Assembly (NCBI GenBank): GCA_903955385.1
Contig: CAJBNH010000028.1
Location: 1-57,990, forward strand
Reading direction: 5' to 3'
Source of the DNA: an uncultured Myxococcales bacterium
Lineage (GTDB): Bacteria; Myxococcota_A; UBA9042
DNA length: 57,990 bases
Positions 1 through 57,990 of the stretch are shown here, in pieces; the stretch's first letter is position 1; every line of letters starts with the position of its first letter. Under the pieces are notes generated by a model. The model saw only the letters and a program-made list of their open reading frames with translations, had not been told where the DNA came from and made no database searches. Position numbers and translations under genes: made by a program.

Positions 1-1241
1 AGACCCGGATTCTCCAGCAGGTCCTTGATCCGCTGCACGAACGCGGCTCCGACGTGGCCGTCGATCAGGCGGTGGTCGAACGAGCACGTCATGTACATGC
101 GCTCGCGGATGACGATCTGATCGTCGACGACCACGGGGCGCTTCTCGACCTTGTGCAGGCCCAGGATCGCCACCTCTGGGTAGTTGATGATGGGCGTAGC
201 GAACATGCCGCCCAGCTTGCCCAAACTGGTGATGGTGAACGTCGAGCCCGACATTTCGTCTGCCTTCAGGGTGCCGGCTCGGGCGCCATCGCCGATGCGC
301 TTCACGTCGGCCGCGAGCTCGCGCAGGGTCTTGCGATCGACGTCGCGCACCACCGGCACGACCAAACCTGGCTCGGTCGCCGCGGCGATGCCCACGTGGT
401 AGCGGCGCTTGACGACGATCTCGCCGGCGGCCTCGTCGATCGACGCATTCAGGAAGCGGAATTCCGGGTCGCGCAGGGCCTGCACCGCCGCCTTGACGAC
501 GAACGGCAAGAAGGTGGTCTTCAGGCCGCGCTCCTCCAGCTGGGCGCGCAGGGCGTTGACGGCGGTGAAGTCGACCTCGTCGACGTAGGTGAAGTGCGCC
601 GCGTGGTCCTTGGACTCGCGCATCTTCTGCAGGATCTTGCGGCGAAGGCCACGCAAGGCGATGCGTTCCTCGTCCGGGCCACGGTCGATCGTGGTCGGCG
701 TGGGTGCCAAGCGTGTGGCGGAGGCGGCAGGCGGCTTTGCGGCGGCGAGCTCGACGTCCTGACGCGTGACGCGCCCGTTGTCGCCGGTCGGCTTGAGGTG
801 GGCGAGGTCGACGCCCAGGTCGCGAGCAAGCTTGCGCGTCGCGGGGGCGGCGCGGACCTGGCCAGCGGCACCTTCGTCCGTTTCATCTTTGGCGACAGCT
901 CCTTGTGGAGCGACGGGAACCGGTGTCGGCTTGGGTGTCTCGACGACCACCGCCACGGGCACTTTCGCCGGGTCGAGCTGCACGGGTGCGGCGGACGTCG
1001 GCTCGCTCTCCGCAAGCGTGACGACCACGGCCCCGACGGGAACCATGTCGCCCTCCTTGAAGTGACGGCGAGCGACAACACCCTTGCGCGGCGACGGAAT
1101 CACGGCGCTGACCTTGTCGGTCAGGATCTCGAGCATCGGCGCGTCTTCCTGCACCGGTTGGCCCTCTTCCACCAGCCAGCGCACCAGCTCGCCCTCAACC
1201 ACGCCTTCACCGATGTCCGGCAACTTGAATTCGAACGCCAT
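1..1241 (-). CDS. 2-oxo-acid dehydrogenase E2 (dihydrolipoyl acyltransferase), 3' end cut by window
   Basis: Acyltransferase core of a pyruvate or branched-chain 2-oxo-acid dehydrogenase complex; it moves the acyl group from lipoyl-lysine to CoA in the cytoplasm. Residues 1-76 form one lipoyl domain with the modified lysine in ILTDKVSA (K43). An Ala/Pro-rich linker follows, then a peripheral subunit-binding domain (ATRKLARDLGVDL...GRVTRQDV), then the catalytic domain ending in DHRLIDG, the active-site DHRxxDG signature. About 413 codons lie in the window, and the last one reads ENPG, so only a few C-terminal residues are missing. The ATG at 1241 has a strong GGAGG six bases upstream. E1 and E3 are not visible, so the substrate class (pyruvate or branched-chain) cannot be fixed; a single lipoyl domain is common in branched-chain enzymes. 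Confidence 0.93.
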   Translation of the reverse strand, partial: MAFEFKLPDIGEGVVEGELVRWLVEEGQPVQEDAPMLEILTDKVSAVIPSPRKGVVARRHFKEGDMVPVGAVVVTLAESEPTSAAPVQLDPAKVPVAVVVETPKPTPVPVAPQGAVAKDETDEGAAGQVRAAPATRKLARDLGVDLAHLKPTGDNGRVTRQDVELAAAKPPAASATRLAPTPTTIDRGPDEERIALRGLRRKILQKMRESKDHAAHFTYVDEVDFTAVNALRAQLEERGLKTTFLPFVVKAAVQALRDPEFRFLNASIDEAAGEIVVKRRYHVGIAAATEPGLVVPVVRDVDRKTLRELAADVKRIGDGARAGTLKADEMSGSTFTITSLGKLGGMFATPIINYPEVAILGLHKVEKRPVVVDDQIVIRERMYMTCSFDHRLIDGHVGAAFVQRIKDLLENPG

Positions 1242-1606
1242 CAAAACCTCCTGGACCACTGAGATGCGGGACCGACGCCTTCGGGAACGGAACTGGCTGC
1301 GATTCGGTTGGCCAAGCTAACACGGCAGTCGATCGCGGCAAGCGGCGGCGGCCGATCGTGGCAAGGCCCGCGCGGACTGGCGAGGTCGTCGTAAAAAAAG
1401 CATGTCAAGTCAATGACATGTCGACTCAGGCGGTAGAACGACCGTCCTCGACGTGGCCAGCTGGGGCTGGTTCGTCGTTCATAACCCTGCGGAACTTCTC
1501 GCGTCTCCAACTTGTCACAGAACCGCCCCATGGTCGCCACCTAACGCGCGTATGTTTCGGCCATCACAACAAGAACGGCACTCGACCCAAGAAAGGAGTC
1601 GCCCCC
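1242..1606. other. Divergent intergenic region
   Basis: This 365-base gap separates the E2 gene (minus) from the ExbD-like gene (plus). I see no gene in it. It holds a seven-base inverted repeat (1401-1420) next to a run of seven A residues. It probably carries the promoters of both flanking genes, but no convincing -35/-10 pair stood out. Confidence 0.5.
1401..1420. promoter_or_regulatory. Inverted repeat CATGTCA-n6-TGACATG, candidate operator
   Basis: A perfect seven-base inverted repeat with a six-base spacer, just downstream of an A7 tract in the divergent intergenic region. On the minus strand it overlaps TTGACT and TTGACA, both -35-like, so it could be an operator for the E2 transcript. 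No regulator gene is adjacent; the role is inferred. Confidence 0.3.
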
Positions 1607-1981
1607 ATGGACACGACGCTCTCTACGCCCCACCGCACCCTCTGGCAGCCGTCGAAGCTCGACATCGCGCTGGTGGTGCTCATCGTCGCTGCGATCTTCA
1701 TTCCCGCTTGGCTGTCGACCCAACGCGAGACGAGTCAGGCTAGCCCGATCGAGGTCGTGCTGACCGATGACAGCCTGGTGCTGGTCGACAACCTGCCGGT
1801 CACCCGCAGCGATCTGGTCGGACACCTCAAAGTGCTGCGTCAGCAGGAGCCCGACCGACGCGTCGTCGTGCGAAGCGCTGAGCACGTCAAGTTCAACCGG
1901 GTGCGGTCTGTGCTGGCCGCGGTCGAGGGTGTCGGCTTTCCGCACGTCTCTCTGCGGACGCAGGACATGCCGATCGACTGA
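1607..1981 (+). CDS. Small ExbD/TolR-like membrane protein
   Basis: A 124-residue protein with a short cytoplasmic N-terminus, one membrane segment (about residues 20-37) and a periplasmic domain. An Asp (D19 in KLDIALVVLIVAAIFIP) sits at the start of the membrane segment, where ExbD/TolR proteins carry their proton-relay Asp. The periplasmic part ends in a short strand-helix-strand (RRVVVRSAEHVKFNRVRSVL then GFPHVSL), which resembles the ExbD/TolR fold. The ATG at 1607 was chosen because AAAGGAG lies at 1592-1598. In-frame codons further upstream would add an unconvincing leader. There is no exbB/tolQ partner beside it, so it would work with a motor encoded elsewhere or be a divergent single-pass protein. 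Confidence 0.6.
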   Translation: MDTTLSTPHRTLWQPSKLDIALVVLIVAAIFIPAWLSTQRETSQASPIEVVLTDDSLVLVDNLPVTRSDLVGHLKVLRQQEPDRRVVVRSAEHVKFNRVRSVLAAVEGVGFPHVSLRTQDMPID

Positions 1982-2086
1982 CCCGCGGCAGCTCGCCACG
2001 CTGCTGTCCGGCCCCGGTGCCGGGGTTGCCTCTCGCCGTCGCGCTGGCCTATAAGGCCGCCCGACCCCCGACGCTGAGGCATTCCC

Positions 2087-2995
2087 ATGAGCGACCGCTA
2101 CTTCGACCCTTGGACCAAGCACACGTTCCTGACCTACACGGTCACCAAGCGCCTCGAGTCCTTCGAGACGCCGTACCAGACGATCGAGGTCTTCGAGACA
2201 GAGGACTTCGGCACCGTGCTGACCTTGGGCGGCGTGACCAACGTCACCGACCGGGACGAGAGCGGCTACCACGAGATGCTGGCCCACGTGCCACTGCTGG
2301 CCCACCCGAACCCCAAGCAGGTCCTGATCATTGGCGGGGGCGACGGCGGGACCCTGCGCGAAGTGCTGCGCCACCCCGAGGTCGAGCGCGCCGTGCTGTG
2401 CGACATCGACGGCGAGGTGATTCGCGTGTCGCGTCAGTACTTTCCGCAGTGCGCCTCAGCCCTGGACCACCCGCGGGCTGAGGTCATCGTCGGCGACGGT
2501 CTGGACTACGTGGCGCAGGCGGCAGCGCGAGGCGAGAAGTTCGACGTCATCCTGATCGACTCGACCGACCCCGTAGACGCAGCGGTGGGCCTGTTCACCG
2601 AGCCTTTCTACCGCCAGTGCGCGCAGCTGCTGGGCGACACGGGGATCTTGGTGCCGCAGAGCGACTCGCCCGTGTTCTATCTGGACCGGGTCGAGCACGT
2701 GTACGGCACACTTTCGACGGTATTCGCCAAGACTTCACTGTACTTGGGGCAGGTCGTCGGCTATCCCGGTGGCTTCTGGGCCTACACGGCAGCCAGCCAG
2801 ACCATCGACGTCAAGGCGGCAGCGCCAAACGCTCTGGAGCGCATCGCGAAGCTGGAACCTCAGCTGCGGTACGCGAACCGTGACCTGATCCGTGCGGCAT
2901 TTGCCCTGCCCACCTATGTCGCGCGCCGCCTGCGACACGATCCGCCGACCGCCCTGCCCGGTATCGGCGACGACCCCAAGGCGTTCGGGGTCTAG
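2087..2995 (+). CDS. speE: Spermidine synthase (polyamine aminopropyltransferase)
   Basis: Transfers the aminopropyl group of decarboxylated S-adenosylmethionine to putrescine, giving spermidine in the cytoplasm. The 302-residue length is normal. The N-terminal beta domain is followed by the nucleotide-binding GGGDGG (83-88), the acidic strand end CDIDGEV (106-111) and the catalytic DSTDP (158-162, here followed by VDAAVGLF). A C-terminal extension of about 40 residues holds no recognisable domain. ATG at 2087 aligns with the usual N-terminus. The PhoB-like regulator begins 28 bases after the stop, so the three genes to 5155 may be cotranscribed. The exact amine acceptor cannot be settled from sequence. 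Confidence 0.93.
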   Translation: MSDRYFDPWTKHTFLTYTVTKRLESFETPYQTIEVFETEDFGTVLTLGGVTNVTDRDESGYHEMLAHVPLLAHPNPKQVLIIGGGDGGTLREVLRHPEVERAVLCDIDGEVIRVSRQYFPQCASALDHPRAEVIVGDGLDYVAQAAARGEKFDVILIDSTDPVDAAVGLFTEPFYRQCAQLLGDTGILVPQSDSPVFYLDRVEHVYGTLSTVFAKTSLYLGQVVGYPGGFWAYTAASQTIDVKAAAPNALERIAKLEPQLRYANRDLIRAAFALPTYVARRLRHDPPTALPGIGDDPKAFGV

Positions 2996-3023
2996 AGGCC
3001 AACAGTTCGACCGGGAGTCCGCC

Positions 3024-3728
3024 ATGCCAGGCCGCATCCTGATCGTCGAGGACGAGACCGACCTTGCCCGCACGCTGGTCTACGCCCTGAATCGCGAGGG
3101 GTTTCAGGCTGCCCACTCGGTCACGGGTCGGGGCGGATTGGACCTTGCGCAGGGCGACCCGGCGTTCGATCTCGTGTTGCTGGACCTGATGCTGCCCGAC
3201 ATGCCCGGCACCGAAGTCTGCCGACAGCTGCGTGCCGACCCGCGCACCCGCGACATCCTGGTGCTGATGCTGACGGCGCGCGGCGAGGAGATCGATCGCG
3301 TGGTCGGTTTCGAGGTGGGTACGGACGACTACTTGGTCAAGCCGTTCAGCGTGCGAGAGCTCATCCTGAGGATCCGCGCGCTGTTGCGACGTGTGCAGGC
3401 CGCCACTCCGACCGAGGGCAAGCTGGCCTGGGGGCCGCTGCGCTTGGATCTGGACGGCCACCGCTGCTGGCTGGACGGCGAGGTGGTGCCGCTGACGGCG
3501 GTCGAGTTCAAGCTGCTGGGACGCCTGATGGCCCGCCGAGGCAGGGTGCAGACGCGTGCCATGCTGGTCGATACGGTGTGGGGCAGCGAGAGCGACATCG
3601 GCGAACGCACCGTCGATGCCACCGTCAAGCGATTGCGCGAGAAGCTGGGACACGCGGGTGCCTTCGTCGAGACCCTTCGCGGTGTGGGCTATCGGTTTGT
3701 GGACCAAGCGGAGGGAGCCCCGTCGTGA
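3024..3728 (+). CDS. phoB: PhoB/OmpR-family response regulator
   Basis: A 234-residue DNA-binding response regulator. The receiver domain (1-120) has the acidic pair E9/D10, phospho-acceptor D54 in LLDLMLPDMPG, T84 and K106 in DDYLVKPF. The C-terminal winged helix (about 135-230) has the OmpR/PhoB signature ending in TLRGVGYRF. The ATG at 3024 starts directly before the first receiver strand; longer in-frame starts run back into speE. Its stop overlaps the start of the sensor kinase. The pairing with a PAS-type kinase resembles PhoB-PhoR, but no pst or phoU gene is present, so a role in phosphate control is likely rather than proven. Confidence 0.85.
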   Translation: MPGRILIVEDETDLARTLVYALNREGFQAAHSVTGRGGLDLAQGDPAFDLVLLDLMLPDMPGTEVCRQLRADPRTRDILVLMLTARGEEIDRVVGFEVGTDDYLVKPFSVRELILRIRALLRRVQAATPTEGKLAWGPLRLDLDGHRCWLDGEVVPLTAVEFKLLGRLMARRGRVQTRAMLVDTVWGSESDIGERTVDATVKRLREKLGHAGAFVETLRGVGYRFVDQAEGAPS

Positions 3729-5155
3729 CGTCGACCGCCCGGCGCGCCCTGATTGCGGGTACTGCACTCGGTTGCACGGCCTTGGGCGTGGGCGTCGCTG
3801 CCGCCAGCGACGCTGCGGTGCCAGTTTGGGCGTTTGCCGTTGCGCTGGGGCTCGCGGCGCTGGTAGGGACGGGCCTTATCGTGCTGGTGGAGCGCCCGTG
3901 GAACCAGCTGGCGCGTCGGGCTCGCCAGCTGGGCATCGTGCCTAGAGAAAGCGGCTTCGCCGACGGTGCGGAGGCAGCGGTCGCGGCGGCGCTGGAGGAT
4001 CTGGCGGCGGCGCACGGCGAAGGTCGCAGCGATCTGGCGGCCGAGCGAGAGCGCTTCGCATCGGTGCTGGAGGGCATGCGCGAGGGTTTGATCGCGCTGT
4101 CGCCATCTGGCGAAATCCTGTTGTGCAACCGCCCCGCGATGACACTGCTGGGCTGGACCGCGTCGCCGATCGGCGAGCCTCTGGTATCCCTGCTGCGGGT
4201 GCCGGCGCTGCACGAACGGCTGCTGGTCGGCGCGGGCTCGGGCCTGGACGGCGCGGCGGCCCCAGCGGCGGGCGACGTGGAATTGGCCATGGCGGACGGG
4301 CGGTTGGTGCAGGCCAGCGTGCAGGTTCTGGGGCGCGCCGGCCTTGGCAACCTGATCGTGCTGCGCGACGTCACCGGCCTGCGCAAGCTCGAGACGATGC
4401 GCCGCGACTTCGTCAGCAACGTGTCGCACGAGCTGCGAACGCCGGTCGCCACCATCCGCGCCGCTGCAGAAACCATGCTGTACGGAGCGTTGGAGGAGCC
4501 CGAGGTCGCCCGCGACCTGACCGAGACCGTGCTGCGTCACGCCGAGCGCCTGTCGCGCCTGCTGTCGGACATGCTGGACCTGTCGCGCATCGAGGCCGGC
4601 GCCTACGAGCTGGACCTCGTGTCCGTGCCGATCGCCGAGCGTCTGGCCCACGCGGCGCGATTGCTCGAGGAGACGACGGTCGCCCGCCGGCAGAAGGTCA
4701 CGATCACGGTCGAGGGGCGACCGGCGGCGCGGGGCAGCGCGGCGGCCATCGACCAGATCCTGTTCAATCTGTTGGACAATGCCAGCAAGTATACGCCCGA
4801 GGGGTCGCGCCTGGAGTTGACGGCCAAGCTGGCAACCGGCGACCGACTGCTGGTGCGAGTGGCGGACGACGGCCCCGGCATCCCCTTGCATCAGCGCGAG
4901 CGAATCTTCGAGCGGTTCTATCGCATCGACGCGGGGCGCTCCCGGCAGCTGGGCGGGACGGGGCTGGGCCTGTCGATCGTCAAGCATCTGGCCGAGGCGA
5001 TGGGCGGCCGTGTCGGTGTGGCGGGAAACGAGCCGCGCGGGGCGGTGTTCTGGCTCGACCTGCCTTCAGCCGAAACCACCGGGTCGGCAGTAGAGGCGCT
5101 GGAGAGCGCCGGTGACCGCAGCGAGCCGGCTGGCGGCGGCAGGTTCGGAGGCTAG
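3725..5155 (+). CDS. phoR: PhoR-like sensor histidine kinase
   Basis: A 476-residue membrane kinase partnering the regulator just upstream. Two hydrophobic segments lie at about 9-28 and 33-54, with almost no periplasmic loop between them, as in PhoR. A PAS domain follows (about 108-220), then HisKA with phospho-acceptor H235 in NVSHELRTP and the ATPase boxes NLLDNASKYTPEG, DDGPGIP and GTGLGLSIVKHL. The start is the GTG at 3725, which overlaps the upstream stop (GTGA), a sign of translational coupling. Its TAG stop shares bases 5153-5154 with the stop codon of the convergent radical SAM gene. Confidence 0.87.
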   Translation: MTSTARRALIAGTALGCTALGVGVAAASDAAVPVWAFAVALGLAALVGTGLIVLVERPWNQLARRARQLGIVPRESGFADGAEAAVAAALEDLAAAHGEGRSDLAAERERFASVLEGMREGLIALSPSGEILLCNRPAMTLLGWTASPIGEPLVSLLRVPALHERLLVGAGSGLDGAAAPAAGDVELAMADGRLVQASVQVLGRAGLGNLIVLRDVTGLRKLETMRRDFVSNVSHELRTPVATIRAAAETMLYGALEEPEVARDLTETVLRHAERLSRLLSDMLDLSRIEAGAYELDLVSVPIAERLAHAARLLEETTVARRQKVTITVEGRPAARGSAAAIDQILFNLLDNASKYTPEGSRLELTAKLATGDRLLVRVADDGPGIPLHQRERIFERFYRIDAGRSRQLGGTGLGLSIVKHLAEAMGGRVGVAGNEPRGAVFWLDLPSAETTGSAVEALESAGDRSEPAGGGRFGG

Positions 5156-6747
5156 GGGTCTGGAATCGGCTGAAACAGGCCCAAGCCCAGTCGATGCTCG
5201 ATGACCTGGGCGCAACCCATCGCAACGCGGACACTATCTGCCGCAACCGGATGCTCGCCGTAACGCGCCGCCACCTGCTGCAGGGCGGACAGCGTGGCGC
5301 GCATCGTCGACTCGCAGGTCAGGATGCTCTCTGAGTTGCGGTCGTACTGCGGCAGCATCAGCCGAAACCCGACACCGTCGCGCACTGCCAGATCGGCAAA
5401 TGCCTCGATCTCGTGGTGGTTGCTCTGCAGCAACACCATGCTGTAACGCAGCGAGCCCTGCATCCGGCCGTCACGCCGAGCCGCCACCAGCAAGTCCAGA
5501 TGCTGGCGAATGCGGGAAAAGGGCAGCCCGCGGTGGACCTTGCGGTAGGTCGCCGCCGTCGCGGCATTGACGCTGACCACCAGCGACAGGCGAGGCCCCC
5601 CTGGCCGCCACAGCGCCTGCTGCAGCCGGGGCGTCAGGTACGACCCGTTCGTCACCAGGAAGAACATCAAGTCTGGGTACTTGCTGAAGTCGCAGGTGGT
5701 CAGCAGGTTGCGCAAGACCGGCGAGGCCAGCGGTTCTCCCCCGGACAGGTCCAGATGGTGCAGACCGGGCGTCAGCTCGAGGACAGCGTCGTAGAAGGTC
5801 CGCGGCAGCTCGTCGGCCAGCGTGCCCGTCTCGCCGCACGAGCACATCACGCAGTCGTAGTTGCAGTACGTCGTGGGTCGGCAGTGCAGGGTTGCGGGCG
5901 GCGTGTCCAGCACCGTGCGACCTGCCCAAATCGCCTCCACTGTCTCGATCTGCGCCTGAACCATCGCTGGCGAACCGCCGTGCAGGACCAGCCGGTCCAA
6001 CGTGGCGCTGCCGTCGTTCCATCGAGGACAGGTGTTCCGGCAGGTGCGACCCGGGTCGCCCGCGACCATCGCCTCACGAAACCGCTGCATTGACGGGGCG
6101 TTCCACAGGGTGGTGATCGGCGTCCCCAGCGGTGCGTGCACCGTTTCGACCGGGTAGTCGAAGCAGCAGGGCGCGAAGTTTCCGAATTCGTTCGACACCT
6201 CCAGATACGTCCACGGCAGCGTGCAGGCCCGCTGCGGCAAGTCTGCGACCGGCACCAGATCTCGCAGCTGCACGGACTCGCCCCGTCGGTCCACCAGCCG
6301 CTCACGGGCCTGCTGTTGCCAAGGCCCACGCGAAACCGGCGCGCGGGGGTGGTGCCTGCCCTCGCTTGCACACGCGGAGGCCAGCGCGTGCGCGATCCAG
6401 ACCTCGACATCGGCGGCGTCCCCCAGCGCCAACCCCAGCGCACCGGTGGCTGCCGACAGGGCTACGCGGTCCAGATCCGTCCGCTCGTAGTTCAACGGCG
6501 CGCCGCCCAAGCGACCGAACGGACGGTGGCCGGAATCGGGCGCTTGCGAAGAGGCCGTCCACAGCACGACCTCGCGGCCACCCGCAGGGTCGACAAGGCC
6601 CAGCCGCACCCGATCACCCGCCGGCCGGACGAACGCCAGCTGCCAGCCGCCCGCGAGCATGGTGCCGACCGCCAAGGGGCCGAACGCGAGCAGCGTGGCG
6701 GGGCGTGCGTCGGTGGGGGACGTGCAGGGGGTGGTAGCGGGTGGCAT
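5152..6747 (-). CDS. Radical SAM protein with N-terminal SPASM-like Cys block
   Basis: A 531-residue enzyme predicted to bind a [4Fe-4S] cluster and cleave S-adenosylmethionine. The CxxxCxxC cluster motif is CNYDCVMC (C295, C299, C302), followed by the glycine motif LDLSGGEPL. A SPASM-like auxiliary-cluster block lies before the core: C175 in CTLPW, C194-C195 in FAPCC, then a TTLWNAPS segment and C236/C240. In typical SPASM enzymes this block follows the core. Residues 1-170 match nothing I recognise. No precursor peptide or transporter is nearby, so the substrate is unknown. ATG at 6747 was preferred to one 33 codons upstream, because that extension runs into the direct repeat at 6794. No strong ribosome-binding site is visible. 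Confidence 0.8.
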   Translation of the reverse strand: MPPATTPCTSPTDARPATLLAFGPLAVGTMLAGGWQLAFVRPAGDRVRLGLVDPAGGREVVLWTASSQAPDSGHRPFGRLGGAPLNYERTDLDRVALSAATGALGLALGDAADVEVWIAHALASACASEGRHHPRAPVSRGPWQQQARERLVDRRGESVQLRDLVPVADLPQRACTLPWTYLEVSNEFGNFAPCCFDYPVETVHAPLGTPITTLWNAPSMQRFREAMVAGDPGRTCRNTCPRWNDGSATLDRLVLHGGSPAMVQAQIETVEAIWAGRTVLDTPPATLHCRPTTYCNYDCVMCSCGETGTLADELPRTFYDAVLELTPGLHHLDLSGGEPLASPVLRNLLTTCDFSKYPDLMFFLVTNGSYLTPRLQQALWRPGGPRLSLVVSVNAATAATYRKVHRGLPFSRIRQHLDLLVAARRDGRMQGSLRYSMVLLQSNHHEIEAFADLAVRDGVGFRLMLPQYDRNSESILTCESTMRATLSALQQVAARYGEHPVAADSVRVAMGCAQVIEHRLGLGLFQPIPDP

Positions 6748-7227
6748 CGGATGATGCTCGCTGCCGGGGGGGCGGGGGTCAAGCGAGTAAGGGGTCAGGT
6801 ATGAGCAGTTTACAGTTTTGAGAATCAAATTCACATTAGATTTCATGCTATCGTATAGGTGTCAGGTATGAGCAGTTTACAGTTTCCTGCTCAGGAACTC
6901 GCCAGACCCACCTCCATTCAGCCGCCTGCCGACCGAGTGCCCTGCTGCGAGTCCATCTACCAACCGCAGCAGGAAGTGTCCCGTGATGGCGCTGGATGAT
7001 GTCATTGGTGACTGAGAGCGGGTCCCGACTACCCATGGCCACCCAGCAAGACACGTTGACGGCGGTGACCGGATGACTCCGACAGTCAGGGCTCCCGTCT
7101 GGACCCAGGACTTGTGTCGGTGCTCGGATGGCTCGTGATCGTGGCCGGCGTTGCGGGCGGACTCGTGAAGACCCTCCGCTAGCGTGCATGGCTTGGCCCG
7201 CAGCCCCGCTCCGCCTATGCTCACCCC
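6748..7227. other. Intergenic region with AT-rich island and direct repeats
   Basis: This 480-base gap lies between the divergent radical SAM and HEAT-repeat genes. It contains two copies of a 25-base repeat enclosing an AT-rich stretch (6819-6860), then about 340 bases of GC-rich sequence. Short reading frames there do not resemble any family. It looks like the remnant of an inserted element plus upstream regulatory sequence. Confidence 0.45.
6794..6885. repeat. 25-base direct repeat pair (6794-6818 and 6861-6885)
   Basis: Both copies begin GTCAGGTATGAGCAGTTTAC and are identical over 25 bases, 67 bases apart. The 42 bases between them are much more AT-rich than the surroundings. The leading GGTGTCAGG also resembles the short tandem repeat at 57823-57848. 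Candidate termini of a small mobile or miniature element; no transposase gene remains in the window. Confidence 0.55.
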
Positions 7228-8442
7228 ATGAACGCCCCGCGCCATCCCCCTGTCACCCTGCGCAACCTGCTGCTGCTTGCCTTCGTGGTCCTCGTGCCCG
7301 CGACCGCGCGCGCCGACTTCGCCGCCCGGCTGGCCGAGTGCCCGCAGCTCGAGCTCGCGACCTGCCCTGCGCTGGTGCAGGCGGCCGCGGCCAAGGCGGA
7401 GGCCGTTCGCGATCTGGTGGCCGTGCTGGAGCGCCCGTCGGCTCCTACCGTTGACCGCGCTCGGGCCGCCGTGGCACTGGGACTATTGGACGCTCGCGAA
7501 CAGGCGGACCTGCTTCACGAAACGGCCGACTCGCTGCAGGGCGACCCGCTGCGTGCCGATGTCCTGCTGGCACTGGCAAGGCTGGGCGACCGTCGCGCGG
7601 TGCGGCCGCTGCTGGATGTGCTCGGCGGACTCAACCCGACCGCACGCAAAGTCGCAGCGCAGGGGCTGGCGATGCTGCAGAGTCCGCTGGCGGTGCCGTC
7701 GCTGGTCCGTGCGCTGCGCGATGGCGATCCCGAGGTTGCGGCCGCCGCCGCTCGCGCACTCGGGCGCCACGGCAGTCAGGCCGGTGAACCTGAGTTGATC
7801 GCCCTTGCGGCTCGCCCCAGCGCCCCGGTGGACGTGCGAGTGGCCGCGCTGGACGCATTGGCCGCACAGGGAGCGCTGCGGGCCGCCGGACTCGCCACTT
7901 GGCTGGTGGCCGCCCCTGAGCGCGATCTGGGCCGGGCCGCCCTGCGACTGCTGGCCGCCGTGCCGGTGAAGTGGGCCGAACCTGCTGTTCAATTCGCGTT
8001 GCGGAAGAACGGGTTGCGTGGCGAGGCGGCGCTGGCTGCGGCAGCCTTGGGCATGAAGACGGCGGCCGCGGGGTTGGTGGCAGCAGCCATCGCCACCGAT
8101 TTGCAGGACGACGAACAGGTGGGCGTCCTGCAGGCGCTGGTCGCGGGAAGACCGGTTGGAGCGGCCGCCGCGCTGGCCAAGCGTCTGCCCTCTGCCCCGC
8201 CCACGCAGCAGGCCAGAATCCTGCGCGCCCTGGCGGACTTGGGCGACCCGAGGGTCGTACGTGAGATCGTGCCTTTCACCGAGTCCGCCGACCCCGCGCT
8301 TGCCAACAACGCGGTGTTCGCGCTAGAGAACCTGACCGGCCGCAAGCTGGGAAGTGATGCGAGGGCTTGGCGCGTACTCGCCGGATTGCCGCCCCTTCCG
8401 CCCGTCGCCGCCCCCGCAGCCCCGGCCCCGAAACGCCACTGA
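7228..8442 (+). CDS. Secreted HEAT/PBS-lyase-like repeat protein
   Basis: A 404-residue protein with an N-terminal signal peptide ([16 protein letters not shown], cleavage predicted before D30). The rest is built of Ala/Leu-rich paired helices of about 30 residues. The clearest HEAT units include [20 protein letters not shown] and [11 protein letters not shown]. The C-terminal 20 residues are Pro/Ala-rich. HEAT arrays are binding scaffolds with no catalytic residues, and the partner is unknown. It ends 19 bases before the CoA-transferase gene, so the two could be cotranscribed, though no functional link is evident. Confidence 0.75.
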
Positions 8443-8461
8443 ACGCCCCAAGGAGAACGCC

Positions 8462-9133
8462 ATGCCCCTGTCCCGCAACGAGATGGCTGCCCGCGTCGCT
8501 GAGGAGCTGCAGGACGGCTTCTACGTCAACCTGGGCATCGGCATGCCGACCCTTGTCGCCAACTTCATTCCGCCCGGCATGGACGTGATCCTGCAGAGCG
8601 AAAACGGAATGCTCGGCGTCGGCCCGTTTCCCTACGAAGGCGACGAAGACCCCGACTTGATCAACGCCGGCAAGCAGACCATCACGCAACTACCCGGATC
8701 TTCGTATTTTTCGTCGGCTGAGTCCTTTGCGATGATCCGCGGTGGCCACGTGGACCTGACGATTCTGGGGGCCATGCAGGTGTCCGAAGCGGGCGATCTG
8801 GCCAACTGGACCGTGCCCGGCAAGATGATCAAGGGCATGGGCGGCGCAATGGACCTCGTCGCGGGCGCCAAGCGCGTCGTGGTCACGATGACCCACTGCG
8901 ACAAGACGGGCGAGCGCAAGATCCTGCGCGAGTGCACCCTGCCGCTGACCGGCAAGAAGGTGGTGCACCGGATCGTCACGGACATGGCCGTCATCGACGT
9001 GACGCCTGAGGGCCTGATCCTGCGCGAGATCGCCAGCGACACCACCGTTGAGGAGGTCCTGCGCCTGACCGACGCGCCGCTGCAGGTCGCTCCTGAAATC
9101 CGCGTGCTGAAGGCGACCGCGACTGCGGCCTGA
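8462..9133 (+). CDS. scoB: 3-oxoacid CoA-transferase, subunit B
   Basis: The 223-residue beta subunit of a class I CoA-transferase (SCOT/AtoA type), which moves CoA between succinyl-CoA and acetoacetate or similar acids. The catalytic glutamate is E47 in QSENGMLG, preceded by the typical [27 protein letters not shown] and the [16 protein letters not shown] stretch are also characteristic. ATG at 8462 has AAGGAG eight bases upstream. The alpha subunit normally lies directly upstream of this one; here a HEAT-repeat gene takes that place, so the partner must be encoded elsewhere or the enzyme is incomplete. Confidence 0.92.
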
Positions 9134-9198
9134 ACCGCAGCGCCCCCACGAGTCCCCCCGACTCCACCGCGGAGCCCCTGCTTCGCCCAGAGGCGCCC

Positions 9199-10299
9199 AT
9201 GCGCAACTCCTATCCGGTCACCGCCCCCCTGGACCGCCTGGTTTCCGTCGTCATGGCCGGTGGCAGCGGTACGCGGTTTTGGCCCCTGTCGCGCAAGGAC
9301 GAACCCAAGCAGCTGCTGAAGTTCTTTGGCGACAAGACCTTGCTGCGCACCACCGTCGACCGTATCGCGCCCTTGTGCCCACCGCAGCGGCAGCTGGTCG
9401 TCACCGCCGCACATCTGGTCGATGCCGTGCAGGCCGTGCTGCCCGAGCTGGGTCCCGGCCAGATTCTGGGCGAGCCGGCCCCGCGCAACACCGCACCCTG
9501 CATGGCGTTGGCGGCGATGGTGGCGCAGCAGCTGGTCAGCGACGCGATTCTGGTGCTGCTGCCCGCCGACCACTATGTCGCCGATGCACAGAAGTTCCGC
9601 GACGCGCTGGCGATCGCCGTCCAACACGCAGAGCGCGGACACATCGTGACCTTGGGCGTGACGCCCAGCCAGCCTGAGACCGGCTACGGCTACATCCAGC
9701 TGGATCAGGAGGTTGGCGAGGGTGTGTCGAAGGTGGCGCGGTTTGTCGAGAAGCCCGACTTCGAGACCGCCATGCGCTATCTCGAGGGCGGCAAGCACCT
9801 GTGGAACGCGGGCGTGTTCGTATTGCGCGCCGACGTGGCCATGCGGGCGCTGGACGAGCACGTGCCGGCCATCGGCGTTGCCTTGGGCGAGCTGCGGGCC
9901 GGCGTGCACCGCTTTGACAGCGAGGCGTTCGCGGCCATCGTGCGCGTCGCCTTCCGCCACTGCCCGTCGGTCAGCATCGACTACGGTGTCATGGAGCGTG
10001 AGACCGATCTGCGCGTCGTGCGGCTGGATGCCGGCTGGAGCGATGTCGGCACGTGGCACTCCGTTCTGGGGCTGCGGCCCGCGGGCGAGGAGAACTTCGT
10101 GCACGGCCCCGTGTCGGCGCTGGATTGCCACAACAGCGTGCTGATCTCGAAGGGGCCGTACCTCGCCGCGGTCGGTCTGGTCGGCATGGCCGTCGTCGTC
10201 ACCGACAAAGCCACGCTGGTGCTGCCGGTCGACCGCTCGCAGGACGTTCGGCAGGTCGTCGACGAGGTCGCGCGCTTGGGCCGATCAGACCTGCTATAG
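9199..10299 (+). CDS. manC: Mannose-1-phosphate guanylyltransferase
   Basis: Makes GDP-mannose from mannose-1-phosphate and GTP for polysaccharide or glycan synthesis. The 366-residue protein has the nucleotidyltransferase signature GGSGTRFWPLSRKDEPKQ (from about residue 19), the APRNTAP and LPADHY motifs, and VEKPDFETA. It lacks the C-terminal phosphomannose isomerase domain of the bifunctional enzymes, so it is the short monofunctional form. The phosphomannomutase that supplies its substrate follows 57 bases downstream, which supports the assignment. Confidence 0.92.
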   Translation: MRNSYPVTAPLDRLVSVVMAGGSGTRFWPLSRKDEPKQLLKFFGDKTLLRTTVDRIAPLCPPQRQLVVTAAHLVDAVQAVLPELGPGQILGEPAPRNTAPCMALAAMVAQQLVSDAILVLLPADHYVADAQKFRDALAIAVQHAERGHIVTLGVTPSQPETGYGYIQLDQEVGEGVSKVARFVEKPDFETAMRYLEGGKHLWNAGVFVLRADVAMRALDEHVPAIGVALGELRAGVHRFDSEAFAAIVRVAFRHCPSVSIDYGVMERETDLRVVRLDAGWSDVGTWHSVLGLRPAGEENFVHGPVSALDCHNSVLISKGPYLAAVGLVGMAVVVTDKATLVLPVDRSQDVRQVVDEVARLGRSDLL

Positions 10300-10356
10300 G
10301 CCACCGAAATCTCTTCGTTTCCACCCATCCATCTGGACCCCTGAACGGAGCCCCTG

Positions 10357-11736
10357 TTGAACGCGAACATCTTTCGTGCCTTGGACATCCGCGGACTGGT
10401 CGAGCGAGACCTGCCCCTGCCGGTCGTGCGGTCGCTGGGCCGCAGCATCGGCACCTTGGTGCGCCGCAAGGGCCTGAAACCGGTCATCGCCGTGGGCCGC
10501 GATGCGCGTCTGTCGAGTCCTTCACTGCGTGATGCGCTGGTCGAGGGGCTGGTCGCTTCGGGGGTGTCGGTCGTCGACATCGGCCTGTGCGCGACGCCCA
10601 TGCTGTACTTCGCCGCCCACACGCTGGACATCTGCGGTGGCGTGATGGTCACCGGCAGCCATAACCCCCCGGGAGACAACGGGTTCAAGATCACGCTGGA
10701 TCGGCTGAGCCTGCACGGGGACGACATCCAGCAGCTGCGTCGCACCATCGAGTCGGGCGACTACGAGACGGGGGAAGGCACCGTCAGCTTCCACGAGATC
10801 CACCGACCGTATGCCGACTGCATCATCGACGGCATCCGCCGCGGACCGCGCGCCCTGAAGGTCGTGGTCGATGCCGGTAACGGGCCGACGGGGCCGGTGG
10901 CCCCTGGATTGCTGCGACGGCTGGGCGTGGACGTGGTCGAGCTGTACTGCAACCTCGACGGCAGCTTTCCCAACCACCACGCTGACCCCACGGTGCCCGA
11001 GAATCTGGTCGACCTGCAGGCGGCGGTGACGGCACACGGCGCAGATCTGGGTGTCGCGTACGACGGCGACGGTGACCGCATCGGTGTCGTCGATGCCGAT
11101 GGCCGGATCCTGTGGGGCGACCAGCTGATGGTCATCCTGGCGCGGGCGCTGCTGCAGGAAGTCCCCGGTGCTGCGATCGTTGCCGAGGTCAAGTGCAGCC
11201 AGACGCTGTTCGACGACATCGCCCGCCACGGCGGTCGGCCCGTGATGAGTCAGGTCGGCCACAGCCTGATCAAGGGGCGGATGAAGCTGGAGAACGCTGA
11301 GCTTGCTGGCGAGATGAGCGGTCACATCTTCTACAAACACCGCTACTTCGGCTTTGACGACGCGATGTACACCACGTGCCGCCTCATCGAGATCCTGCAG
11401 CACACCGACAAGCCGGTGTCCGCGCTGCTGGCCGGCCTGCCGCCCACGTTTGCGACGCCTGAGCTGCGTCTGGACTGCCCGGACGATCTGAAGTTCGCTG
11501 TGGTCGCTGCCGTCACCGCCGCCTTTCGCGCGACCCACGAGGTCATCGACATCGACGGCGTCCGGGTGCGCTTTCCCGATGGCTGGGGGCTGGTGCGCGC
11601 CTCCAATACCGGTCCCGTGCTGGTGATGCGCTGCGAGGCCGGGACACCCGATGGCCGCGACCGCATCCAGGCCGAGCTGACCCGCGCGGTCGCCCACGCC
11701 AAGAAGATTTCGTCCGTTGCCGAGGTGCCGGCGTGA
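10357..11736 (+). CDS. manB: Phosphomannomutase/phosphoglucomutase
   Basis: Interconverts hexose 6-phosphate and 1-phosphate via a phosphoserine. The 459-residue alpha-D-phosphohexomutase has the phospho-serine loop VTGSHNPPGDNG (S101), metal-binding DGDGD (236-240), sugar-specificity loop GEMSGHIFYK and the C-terminal phosphate-binding RASNTGP. The GEMSGH loop matches dual-specificity PMM/PGM enzymes (AlgC type). The start is TTG at 10357, with ACGGAG ending six bases upstream; a leading short NIFRALDIRG also fits the family. Its stop overlaps the GTG of gatC (GTGA). Confidence 0.91.
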   Translation: MNANIFRALDIRGLVERDLPLPVVRSLGRSIGTLVRRKGLKPVIAVGRDARLSSPSLRDALVEGLVASGVSVVDIGLCATPMLYFAAHTLDICGGVMVTGSHNPPGDNGFKITLDRLSLHGDDIQQLRRTIESGDYETGEGTVSFHEIHRPYADCIIDGIRRGPRALKVVVDAGNGPTGPVAPGLLRRLGVDVVELYCNLDGSFPNHHADPTVPENLVDLQAAVTAHGADLGVAYDGDGDRIGVVDADGRILWGDQLMVILARALLQEVPGAAIVAEVKCSQTLFDDIARHGGRPVMSQVGHSLIKGRMKLENAELAGEMSGHIFYKHRYFGFDDAMYTTCRLIEILQHTDKPVSALLAGLPPTFATPELRLDCPDDLKFAVVAAVTAAFRATHEVIDIDGVRVRFPDGWGLVRASNTGPVLVMRCEAGTPDGRDRIQAELTRAVAHAKKISSVAEVPA

Positions 11737-12062
11737 CCCAGACTGACCCGCGTCTTGCCGCGCCGCTGGAGCACGGGGCGCTGGACGCCGACGTCGTGCG
11801 CCGCACGGCGCAGCTGGCTCGGCTGGCATTGCAGCCCGACGAGGCCCACCGCTATCAGGCCGACCTCGGGAGAATTCTGGGCTATTTCCAAGACCTGCAG
11901 GACCTCGACACGACCGGTGTGCCGCCGATGGTGCATCCGACCGACGCCGCGATGCCGCTGCGCGAAGACGAAGTGCGTCCCGGCGTGGATCCGCAAACGA
12001 TTCTGGGTCAGGCGCCACGGGCGGAGACCGGCCTGTTTCTGGTGCCACGGGTGGTCGGATGA
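11733..12062 (+). CDS. gatC: Asp/Glu-tRNA amidotransferase subunit C
   Basis: Small stabilising subunit (109 residues) of the GatCAB complex, which amidates Glu-tRNA(Gln) and/or Asp-tRNA(Asn). It shows the conserved [16 protein letters not shown] start, the helix with [13 protein letters not shown], and the Pro-rich tail around [10 protein letters not shown] that lies along the GatA-GatB interface. The GTG start at 11733 overlaps the manB stop, and the stop overlaps the gatA ATG by four bases, so translation of the three genes is probably coupled. Confidence 0.93.
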
Positions 12063-13560
12063 CGGCACTGTTGCCCCACGAGCAGTCGCTGACGGCGTGC
12101 GCACAGGCCATCGCAGCGGGCGAGGTTACGGCCGAGACGGTGACACGCGCCGCCCTTGACCGCATCGAAGCGCAAAACCCTTTGCTGAATGCCTATCTGC
12201 ACGTGGATTCCGCCGTCGCGCTGCAGCAGGCCCGGGCGGTGGATTTGGCGCGGGTGGCGGGTAAGGAGCTGGGGCCGCTGGCCGGCGTGCCGGTGTCGGT
12301 CAAGGACTTGATCGCGGTGCAGGGGATGCCGCTGACGGCGGGGTCGAGGATCCTGCAAGGCTACACGCCGCCCCGCGACGCCACCGTGGTCGAGCGGCTG
12401 CGGACGGCCGGTGCGGTGCTGCTGGGCAAGACCAACCTGGACGAGTTTGCGATGGGCTCGTCGAACGAGTCGTCCGCGTTCGGTCCTGCGCGCAACCCAT
12501 GGAACACGCAGCGGGTTCCCGGCGGATCGTCGGGCGGCGCGGCGGCGGCCGTCGCGGCAGGTCTGGGCGTCGCGGCGCTGGGCACGGACACCGGCGGGTC
12601 GATACGTCAACCGGCAGCGCTGTGCGGCATCGTGGGGCTCAAGCCATCCTATGGCCGGGTTTCGCGTTTGGGCGTCGTGGCTTATGCGTCGTCGCTGGAC
12701 CAGGTGGGACCGATGACGCGCACGGTCCGCGACGCCGCCCGGTTGCTGCAGGTGATCGGCGGTCCGGACCCCGGCGACGCAACTTGCGACCTGCGGGCGC
12801 TGCCCGATCTGGAAGCGAACCTCGATCAGGGGGTTGCGGGCCTGCGAGTGGGCGTTCCGCACGAGTTTCTGGACGGAGCCGAAGGTCTTGACCCCGCTGT
12901 GCGAAGCCGCGTCGATGCCGCCCTGCAGGCCCTGCAAGGCCGTGGCGCGACATTGGTGCCGGTCGCCCTGCCGCACACGCGCCACACGCTTGCAACCTAC
13001 TACCTGATCGCCACCGCCGAGGCCTCGGCCAATCTGGCCCGCTATGACGGCGTGCGCTTTGGACGACGCACAGAGGCGCGACCCGGCGATGGCATCGACG
13101 ATCTGTACGCCCGCACCCGAGGCGAGGGCTTCGGCACCGAGGTGAAGCGACGCATCCTGTTGGGAACCTTTGCACTTTCAGCCGGCTATCGCGACGCGTG
13201 GTACGAGAAGGCCTGCCGGGTGCGCCGCCTGATCCATGACGACTTCGAACGGGCGTGGCAGACCTGCGACGTGCTGGCAGGGCCGACTTCGCCCGTCGTC
13301 GCCTGGAAGCTCGGCGAATTCGTACAGGATCCGCTGGCGATGTACCTGATGGACGTCTTTACTCTGGGCGTGAATCTGGCGGGGCTGCCGGCGCTGTCGG
13401 TACCCGTGGGGCTGCATCCGGACGGGCTGCCGGTGGGGCTGCAGCTGATCGGCCGTCCATTCGACGAAGCGACGCTGCTGCGTGCTGGTGCCACGGTCGA
13501 AGCGGACGCAGGCACGCTGGAGCCCCCGGAAACACCGGACGCCAGCGACCGGAGGCCGGC

Positions 13561-13564
<4 letters not shown>
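12059..13564 (+). CDS. gatA: Asp/Glu-tRNA amidotransferase subunit A
   Basis: The 501-residue glutaminase subunit of GatCAB, an amidase-signature enzyme that releases ammonia from glutamine. The Ser-cisSer-Lys triad is complete: K82 in VSVKDLI, S157 in PGGSSGG and S181 in [12 protein letters not shown]. Neighbouring motifs [18 protein letters not shown] and [15 protein letters not shown] are also typical. ATG at 12059 sits in an ATGA overlap with gatC, and the stop overlaps the gatB ATG in the same way. Confidence 0.95.
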
Positions 13565-15039
<1,475 letters not shown>

Positions 15040-15358
15040 GGTCTGACCGCCCCGGCTGCCCCCCGTTCAGGGCGTCGACGATTCCGCTTCCAAGTCCAAT
15101 CTTTGCGCGAGAGGCCGCCAGAAGGCCGCGCGAGCGGTGGGGTCTTGAGACCCGCGGCCGACGTCGGTCCTTCGGGAATACTTGTCGCCACGCGCGGGAT
15201 GGCTACAGTTCACTTTGGTACGCGATGGCTCGAAACGATACATGTATCGTCTCAGGACCTTGCTGGGGGCGTTTCTGCAAGCCTTTCATGGAGTCATCCC
15301 TGAGTGGCGGTCAGGCGCGACGGACTCGGCACCAGCCGCGCGCACACGAGGTGCTGCA
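15040..15358. other. Intergenic region upstream of the PAS protein
   Basis: No gene is supported in these 319 bases. They contain a candidate promoter (15215-15243) overlapping a perfect 16-base palindrome (15235-15250). No clear terminator for the gat genes was seen. Confidence 0.45.
15215..15250 (+). promoter_or_regulatory. Candidate promoter overlapped by perfect palindrome ACGATACATGTATCGT
   Basis: TTGGTA (15215-15220) and ATACAT (15238-15243) are spaced 17 bases apart. The -10-like element lies inside a perfect 16-base palindrome (15235-15250). The arrangement is that of a repressor-controlled promoter for the downstream PAS gene (start 15359). The assignment is by inspection only. Confidence 0.4.
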
Positions 15359-16165
15359 ATGGGTTCCAAGGTGTTCAACATGCCCTCCTTCGCGCCGGTG
15401 CGGCCCTTGGCCATGACGGGCAGCCGGAACCCGTTCGGGTCCCAGGAGTCGGAGGATGCGACTGGAGCCGTGACCGTGGTCGACGAGAGCGGGCGCTATG
15501 TGTTCGCCAACCGCGCCGCTTCGGCACTGCTGGGGCGACCGCCGGCCGAGCTGCTGCGGGCCTACGTGTATGATCTGGACCTTCGGTTCGCCGATGCTGC
15601 CGACTGGCAACGCTACTTCCAGTGGTTGCGGCAGCAGGACGACCGCCACTACATCGCCTGGGGACGACGCGACGGCAGCAACGCAGCCCCGATCGAGGCT
15701 GCAGCGTCATTCCTGGAATTTGGTCCCGGATACGTGCTGACCGTCGCCCGGCAGTGGCGTCAGGCGCAAGCGCCACGGGGTCCGTCGGCGGGCCTTGAAC
15801 GCATGCCGGGGATCTTCCTGACCCTTGCCGACAATGGTCGGGTCGAGTCGATGAGCGGCCTGCACTTGGCTGCCTTGGGGCTGACGAATCAGGGCGAGCT
15901 CGATCTCGACGCTTGGGCCATGTTCTCCAAGGTGCCAGAGCTGTGTCAGCTGCTTCAGGAGGCGGTCGCGGGAGCGCCGCAGAACCGCGAGGTCGCCATT
16001 GGCCGCCAGCGGTTTCAGGTCACGGCGGCACCGAAACCCGGAGGCTCAGGGGTGTGGTGCGTAGCCGTCCCCTGTACCGCAAGCACCGCGCCGAACGGGG
16101 TTGCGCCGCCTCGCCACGCCACCCGCGCCATGCGGCCCTTGTCCTCGAGGATGCCGACAGAGTAG
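15359..16165 (+). CDS. PAS-domain protein without recognisable output domain
   Basis: About 268 residues. A PAS domain spans roughly residues 30-135, with the typical GAVTVVDESGRYVFANRAA start and LLGRPPAELL. A second, weaker PAS-like segment follows (GIFLTLADNGRVESMSGLHL, about 150-240). No kinase, cyclase, GGDEF or DNA-binding domain follows, so it would act as a sensor or adaptor by protein contact. The ATG at 15359 was chosen because the upstream in-frame extension is low in PAS-like content and crosses the candidate promoter; the start is uncertain. The lipoprotein gene begins 32 bases downstream. Confidence 0.6.
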   Translation: MGSKVFNMPSFAPVRPLAMTGSRNPFGSQESEDATGAVTVVDESGRYVFANRAASALLGRPPAELLRAYVYDLDLRFADAADWQRYFQWLRQQDDRHYIAWGRRDGSNAAPIEAAASFLEFGPGYVLTVARQWRQAQAPRGPSAGLERMPGIFLTLADNGRVESMSGLHLAALGLTNQGELDLDAWAMFSKVPELCQLLQEAVAGAPQNREVAIGRQRFQVTAAPKPGGSGVWCVAVPCTASTAPNGVAPPRHATRAMRPLSSRMPTE

Positions 16166-16197
16166 AAGCCAGGCAGACCTCGCGGCTGGCCCCTTGC

Positions 16198-17184
16198 ATG
16201 ACCACCCCACAGCTACGACACGCCCCCTTCTCAAGCGCACCGGCTTGGCTCGCTTGCTTGGCGCTCGTGTCCGCCTGCACCACCGCCGAGCCCTCGGTTG
16301 CGCCCCTGGACGTTGTCCCCTCAGGTGACACGGGTGCCGAAGCCGCAGACGAAACCCAACCAGCGCCCGATGTTGCGCCGCCCGGCCCTGCCTGCAACGG
16401 CTCGGTGGCCCTGTGTGGCAGGCGGCTGGATCAGGTCGTGTTCGCCACCGCCCACAACGCCTTCAACAACGAGGCGGAAGGGTGGCTGCTGCCCAACCAG
16501 AAGTACGGCCTGACCCGCCAGCTGCACGATGGCGTCCGCGGCTTCATGCTCGATGCTTGGCCCTACGACGGCGAGGACGCGGCGCTGCAGGACAAGACCA
16601 CGCTGTGCCACGGTCCGTGCGGGCTGGGCGCGGAGTGGCTGCGCGACGGCTTGGGCAAGCTGCACGACTTCCTGCACGAGGATCCGCGCGCCGTGCTGGT
16701 CATCGTCTTCGAAAACCATGTGGGCGAAGCGGAGTTGGACATCGAGCTGCAGGCAAGCGGCCTGCTGGACCACACCCACGCACACACTGCCGGGACGCCC
16801 TGGGCCACGCTGGGGGTGCTGGTGGCCGCCGATCAACGGGTGGTGATCCTGACCGAGGAGGGACCGGCAACCCGGCCGTGGAACCACCCGTATCTGCAGA
16901 CAGCGTTCGACACGCCGTTTGCCGTCAAGCAGCCCGCCGGCTTTACCTGCAGCGTGGGGCGAGGTCAGGCCGGCAACGACCTGTTTGTACTGAACCACTT
17001 CTTGACGAACCCGATCGGCAGCGCCAAGCAGGCCTCGCTGGTCAACTTCAACCCGCTGCTGTTGGACCGCGCCCTGCAGTGCCAGACCGAGCGACAGCAC
17101 CTGCCCAACCTGATCGCCGTCGACTTCTACGACTTGGGCGACGTACTGGCGGTGACGGACACGCTCAATGGTGCCGGGCGCTGA
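16198..17184 (+). CDS. Lipoprotein with PI-PLC-like phosphodiesterase domain
   Basis: A 328-residue exported protein with lipobox LVSAC (C27), then a Thr/Pro/Glu-rich linker to about residue 62. The domain resembles the phosphatidylinositol-specific phospholipase C X box (PLC-like phosphodiesterase superfamily): a catalytic-type His in ATAHNAF (H86), LHDGVRGFMLDAWPYDG with acidic metal or sugar ligands, AVLVIVFENHV, and a C-terminal NLIAVDFYD strand. Substrate is uncertain: phospholipid or a glycosylated diol phosphate are options. It is probably tethered to the outer or inner membrane. A weak inverted repeat (17185-17199) follows the stop. Confidence 0.68.
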   Translation: MTTPQLRHAPFSSAPAWLACLALVSACTTAEPSVAPLDVVPSGDTGAEAADETQPAPDVAPPGPACNGSVALCGRRLDQVVFATAHNAFNNEAEGWLLPNQKYGLTRQLHDGVRGFMLDAWPYDGEDAALQDKTTLCHGPCGLGAEWLRDGLGKLHDFLHEDPRAVLVIVFENHVGEAELDIELQASGLLDHTHAHTAGTPWATLGVLVAADQRVVILTEEGPATRPWNHPYLQTAFDTPFAVKQPAGFTCSVGRGQAGNDLFVLNHFLTNPIGSAKQASLVNFNPLLLDRALQCQTERQHLPNLIAVDFYDLGDVLAVTDTLNGAGR

Positions 17185-17244
17185 CCGACCGCTCGTCGGC
17201 AACACAGCAAAACCAGATGTAATTGTTTGTCTTATGCTGCAGGA

Positions 17245-19295
<2,051 letters not shown>

Positions 19296-19299
<4 letters not shown>

Positions 19300-20276
19300 T
19301 CGGCCAGCCAGCGCGCCGCCTGGCGTGCGTAGTAGGTCAGGATGATGTCGGCGCCGGCGCGGCGGATGCCCATCAAGCTCTCGAGGACCGACTTCTTCTC
19401 GTCCAGCCAACCCTTCTCAGCCGCAGCCTTCAACATCGCGTACTCGCCGCTGACCTGATAGGCCGCCACCGGCAGGTCGGTCGCGGCGCGCAGCTCGGCG
19501 ATGACATCCAGATACGGACCGGCCGGCTTGACCATCACCATGTCCGCGCCCTCGTCCACATCGGCGTCCAGCTCGCGCAGGGCCTCGCGGCGGTTGGCGG
19601 GATCCATCTGATAGGTCTTCTTGTCGCCGAATTTCGGAGCAGAATCCAAGGCATCGCGGAACGGGCCATAGAACGCCGACGCGTACTTGGCGGTGTAGGC
19701 CAGAATCGACACGCCGGTGAAGCCTGCGTCGTCCAGCGTGTCGCGGATCTCGCCGATGCGGCCGTCCATCATGTCGCTGGGGGCCACGATGTCGGCACCG
19801 GCGCGGGCGTGGCACAGGGCCTGCTTGCACAGCTGGGCGACCGTCTCGTCGTTGAGGATGCGCCCGTCGGGCGACACGATGCCGTCATGGCCGTCGGAGT
19901 TGTAGGGGTCGAGCGCGACGTCGGTGACCATGACGAGGTCGGGAAACTTGGCCTTCAGCCTGCGGATCGCGACGGGCACCAAGCCGTTGGGGTTGTAGCA
20001 CTCGTCGCCGGTCGAGTTCTTCAGCTCCTCGGCGATGGCCGGGAACAGGACGACGGCGCGGATGCCCTCGGCCCACGCGCCTGCAACCTCAGCGTCAAGC
20101 GCATCCAGATCCAGGCGATAGCAACCCGGCATCGACGCGATCGGCTGGATGCCCGTGCCCGCGTGGACAAACAGCGGCAGGATGAAGTGGCGCGGCGACA
20201 GCGTGGTCTCGCTGTGAAACGCACGGATCGCGGCGGACTTGCGGTTGCGGCGGGGACGAGAGCGCAGGGAAAGCAT
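19296..20276 (-). CDS. hemB: Porphobilinogen synthase (delta-aminolevulinic acid dehydratase)
   Basis: Condenses two 5-aminolevulinate molecules to porphobilinogen in heme biosynthesis. The 326-residue protein has both Schiff-base lysines: K197 in ILAYTAKYASAFYGPFR and K250 in MVMVKPAGPYLD. Its metal loop reads DVALDPYNSDGHDGI (119-133), the Asp-rich Mg-dependent form without the Zn-binding cysteines. The ATG at 20276 has GGAGG seven bases upstream. An upstream in-frame ATG at 20330 lacks support. It lies 66 bases downstream of the hybrid kinase operon and is translationally coupled to the metal transporter fusion. Confidence 0.95.
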
Positions 20277-20342
20277 GGGCACCTCCAGAGCAAGGGCCGG
20301 GAGGGTCGGGCGAAACGCAGCGGAAGGCAAGAGCCGGGTGGG

Positions 20343-22937
20343 TCAACCGGCGGCGTCGCCGGGCTCCAGCAGCGCGATCATGGCGTCGTAGTCAAACTTC
20401 TGGGCCAGACAGCGCAGGTGGTCGCCGGCCACGGGGTCCGACGACTCAATGCGGGTCAGCAGCTCGTCGATCGTGTCGGTGTAGCCGCTCTCGACGGCAG
20501 AGCGCAGTGCCTCGCGCACGTCGGCCGGCAGCGCACAGATCGCTTTGAGATCCTGACTGTTGGCGTAGACGTCGTTCGACGCCGCAGAGTCGCCTTCATG
20601 CACGTACTCGACCCTCGCCACCCGGGCGATCTCTGCCAGCAGGTCCGCCTCGTGCACCGGCTGCATCAGGAAGCCGCTGGCGCCTGAGGACTGCGCTCGC
20701 TCGCGTTCTTCCGGTGTGCCGGACACGCCCAGCAGGATGACGGGCGTCAGGGTCCCGCCCGGCAGACGCCGCAGCTGCACCGTGGTTTCGGCCCCGTCGA
20801 TGTCCGGCAGGCCCATGCCCGCCACCACCAGATCGGGCGGCTCTGCGGCGAATGCACGAACGGCATCCAGTCCGAAGCTGGCCTCACGCAGCTCGAAGCC
20901 AACCGCTCCCAGCAGGCGCACCAGGACGTTGCGGCTGACGTTGCCGGCCTCGACGACCAGGATGCGCCGACAGGCGGTGCCCGGTCCCAAGCCCACGACC
21001 TGACGCTCGAATTGGCCGCTGTCGCGGTCGGCCACCCGCCGCGCCACGAAATCGAAGCGGAATTGGCTGCCGACGCCGACCTCGCTGGCCACCGTCACGT
21101 CGCCGCCCATGTGCCGCGCGAACTGCCGACTCACGGCAAGTCCCAGACCGGTACCGGCTTTGCGCGTGCCTGCCTCGGTCTGGCCGAAGGCCTCGAACAC
21201 AAGGTCTGCCTCATGCGGGGCGATGCCAGGGCCTTGGTCCTCGACCTCCAGAAAGATGTGCAGTTCCTGATTCGCCGCGCTCTCAGCTGAGCCGCGAATC
21301 GTGACCGCCCCGTCCTTGCGGGTGAACTTCAGCGCATTGCCAATCAGGTTGATCAGCACCTGCCGGACCTTGCCGCCGTCGACGATGACCCTGCGCGGCA
21401 GCGACTCGTGCTTGCGCACATCGAGCCGAATGCCGTTCTCGTTCGCGCTGAGGCGGAACATGCGCTCGAGGTCGATCAACAGCTCGTGCAGGTTGACCTC
21501 GCTGTCGTTGCTGGTGAGGTGGCCAGCTTCGATGCGGGCCATGTCCAGCACCTGGTTGATCAGGCTCAGCAAGTGGTCGCCGCTGCGGTTGATGGTCTTG
21601 AGGTACTCGCGCTGCCGCTCGCTGAGACCGGATTCCCGTTGCAGCAGCTGGGCATAGCCGATCACCGCATTCATCGGCGTGCGGATCTCGTGGCTCATGC
21701 GCGCAAGGAAGTCCGACTTGGCGCGGGTCTCCGCCTCAGCCTTCAACAGCCGCTCGCGTTCCTGCTCGGCACGCTTGCGGCCGTCGATGTCCAGCCACGT
21801 GCCGGCCATCCGCACGGGCTGCCCGTGCTCGTTGCGCTCCAGAACCGTGCCGCGATCCAGCACCCAGGTCCAGCCGCCCGACTGCTGGCGCACACGCACC
21901 TCAGCCTCGTAATACCCCGTCTGACCGTTGAGATGGCGCCCGCGCTCATGTTCGCTGCGGGTCAGGTCCTCTGGGTGCAACAGGTCCTGCCAAGCCTCGA
22001 AGCGCACCGGCGCCAAGCCCTGCGCAAACAGGTCGCCTACGTCGACGCAGCCGCGCGTCAGGGTGATTTCGCCCTTGGGGATCGACCAGTCCCACAGCCC
22101 CACGCCCGACCCCAAGATGGCGAGCTCCAGGCGGGTCTCGGCCTCTCGACGTTCGGTGATGTCGCGGAAAAAGAACTGTGCGGACGTGACCTTGCCGTCG
22201 ATCAGGTTCGGCACCATGTTGCCTTCGACGAAGACCTTGCGGCCATCGCGGGCGACCAGGTTGGACTGGAAGTTGACGACGACCTGACCGCCCAAGACTC
22301 GGCGGAGCAGCTCGCGGCCGGCGGTACGAGACTCTGGCGCGAACAGGGCGGCGACACGCAGCGAGACGCGATCTTCAGCCGTGTAGCCCAGCGTCTTCTC
22401 CCAGGAAGGGCTGACGAACGCGAGCGAGCCGTCGAGGTTGACGTGCTGGATGATGTCGAACGCGTTCTCGACCATCGTCCGGTACTTCTGCTCGCTGGCT
22501 TGCAGGGCCTTGGTGCGCTCGCGGATCAAGTCCTCCAGACCCATGCGGTACCGCGCAAGCTCCAGGAACACCTTGACCTTGCCCAGCAGCACCGCCGGGT
22601 CGACCGGCTTGACGATGTAGTCGACCGCGCCCGCCTCGTAGCCTTGGTAGCGGTGCTGCTCGTCGGAGTAGGCTGCCGTGACGAAGATGATCGGAATGCG
22701 CGATGTCGCGGGGTCGCCCAGCAGCATGTCGGCCAGCTCGTAGCCGTCCATGCCGGGCATCTGCACGTCCAGAATCGCCAACGCGAAGTCGTGCTTCAGC
22801 GTCAGCGCCAGCGCCTCGTCACCGCTCAAGGCCTGCACGACCTTGGCCTTGACCTTCTTGAGGGTCTGGTCCAGCGCGAACAGGTTCTGCTTCTTGTCAT
22901 CCACGATGAGGATGACGGGGTCCGGCGTCTCAGGCAT
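20343..22937 (-). CDS. Soluble hybrid histidine kinase, REC-PAS-PAS-HK-degenerate REC
   Basis: An 864-residue cytoplasmic kinase. The N-terminal receiver (about 7-125) is intact: D13/D14, D57 in AILDVQMPGMDG and K110. A short coiled coil leads to PAS domains at about 150-262 and 270-388. HisKA follows with H416 in [11 protein letters not shown], then the ATPase boxes NLIGNALKFT, DQGPGI and GTGLGLAVSRQF. The C-terminal receiver (about 657-780) has lost its chemistry: the acidic pair is EA, the phospho-Asp is G707 (LVVAGMGLPDIDG) and the Lys is Q759. A further 80 residues follow it. The ATG at 22937 overlaps the end of cheB by eight bases. It is the last gene of a four-gene operon. Confidence 0.9.
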   Translation of the reverse strand: MPETPDPVILIVDDKKQNLFALDQTLKKVKAKVVQALSGDEALALTLKHDFALAILDVQMPGMDGYELADMLLGDPATSRIPIIFVTAAYSDEQHRYQGYEAGAVDYIVKPVDPAVLLGKVKVFLELARYRMGLEDLIRERTKALQASEQKYRTMVENAFDIIQHVNLDGSLAFVSPSWEKTLGYTAEDRVSLRVAALFAPESRTAGRELLRRVLGGQVVVNFQSNLVARDGRKVFVEGNMVPNLIDGKVTSAQFFFRDITERREAETRLELAILGSGVGLWDWSIPKGEITLTRGCVDVGDLFAQGLAPVRFEAWQDLLHPEDLTRSEHERGRHLNGQTGYYEAEVRVRQQSGGWTWVLDRGTVLERNEHGQPVRMAGTWLDIDGRKRAEQERERLLKAEAETRAKSDFLARMSHEIRTPMNAVIGYAQLLQRESGLSERQREYLKTINRSGDHLLSLINQVLDMARIEAGHLTSNDSEVNLHELLIDLERMFRLSANENGIRLDVRKHESLPRRVIVDGGKVRQVLINLIGNALKFTRKDGAVTIRGSAESAANQELHIFLEVEDQGPGIAPHEADLVFEAFGQTEAGTRKAGTGLGLAVSRQFARHMGGDVTVASEVGVGSQFRFDFVARRVADRDSGQFERQVVGLGPGTACRRILVVEAGNVSRNVLVRLLGAVGFELREASFGLDAVRAFAAEPPDLVVAGMGLPDIDGAETTVQLRRLPGGTLTPVILLGVSGTPEERERAQSSGASGFLMQPVHEADLLAEIARVARVEYVHEGDSAASNDVYANSQDLKAICALPADVREALRSAVESGYTDTIDELLTRIESSDPVAGDHLRCLAQKFDYDAMIALLEPGDAAG

Positions 22938-23538
22938 GGCCGGCTCCTACTTCGATGCGGAGCAACAAGTCCGCGAGTTCAACCGGCGAGTGCCCGCGCT
23001 GCAGCGAGGTCGCCGCAAGGGCCGCGGTCGGCATGAAGGGAAAGGCAGCGGTCGCGGGGTCTTGCACATACGCACGGCCACCGCGTCGCAACACCTGGAC
23101 AAGGCCGTCTGCACCGTCGTCGTTGGCCCCCGACAGCAGCACCGCCACCAAACCGCTGCCCCACGCCTTGGCCGCACAATCGAAGCAGACGTCGATGGAG
23201 GGTCGGCTCCAGCGCACTTCCTCGTCGACCGACAGCGCAAGCGTGCCGTGACGCTCGACCAGCAGGTGGTACCCCGCGGGGGCGACGTGCACTCGACCGC
23301 AAAGCGCCGGCATCTTGTCGGCAGCCTCGACAACGGGAATCGCGAGGATGGCGGCCAGGTTGGAGGCCATCAGGCCACCGTCCTCAGGGTGCATGTGCAG
23401 CACGACCACGATGGGCGCCGGAAACGCTGCCGACAGCCCGCGCAGGATCGTGCGGTTCACTTCGGTCGAGCCCGCCGAACCGCCGATGACGACAGCGCGG
23501 ACGGTGGGCGCGGCGGCGGTGTCCGCAAACGGCTCCAT
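22930..23538 (-). CDS. cheB: CheB-type protein-glutamate methylesterase, catalytic domain only
   Basis: A 202-residue stand-alone methylesterase domain lacking the usual N-terminal receiver. The Ser-His-Asp triad is visible: S21 in IGGSAGST, H48 in VVLHMHPEDGG and D141 in LLSGANDDGADG. It would demethylate or deamidate glutamates placed on a receptor by the adjacent CheR. ATG at 23538 overlaps the cheR stop by one base (TGATG). With no MCP, CheA or CheW in the window, the pair probably serves the hybrid kinases of the same operon rather than a flagellar pathway. Confidence 0.88.
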   Translation of the reverse strand: MEPFADTAAAPTVRAVVIGGSAGSTEVNRTILRGLSAAFPAPIVVVLHMHPEDGGLMASNLAAILAIPVVEAADKMPALCGRVHVAPAGYHLLVERHGTLALSVDEEVRWSRPSIDVCFDCAAKAWGSGLVAVLLSGANDDGADGLVQVLRRGGRAYVQDPATAAFPFMPTAALAATSLQRGHSPVELADLLLRIEVGAGHA

Positions 23539-24365
23539 CACATCACCCGCTTCTTGTAGATGCGCGCCTTCTCGTCGACGGCGACAAACGCGTGCTCGAC
23601 GGCCGAGAACGAGAGCGATTCCTTGTCGCCCAAGCACAGGAAACCGCCGTGGTCCAGACTGTCGAGGAACAGCTTGAGCACGAGGTTCTGCAGGTCCTGA
23701 TTGAAGTAAATCAACACGTTGCGGCACACCACCATCTGGACTTCGCCAAACGACTTGTCCATGGCCAGGTTGTGCCGCGCAATCGTGATCTGCTTGACCA
23801 GCGCGGCGTTCATCACCGCCACGTCGTACTTGGCGTGGTAGTGGTCCGACAGCGAGCCGGTCCCGCCCGACTTCTGGTAGTTCGCGCTGCCCTGCTTGAG
23901 GATCTCCAGCGGATAGATGCCCGCCTTGGCCGTGTCGAGCGCGGGCTGGCTGATGTCGGTGCCGTACAGCATCGCGCGATCCAGCAACCCGGCTTCCCGC
24001 AAGACAATCGCGACGGAGTAGACCTCTTCGCCCGTCGCGCAACCGGCGTGCCAGACCTTGAAGCGCGGCCACGTCCGCAGCATCGGCACGACCTTTTCGC
24101 GCAGCGCCTTGTAGAACGGCGGGTCGCGGAACAGCGACGTGACAGAGACGGAGAAGTACGGCACCAGCCTGTGGAAGAACGCCGGGTCGCGCAGCAGCTG
24201 CGAGGTGACGGTCGACAGGTCGGCGATGCCCGAGTCCTTGAGAAACTGGGACAGGCGACGCTCGATGCTGGCGCGCGCATAGTCGCGAAAGTCATAGCCA
24301 TACCGCTGGAAGATCGCCTCCAGCAGCAAGTTCACTTCGATCCGTTCGATCTCGACCGGCTCCAT
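23538..24365 (-). CDS. cheR: CheR-type protein-glutamate O-methyltransferase
   Basis: A 275-residue SAM-dependent methyltransferase. The N-terminal helical domain (SIERRLSQFLKDSGI) is followed by the SAM-binding WHAGCATGEEVYS (about 105-117), the TDISQPALDTAKAG loop and the conserved VVCRNVLIYFN (about 206-216). The length matches stand-alone CheR. It starts 30 bases after the upstream hybrid kinase stops, and it is coupled to the CheB gene. CheR/CheB next to large hybrid kinases suggests methylation-based adaptation of the sensor. Confidence 0.9.
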   Translation of the reverse strand: MEPVEIERIEVNLLLEAIFQRYGYDFRDYARASIERRLSQFLKDSGIADLSTVTSQLLRDPAFFHRLVPYFSVSVTSLFRDPPFYKALREKVVPMLRTWPRFKVWHAGCATGEEVYSVAIVLREAGLLDRAMLYGTDISQPALDTAKAGIYPLEILKQGSANYQKSGGTGSLSDHYHAKYDVAVMNAALVKQITIARHNLAMDKSFGEVQMVVCRNVLIYFNQDLQNLVLKLFLDSLDHGGFLCLGDKESLSFSAVEHAFVAVDEKARIYKKRVM

Positions 24366-24395
24366 CCTCGCTCCGTTCCAGGCTGACGCGCCCGG

Positions 24396-28097
<3,702 letters not shown>

Positions 28098-28556
28098 CTT
28101 GTCCTCGTTCAGGGTGGGGCTGTGACCTGGCCTGCACTGCAGTGGTTCATCTCGCGCCAATTGCGGGCCTCAAAGGACCGCGGGCACTGGCGCAGCGCAC
28201 TCGCAACGGTGCGGGGTCGGGGGTACGAACTGTCCCAAGATCATGTCGTGAAGATCGAAAAACCCTTACATCAGAATCGCTTGTCGGCACTTCGGCGGCA
28301 ATCGGCCCGCCGCAGTCGCGAAAGGATACTCTCTGACGACGGGCACTTCAATTCAAACTAGGCCCGTGCCCTGATCTTGATCCGGATTTTGCGAATCATT
28401 TCACCATCATGTCAGATGGTTACATCACATTGGCCGCAGTTTGCGGATACCCAAATTTCCCGACTTGCGCGCCATTCCGTCAACGAGTGCCAATTTCAGA
28501 CATTGACCAATATGACACACAGCAGGGGTCTCGTTTTGAGACGCCTGCCCTTCGGC
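28098..28556. other. Intergenic region between two minus-strand kinase genes
   Basis: These 459 bases lie between the start of the HAMP-GAF kinase operon and the end of the upstream 1479-residue kinase. They include an AT-richer stretch (about 28240-28460) likely to hold the operon promoter, and a broken palindrome ATGT-n2-GATG-n4-CATC-ACAT at 28409-28430. No gene is supported. Confidence 0.45.
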
Positions 28557-31500
28557 TCACGCAGGCAGCCCGGCGAGCACCGAACGGACCAGGGCAAGCG
28601 CCACGTCGTAGTCGTAGGTCCGCAGGGCCGCGCCGATCCGCTCGACCGCCGCTTCGTCGACGGCCCCGCCCAGCTGCAGCCAGTTGTCCTCGAACAGGGA
28701 GTTGGCCGCCGTGTCCTGATCGCTCAGCAGCGATTCCAGCGAACCCAGCAGCTGCCGGGCGCGGGCGTGGGCTTCGGACGAGACGCCCGCGACGACAGCT
28801 GCGGCATCTTCCGTCGAAGTCGAGACGAGCGTCGCAAGGCTTGCGTCAATCGTGCTCAGGGCAGCGGCCAGCGGCGACACGTGCGACCGGATCTGGTCGA
28901 CCGAGGCCGCGAGTCGCACCGACTCCACGATCGCCGCCGCGATGTCGCGCAAGTGCATGGCGCCCAAGGCTCCCGAGGCTCCCAGCAGGTTGTGGGCCAG
29001 CCGCCCGGCACCGTGGAGGTCTCCGGCGTCCAGTCGCTCGGTCAGCCGCTCTGCGTCGTGGCCGTGGTGCTCGACCAGCTGGCGCAGCAAGTCCAGGTAC
29101 AGGTTGGGGTCCTGTTGCGACGACGTCATGCCGACCGAGGTGTCCAGACCGGGGCTGTCCACCAGCGTCGCCGGCAACTCCTCATAGGTCGGGATGAAGA
29201 TGCCGGATGGCCACCGTCGCACCCCACCGGACGCCGGCCGTTTGCGGGACACCGCGGCCATCTTCGCAGTCGGGAGCCACTTCGCCAGCGCCGACCATAG
29301 CTGCTGCGGCAGGATCGGCTTGGCGATGTAGTCGTTCATGCCTGCTTGCAAGCAGCGGTCGCGGTCCCCTGTGAAGGCGTTGGCCGTCATGGCGAGGATC
29401 GGGATCGCGCCGCCGTCGGACAGTGCGCGGATCTGCCGGGTCGCCTCGAGGCCATCCATCACCGGCATCTGCACGTCCATCAGGATCAGATCGAACGCCC
29501 CGGAACGCGCCTGTTCGACGGCGACCCGCCCGTTGACGGCCACGACAGCGCTGAGGCCCACCGAGTCCAACAGCTGCGAAATGACCTCTTGGTTGACCGG
29601 GTTGTCTTCGACCACCAGGATCCGCGTGCGGTGCCAGGCCCGCATGTCCTGGGCGGTCGCGTCGACATCCGTCGGCGGTCGCGGTGCCCCTGCCTTTCGT
29701 GCCAGGTCCCTCAACCCATCCTGCAGCACAGACGGTGTCACAGGCTTGGTCAGCACCCGCGCGACCGCCATGCGCTCCGCCTCGTCGGCCGAGATCTGGT
29801 CGCCATAGCCGGCGACGATCACCACTTGCGGTCGCGGCGACAGGGGCAGCGCCTGCAGGCGCCGCGCGACCTCCAGACCGTCGATACCGGGCATCTCCAG
29901 ATCCAGAAAGACGATGCGGTACGGGTCACCGCTGCGGTCGGCAGAGGCGACCGCGGCCACGGCGGCCCCCCCGGACGGTGAGGAATCGATCTGCATGCCC
30001 AGATCTTCCAACAGCGTGGCGAGGATCTGACGGGCGGCGGGGTAGTCGTCGACCACCAACCCGCGAGCGCCCCTCAACGCGAAGGTCCACTCGGCCGTGG
30101 TCGTCAACGGGTCGGCGCGCTGGAAGGGAACCTCGAGCCAGAAGGTGCTGCCGCTGCCCAGCTCGCTTTCGACGCCGATGGTGCCGCCCATCAACTCGAC
30201 GAGGCGCTTGCAGATCGCCAGACCCAGCCCCGTGCCGCCGAAACGCCGCGACATCGTGTCGTCGGCCTGCTCGAACGCGATGAACAGACGCTGGATCTGC
30301 TCTTGCGTGATGCCGATCCCGGTGTCGCGCACCTCGATGCGCACCCGGGTCTGGTCGGGCGACTCATCGACGACGCGGGCGACCACCGCCACTTGCCCCT
30401 TCTCCGTGAACTTCACAGCGTTGCTGACCAAATTCAGCAGTACCTGACCCAGCCGCACGCCGTCGCCCTTGAGCATGACGGGCAGGTGATCCAGATCGAC
30501 GGTCATCTGCAGCCGCTTGCCAGCGACCTTGTCCGTTACGATGGCAAAGACGTGGTCGATGACGCGCGCCAGCTCAAAGTCGGCGGCCTCCAGCGTCATC
30601 TTGCTGGCTTCGATCTTCGACAAGTCCAGAATGTCGTTGATGATGTTCAGCAGGTGCTGGGTCGCTGCGGTCATCCGCTCCAGTTGCTCGTTCTGCCGCG
30701 AGGTCAGCGGGTCGCGCTTGAGCAGGTACGAGTAGCCGATGATGGCGTTCATCGGCGTGCGGATCTCGTGGCTCATCTTGGACAGGAACGCGGTCTTTGC
30801 GCGATTCGCCGCCTCAGCCGCGTCCTTTGCCTCTTCGAACTCTACGGTTCGGATGGCGACCAACTCTTCCAGATGTCCCTGATAGCGCTCGAGTTCCAGA
30901 GCATCCCGGGTGGCCTCGGTGGTGTCCTGCGACGTGCCGAGGATCGACAGCGGCGCGCCATTTGGGTCGGTCTCGAGCTCCGCCCGGACCGAGATCCAGC
31001 GTTCCCCGTCGACCGTGCGGTGCCTGAAGCTGATCTCCTTGCTGCGCAGCAGCGCCTCCGCAGCGCGGCGCACCATGGGTCGGTCGTCGGGATGGACCAC
31101 CTTGAACAACTCTTGGGCGGGGACACCGTCGAGGTCAAGGCCCCACGCGCGCCGGGTTTCCTCAGATGCGTACAGCCGGTCGGCGGCGAGGTCGACCCAC
31201 CAGTGTCCGATGCGGGCCACCTTCTGGGCGTTCTTGAGGGTTTTCTCGTTGCGTGCCAAGATCTTGGCGTTCTCTGTGCGTTCGTGGACCAGCAGTGCGA
31301 TGCCGATGCGGTCGGCCAGCTGGCAGCCAAACGTGATCTCGTCCGGCTCCCAGTGGTGAAGCCTCTCGGTGTGCTCCAGACAGACCGTCCCCATCAACCG
31401 ACCCGCCGACATGACGCTGCAGTCGAGCAGCGACCGGATGCCGTGGGGAATGACGTACCGCTCCCGATAGCCCGCCGTGCGCGGGTCGTTCAACGCGTCG

Positions 31501-32996
31501 TCGACATCGACATATCGCTGCAGCACCAGCGTGTGCGTTTCCTCGACCAGCATCTCGAACGGCATGAACTCGCCGCCTGTGTGCCGATCTTCCGCGAGCT
31601 CGTACAAGTCCTTACAGATCAGTCCGTTGCCTGCCGGAGCGTTCAGCCAGACCGAGGCGCGGCTGATGCCCAAGGCACGACCAACCGACTCTGTGACGAT
31701 GCGGGAGTAGGCGGCAACGTCCCCCTGCGCGACGGCATCGCTGCGGTCGATGGACGCCAGCACGCCGACGTGCTTGCGCAGACGCTGCACCAGAGTCTGG
31801 TCGTGCGCTGCCCGCTGGTTCTCCTCGGTGACGTCGAGCCACACCGCCGAGTTGAACGGCTGACCGCCAATGGTAACGGGCTGCAGCCGCGCACGGACGT
31901 CGCGGATCTCGCCCCGCTTGGTGCGATGCTGGACGTCGAACTCGGCCTTCCGCGGCTCCGGAGCCGCTGCGATCAAGGCTTCCGTGCGCGGCACGTTGAC
32001 GTCGAAGTCCGCGACCGTCAGCTGGGCGAACTCCTCTCGCGTGTAGCCCAGGCCCTCATGCGCCGCGGTATTGAAGTCGATCATCCGGCCAGAGCCCGAC
32101 TCGATGACGGCGACCCCGTCTCTGATCTGCGCGAACATGACATTGAGCCGTTCGTTCTGCTCGCGCAGGGTGGCTGCATCGACGCGGCGATCCACCGCTT
32201 CGGCGGCGCGGTGGACCAGCGCATCGGCCAAGACCCGCTCTTCATTCAGGAACGGTCCTTCGTCTGCGTCGGGCCGCGCCTCAGCCAACGCGATAGCCAG
32301 ACGAACCGGCGGACCGGCCTGGGTCGCGGCTTCGGCAAACAGCAGCCACGGCGTCTCGGCGAAGCCAGCCGTCTGCGCCGTCACGTCGCCCCACTGCAGT
32401 CGGGCGGAAGTGATGTCGGCATGCTGCCAGCCAGCGGGAATGCGCTCGACCATGTCCTGCAGCACGCGCTCGATCGGCTTGGTCAGGTCCTCAGAGGCCC
32501 GAAACGCCTCCAGCAGACACGTCTGCTCCTTGACGCGCTCGTGCAGGAGGGCCTGCTTGCGCTCCAACGCGAACTCGGCCTGCTTGCGCGCCGTGATGTC
32601 GTTGATGGTGGTCAGTACAGCTCGCTCGCCCTCGAAGTCGATGAGGACGCCGGAGATCTCCGCCCAGTAGGGTTGGCCAAACCAATCCAGCATCTCCAGT
32701 TCCTGCTCGCCGGTCGCCCCGTCTTTGCGCAGCAGTTCCAAGAAACGATCGCGGTCTTGCTCGTGACGGTAGAAGCGGGCCGCGCGCTGGCCAATCGCCC
32801 GGGCGGGGTCAATGCCAAAGTGGGTCTGGGTGCGACGGTTGCCAAAGCACACCACATCGTCACGGACCCGGACGACGAGGATCAGGAACGGCGCACGGTC
32901 GAGCAGGTAGCGAAAGCGCTCGTCTCCGATCCGCAAGGCGTCTTGCGCCTGGTGCGCGAGTTCCTGAATGTCGGTGAGGCCAGAGTTGGCGGGCAT
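28557..32996 (-). CDS. Soluble hybrid histidine kinase, PAS/GAF-HK-REC-REC-HPt
   Basis: A 1479-residue kinase with no membrane segment. PAS domains lie at about 22-140, 282-392 and 588-700. A GAF-like region spans about 425-572, with a second weaker GAF-like stretch near 155-270. HisKA has H743 in [11 protein letters not shown]; ATPase boxes are [19 protein letters not shown] and [14 protein letters not shown]. Two receivers follow (D1032 in [11 protein letters not shown] and D1174 in [11 protein letters not shown]), then an HPt domain with phospho-acceptor H1335 in [16 protein letters not shown]. All parts of a His-Asp-His relay are on one chain, so it could phosphorylate the neighbouring receiver-cyclases. 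ATG at 32996 lies 186 bases from the divergent cyclase gene. Confidence 0.92.
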
Positions 32997-33182
32997 GGGT
33001 TGGTCCGAGGGAGGCCATGGTGTGGCTCAAGCGGTCGAGTGTCGCCATTCCGCGCAGTCACCGTCAATGCCGTCCCTGTTCGGCGGGTGTCCCCAACGCG
33101 CAAGAGCCGCATGACAACCCTTGGTCAATCGTGGAAAGATGGGCGCTCGTCGGTGCGGGTGGCCCCCCGAAGGTGATGCGTC

Positions 33183-34271
33183 ATGACCCCCCCAAACGAA
33201 CCTGTGCTGGTCAAGAACGCAACGCTGCTGGTGGTCGACGACACGCCGGAAAATCTGGAGGTGTTGTCGCGGGTACTGGCGCCAGAGTACCGCGTCAAGG
33301 CCGCGAATTCCGGCTTGCGCGCCCTGCGCATCTGCAGTCAGGACCCCCTGCCCGATCTGATCCTGCTGGACGTGATGATGCCGGACATGGACGGCAAGGA
33401 GGTCTGCCGCCAGCTCAAGGCCGACCCGCGCACCGCCGACATCCCGGTCATCTTCGTGACGGCGATGACCGACACCGAGGACGAAGCGCGTGGCTTTGAG
33501 ATCGGCGCGGTCGACTACATCACCAAGCCCATCCGCCCGCCGGTGGTGCTGCAGCGCGTTCGCCTGCAATTGGCCTTGCGTCGCGCGCAGTTGGAACTGG
33601 CAGAGCTGGGGCAGCGCTACGCCTCGTACCTGTCACCGCAGGTGTCCAGCTCGATCCGCAGTGGTGAGGTGCCGGTCGAGCTGGTGGGCACCCGCAAGCA
33701 CCTGACGATCTTCTTCTCGGACCTGGTCGGCTTCACCCGGCAGACCGAGCAGCTGGACCCGGCCGTGATGACGCGGCTGATCAACAGCTACTTTCAGGCC
33801 ATGACTGAGGTTGTCGAGCAGCACGGCGGCACGCTGGACAACTACATCGGCGACGCCATCCAGGTGTTCTTCGGCGACCCGCACACCCGAGGCCCAGAAC
33901 AGGACGCCGTCGCCGCGGTGCAGATGGCGTTGGCGATGCAGGCCAAGATCCCGCAGCTGCAGCCTTTGTGGCACGCCGCCGGGCTGGATGCGCTGCAGGT
34001 GCGCATGGGCGTGGCCAGCGGTCCGTGCTTCGTCGGCAACTTCGGCAGCGAGCAGCAGATGGCCTACACCGTACTGGGCACACCCGCCAACCTGGCCGAG
34101 CGCCTGCAGAACCGCGCCAAGCCCGGCGAGGTGCTGGTCTGCGAGACCACGCACGAACTCATCCAGCGCCACTTCAGTTGCAGTGCCATCGAGCCCTTCT
34201 CTGCCCCCGGCCTCGGCGAGGCCGTTCCCGGATTCGGCGTCGCAGCCCACGTGGCTGACGTCGTCCCCTGA
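33183..34271 (+). CDS. Response regulator-class III nucleotide cyclase (atypical purine pocket)
   Basis: A 362-residue protein. The receiver (about 13-130) is intact: D19/D20, D63 in LLDVMMPDMDG, T93 and K115 in DYITKPI. A short helical linker leads to a class III cyclase domain (about 165-345). Metal-binding aspartates are D180 in FFSDLVGFT and D224 in YIGDAIQVFFG; the transition-state Asn and Arg are N303 and R307 in TPANLAERL. The residue before YIGD, usually Lys in adenylate and Glu in guanylate cyclases, is Asn (N220, codon AAC). Substrate choice is therefore open. AAGGTG upstream of ATG 33183 serves as ribosome-binding site. A cNMP-binding protein kinase starts 19 bases downstream. Confidence 0.9.
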   Translation: MTPPNEPVLVKNATLLVVDDTPENLEVLSRVLAPEYRVKAANSGLRALRICSQDPLPDLILLDVMMPDMDGKEVCRQLKADPRTADIPVIFVTAMTDTEDEARGFEIGAVDYITKPIRPPVVLQRVRLQLALRRAQLELAELGQRYASYLSPQVSSSIRSGEVPVELVGTRKHLTIFFSDLVGFTRQTEQLDPAVMTRLINSYFQAMTEVVEQHGGTLDNYIGDAIQVFFGDPHTRGPEQDAVAAVQMALAMQAKIPQLQPLWHAAGLDALQVRMGVASGPCFVGNFGSEQQMAYTVLGTPANLAERLQNRAKPGEVLVCETTHELIQRHFSCSAIEPFSAPGLGEAVPGFGVAAHVADVVP

Positions 34272-34290
34272 CTCGCACCCAGGATCTGCC

Positions 34291-35778
34291 ATGAAGTCCC
34301 GCCAGACGATCGCGTACGACCGCTTGGTCGAGATCGCGCCCGACGCACCCGCGACGACGCCCGCGAACCTGCCGGAGTGGGCGAGGCTGGAGATCCTGCA
34401 GGGCATGTCGGCCGACGCGATCGAAGAGCTGCGCCAGGCCATGGAGGTGGTCGAATTCGCCCCGGGCGACGCGATCCTCCATGAGGGCGACGACGGCGAC
34501 GACATGTACATCCTGGACAAGGGCACCGTGCGCGTGCAGGTGCGGGGAACCAGCAAGGCCGCCACGTTCGAGCGGGTGTTGGAGTCTCCGGCACTGTTCG
34601 GCGAGATGGCGCTGATCACCCACGCACCCCGAACGGCGTCCGTCCTTGCGGAAGAGCCGGCGCGCTGCCTGCGCATGTCCAGCGAAACGTTTCAGGCGGT
34701 CGCCGCGCGCACGCCCGGGGTCGCTGCCTTCCTGACGCGCATCGTCGGCGAGCGGCTGCTCGAGGCCAAGACCATCCACCACGTCGGAAAGTACAAGGTA
34801 ATCGGACGGTTGGGCGCGGGCGCGGTCGCCACGGTGTTCGAGGCGGTGCATCCGGGGCTGGAGCGAACCGTTGCGCTGAAAATGCTGTCGCACGCGCTGG
34901 TGCACCACCCCAGTTTTGCCAATCAATTCCAAGATGAAGCCAAGATCGTCGCCCAGCTGGACCACGACCACATCGTGCGGGTGTTCGACACTGAGAAAGC
35001 GTACGGCACGCACTTCATCGTCATGGAAAAGCTGTCCGGCTGCACGCTGGACGACATCATTCAGGGCGGCACGCGGCTGGCTTGGGGCGCCGTACAGCGA
35101 ATCCTGCGCGAGATCGCCGGCGCCTTGGACTACTCGCACAAGAAGGGCCTGCTGCACCGCGACATCAAGCCGTCGAACGTGTTCCTGACCAACGACGACC
35201 GCCGCGTCAAGCTGCTGGACTTCGGCATCGCGATGAGTGTGACGGCGTCGGCCCCCGGCTCCAGCGGCCTGATGGGCACGCCGTACTACATGTCGCCCGA
35301 GCAGATCCGCGGCGAGACGCTGGACGGCCGGTCGGACCTGTATTCGCTGGGCATCCTGGCCTACGAGCTGATCACCCGCGACCTGCCGTTCGACGCCGAC
35401 GACCTGGACGCCCTGCTGGACAAGCACCTGACCGAGCCGATGCCCGACATGCGGACCAAGGCCGCCGACGTCCCGGACTACCTGATCCAGTTCGTGACCA
35501 AGGCGACGGCCAAGAACCCTGAGAATCGCTTTGCGAATTGCGGTGAGGCCGAGGCCTTCCTGCGCCTGAGCGCCGAGCTGCCGATCGTGCAGTCGATGGG
35601 CCTGGCCACCGTCGCCCTGTCCTACCACCCCACGCGCCGCAACCTGGTGATGGCGGCGTTGCAGGAGCTGCAGGAAGCCCTTGGCGGGCTGCCCGGGATT
35701 TCGGTGCTGTGCCGCGAGCTGCCCCACACCGGCACCGAACCGTCCGAGCCGCGGGGCCCCAGCAAACCGAAGGCCTGA
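34291..35778 (+). CDS. Ser/Thr protein kinase with N-terminal cyclic-nucleotide-binding domain
   Basis: A 495-residue kinase, apparently gated by a cyclic nucleotide. Residues about 28-158 form a CAP_ED/CNB domain with a phosphate-binding cassette FGEMALITHAPRTASV (E105, R114, T115). The protein kinase domain (168-450) is complete: glycine loop GRLGAGAVATVFEA, K197 in TVALKML, E216, HRDIKPSN (D291), LLDFGIAM (D310) and GTPYYMSPEQIRG. There is no membrane segment. The C-terminal 45 residues are uncharacterised, with a Pro-rich end. The ATG at 34291 lies 19 bases after the cyclase stop, so the enzyme that makes the ligand and the kinase that reads it should be co-made. This resembles a one-chain analogue of PKG/PKA. 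Confidence 0.92.
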   Translation: MKSRQTIAYDRLVEIAPDAPATTPANLPEWARLEILQGMSADAIEELRQAMEVVEFAPGDAILHEGDDGDDMYILDKGTVRVQVRGTSKAATFERVLESPALFGEMALITHAPRTASVLAEEPARCLRMSSETFQAVAARTPGVAAFLTRIVGERLLEAKTIHHVGKYKVIGRLGAGAVATVFEAVHPGLERTVALKMLSHALVHHPSFANQFQDEAKIVAQLDHDHIVRVFDTEKAYGTHFIVMEKLSGCTLDDIIQGGTRLAWGAVQRILREIAGALDYSHKKGLLHRDIKPSNVFLTNDDRRVKLLDFGIAMSVTASAPGSSGLMGTPYYMSPEQIRGETLDGRSDLYSLGILAYELITRDLPFDADDLDALLDKHLTEPMPDMRTKAADVPDYLIQFVTKATAKNPENRFANCGEAEAFLRLSAELPIVQSMGLATVALSYHPTRRNLVMAALQELQEALGGLPGISVLCRELPHTGTEPSEPRGPSKPKA

Positions 35779-35805
35779 GTCCTGACCCGCCTGCTGCCGG
35801 AGGAA

Positions 35806-36861
35806 TCAGCGCAAGACCGCAGAGTAGTTCGCGATCTCGCCCGTCAGCCCGTGTGCGACGAAAGGTGCATTGGGCACACACTCGATCTGCCCTTGCACAA
35901 GATCGCGGGTCGCCGCGCAGATCAGTACTTGTCCAGGCTGCGCACGGACTTGCAGGCGCGCGGCCAAGTTGACCGGGGTGCCCAGCACCGTATAGGACAG
36001 CTGCCGCTCCGCACCAAAGTTGCCGACGAAACACGGGCCGCTGGCGATGCCCATGCGGACCGCCAACGACTCGCCCAGCCCGGCCTCTCGCCACAGCGGC
36101 TGCAGCTCGGCCAGCTTGGCCTGCATCTCGAGCGCCATGCGCACCGCGACAACGGCGTCCTGCTCTGGACCTCGGGTCACCGGGTCGCCGAAGAACACCA
36201 GAATCGCGTCGCCGATGTACTTGTCCAGCGTGCCCTGGTGGCGGTGGATGATGTCGGTCATCGCTTGAAAGTAGTGGTTCAGCAGGCGAGCCATCACGGC
36301 CGGGTCCAGCTGTGCCGTCTGGCGTGTGAAGCCCACGATGTCGGAAAAGAAGAGCGTCAGGTCCTTGCGCTGGCTGACGACGCCTTCGGCAACCTCTCCC
36401 CGGCGGATCGAGCTGGACAGCAGCGGCGACAGGTAGGAGGAGTAGCGCTGCGAAAGCTCCGCCAGCTCCAACTGCGTGCGACGCAAGGCCAATTGCAGTC
36501 GCACGCGCTTCAACACCACGGGGGGACGGATCGGCTTGGTGATGTAATCGACCGCGCCGATCTCGAAGCCTTCCGTCTCGTCGTCGGTCTCGCTGTTCGC
36601 CGTCACGAAGATCACGGGGATGTCGGCGGTGCGCGGGTCGGCCTTGAGCTGACGGCAGACCTCCTTGCCGTCCATCTCGGGCATCATCACGTCCAGCAGG
36701 ATCAGATCGGGCAACGGGTCCTGACTGCAGATCCGCAGGGCACGCGCGCCTGAGGTGGCCGCCTTGACGCGATACTCTGCCGACAGGGCCCGCGACAGCA
36801 CCTCGAGATTCGCCGGCATGTCGTCGACCACAAGCAAAGTCGCGGTCTTGTCGGTCCCCAT
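35806..36861 (-). CDS. Response regulator-class III adenylate cyclase (canonical Lys)
   Basis: A 351-residue paralogue of the cyclase at 33183, on the opposite strand, sharing long stretches such as QDPLPDLILLDVMMP and DPRTADIPVIFVTA. The receiver has D57 and the DYITKPIRPP Lys. The cyclase domain has D174 in FFSDIVGFT, K214 and D218 in LDKYIGDAILVFFG, and SYTVLGTPVNLAARLQ. Lys and Thr at the purine-specifying positions fit an adenylate cyclase. The ATG at 36861 directly precedes the receiver; an ATG 14 codons upstream is possible. It converges on the kinase gene, ending 27 bases from that gene's stop. Confidence 0.9.
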   Translation of the reverse strand: MGTDKTATLLVVDDMPANLEVLSRALSAEYRVKAATSGARALRICSQDPLPDLILLDVMMPEMDGKEVCRQLKADPRTADIPVIFVTANSETDDETEGFEIGAVDYITKPIRPPVVLKRVRLQLALRRTQLELAELSQRYSSYLSPLLSSSIRRGEVAEGVVSQRKDLTLFFSDIVGFTRQTAQLDPAVMARLLNHYFQAMTDIIHRHQGTLDKYIGDAILVFFGDPVTRGPEQDAVVAVRMALEMQAKLAELQPLWREAGLGESLAVRMGIASGPCFVGNFGAERQLSYTVLGTPVNLAARLQVRAQPGQVLICAATRDLVQGQIECVPNAPFVAHGLTGEIANYSAVLR

Positions 36862-37069
36862 CTCTCTTGCCCCCGCCGCAGCCCGGTGCTCAGCAGCCCC
36901 CACGGCATCGCGGAGTGTTCACGATACGCGGCAAATTGTCATGGTGTGTGAACAGGGTCGGCCGCAAGCTGTTGCACACGGTCAAGGCTAGGACCACACT
37001 TCGCCGTCAATCTTCCCGTGGCGGAGATGGCTCCCCCCCCCGCCCACCACGACGAAGTGGCCAGGGATC

Positions 37070-38185
37070 ATGGCGAACAACCCCAGCATGTCCTCCGCGC
37101 GAGAAACGGTGCTGATCGTCGATGACTCGCCGGCCAATATCGCCGTGCTTGTGTCGTTGCTGCAGCCCCTGTACCGCGTTCGGGTGGCCAATGGTGGCAT
37201 ACGGGCGCTTGCCGTGGCGCAGAGCGAGCCGCTTCCCGACCTGATCCTGCTGGACATCATGATGCCGGACCTGAACGGCTATCAGGTGATCGAGCAGCTG
37301 CGCGAGCTGCCGGCGACCCGCGACGTCGCGGTCGTGTTCGTCACCGCCCTGCACCACGCCGAGGACGAGGAGCGCGGTCTGGCCGCCGGAGCCGCCGACT
37401 ACATCACCAAGCCCATCCAACCGTCGGTGGTGCTGGCCCGCGTGCGCACGCAGCTGGACCTGAAGCGCGCCCGCGACATGATGCGCGACCAGAACGCGTA
37501 CCTGGAGGCCGAAGTTGCCCGGCGGATCTCTGAGACGCTGACGGTGCAAGAGGTGGCCATCCGTGCGCTGGCCCGTCTGGCCGAGACCCGCGACCTCGAG
37601 ACGGGCAACCACCTGCTGCGCACCCAATCTTATGTGCGGCTGCTGGCCGAACACCTGCGGACCCACCCGGTGCATGGCCCAACGATGACCGCCGCCCACG
37701 TCGACCTGCTGACCAAGTCGGCTCCGTTGCACGACATTGGCAAGGTCGGCATTCCCGACTCGGTCCTGTTGAAGCCCGGTCGCCTGACGCCCGAAGAACG
37801 CTTGGTCATGGAGACCCACGCGGCACTGGGGGCGGCAGCCATCGAGCAGGCCGAGGCGGACACGGAACAGCGCATCGAATTCCTGAGTGTGGCCAAGGAC
37901 ATCGCGCGCAGCCACCACGAACGCTGGGACGGCGGCGGTTACCCCGACCACTTGGCCGGTCAGAACATTCCGCTGAGCGCGCGGCTGATGGCGGTGGCGG
38001 ACGTGTTCGATGCGCTGACGACGCGCCGACCCTACAAAGAGGCGATGCCGTTCGGCCAAGCGGTCGACCTGATCATCCAGGGCAGCGGCAATCACTTCGA
38101 CCCGGACATCGTCGACGCGTTTCTGGCCAGACTGGCCGACTTTCAGGCGATCTCCGAGCGCAACCAGGACAACCGCGCCGCCTGA
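37070..38185 (+). CDS. Response regulator-HD-GYP phosphodiesterase
   Basis: A 371-residue RpfG-type protein predicted to hydrolyse c-di-GMP. The receiver (about 12-128) has D18/D19, D62 in LLDIMMPDLNG and the DYITKPIQP Lys. The HD-GYP domain (about 155-355) has HDIGKVGIPD (H221, D222), LLKPGRLTPEE, HHERWDGGGYP (282-292) and RLMAVADVFDALTTRRPY, all catalytic and signature residues present. It lies divergent to the second cyclase across about 200 bases. Its receiver is close in sequence to those of the cyclases, suggesting shared ancestry or shared kinase input. An ATG six codons downstream is an alternative start. Confidence 0.93.
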   Translation: MANNPSMSSARETVLIVDDSPANIAVLVSLLQPLYRVRVANGGIRALAVAQSEPLPDLILLDIMMPDLNGYQVIEQLRELPATRDVAVVFVTALHHAEDEERGLAAGAADYITKPIQPSVVLARVRTQLDLKRARDMMRDQNAYLEAEVARRISETLTVQEVAIRALARLAETRDLETGNHLLRTQSYVRLLAEHLRTHPVHGPTMTAAHVDLLTKSAPLHDIGKVGIPDSVLLKPGRLTPEERLVMETHAALGAAAIEQAEADTEQRIEFLSVAKDIARSHHERWDGGGYPDHLAGQNIPLSARLMAVADVFDALTTRRPYKEAMPFGQAVDLIIQGSGNHFDPDIVDAFLARLADFQAISERNQDNRAA

Positions 38186-38202
38186 TCGGGCCATTCCGAT
38201 CA
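38183..38202. terminator. Hairpin between convergent genes
   Basis: Perfect seven-base stem TGATCGG/CCGATCA with a six-base loop, overlapping the HD-GYP stop codon and lying 11 bases from the end of the convergent hydrolase gene. There is no U-run, so it would be a weak or factor-assisted, possibly bidirectional, terminator. Confidence 0.4.
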
Positions 38203-38212
38203 CGCAAGAAGG

Positions 38213-40765
38213 TCAGGGGGCCGCGACCACCGGCTTGCCTTGCACCAGACTGGCGACGAACAGCTGCAGCTGGCGAAAGGCAGACTTGTCGTTGAAGGCG
38301 ACAAAGTGGCCGTCGTAGGGCAACCCGTCGAACGCGTTGGCGGCAACCGGCTGGTACTGCACCGTCACCCCCCAGGTCACGCTGCCGTCGGATCCCAAGA
38401 CGCCCAAGGAAATCGGCAGCTTCGCTGTCGCCATGCCCAAATCCTCAGCCGCATCGAACCACTTCGGCGTCGGGTCGGGCGCCCCCATCACCCCCTGCAT
38501 CGCCGCCGCAAACAGGCGCGTGGTCACGGGTGGTGTGTAGTGGTCGTCGTGTCCGTAAATCTGCAGGGTCGGCAGGGGCTTGGACAGCGGCGCGGCGTGC
38601 AGCAGGTGGCCCGACAGCTGGGGGTCCACGGGCTCGAAGTAGGTGGCCATCAGGTTGAGGACCGGGTGGCGCTCGTCCAGGTTGAGCTCCTGCAACACGA
38701 ACCGCAGGCCCAGCGAGGTGTCGATCGGCTTCGTCTTGCCCAGCAGCCCGTGAATCAGCGACCCGCCCGCGCCCGAAAACACCGCCCCCGCGATCCCCTT
38801 GCGGTACGGCAGGATGGCAGGACCGGTCGTGCCGCCCTGCGAATGCCCCATGAAGATCAGGTGGTTGGGATCGAAGCGAACCACCCCGTCCACGCCCGGC
38901 ACCAAGCCCTGATAGGCGGTCGCCCAGCGCTGCAACGCCACGAGATCGGCCGCGCCCTGCAGGAACCCGCCGCGCGAGGCCACCGGGTTGGCGATGTTGT
39001 AGACCAGCTGGCCGGGGTCGATGTCGGCGCCGCGCCGGGGCCCGTGCATCGGCATGTCGAGGGTCAGGGTCGCGACATGGACCTCTGCGCCGGTCGGCAG
39101 CGTGATCGTGCCCAAGCCATCGCCCAACATGTCGGCCCCGGAACGGAACGAGCCATTGGTGCCGTGCGCAAACAGCACCACCGGCCAACCGCCCGCAGGC
39201 ATGCCGGTCTTGGGAATCGTCACCGCCATGCACACGTTCTCGGTGCCAGCCGCGACCGGCAGGCCGCCCTGCCACTGCAGTCCGCCGCCCTCCTCCAGAT
39301 ACGGTCGCGTGCCGTGCTGCCAGACCGGCACCTGCAAGCGAACATGGAACTCGTTGAATACGTTAGATGTTTTTGACGGACACCCGCGCGGATCCGGCAG
39401 CCCGGCCTTGCCCTCGTCCGACTGGGCCCAACCCGGCGTCGCGCAAGGGGAAGTGACCCCGGGCGAGCAGCGGACCATCGACTGCGACAGCTTGGCCAGC
39501 GGGGCCTGCTCAGCCGCTTGATTCAGCGCCTGCACGATCTCCAGCGGGTGACCGGTGGTGAAGACGGTGGCCTGAACGACGCGCCGCGGATTCAGTCCCA
39601 GCCCCGGCAGCGACGCGCGCACACCTGCGTACTGCTTCCATGCCGGCTGCAGCGCTGGGTCGTCGGGAGGCGTCGGTGCCAACACGGCAAGCAGGTCGGC
39701 GGAAGGCAGCGCACCGGGACCCGGCACGGCAGGGCGGATGGCGTCGGTGACCAGCACGGCATAGGTCGTGTCCGGCTCCAGCAGCATCCCGCCGCGCGGC
39801 CGCACGTAGATCCGGTTGCCGCACATGTACTTGTCGCGGGCTGACAGGAACGAGACGTCGATCGGCGGCACGGCCCCGGGCGTCAGGCGAATCAGCCGGA
39901 CCGCGGGATCCAGCCCTTGGGTCGACAGGGAGGCGGGGTCCAGCGCGCGATTGAAGCGCAGGTAGATGCCCGTCGACAGGCCAAAGCCCTTCGCCTCGCT
40001 GCCCAGCGCCACAGCCACCCGGTCCACCGCATCGAACCCGACGACGCCGGGGCCCGGGCGCGGGTGGTCAGACAGATCCAGGAAGCCGTCCTTCATCCTG
40101 AGATCGTTGGGGAAAGGCAGGTCGTAGAAGGCCGAGTTCTCGCCCTGGCGCGGCACGCGGAACACGCCCTGGAAGGACTGATCGGCCTCTTCGTCCTCAG
40201 CGCATTCGACCCCGGCAAACAGGTCGGGGTAGAGGACCAGGCTGCCCGCGACACACTGCATCCGCTCTGGGGAGCACGCGAGCCCCGGGAGACAATCCAG
40301 CAAATTCTGGCACTTGCCACCGATATCCTTGGCGCCCGGATGCACCAGATGGCACTCGCCCGCGACGCCGATCTGCAAGCACTGCAGGCCCGACTGGCAC
40401 TCGACCGCGGTCACGCACGACTCGCCGACCCCCATCTGGCCGGCCGGCGAGCAAAATCCCGACCAGCCGCACTGCATGTTCGGCAGGCACTCGGCCGTCA
40501 GCAAACACGCGCCGTCCTTGGGCGTCTTGCCGACCGGTTTGCACTTGCCCGACGTGCACGCCAAGCCAACGCGGCAGTCCGTCGTCGCCTTGCACACCTG
40601 ATTCACGCCCTTTCCCGCGAACCGCGGCAGTGGTGCGGCGTCACTCTGGGCGTCGGCGACATCGTGCTGGAACGTGCCCTCACAGCCGCCAGCCAGCGAC
40701 AACCAGACCACCCAGACGGGCAGCAGCGCCAAAGCGCCACGGTGCGGTCGGCAGCGCGCCCTCAC
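38213..40765 (-). CDS. Cys-rich lipoprotein with alpha/beta-hydrolase domain
   Basis: An 850-residue exported protein with lipobox SLAGGC (C28). Residues about 50-190 form a Cys-rich array of CxxxxxC-GLxC type units (CRVGLACTSGKC, CQSGLQCLQ, CLPGLACSP). The remainder resembles large bacterial lipases/hydrolases: an Ig-like stretch, then an alpha/beta-hydrolase core with nucleophile elbow GHSQGG (Ser near residue 641), oxyanion-side FAHGTNGS and a late IYGHDDHYTPP that could carry the acid. The start is GTG at 40765, overlapping the stop of the upstream lipoprotein (GTGA). It is the last gene of a three-gene coupled operon. Substrate unknown; an ester is likely. Confidence 0.75.
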   Translation of the reverse strand: MRARCRPHRGALALLPVWVVWLSLAGGCEGTFQHDVADAQSDAAPLPRFAGKGVNQVCKATTDCRVGLACTSGKCKPVGKTPKDGACLLTAECLPNMQCGWSGFCSPAGQMGVGESCVTAVECQSGLQCLQIGVAGECHLVHPGAKDIGGKCQNLLDCLPGLACSPERMQCVAGSLVLYPDLFAGVECAEDEEADQSFQGVFRVPRQGENSAFYDLPFPNDLRMKDGFLDLSDHPRPGPGVVGFDAVDRVAVALGSEAKGFGLSTGIYLRFNRALDPASLSTQGLDPAVRLIRLTPGAVPPIDVSFLSARDKYMCGNRIYVRPRGGMLLEPDTTYAVLVTDAIRPAVPGPGALPSADLLAVLAPTPPDDPALQPAWKQYAGVRASLPGLGLNPRRVVQATVFTTGHPLEIVQALNQAAEQAPLAKLSQSMVRCSPGVTSPCATPGWAQSDEGKAGLPDPRGCPSKTSNVFNEFHVRLQVPVWQHGTRPYLEEGGGLQWQGGLPVAAGTENVCMAVTIPKTGMPAGGWPVVLFAHGTNGSFRSGADMLGDGLGTITLPTGAEVHVATLTLDMPMHGPRRGADIDPGQLVYNIANPVASRGGFLQGAADLVALQRWATAYQGLVPGVDGVVRFDPNHLIFMGHSQGGTTGPAILPYRKGIAGAVFSGAGGSLIHGLLGKTKPIDTSLGLRFVLQELNLDERHPVLNLMATYFEPVDPQLSGHLLHAAPLSKPLPTLQIYGHDDHYTPPVTTRLFAAAMQGVMGAPDPTPKWFDAAEDLGMATAKLPISLGVLGSDGSVTWGVTVQYQPVAANAFDGLPYDGHFVAFNDKSAFRQLQLFVASLVQGKPVVAAP

Positions 40766-41649
40766 AGCTTGCCCCCTGCGATGTCGAGCACGCTCAGCAC
40801 GACCTCAGGCTGGAAGTCGAATAGCACGCCGCCGCCCGTCAGGCGCACCGAGTACAGATCCGGCTGGGCGACCGACAGCCGCTGGTAGACCTCTACCCAA
40901 AGGGGCTGGCCACCGACGATGGCCTTGCGAATCTCCTGAGTCACGTGTGCTTCGGGGTCGAGCTCGAAGCGTCTGGGCGTCTCAGGCGTGATCTCCATCA
41001 GCCACGGCCCCTGGACCACAGCCGTCTCGTCCGTGCTGTCGGGCATGGCGAGTCCCAGCTCGAAGTCGCGGAACAAGCTTGTGATGTCGGTGTCCTTGCC
41101 GCCCTGCAGCTGCTTGAAGGCGAGCTCGTAGAAGCGCATCCGGACCTGAACGATGGCGGCGGGCGAGGTCCCCGTCAGCATCCCCGCGACCTTCTGCGCG
41201 GTGGCCTCGTCGATCAGCTGGACCTGGTAGCGCGTCTCCAGCCGCATGCCGACAAAGCCCTTGCACTCGTCCTGGCAACGGTCAGGGCTGCCGCAATTCA
41301 CAGCCGTCACGGTCAGTTGCCTCAGGTTTCCTGAGGTCGCCAGCACCTCGGCCTGCTTGACCTCACCCCGGCACTCGCCCGTCAGGACCATCAGCCCTTG
41401 CAGGTGCGCCAGCGTGCTTGCCTCATACGACCCGGGTAGCCCCGGCAGCTCGGGCGGCAGTGAGGCCCCGGTGACCAACTTGTCGCCGATCAAGGCGTCG
41501 ATGCTGGGCCAGCGAAAGTCGTAGCTGACCCGCTGCAACTGACCGGAACCGATGGTCAACTCGGTGGCCGCCTCGACGAACCCGCAGGCCGATGCGACCA
41601 GGCACGCCAGCCCAAGAAAGACACGGTGGAGGACACGCCGCCGACTCAT
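40762..41649 (-). CDS. Lipoprotein of unknown function
   Basis: A 295-residue protein with lipobox VASAC (C22). It is predicted to be beta-rich, with a Cys cluster in NCGSPDRCQDECKG that probably forms disulfides. No family is recognised. ATG at 41649 overlaps the stop of the outer-membrane protein gene (ATGA), and its own stop overlaps the GTG of the hydrolase gene. The tight coupling suggests that the three products act together at the outer membrane. Confidence 0.7.
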   Translation of the reverse strand: MSRRRVLHRVFLGLACLVASACGFVEAATELTIGSGQLQRVSYDFRWPSIDALIGDKLVTGASLPPELPGLPGSYEASTLAHLQGLMVLTGECRGEVKQAEVLATSGNLRQLTVTAVNCGSPDRCQDECKGFVGMRLETRYQVQLIDEATAQKVAGMLTGTSPAAIVQVRMRFYELAFKQLQGGKDTDITSLFRDFELGLAMPDSTDETAVVQGPWLMEITPETPRRFELDPEAHVTQEIRKAIVGGQPLWVEVYQRLSVAQPDLYSVRLTGGGVLFDFQPEVVLSVLDIAGGKL

Positions 41650-43400
41650 TGCGCCCCTCCGCGACCGTAGCTGAAGCCCAGCTCCACGTTCATGTTGAAG
41701 TCGACGACGTGCTTGAAGAAGCTGTCGGGCCCGATGCCGTAGGGGGTCAGCGCCTCTGCGTTGATGTGCAGCCACTCCGCCAGGCGATAGCGGGCCTTGA
41801 CCAGCAGCAGGTCGCTTGCCGTGCTGTTCCAGACGACCAGGTCGGCGGCTTGGATGGCGTTGCGGCGGTGCAGGGTCGCCAGCAGCTGCAAGTTCTCCCA
41901 CCGGGGGACTTCCATGTGAACAAACAGGTGGTTGTCCGGGGTCTGGTCGTTGACCTCCAACCCCACGGCGAAGGCAAACCAGTCGCCTGCCTTCCAGCTC
42001 GCCTCCAGATAGCCGCCGCGCACCGTCTGGTCGGCCGGGCGGCCCAGGACCTGCTGCAGCTTGGTGCCGTTGGGGTCCGCCCAGCGCTGGTCCAAGCGAT
42101 ACTGCACCCGCTGGACCTCGTACAGCACGTCGAAATAGCCCGGCAGGTAGTTGCCGTCGTACAGACGCGCCTCTGCACGAAACCGCAGGGCGTGGCGCCG
42201 GTGTTCGCCCAGGTTCAGCCGCAGCAGATGTCCCCAGGTCGCGCCGCCGGGACGCACCTCTCGCGTCGGCACGTGGACGAAGCCCGGCGCGTCGGGATTG
42301 TCGGTCGGCAGCCCCGACACCAGCCACGAGGCGTCCACGTAGGTCTTCCAGTCGACCGCCGGGGTGTCGACGAGCTTGATCTCGGCATCGGCGCCGTAGG
42401 CCACCACCTGAGTCGACAAGTACACGGGCTGAAAGCTCTTTTGGTTGATTTCGTACTCGCGCAGCCGCCGCCCGTCGTCGTCGACGTCGGCCAGATCCAA
42501 GCGATTGCGCAGTGGGGCGTCCAGATCGGCCACTGCCGACGCGCCCAATGAGAACGAGCGCAACAGGTAATTCTTGCGGTCGATGAAGCTGAGCGGCTTG
42601 AAAAACACGAGCGCGCCCATGACGTTGGGGGCCGTCACGTCGTTGAGGAACGTCTCCGCGCCGCCGAAGTCGCCGAATCCGTCCAGCTGAGCGCTCACGC
42701 GGCGGGTGTTCAGGTTCACGTTGGGGTTGTAGCGCCGCAGCTGCGTGCCATGGCCCAGCGTGCTGGCCTTGAAGGCGTTGACGTCCAGGTAGAAGTGCTC
42801 TTCCTTGCCTCCGTACTGTAGCTGGCGGATGACTTGGGCGAAGTCGCTGGGCTCGTTCCAGTCGTCCATGCGCAGCTTGCCCAGTCGGCTCCAAGCCTTG
42901 TCGGGCCGCGAGTCGTACAGCTCCAGCCGAATCGGCACGCCCAGCGACATCGTGATCGGGCGGTCCGCAAGCGTGCTGGACCAATTGAACTCGGGCGTCA
43001 GTGCACCGAAATACTGGTCGCCGATCCGCTCAACGCCCAGCACGGCACCCACGCGGTTCTGCCACGGCACCAGACCCATGGCGCCCACGTTGGCCAGCTC
43101 GCCCTCAATGAAGCGGTCGCTGCGCTTGGGCGGTGCTTTGCCCACCGGGTTGGCCGCTGCCGAAGGCACCGCGCCGGTCTTGGGCGGGACGGCGGGCTTG
43201 TCCGACGCCACCGCGGTCGCGGGGGCGGGCAAGGGCACCGGAATGGGGGGGGGAACGGCAGCACGCTTGGGGGCAGGTGCTTCTTGCACAAAGTCGGGTG
43301 GCGGCGGTGCGGGGTCGTCCTCTTCAGCCAACGCGTACCCGGGCCAGCCCGCGAGGGCCAGCGCGAGACAGTAGGCTGTGCTGGCCCAAAGCGCCCTCAT
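41646..43400 (-). CDS. Predicted outer-membrane beta-barrel protein
   Basis: A 584-residue exported protein with a signal peptide (LALALAGWPGYALA, cleavage near residue 25). A Pro/Ala-rich linker follows, including a VPPPIPVPLPAP stretch. From about residue 95 there are many alternating amphipathic strands (SLGVPIRLELYD, ALRFRAEARLYDG, GGYLEASWKAGDWFAFAVGL), and the protein ends in a strand with aromatic residues (VELGFSYGRG). No family is recognised; size and pattern suit a barrel of 16 or more strands. ATG at 43400 was chosen because it starts the signal peptide. It heads the coupled operon to 38213. Confidence 0.68.
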   Translation of the reverse strand: MRALWASTAYCLALALAGWPGYALAEEDDPAPPPPDFVQEAPAPKRAAVPPPIPVPLPAPATAVASDKPAVPPKTGAVPSAAANPVGKAPPKRSDRFIEGELANVGAMGLVPWQNRVGAVLGVERIGDQYFGALTPEFNWSSTLADRPITMSLGVPIRLELYDSRPDKAWSRLGKLRMDDWNEPSDFAQVIRQLQYGGKEEHFYLDVNAFKASTLGHGTQLRRYNPNVNLNTRRVSAQLDGFGDFGGAETFLNDVTAPNVMGALVFFKPLSFIDRKNYLLRSFSLGASAVADLDAPLRNRLDLADVDDDGRRLREYEINQKSFQPVYLSTQVVAYGADAEIKLVDTPAVDWKTYVDASWLVSGLPTDNPDAPGFVHVPTREVRPGGATWGHLLRLNLGEHRRHALRFRAEARLYDGNYLPGYFDVLYEVQRVQYRLDQRWADPNGTKLQQVLGRPADQTVRGGYLEASWKAGDWFAFAVGLEVNDQTPDNHLFVHMEVPRWENLQLLATLHRRNAIQAADLVVWNSTASDLLLVKARYRLAEWLHINAEALTPYGIGPDSFFKHVVDFNMNVELGFSYGRGGAQ

Positions 43401-43566
43401 CGTGCCGCCTTCGTGTCCTTCGGACGAGACCCGACGACGCCGTGCCCTCAGACGCGGGTCATTCTTGTGCGGGCCTGCTGCGGTGTAAAGGCCGAACGTG
43501 AAGCGCGAACCGCGTGAAGCGCGGCTGGACGGTTCCCCCCACGGGCTCTCCGGGCACGTCAGGTGC

Positions 43567-46500
43567 CTACGGGCAAGCCACCAGGATCCGCAGGTCGTCG
43601 ACCAGCACGCCACGCCCGCTGTTGTACAGCGAGTCGATGCTGTTGAAGCTGAACTCCAACTGCACCTGCTTGCCCTTGTACGCCGCCAGCGACAACGTGA
43701 CGTCCATCCACCCCTTCAACGAGAACCCCGCGGATCCCTTGGTCCACAGCGTCGCGCCCTTGGCTCCGTTGACGATGGGGGCGATCTCGAGCCGGTCGTA
43801 GCTGACGTCCGCCTCGGTGTCGACGTACAACCAGAACCGCGCCGATGCGGCCTGATTTGCCGGCAGCAAGACCACCGGTGTGCGGGCAGTGCCGGACGAC
43901 GACCCGAAGTCGAAGCTCATCGTCGCGGGATAGCCGTAGTACAGCGCACCGGGAGCCGACTTGGCGGGTGAGGCGTTGGCCCACAGCTGCCAGCCCTTGG
44001 CCGCTCCCGCGCTGTTGGACAGCTGCATGCCCTTCAGGTCGCCGCCGTCAAACGTGTTGGCCCACAGCTCTGGCACGCAGCAGCCGGGCGCATTCGTGGG
44101 TGCGTACCCGCACTTGTGGACACTGCAGGTGTCGAGCGTGCACAGGTTGTCGCCGTCATCGCAGTCCGAGTCCACGTTGCAGCAGCCCTTGACCTCAGTA
44201 AAGACACACGCTCCGGCACCGATGTCGCAAGTGTCCGTCGTGCAATCGTTCTTGTCGTCGCAGTCGGTGTCGACCGCGCAGCATCCGGTCGGAGGGCACA
44301 GGTTGCACGAGTCGTTGGCCGCGCCCGGGGTGCCCTTGTCGCCGCCGGGCAGCGCGGACTTCGCCTCGCACCACAGGCCAGCGTCGCCGTTGTCGGTCGC
44401 GTTCAAGTGGTCGGGGTCCAGCGTCATCGAGGCGCCAATCGTCACTGGAAAGCCGACGTTCTGGCAGTCGGGTGGTTCGTTGGGGTCGCCGCACAGCGAG
44501 CCCTTCGGCTGGTAGACGACCTGGTCGATCACCGTGCCGTTCCAGACGAGCACGATGGCGTCCTGCACGCCGTTGTCCAGACCGAACGGCGGGTTCTGAC
44601 CGGCCACCGTCCAGCCGAAAGCCACCGAAGCGCCGCCATTCACGGTCACGTCCGTCGAACCGCCCGCCGCCAGGAAGCCGTGTCCGGGGACCAGCAGCGG
44701 CCACGGACTGGTCAGCACCACCTTGTCCTTCGCCGCATCGCGCAGGACCCAGCCGCGCACGTCGATCGGCTCATCGGACGGATTGTGCAGCTCGACCCAC
44801 TCGCCCACGGCATCGGCCACCGCGGCCGGGTTGACCATCGCCTCGCTGACCAGCAGGGCCGCGGGCGCGAAGTTCTCAAGCTGGCACGCGGGGTTGCAGC
44901 CGTCGCCGGGCATCTGATTGCCGTCGTCGCAGCCTTCGAACAGGTCGACCTTGCCGTTGCCGCAGGTCGCGAGATCGCACACGTCACCCCAGCCGTCGCC
45001 GTCGGCGTCCTTCTGGTCGACGTTGATCTCGAACGGGCAGTTGTCGCAGGCGTCGCCAATGCCGTCGGCGTCGAGATCGTCCTGACCGGGGCTGGGCACC
45101 GACGGGCACAAGTCGCACGCGTTGCCGATGCCGTCCTTGTCCGTGTCGGTTTGCGCAACATTGGCCACCAACGGGCAATTGTCGGTCGGGTTGGTCACGC
45201 CGTCACCGTCGGGGTCCTTGCCGGGGGGGGCACACGAGGGGTTGGCGGTGCCCGGCGTGCCAGAGTCCGCGCCGCCGACCATCAGGGGCGTGGTGGCATG
45301 GCACCAGTTCGCCGCGACGTCGTTGTAGAAGGGTGTCAGGTGCTGCGGATCGACCTGCAGGGCTTTGCCGGGCTGCGGCGCCGGGGTCGAGACGCCGTAA
45401 TTCACGCTGTCGGCCACCTGCCCCAGCACCGTCTTGAGCGTCAGCTTGTCGCCCGTGTCGTCCAACTGCACGTCCTGCCACACGTAATCGACCTTCACGC
45501 CGCCGTTCTTGGCCTTGTCCTTGCTGCGCCCAAGCACCAGATACTTGCCCGGCAGCACCGTCAGCGCCGGAGCCGCGGGAAACACGTGCGCGCCGCCCTT
45601 GCCGGTTTCCAGCGTCCAGCCGTTCAGTGAGAGCGGGCGGCTGTCGGCGTTGTACAGCTCGACCCACTCGGCCGTGGCATCCGAGCCGGTCGTCGTGTGC
45701 GCGAACACCTCTGACACCATCAGGCGATTCATCTGTACTTTTGCCTTCTTGCAGGTCTTCAGGCAGCCATCTTCCTCGTTCGCGTTGCCGTCGTCACAGG
45801 CCTCGCCGTAGTCAAGCTCTGCGTCGCCGCACTGCGCCGGGTCGCACATGTCGCCCTTGCCGTCGCCATCCAGATCGAATTGGTCGGCGTTGGGGTCCTG
45901 CGGGCAGTTGTCACAGAGGTCGCCATAGCCGTCGCCGTCGGTGTCGGCCTGGTTGGGGTTGGAGACCTTGGGGCAGTTGTCCACCACGTCGTCGGCACCG
46001 TCGTTGTCGGTGTCGGGCGGCGGAGGGCATGGCGGGTTGGGCTTGCCGGGTGTGCCGAAGTCCCCCATCGCCATTGGGGTCGTCGCCGTGCACCAGTGCA
46101 GCGCGTCGTCGTTGTCGGTGGCTTGCAAGTGGCCAGGGTCCAGCGCCAGTGCGTGTCCGGCCGCATTCTTCTGCATCCATGTGGGGTTCCATGCCACGGC
46201 GTCGATGTCCACGCTGAGCTTCGACGGCCCCGAATCATACGTCGCCCGCAGCACCAGACTGTCGCTGACGTTGCCCAAGGCCACGTCGTCGCCGTACACG
46301 TAGGCGGCCGAGTAGCCACCGTTCTGCTTCACGTCGCCCGAACGGCCCAGCACCACCGCCTGGCCGGGCAGCACCCACAGTGGCTTGCAGTGGTGCACCA
46401 CGTGAGTCTGCACGCCGGCCTTGTCGGTCACGGTCAGGCCGTTGAGGTCGATGGGCGCCTCGGTCGTGTTGTGGATCTCGAACCACTCGCCCTGTTCATC

Positions 46501-47055
46501 GGATACGGCCGCGGGCTGGATCAGGACCTCGGAGACGACAAGATCGCCCTTGTTCAGCGCCTGCGGCTCGGGCGCCGGCCCGGAAACGTCGCATGGCGCC
46601 TCGCAAGTTCCCTGCGGCGTCCCCACCAGCCCCTCGTCGCACTCGCAAGCGACGCCTCCCGGCACCACCACGCACACCGTCTGACCCGGCTGGTTGCACG
46701 GGTTGGGGTCGCAGGGGTCGTCGGGCTCGACAACCTCAGGCGGGGCATCAGGTTCGACGACATCGGTCAGCTCGACATCGACCGCCGCATCCGGTTCAGC
46801 GTCGATGAGCGGATCTGCATCGGGCTCAGCGTCCAGGACCTCGTCGGCGTCCTTGGCATCGGTCTTCGCGTCGGTCTTGGCATCCGTCTTGGTGTCGGTC
46901 TTGGCGTCCGTCTTCGGGATGGGGACGTCGAGGGTCTCGAAGCTCAGGCCGCCGGCACCCGCCGGGTTGGTCGGCGACGACGTGCAGGCGACGAGCACCA
47001 CGGCCGCGACCGACCACAACACCGACACCGACACCGGAAAGACACGGAAGCGCAT
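43567..47055 (-). CDS. Lamin-tail/TSP3/Cys-rich surface lipoprotein
   Basis: A 1162-residue exported protein with lipobox VLVAC (C24). A Lys-Thr-Asp-Ala repeat and an acidic Pro/Asp/Glu-rich stretch (to about 112) act as a stalk. Then come an EGF-like Cys cluster (about 113-155) and three lamin-tail domains starting VVSEVLIQPAA, MVSEVFAHTT and LVSEAMVNPAA. They are separated by thrombospondin type-3 Ca-binding repeats (DTDNDGADDVVDNCP and similar) and by CGDGE-type repeats (EACDDGN, EGCDDGN). After a Cys-rich segment, about 150 C-terminal residues look like a jelly-roll binding module. ATG at 47055 follows GGGAGAACC. The composition suggests adhesion to polysaccharide, DNA or host material; the ligand is not known. 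Confidence 0.85.
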   Translation of the reverse strand: MRFRVFPVSVSVLWSVAAVVLVACTSSPTNPAGAGGLSFETLDVPIPKTDAKTDTKTDAKTDAKTDAKDADEVLDAEPDADPLIDAEPDAAVDVELTDVVEPDAPPEVVEPDDPCDPNPCNQPGQTVCVVVPGGVACECDEGLVGTPQGTCEAPCDVSGPAPEPQALNKGDLVVSEVLIQPAAVSDEQGEWFEIHNTTEAPIDLNGLTVTDKAGVQTHVVHHCKPLWVLPGQAVVLGRSGDVKQNGGYSAAYVYGDDVALGNVSDSLVLRATYDSGPSKLSVDIDAVAWNPTWMQKNAAGHALALDPGHLQATDNDDALHWCTATTPMAMGDFGTPGKPNPPCPPPPDTDNDGADDVVDNCPKVSNPNQADTDGDGYGDLCDNCPQDPNADQFDLDGDGKGDMCDPAQCGDAELDYGEACDDGNANEEDGCLKTCKKAKVQMNRLMVSEVFAHTTTGSDATAEWVELYNADSRPLSLNGWTLETGKGGAHVFPAAPALTVLPGKYLVLGRSKDKAKNGGVKVDYVWQDVQLDDTGDKLTLKTVLGQVADSVNYGVSTPAPQPGKALQVDPQHLTPFYNDVAANWCHATTPLMVGGADSGTPGTANPSCAPPGKDPDGDGVTNPTDNCPLVANVAQTDTDKDGIGNACDLCPSVPSPGQDDLDADGIGDACDNCPFEINVDQKDADGDGWGDVCDLATCGNGKVDLFEGCDDGNQMPGDGCNPACQLENFAPAALLVSEAMVNPAAVADAVGEWVELHNPSDEPIDVRGWVLRDAAKDKVVLTSPWPLLVPGHGFLAAGGSTDVTVNGGASVAFGWTVAGQNPPFGLDNGVQDAIVLVWNGTVIDQVVYQPKGSLCGDPNEPPDCQNVGFPVTIGASMTLDPDHLNATDNGDAGLWCEAKSALPGGDKGTPGAANDSCNLCPPTGCCAVDTDCDDKNDCTTDTCDIGAGACVFTEVKGCCNVDSDCDDGDNLCTLDTCSVHKCGYAPTNAPGCCVPELWANTFDGGDLKGMQLSNSAGAAKGWQLWANASPAKSAPGALYYGYPATMSFDFGSSSGTARTPVVLLPANQAASARFWLYVDTEADVSYDRLEIAPIVNGAKGATLWTKGSAGFSLKGWMDVTLSLAAYKGKQVQLEFSFNSIDSLYNSGRGVLVDDLRILVACP

Positions 47056-47229
47056 GGTTCTCCCGGAACGCAGGGGCAGGCGTAAGCAGCGGCGGGGGGG
47101 TGAGCTAGCTTAGTCATTTCCACCGGTCCCGGGCAAGGGCGCTGTTCAGGTCGTCCGCTCCTTTCATCGGACTCGCCGCGCCTTGCAGCGCCCGCTATGC
47201 TTTGTGGACCTTTTGCCCCCGGAGGTTCC

Positions 47230-48285
47230 ATGCGGTTCTTGCCAACCCCGCTGATCGCCACGCTTTTGCTTTGCACGGTAGCGTCCCCCGCCCGGTCCGA
47301 GCCCGTCGTCGTCAAGCCGGGCAAGGTCGTGCTGCCCATGTCTGGCCTCGAGATCGAGCTGCCCAAAGACTCCCGCAAGGGCCACACCTGGTCGGTCTCA
47401 GGCAGCTACGCCCTGGACGACGCCTTCGACTCCCGCGACGTGATCGACGAGAAGGTCGACGGCAAGCTGGTCGCCGGTTCGTGGGTGCTTGTCGGCTACT
47501 TCTCTGCGGGCGACTGCGAGGCCACGGTGGCGGGTACCACGCTGGAGTCGCCGTGGACGGCCAAGCAGGATCTGTGGGGTCAGAAATGGTCGATACGCGG
47601 CGGGATCTTCACGTTTGAGGGCGACCTGGGCAAGGTCCCGGCGGTCGTCCTGTGCACGACCCGTCCAGACCGCAAGTCGCTGCTTCTCTATCGTTTCTTC
47701 CTCGATCTGCCGACGACGACTGCGCAGGCTGACTTGCAGACCAAGCTGGCCAAGCTGCCGATGCTGGCGCGGGTGACCAAGAGCTGGGCCAGCGACCGCG
47801 TGTCCAACACCCCGCCCCTGCGCCGCCCGGAGGTCCGCAACCGCGGCAAGCTCGAGGCCGTGCGCACCGTTGCCCTGGAGGTCACCTCCCTCGCCCTGAC
47901 CATGCCCGACGACGGCTATGTGTGGGTGCCCCGCGCCCACGGTGAAAACGACGACCCGGTTGACTGGCTGGACCGCATGGCCCCGGCAGTTCCGGAAATC
48001 GACATCGAGATCGCGAAGTTGCCCAACGTGACCTGTCAGGCGTTCGCAGAGAATCTGGAGGCCCCGCGGGCCAAGGGCTTCCGCTCCAGCCACGTGCCGG
48101 AAGGCTGGACCGTCGGGCCCGTCCTGGAGGTCACGGGGACGCCCGAATACACGGTGTGCCGTGAAATCAAGGGCAACGCGATCGTGGTTGGCATGTTCAA
48201 CCTGCCCATCAAGGGCCCGACGGCCGGCGACTTTACCCCAGTCGCGCCAATGCTCGAGGCCATCGCCCGCGCTGCTTCGATGTAG
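47230..48285 (+). CDS. Secreted protein of unknown function
   Basis: A 351-residue protein with a signal peptide (LIATLLLCTVASPARS, cleavage before E24). The mature part has four widely spaced cysteines and alternating strand-like segments; I recognise no family. ATG at 47230 has GGAGG five bases upstream. It is divergent from the lamin-tail gene across 174 bases and precedes the tandem P-domain genes. Confidence 0.65.
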   Translation: MRFLPTPLIATLLLCTVASPARSEPVVVKPGKVVLPMSGLEIELPKDSRKGHTWSVSGSYALDDAFDSRDVIDEKVDGKLVAGSWVLVGYFSAGDCEATVAGTTLESPWTAKQDLWGQKWSIRGGIFTFEGDLGKVPAVVLCTTRPDRKSLLLYRFFLDLPTTTAQADLQTKLAKLPMLARVTKSWASDRVSNTPPLRRPEVRNRGKLEAVRTVALEVTSLALTMPDDGYVWVPRAHGENDDPVDWLDRMAPAVPEIDIEIAKLPNVTCQAFAENLEAPRAKGFRSSHVPEGWTVGPVLEVTGTPEYTVCREIKGNAIVVGMFNLPIKGPTAGDFTPVAPMLEAIARAASM

Positions 48286-48391
48286 CCGCCGGCGCGCCGC
48301 ACTGGTGACACGGCCCCCTGTGGCACGCCATCGACCCGCCGCCGGTGCCCCCCCCAAGACGCTGTAAATTGCGGGAGAAAGTGAAGGCCGA

Positions 48392-48420
48392 TTGCGTTCG
48401 CTGCCGCGCTTGTGTACGAT
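48392..48420 (+). promoter_or_regulatory. Sigma70-like promoter for the first P-domain gene
   Basis: TTGCGT (48392-48397) and TACGAT (48415-48420) with a 17-base spacer, 59 bases before the ATG at 48480. GAGGGG lies just upstream of the start codon. Good match by inspection; not tested. Confidence 0.5.
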
Positions 48421-48479
48421 CTTTACAAAGGCTTCGCACTTCAGCGTGAAGTCTGTTCAACCTTCTCGAGGGGCCTGCG

Positions 48480-50438
48480 ATGCAACACGATTCATCTCTC
48501 GGCCGGTGCAGTGCCGGATTCGCCGCCATGGCGCTGGTCATGAGCCTGTCTGCGGTAGCCTACGCGGCCATCCCCAGCGTGACGCAAATCGAGGGCGCTC
48601 TCGCGTCCACGGGCGGGGGACCGGTCTCCGACGGCGCCTACGCCATGACGTTCCTGCTCTACAAGGACGCTCAGGGTGGTGCCGCGGTATGGACGGAAGG
48701 TCCCATCGACGTCGCCGTCGTGAGTGGGTCGTTCTCTCACGACTTGGGTGCCACCACGCCGTTGACGCAGGACGTGCTGAAGGCTTTGGCCGGTCAGGGC
48801 TTTCTGGCGCTGAAGGTCGGTCAGGACCCTGAGCTGACCCGCAAGCCCTTGCGAGCTGCCTCCTTCGCGCTGCGAACGGCGGTCGCGGAGGGTCTGGATT
48901 GCTCCGGTTGCCTCACCGCCGACCAGCTCGACGCCGGTGTGCTGCAGCCGTACGCCAAGACCGCCTCGCTGGCCACGGTCGCCACGACCGGCAAGTTCTC
49001 CGACCTGCAGGGCGGACCCGACCTGTCGGCCTATGCCAAGCTCGCCTCGCTTGCCGACGTCGCCTCGACCGGCGCCTACGCCGACCTGATCGGCGCGCCG
49101 GACACTTCGGTCTTCGCCAAGGCCGCCGACTTGGCCCAAGTCGCCACGTCCGGCAAGTACACCGATCTGACAGACACGCCCGCGTTGGCCAAGCTGGGCG
49201 CCACCTGCGGCACCGGTTTGGTGATCAAGGGCCTGAAGGCCGACGGCAGCTACGAGTGCGTGCAGTCGATGGACCCGGCCGGTCTGCCAGCTGACGGCAT
49301 CGACGAACTCTCCAACGGCTTGATCTGGAACCAGTTCACCGACGTCTTCAGCTCATCGGCCGCCCTGCCCATCCCCGACAACAACCCGATCGGCGGCTTC
49401 TCCGAGATCGTGGTCGGCGACGTAGGTCTGGCCCAGAAGCTGACCGTGTCGATCGAAGTGGCCAACTCCGACGTCACCAACCTGCAGATCTCGCTGTTTG
49501 ACGCAGCCAACCAGCAATACGTGCTGTGGAACAAGGGCGGCAAGAAGGGCGACGGCATCAAGACGGCGTACCCGGACCCCACCAAGACCATCTCCGGCGA
49601 CCTGACCTACTGGGCCGGCAAGAACCCCAAGGGAACTTGGCGCTTGCAGGTCATCGACACCGCGTTCCTGAACAACACCACCGACGGCCAAGTGGTGGCC
49701 TGGTCGGTCAACCTGCAGACCCTGTCGAGCAAGAAGATCCGCATCGCCGGCGACCTCATCGTCGAGGGAACGCTGACCAACACCGGCTTGGCCCAGCAGA
49801 TCGCCGCTGGCGTGCCCAAGCCCGCGACATTCCGCTGGAACACGTTCCACGCGCACATCAACGGTGCGACCTGGAACTTCGGCGACGACGCGGCCTTGCA
49901 CATGGGCGTCAACCCGTCCAGCTGGTCTGGCGGCGCCTACGCCGGCAGCATCTCGGCCGACAAGAACGTGCAGCGCATCTTCTTTGTGAACAAAGGCAGC
50001 TCTTACGGCAACGGCGCCATGGTCCACAGCGAGTTCTATTCGATGTACAACGACAGCAACATCGGCAAGCACCTCGCGGTGTTGTTCCGCATCAAGAACA
50101 CCTCGGGCGTGAACAAGGACTGGTCGCCGACCTTCCACTTCACGGCTTACGGCGGCTGGAGCGAGTACAGCAGCGTCGCGGTGAATGGCCAGAACGCTTG
50201 GACCTACACCAGCAACTGCTACAGCAACACCACCGCGCAGCCGACCTTGACGATTCCGGGCTCGCAGCCGGTGTCGACCGTGATTTGGTTCGTCAGCTCG
50301 TCGCCGCCGTGGACCCCGCGTGGGTCGCGTGGCTATCGTGAGCTTGCTCTCGCGTTCAAGGCCGGTGCGATGACGCTTCCGGCGGGATTGGCTTTCGTCG
50401 ATGACCTGGATACCGCAACCGGCAACTGGACCCAGTGA
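48480..50438 (+). CDS. Secreted P-domain protein with tail-fibre-like repeats (copy 1)
   Basis: A 652-residue exported protein (signal peptide ending SAVAYA). The N-terminal domain (about 31-145) is followed by three repeats of about 25-30 residues (ATVATTGKFSDLQGGPD, ADVASTGAYADLIGAPD, AQVATSGKYTDLTDTPA). Such repeats are typical of trimeric phage tail fibres and adhesin stalks. A P/Homo-B type domain (about 280-425) has PIPDNNPIGGFSEIVV, QISLFDAANQQYVL, KGTWRLQVIDTAFLNN and DGQVVAWSVNL. About 215 C-terminal residues form another beta-rich module with a conserved AWTYTSNCYSNTTAQPTL. No protease domain accompanies the P domain, so it is probably a surface or extracellular fibre. Confidence 0.78.
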   Translation: MQHDSSLGRCSAGFAAMALVMSLSAVAYAAIPSVTQIEGALASTGGGPVSDGAYAMTFLLYKDAQGGAAVWTEGPIDVAVVSGSFSHDLGATTPLTQDVLKALAGQGFLALKVGQDPELTRKPLRAASFALRTAVAEGLDCSGCLTADQLDAGVLQPYAKTASLATVATTGKFSDLQGGPDLSAYAKLASLADVASTGAYADLIGAPDTSVFAKAADLAQVATSGKYTDLTDTPALAKLGATCGTGLVIKGLKADGSYECVQSMDPAGLPADGIDELSNGLIWNQFTDVFSSSAALPIPDNNPIGGFSEIVVGDVGLAQKLTVSIEVANSDVTNLQISLFDAANQQYVLWNKGGKKGDGIKTAYPDPTKTISGDLTYWAGKNPKGTWRLQVIDTAFLNNTTDGQVVAWSVNLQTLSSKKIRIAGDLIVEGTLTNTGLAQQIAAGVPKPATFRWNTFHAHINGATWNFGDDAALHMGVNPSSWSGGAYAGSISADKNVQRIFFVNKGSSYGNGAMVHSEFYSMYNDSNIGKHLAVLFRIKNTSGVNKDWSPTFHFTAYGGWSEYSSVAVNGQNAWTYTSNCYSNTTAQPTLTIPGSQPVSTVIWFVSSSPPWTPRGSRGYRELALAFKAGAMTLPAGLAFVDDLDTATGNWTQ

Positions 50439-50493
50439 GTCCGGCTCGCAGTGGGCAGTTCCAAGACGACGGATCATCCAAGGGAGCCTGACC

Positions 50494-52488
50494 ATGTACC
50501 AGAATCGTAGGGTCCGCTGGTCCCGCGCACAGAAGAGGCCTTGGCAGCTGGGAATTCCGGCAACGCTAGGGGTTGCTGCCCTTTGTCTGGCGGTGTGGGC
50601 CGGTGCGGCGCAAGCGGCCGTGCCGTCCGTGACGCAGATCGAAGGCGTGCTGGCGTCCACAGGCGGGGGGCCGGTCTCCGACGGCGCTTACGCCATGACG
50701 TTCGTGCTTTACAAGGACGCCCAAGGTGGGGCTGCCGTCTGGACCGAAGGTCCGGTCGATGTCGCCGTGGTAAACGGGTCCTTCTCCCACGACTTGGGCA
50801 CCAGCACGCCGCTGACCCAGGACGTGCTCAAGGCTTTGGCCGGGCAAGGCTTTCTGGCCATGCAGATCGGCAGCGACCCAGAGCTGCCGCGCAAGTCGCT
50901 GCGCTCGGCGCTGTTTGCCCTGCGTGCCTCAGCCGCTGAGTCGCTGGACTGCTCGGGCTGCATCACCGCTGCCCAGCTCGACGCTGGCATCCTGCAGCCC
51001 TATGCCAAGTCCGCGTCGCTCGCGACTGTCGCCACGACCGGCAAGTACGCGGACCTTCAGGGCGGTCCGGACCTGATGGCGTACGCCAAGACCGCTTCGC
51101 TGGCCACCGTGGCTTCGACGGGCGCGTACGCGGACGTCGACGGCGCTCCCGACACTTCGGTGTTCGCCAAGACGGCGTCGCTGTCCAAGGTCGCGACTTC
51201 AGACAAGTACACCGACCTGACCGACACGCCGACGCTGGCCAAGCTGGGCGCCACCTGCGGCACCGGGTTGGTCATCAAGGGGCTGAAGGCCGACGGTTCG
51301 TACGAGTGCGTGCAGTCGATGGACCCGACCGGCCTGCCCTCCGATGGCATCGACGAGCTCTCCAACGGCTTGATCTGGAACCAGTTCACCGACGTCTTCA
51401 GTTCATCGGCCGCCCTGCCCATCCCCGACAACAACCCGATCGGCGGCTTCTCCGAGATTGTGGTCGGCGACGTGGGTCTGGCGCAGAAGCTGACGGTCTC
51501 GCTCGAGCTGGCCAACTCCGACATCTCGAACGTACAGGTGTCGCTGTTCGACTCGGCCAACCAGCAGTACGTGCTGTACAACAAGGGCGGCAAGAAGGGC
51601 GACGGCATCAAGACCTCGTACCCCGACCCGACCAAGACCATCTCGGGCGACCTGACCTATTGGGTGGGCAAGAACCCGAAGGGCACGTGGCGCTTGCAGG
51701 TCATCGATACGTCATTCCTGAACAACACGACCGACGGTCAGGTGGTGGCCTGGTCGGTCAACCTGCAGACCCTGTCGTCCAAGAAGATCCTGATCAAGGG
51801 AGATCTGATCGTTGAGGGCACGCTGGTCAACGCCGCGCTGTCCAGCCAGATCGCTGCTGCACTCCCCAAGCCCGCGACCTACCGCTGGAACGTGTTCAGC
51901 AACTACGACCCACAGTGCTGCTGGATGTTCGGCGACGACGGCAACCTCGCCATGGGTGTCGCTCCCTCGTCCTGGTCGAACGGCTACTACGCCCACAACA
52001 TCTCGGCCGACAAGAACATCCAGCGCAACTTCTTCATCAAGCGCGGCTACGCGTACGGCAACGGCGCGATGGTGTACAGCGACTACTGGGACAGCTGGAA
52101 CGACAGCAACGTCGCCCGCAGCCTCGCCGTGTTGTTCCGCATCAAGAACACGTCGGGAGCCGCCAAGACCTGGTCGCCCACGTTCAATTTCACCGCGTAC
52201 GGCGGCTGGTCGGACTACTCGAGCATTGCGGTCAATGGCCAGAACGCCTGGACCTACACCAGCAACTGCTACAGCAACACCACCGCGCAGCCGAGCCTGA
52301 CCATCCCCGGCACGCAGCCTGTCTCGACGGTGATCTTCTTCATTGGCTCGTCGCCGAACTGGGTCTGGCGCAATCTTCACGGCTTCCGCGAGCTGGCGCT
52401 TGCCTTCAAGGCCGGCGCGATGACGCTGCCCGCTGGCCTGCAGTTTGTCGACGATCTGGACACGGCGACCGGCAGCTGGGACCAGTAG
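50494..52488 (+). CDS. Secreted P-domain protein with tail-fibre-like repeats (copy 2)
   Basis: A 664-residue tandem paralogue of the preceding gene with the same domain order: signal peptide (ending GAAQA), N-terminal domain beginning AVPSVTQIEGVLAS, three DLxGxPD-type repeats, P domain and C-terminal beta module. ATG at 50494 follows AAGGGAGCC. The two copies are near-identical at the DNA level through the start of the P domain and diverge most in the C-terminal module (YDPQCCWMFGDDG here, INGATWNFGDDA in copy 1). This suggests a conserved shaft and a variable tip. The genes are 55 bases apart and probably cotranscribed. Confidence 0.78.
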   Translation: MYQNRRVRWSRAQKRPWQLGIPATLGVAALCLAVWAGAAQAAVPSVTQIEGVLASTGGGPVSDGAYAMTFVLYKDAQGGAAVWTEGPVDVAVVNGSFSHDLGTSTPLTQDVLKALAGQGFLAMQIGSDPELPRKSLRSALFALRASAAESLDCSGCITAAQLDAGILQPYAKSASLATVATTGKYADLQGGPDLMAYAKTASLATVASTGAYADVDGAPDTSVFAKTASLSKVATSDKYTDLTDTPTLAKLGATCGTGLVIKGLKADGSYECVQSMDPTGLPSDGIDELSNGLIWNQFTDVFSSSAALPIPDNNPIGGFSEIVVGDVGLAQKLTVSLELANSDISNVQVSLFDSANQQYVLYNKGGKKGDGIKTSYPDPTKTISGDLTYWVGKNPKGTWRLQVIDTSFLNNTTDGQVVAWSVNLQTLSSKKILIKGDLIVEGTLVNAALSSQIAAALPKPATYRWNVFSNYDPQCCWMFGDDGNLAMGVAPSSWSNGYYAHNISADKNIQRNFFIKRGYAYGNGAMVYSDYWDSWNDSNVARSLAVLFRIKNTSGAAKTWSPTFNFTAYGGWSDYSSIAVNGQNAWTYTSNCYSNTTAQPSLTIPGTQPVSTVIFFIGSSPNWVWRNLHGFRELALAFKAGAMTLPAGLQFVDDLDTATGSWDQ

Positions 52489-52896
52489 GGCCAACCTCAG
52501 CCCGAGCCTCCGCCCCGGTCCTGGCCCCCTGCCTCTCACCAGCATCTGCCCTTGTGGCCCCGCTTCGCGCAGGCGCGTCGCTTGCGTGGAACGGACGTTT
52601 TGTCGCGCCTGCACCGTTGGGCCCCGGTTGGGCGGCCCACGTGACTGGCGCCCAAGACGAGCGTAGCCCTGCCACCAAGCGCACCATATCGGGACGTTGA
52701 CCGCCACGGCCGACCGATATAGCGTCCATTCTTGGACCCATTCAGATGCACGGCTGTTGTGAATTCTTGATGCATGTCAAGCACTTGTCTGCATTTCGCT
52801 TGAAGAGCGCAACGATGTCCCTATAAGGGTCGCATCAAGTCGCTCGATAGCCGAAAACCCTACTTCGCTTCGCCCATCACCCCCGAGGAGGATGCT
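52489..52896. other. Intergenic region with promoter and inverted repeat
   Basis: These 408 bases precede the giant OmpA-fusion gene. The first 190 bases are GC-rich and without features I can name. The rest is AT-richer and contains an inverted repeat CTTGA-n6-TCAAG (52766-52781) and a good promoter match (52800-52827). No gene is supported. Confidence 0.5.
52800..52827 (+). promoter_or_regulatory. Sigma70-like promoter for the OmpA-fusion gene
   Basis: TTGAAG (52800-52805) and TATAAG (52822-52827) with a 16-base spacer, about 70 bases before the GTG start. The inverted repeat at 52766-52781 lies just upstream and could bind an activator. Confidence 0.5.
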
Positions 52897-57624
<4,728 letters not shown>

Positions 57625-57758
57625 TTCCCTGCCCGCCCGGACCCGCCCCCGTGGCCCTCAGCTCGTCGCGTTCGACTTGCTGGGGGTTGCGGGGGATGGG
57701 GGGCGCCAAGACCCGAATTCCCAGCCTTTTGTGCCCTGCTATCCGGGTGTTGATTGCC

Positions 57759-57778
57759 CCGTTCAAGCGATTGAACGG
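57759..57778. other. Hairpin with GNRA-type GCGA loop
   Basis: CCGTTCAA and TTGAACGG pair perfectly around GCGA, about 135 bases after the OmpA-fusion stop. It could be a factor-dependent terminator stem, an mRNA 3' stabiliser or part of a repeat element. Confidence 0.4.
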
Positions 57779-57822
57779 CGCAAGCCCCACGCGATGCGGA
57801 TCGAGATTCACCCGTGATTGTG

Positions 57823-57848
57823 GGCGAAGGTGTCAGGCGAAGGTGTCA
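57823..57848. repeat. Tandem 13-base repeat GGCGAAGGTGTCA x2
   Basis: Two adjacent perfect copies. The AGGTGTCAG core also occurs at the second copy of the direct repeat near 6858, suggesting a dispersed element end. Confidence 0.5.
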
Positions 57849-57935
57849 GTACTAGAGCACCGATCAGGAACCAACAACCGCGCGACGTAGCCGGCTGGAT
57901 CGACAAGTGGATCACGCTGCGATCTACTCTGGCGG

Positions 57936-57990
57936 ATGAACACCACCCCCGACCGCTTGGCTCTCTGGTCCCCGCCCGTCGAACTCAGCG
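57936..57990 (+). CDS. Possible start of a gene running off the window
   Basis: An open frame from ATG 57936 begins MNTTPDRLALWSPPVELS and reaches the window edge. Upstream GGCGG is only a modest ribosome-binding site. Too short to identify; recorded because it is open and well placed. Confidence 0.3.
   Translation, partial: MNTTPDRLALWSPPVELS

Follow-up and report, generated by a model that had tools for sequence, protein, structure and literature searches.

A receiver-cyclase gene and a cyclic nucleotide-binding Ser/Thr kinase gene side by side in an uncultured Myxococcales bacterium: a candidate PKG-like relay

In bacteria, the output of cAMP and cGMP runs mostly via transcription factors and channels. 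Here, we asked whether a locus in which a gene for a receiver-class III nucleotide cyclase (cyc1) is followed by a gene for a Ser/Thr kinase with its own cyclic nucleotide-binding (CNB) domain could carry a two-component signal, through a cyclic nucleotide (cNMP), to protein phosphorylation. The first-pass annotation had proposed such a relay within one operon and had likened it to the PKG pathway. The window, that is, the whole analysed stretch of 57,990 nucleotides, is contig 28 of a 5.3-Mb draft genome whose closest public relatives are MAGs labelled Myxococcales or Deltaproteobacteria. The features of the locus are listed in Table 1.

Table 1. Features of the cyclase/CNB-kinase locus (positions in the window)
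Feature	Position	Strand	Basis
Hybrid histidine kinase: PAS, GAF, HisKA, HATPase, two receivers, Hpt	28557..32996	-	Pfam
cyc1: receiver-class III nucleotide cyclase, 362 aa	33183..34271	+	Pfam, motifs
CNB-Ser/Thr kinase, 495 aa	34291..35778	+	Pfam, alignment, AlphaFold model
Cyclic nucleotide-binding domain (cNMP_binding), residues 54-140	34450..34710	+	PF00027 E 1e-18
Phosphate-binding cassette G104-E105...R114-T115-A116	34600..34638	+	alignment
PknB-type Ser/Thr kinase domain (Pkinase), residues 168-415	34792..35535	+	PF00069 E 8e-49; model vs PknB
Small conserved C-terminal tail, residues ~436-470	35596..35700	+	alignment, model
cyc2: second receiver-class III cyclase, substrate Lys kept	35806..36903	-	Pfam, motifs, tree
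Receiver-HD-GYP protein; recurring neighbour of orthologous receiver-cyclase in relatives	37070..38185	+	Pfam, neighbourhoods

The locus and its products

Open reading frames, gap and Pfam domains all agreed with the arrangement first described, a receiver-class III cyclase and, 19 nt further on the same strand (gap 34272-34290), a CNB-Ser/Thr kinase. Plausible ribosome-binding sites precede both starts (GAAGGTGA 5' of the ATG at 33183 and AGGA 5' of the ATG at 34291), and the two genes are probably co-transcribed. Judging from gene neighbourhood, the hybrid histidine kinase encoded divergently from cyc1, across a gap of 186 bp, is the likely upstream phosphodonor of cyc1. A further hybrid histidine kinase (HAMP, GAF and three receivers) lies nearby at 24396-28160 on the minus strand. 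The first-pass annotation omitted both cyc2, which is convergent with the kinase gene at a distance of 27 nt, and the receiver-HD-GYP gene; next to the latter, on the minus strand at 38213-40765, is a lipoprotein-like ORF of 850 aa that matches no Pfam family and contains the hydrolase motif GHSQGG. The host genome contained 5 class III cyclases, 13 CNB domains and 33 Ser/Thr kinase matches, and two of the CNB domains belong to kinases of the family studied here, the window copy and one on contig C104. No match to class I cNMP phosphodiesterase (PF00233) was obtained in the host genome, which is uninformative because the control genomes likewise gave none.

The complete catalytic core claimed for the kinase was borne out. 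It has the motifs of an active Ser/Thr kinase (VAxK, C-helix Glu, HRD, Asn, DFG and an APE-type motif) in K197, E216, HRD (289-291), K293, N296, DFG (310-312) and PE (336-337), and in its glycine loop Ala takes the place of the third Gly, as is common in the family. Among 37 aligned CNB-kinases from the host family and far more distant genomes, K197, E216, H289, D291, K293, N296, DFG and PE were invariant, the exception being R290, replaced by Gln in the desulfobacterial clade. The phosphate-binding cassette has the Gly-Glu...Arg-x-Ala pattern of a canonical cNMP pocket, and G104, E105, R114 and A116 were invariant in all 37 sequences; the residue after the key Arg was Thr, Ser or Asn and in none of them Ala. 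Search-derived alignment rows cover mainly the kinase domain and are not informative on the CNB domain or the C-terminal tail. The nearest solved CNB domains with known ligand were of the PKG/PKA-R/SthK type, and the window cassette, GEMALITHAPRTASV, is near the PKG consensus, GELALLYNDPRTATV, given in a 2007 survey (PMC2246266). Thr115 was considered as proof of cGMP specificity and rejected: it matches the PKG type, yet Thr or Ser is found there in many other bacterial CNB domains too, according to the same survey (PMC2246266).

The AlphaFold model of the kinase was confident (pLDDT 87, pTM 0.78). The best whole-chain matches were PKGs, both by sequence and by Foldseek (full-length PKG structures), whereas the kinase domain was nearest to Mycobacterium tuberculosis PknB in the model (Z 35, 37% identity) and also to the Stk1/PknB sequence model. 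With PKG, including Plasmodium PKG, the window kinase shares an N-terminal CNB region in cis with a C-terminal kinase domain. However, it has one CNB domain where PKG has two or more, its catalytic domain is PknB-type and not AGC, no dimerisation zipper was recognised in it, its partner is a two-component cyclase and it has its own conserved C-terminal tail. Its resemblance to the Stk1/PknB kinases lies in the catalytic domain (35-37% identity, Z 35); unlike them, it has no PASTA or transmembrane part and carries an N-terminal CNB sensor instead. The kinase is thus like a one-CNB PKG in domain order and proposed mechanism only and is not a member of the PKG family, and the earlier label 'PKG-like' holds to that extent, the PknB-type domain and the single CNB domain speaking against anything closer.

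cyc1 (Response_reg, residues 16-126, E 5e-26; Guanylate_cyc, residues 172-343, E 3e-23) has the receiver phospho-acceptor Asp (D63 in LLDVMM, PF00072), the class III metal Asp residues D180 and D224, the transition-state pair N303/R307 and T296, the Asp/Thr partner of the substrate-specifying Lys of adenylate cyclases, but that Lys itself is replaced by N220. The nearest solved relative of its cyclase domain was the class III adenylate cyclase CyaB of Pseudomonas aeruginosa (3r5g, E 2e-46), from which cyc1 differs in its receiver input and at this Lys. Lys is also found there in cyc2 and every orthologue compared, and Asn is unique to cyc1. The Asn codon lies at 33840-33842, in one of two recent cyclase duplicates. 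Guanylyl cyclases have Glu at the position (PMC4215837). The Lys-to-Asn change may mark an altered nucleotide product, predicted as cAMP, cGMP or both; and because N220 replaces the substrate-specifying Lys, cyc1 may have weak or relaxed activity, or none.

The kinase family and its cyclase neighbours

CNB-kinases of this type were present in all 22 genomes of the host family, with 1-4 copies each and 58 loci in total, and the kinase family reaches other Myxococcota and desulfobacterial MAGs. Since the C-terminal tail is conserved in both groups, these proteins form one distinct kinase family and not a set of chance fusions. Within the host's bacterial family, the fusion is a well-established sensor-kinase architecture of cNMP type. 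The tail, common to Myxococcota and desulfobacterial members, is unnamed by Pfam. The fusion itself is not new: bacterial CNB domains attached to 'kinases' ('Other_bacterial') were listed, with roles in protein phosphorylation suggested, in the available part of Kannan 2007, which neither defines a family of them nor gives a cyclase linkage or a function (PMC2246266). Ser/Thr kinases combined with class III-like cyclase domains are also known from Myxococcus xanthus Pkn2 (PMC1262709) and the TOMM kinase/cyclase fusion TIGR03903. In these, however, kinase and cyclase form one chain, whereas the window has separate genes and a CNB reader on the kinase. Within the literature covered, which was mostly open-access, we found no account of a CNB-Ser/Thr kinase operonic with, or otherwise linked to, a cyclase, nor any experimental work on a CNB-Ser/Thr kinase from bacteria.

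In the tree, the window kinase was sister to the C104 copy (93/97; 65% identity), on a long branch (0.74 vs 0.43 for the sister), and cyc1 and cyc2 were in-paralogues (100/100; 74% identity). Both partners are recent, lineage-specific duplicates, and their adjacency is lineage-specific as well. No cyclase was found near the C104 sister or beside the orthologues of the window kinase in the family genomes. The orthologous receiver-cyclases have a gene for a hybrid histidine kinase, a receiver-HD-GYP protein or both as neighbours but no CNB-kinase, and homologues of the hybrid histidine kinase stand beside them in most family genomes examined. The pairing seen in the window was thus not retained in any orthologue of either gene, which, like the long branch, counts against the relay.

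On the other hand, cyclase linkage recurs. A class III cyclase was directly adjacent at 4 of the 58 family loci, a lower bound, as some flanks end at contig ends, against 0.29 expected under random gene order (P 2.4e-4 for four loci; 3.4e-3 with genomes G009 and G020 counted once); both P values are optimistic because the random-order model ignores any clustering of signalling genes. The four loci represent three arrangements. Besides that of the window, G009 and G020 have a giant STK-AAA-GAF-cyclase gene with the CNB-kinase 42 or ~165 nt on, and G016 has a receiver-cyclase convergent with the CNB-kinase, ~25 nt apart. In G009 and G020, two kinases and a cyclase form one apparent operon (L233:1957-9138 and L235:944-7954). 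The idea that the window adjacency is unique was rejected: no cyclase was near the first 25 family loci, and 3 were adjacent among the rest of the 58. Among distant, mostly desulfobacterial, CNB-kinase loci, 8 of 20 had a class III cyclase within ~6 kb, compared with 0 of 45 control loci of other Ser/Thr kinases from several phyla (Fisher P ~2.5e-5; with related loci collapsed, ~1e-3 and still significant). The other Myxococcota families count against the relay: of 20 CNB-kinase loci there, only 1 has a cyclase domain nearby, on the opposite strand. Thus, some lineages often show cyclase linkage and most do not show it at all. CNB-kinases have been paired with different class III cyclases several times independently, and the window pairing is one of these cases. 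The tally of adjacency in relatives that the first-pass annotation had put forward therefore comes out divided, with unpaired orthologues but an excess of linkage in the family and in distant loci over controls.

The distant loci hold modules of varied order. A CHASE2-cyclase gene lies directly 3' of the CNB-kinase in L062, L064, L065 and L068, preceded by a PP2C gene before the kinase in all but L065; the order is kinase-PP2C-CHASE2-cyclase in L066 (5626-10782) and CHASE2-cyclase, kinase, PP2C in L193. A Zn-ribbon-cyclase-AAA gene is found ~40 nt upstream of the kinase in L196, and one of similar type ~1 kb downstream in L060. The L062 module (4584-9782) consists of PP2C, PilZ-CNB-STK and CHASE2-cyclase genes, its kinase having an extra N-terminal PilZ domain. 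PilZ-CNB-Ser/Thr kinases and CHASE2-cyclases stand side by side in L062, L064, L065, L068 and L066, with PP2C in all but L065. In the CHASE2-cyclase of L062, Glu occupies the Lys position and Gly the second one (KEYVGD, YGALGD); the two align with the pair in Cya2 (2w01), where Glu-Gly is the unusual purine pair of a guanylyl cyclase (PMC4886424). Because of this Cya2-like pair, the L062-type module is predicted to be a cGMP-supplied kinase, with possible c-di-GMP input, and it makes a stronger case than the window does.

The proposed relay and its rivals

Gene order, intact catalytic cores, the invariant cassette and recurrent linkage together favour a relay from histidine kinase through receiver-cyclase and cNMP to CNB-kinase, which we hold to be somewhat likelier true than false. 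A hybrid histidine kinase, probably the one divergent from cyc1, would phosphorylate D63 of the cyc1 receiver; the phosphorylated receiver would activate the dimeric cyclase; and the product, cAMP or, in view of N220, cGMP or the two together, would bind to the CNB domain at the N-terminus of the kinase, which is probably co-transcribed, and lift the inhibition of the PknB-type catalytic domain. A two-component signal would thereby end in Ser/Thr phosphorylation. The direct pairing would have arisen by duplication of both genes in the host lineage. Nucleotide binding and gating are predicted from sequence, gating from motif invariance and recurrent linkage, while the phosphotransfer, the nucleotide product and the existence of kinase substrates are presumed. 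PP2C phosphatases beside several distant CNB-kinases and hybrid histidine kinases beside the orthologous receiver-cyclases also count in favour. Of the one-operon relay as first proposed, then, the gene order, cores, canonical cassette and recurrence stand, and the loss of adjacency in orthologues weighs against it.

The strongest rival, in our view rather unlikely, is that the kinase is truly cNMP-gated and reads a common pool from all five class III cyclases of the host. The adjacency of cyc1 would then be incidental: duplication into a locus already rich in signalling genes would have produced it by chance or through co-expression, with no private relay. This would suit a kinase conserved across the family mostly without cyclase neighbours, the C104 sister included, whereas the same-strand spacing of 19 nt and the fact that linkage recurs more often than chance predicts, involving different cyclases and other lineages, are less expected under it. 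An improbable alternative starts from cyc1 itself: with Asn at position 220 in cyc1 only and Lys kept in its in-paralogue at 74% identity, cyc1 might be degenerate or altered and cyc2, convergent with and 27 nt from the kinase gene, the active enzyme, the kinase answering the cyc2 product or phosphorylating the cyclases as feedback. Against this, all remaining catalytic residues of cyc1 are kept and its frame is open, and M. tuberculosis Rv1900c is reportedly active despite Asn at the same position.

We give still less credit, and very little, to a CNB ligand other than cAMP or cGMP, such as a nucleoside analogue, with no functional link to the cyclase. Precedents are trypanosome PKA, a conserved CNB-kinase using a ligand other than cAMP (PMC6440977), and, in Kannan 2007, CooA and CprK (PMC2246266). 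However, that same survey ties ligand change to non-canonical cassettes (PMC2246266), and the window cassette is canonical and invariant in 37/37; the recurrent cyclase linkage is also at odds with this explanation.

Returning to the cNMP-to-kinase relay, several separate origins of the cyclase/CNB-kinase pairing suggest a bacterial counterpart of the animal PKA/PKG pathways with another kinase ancestry. Tentatively, and with a little less than even confidence, we read all loci jointly: bacteria may have repeatedly assembled PKA/PKG-like pathways from parts at hand, in which a CNB-gated PknB-type kinase has a class III cyclase of its own (of receiver, CHASE2, Zn-ribbon-AAA or STK-AAA-GAF type) and its action is undone by PP2C. 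In this reading, the module of the desulfobacteria (PP2C / PilZ-CNB-STK / CHASE2-cyclase with the Cya2-like Glu-Gly pair) would be cGMP-specific and c-di-GMP-responsive. If true, a two-component cyclase and a cNMP-gated Ser/Thr kinase would unite the three large signalling modes of bacteria in a single route, and PKA/PKG logic would have arisen from a kinase of different ancestry. The recurrently linked genes form small, expressible operons suited to direct testing.

Finally, Thr motifs precede the CNB domain in the window kinase (34291-34450) and its homologues, R-E-T-x-x-D in one clade and T-T-Q-F-x-G-L or similar in another, and could possibly be autophosphorylation or pseudosubstrate peptides.
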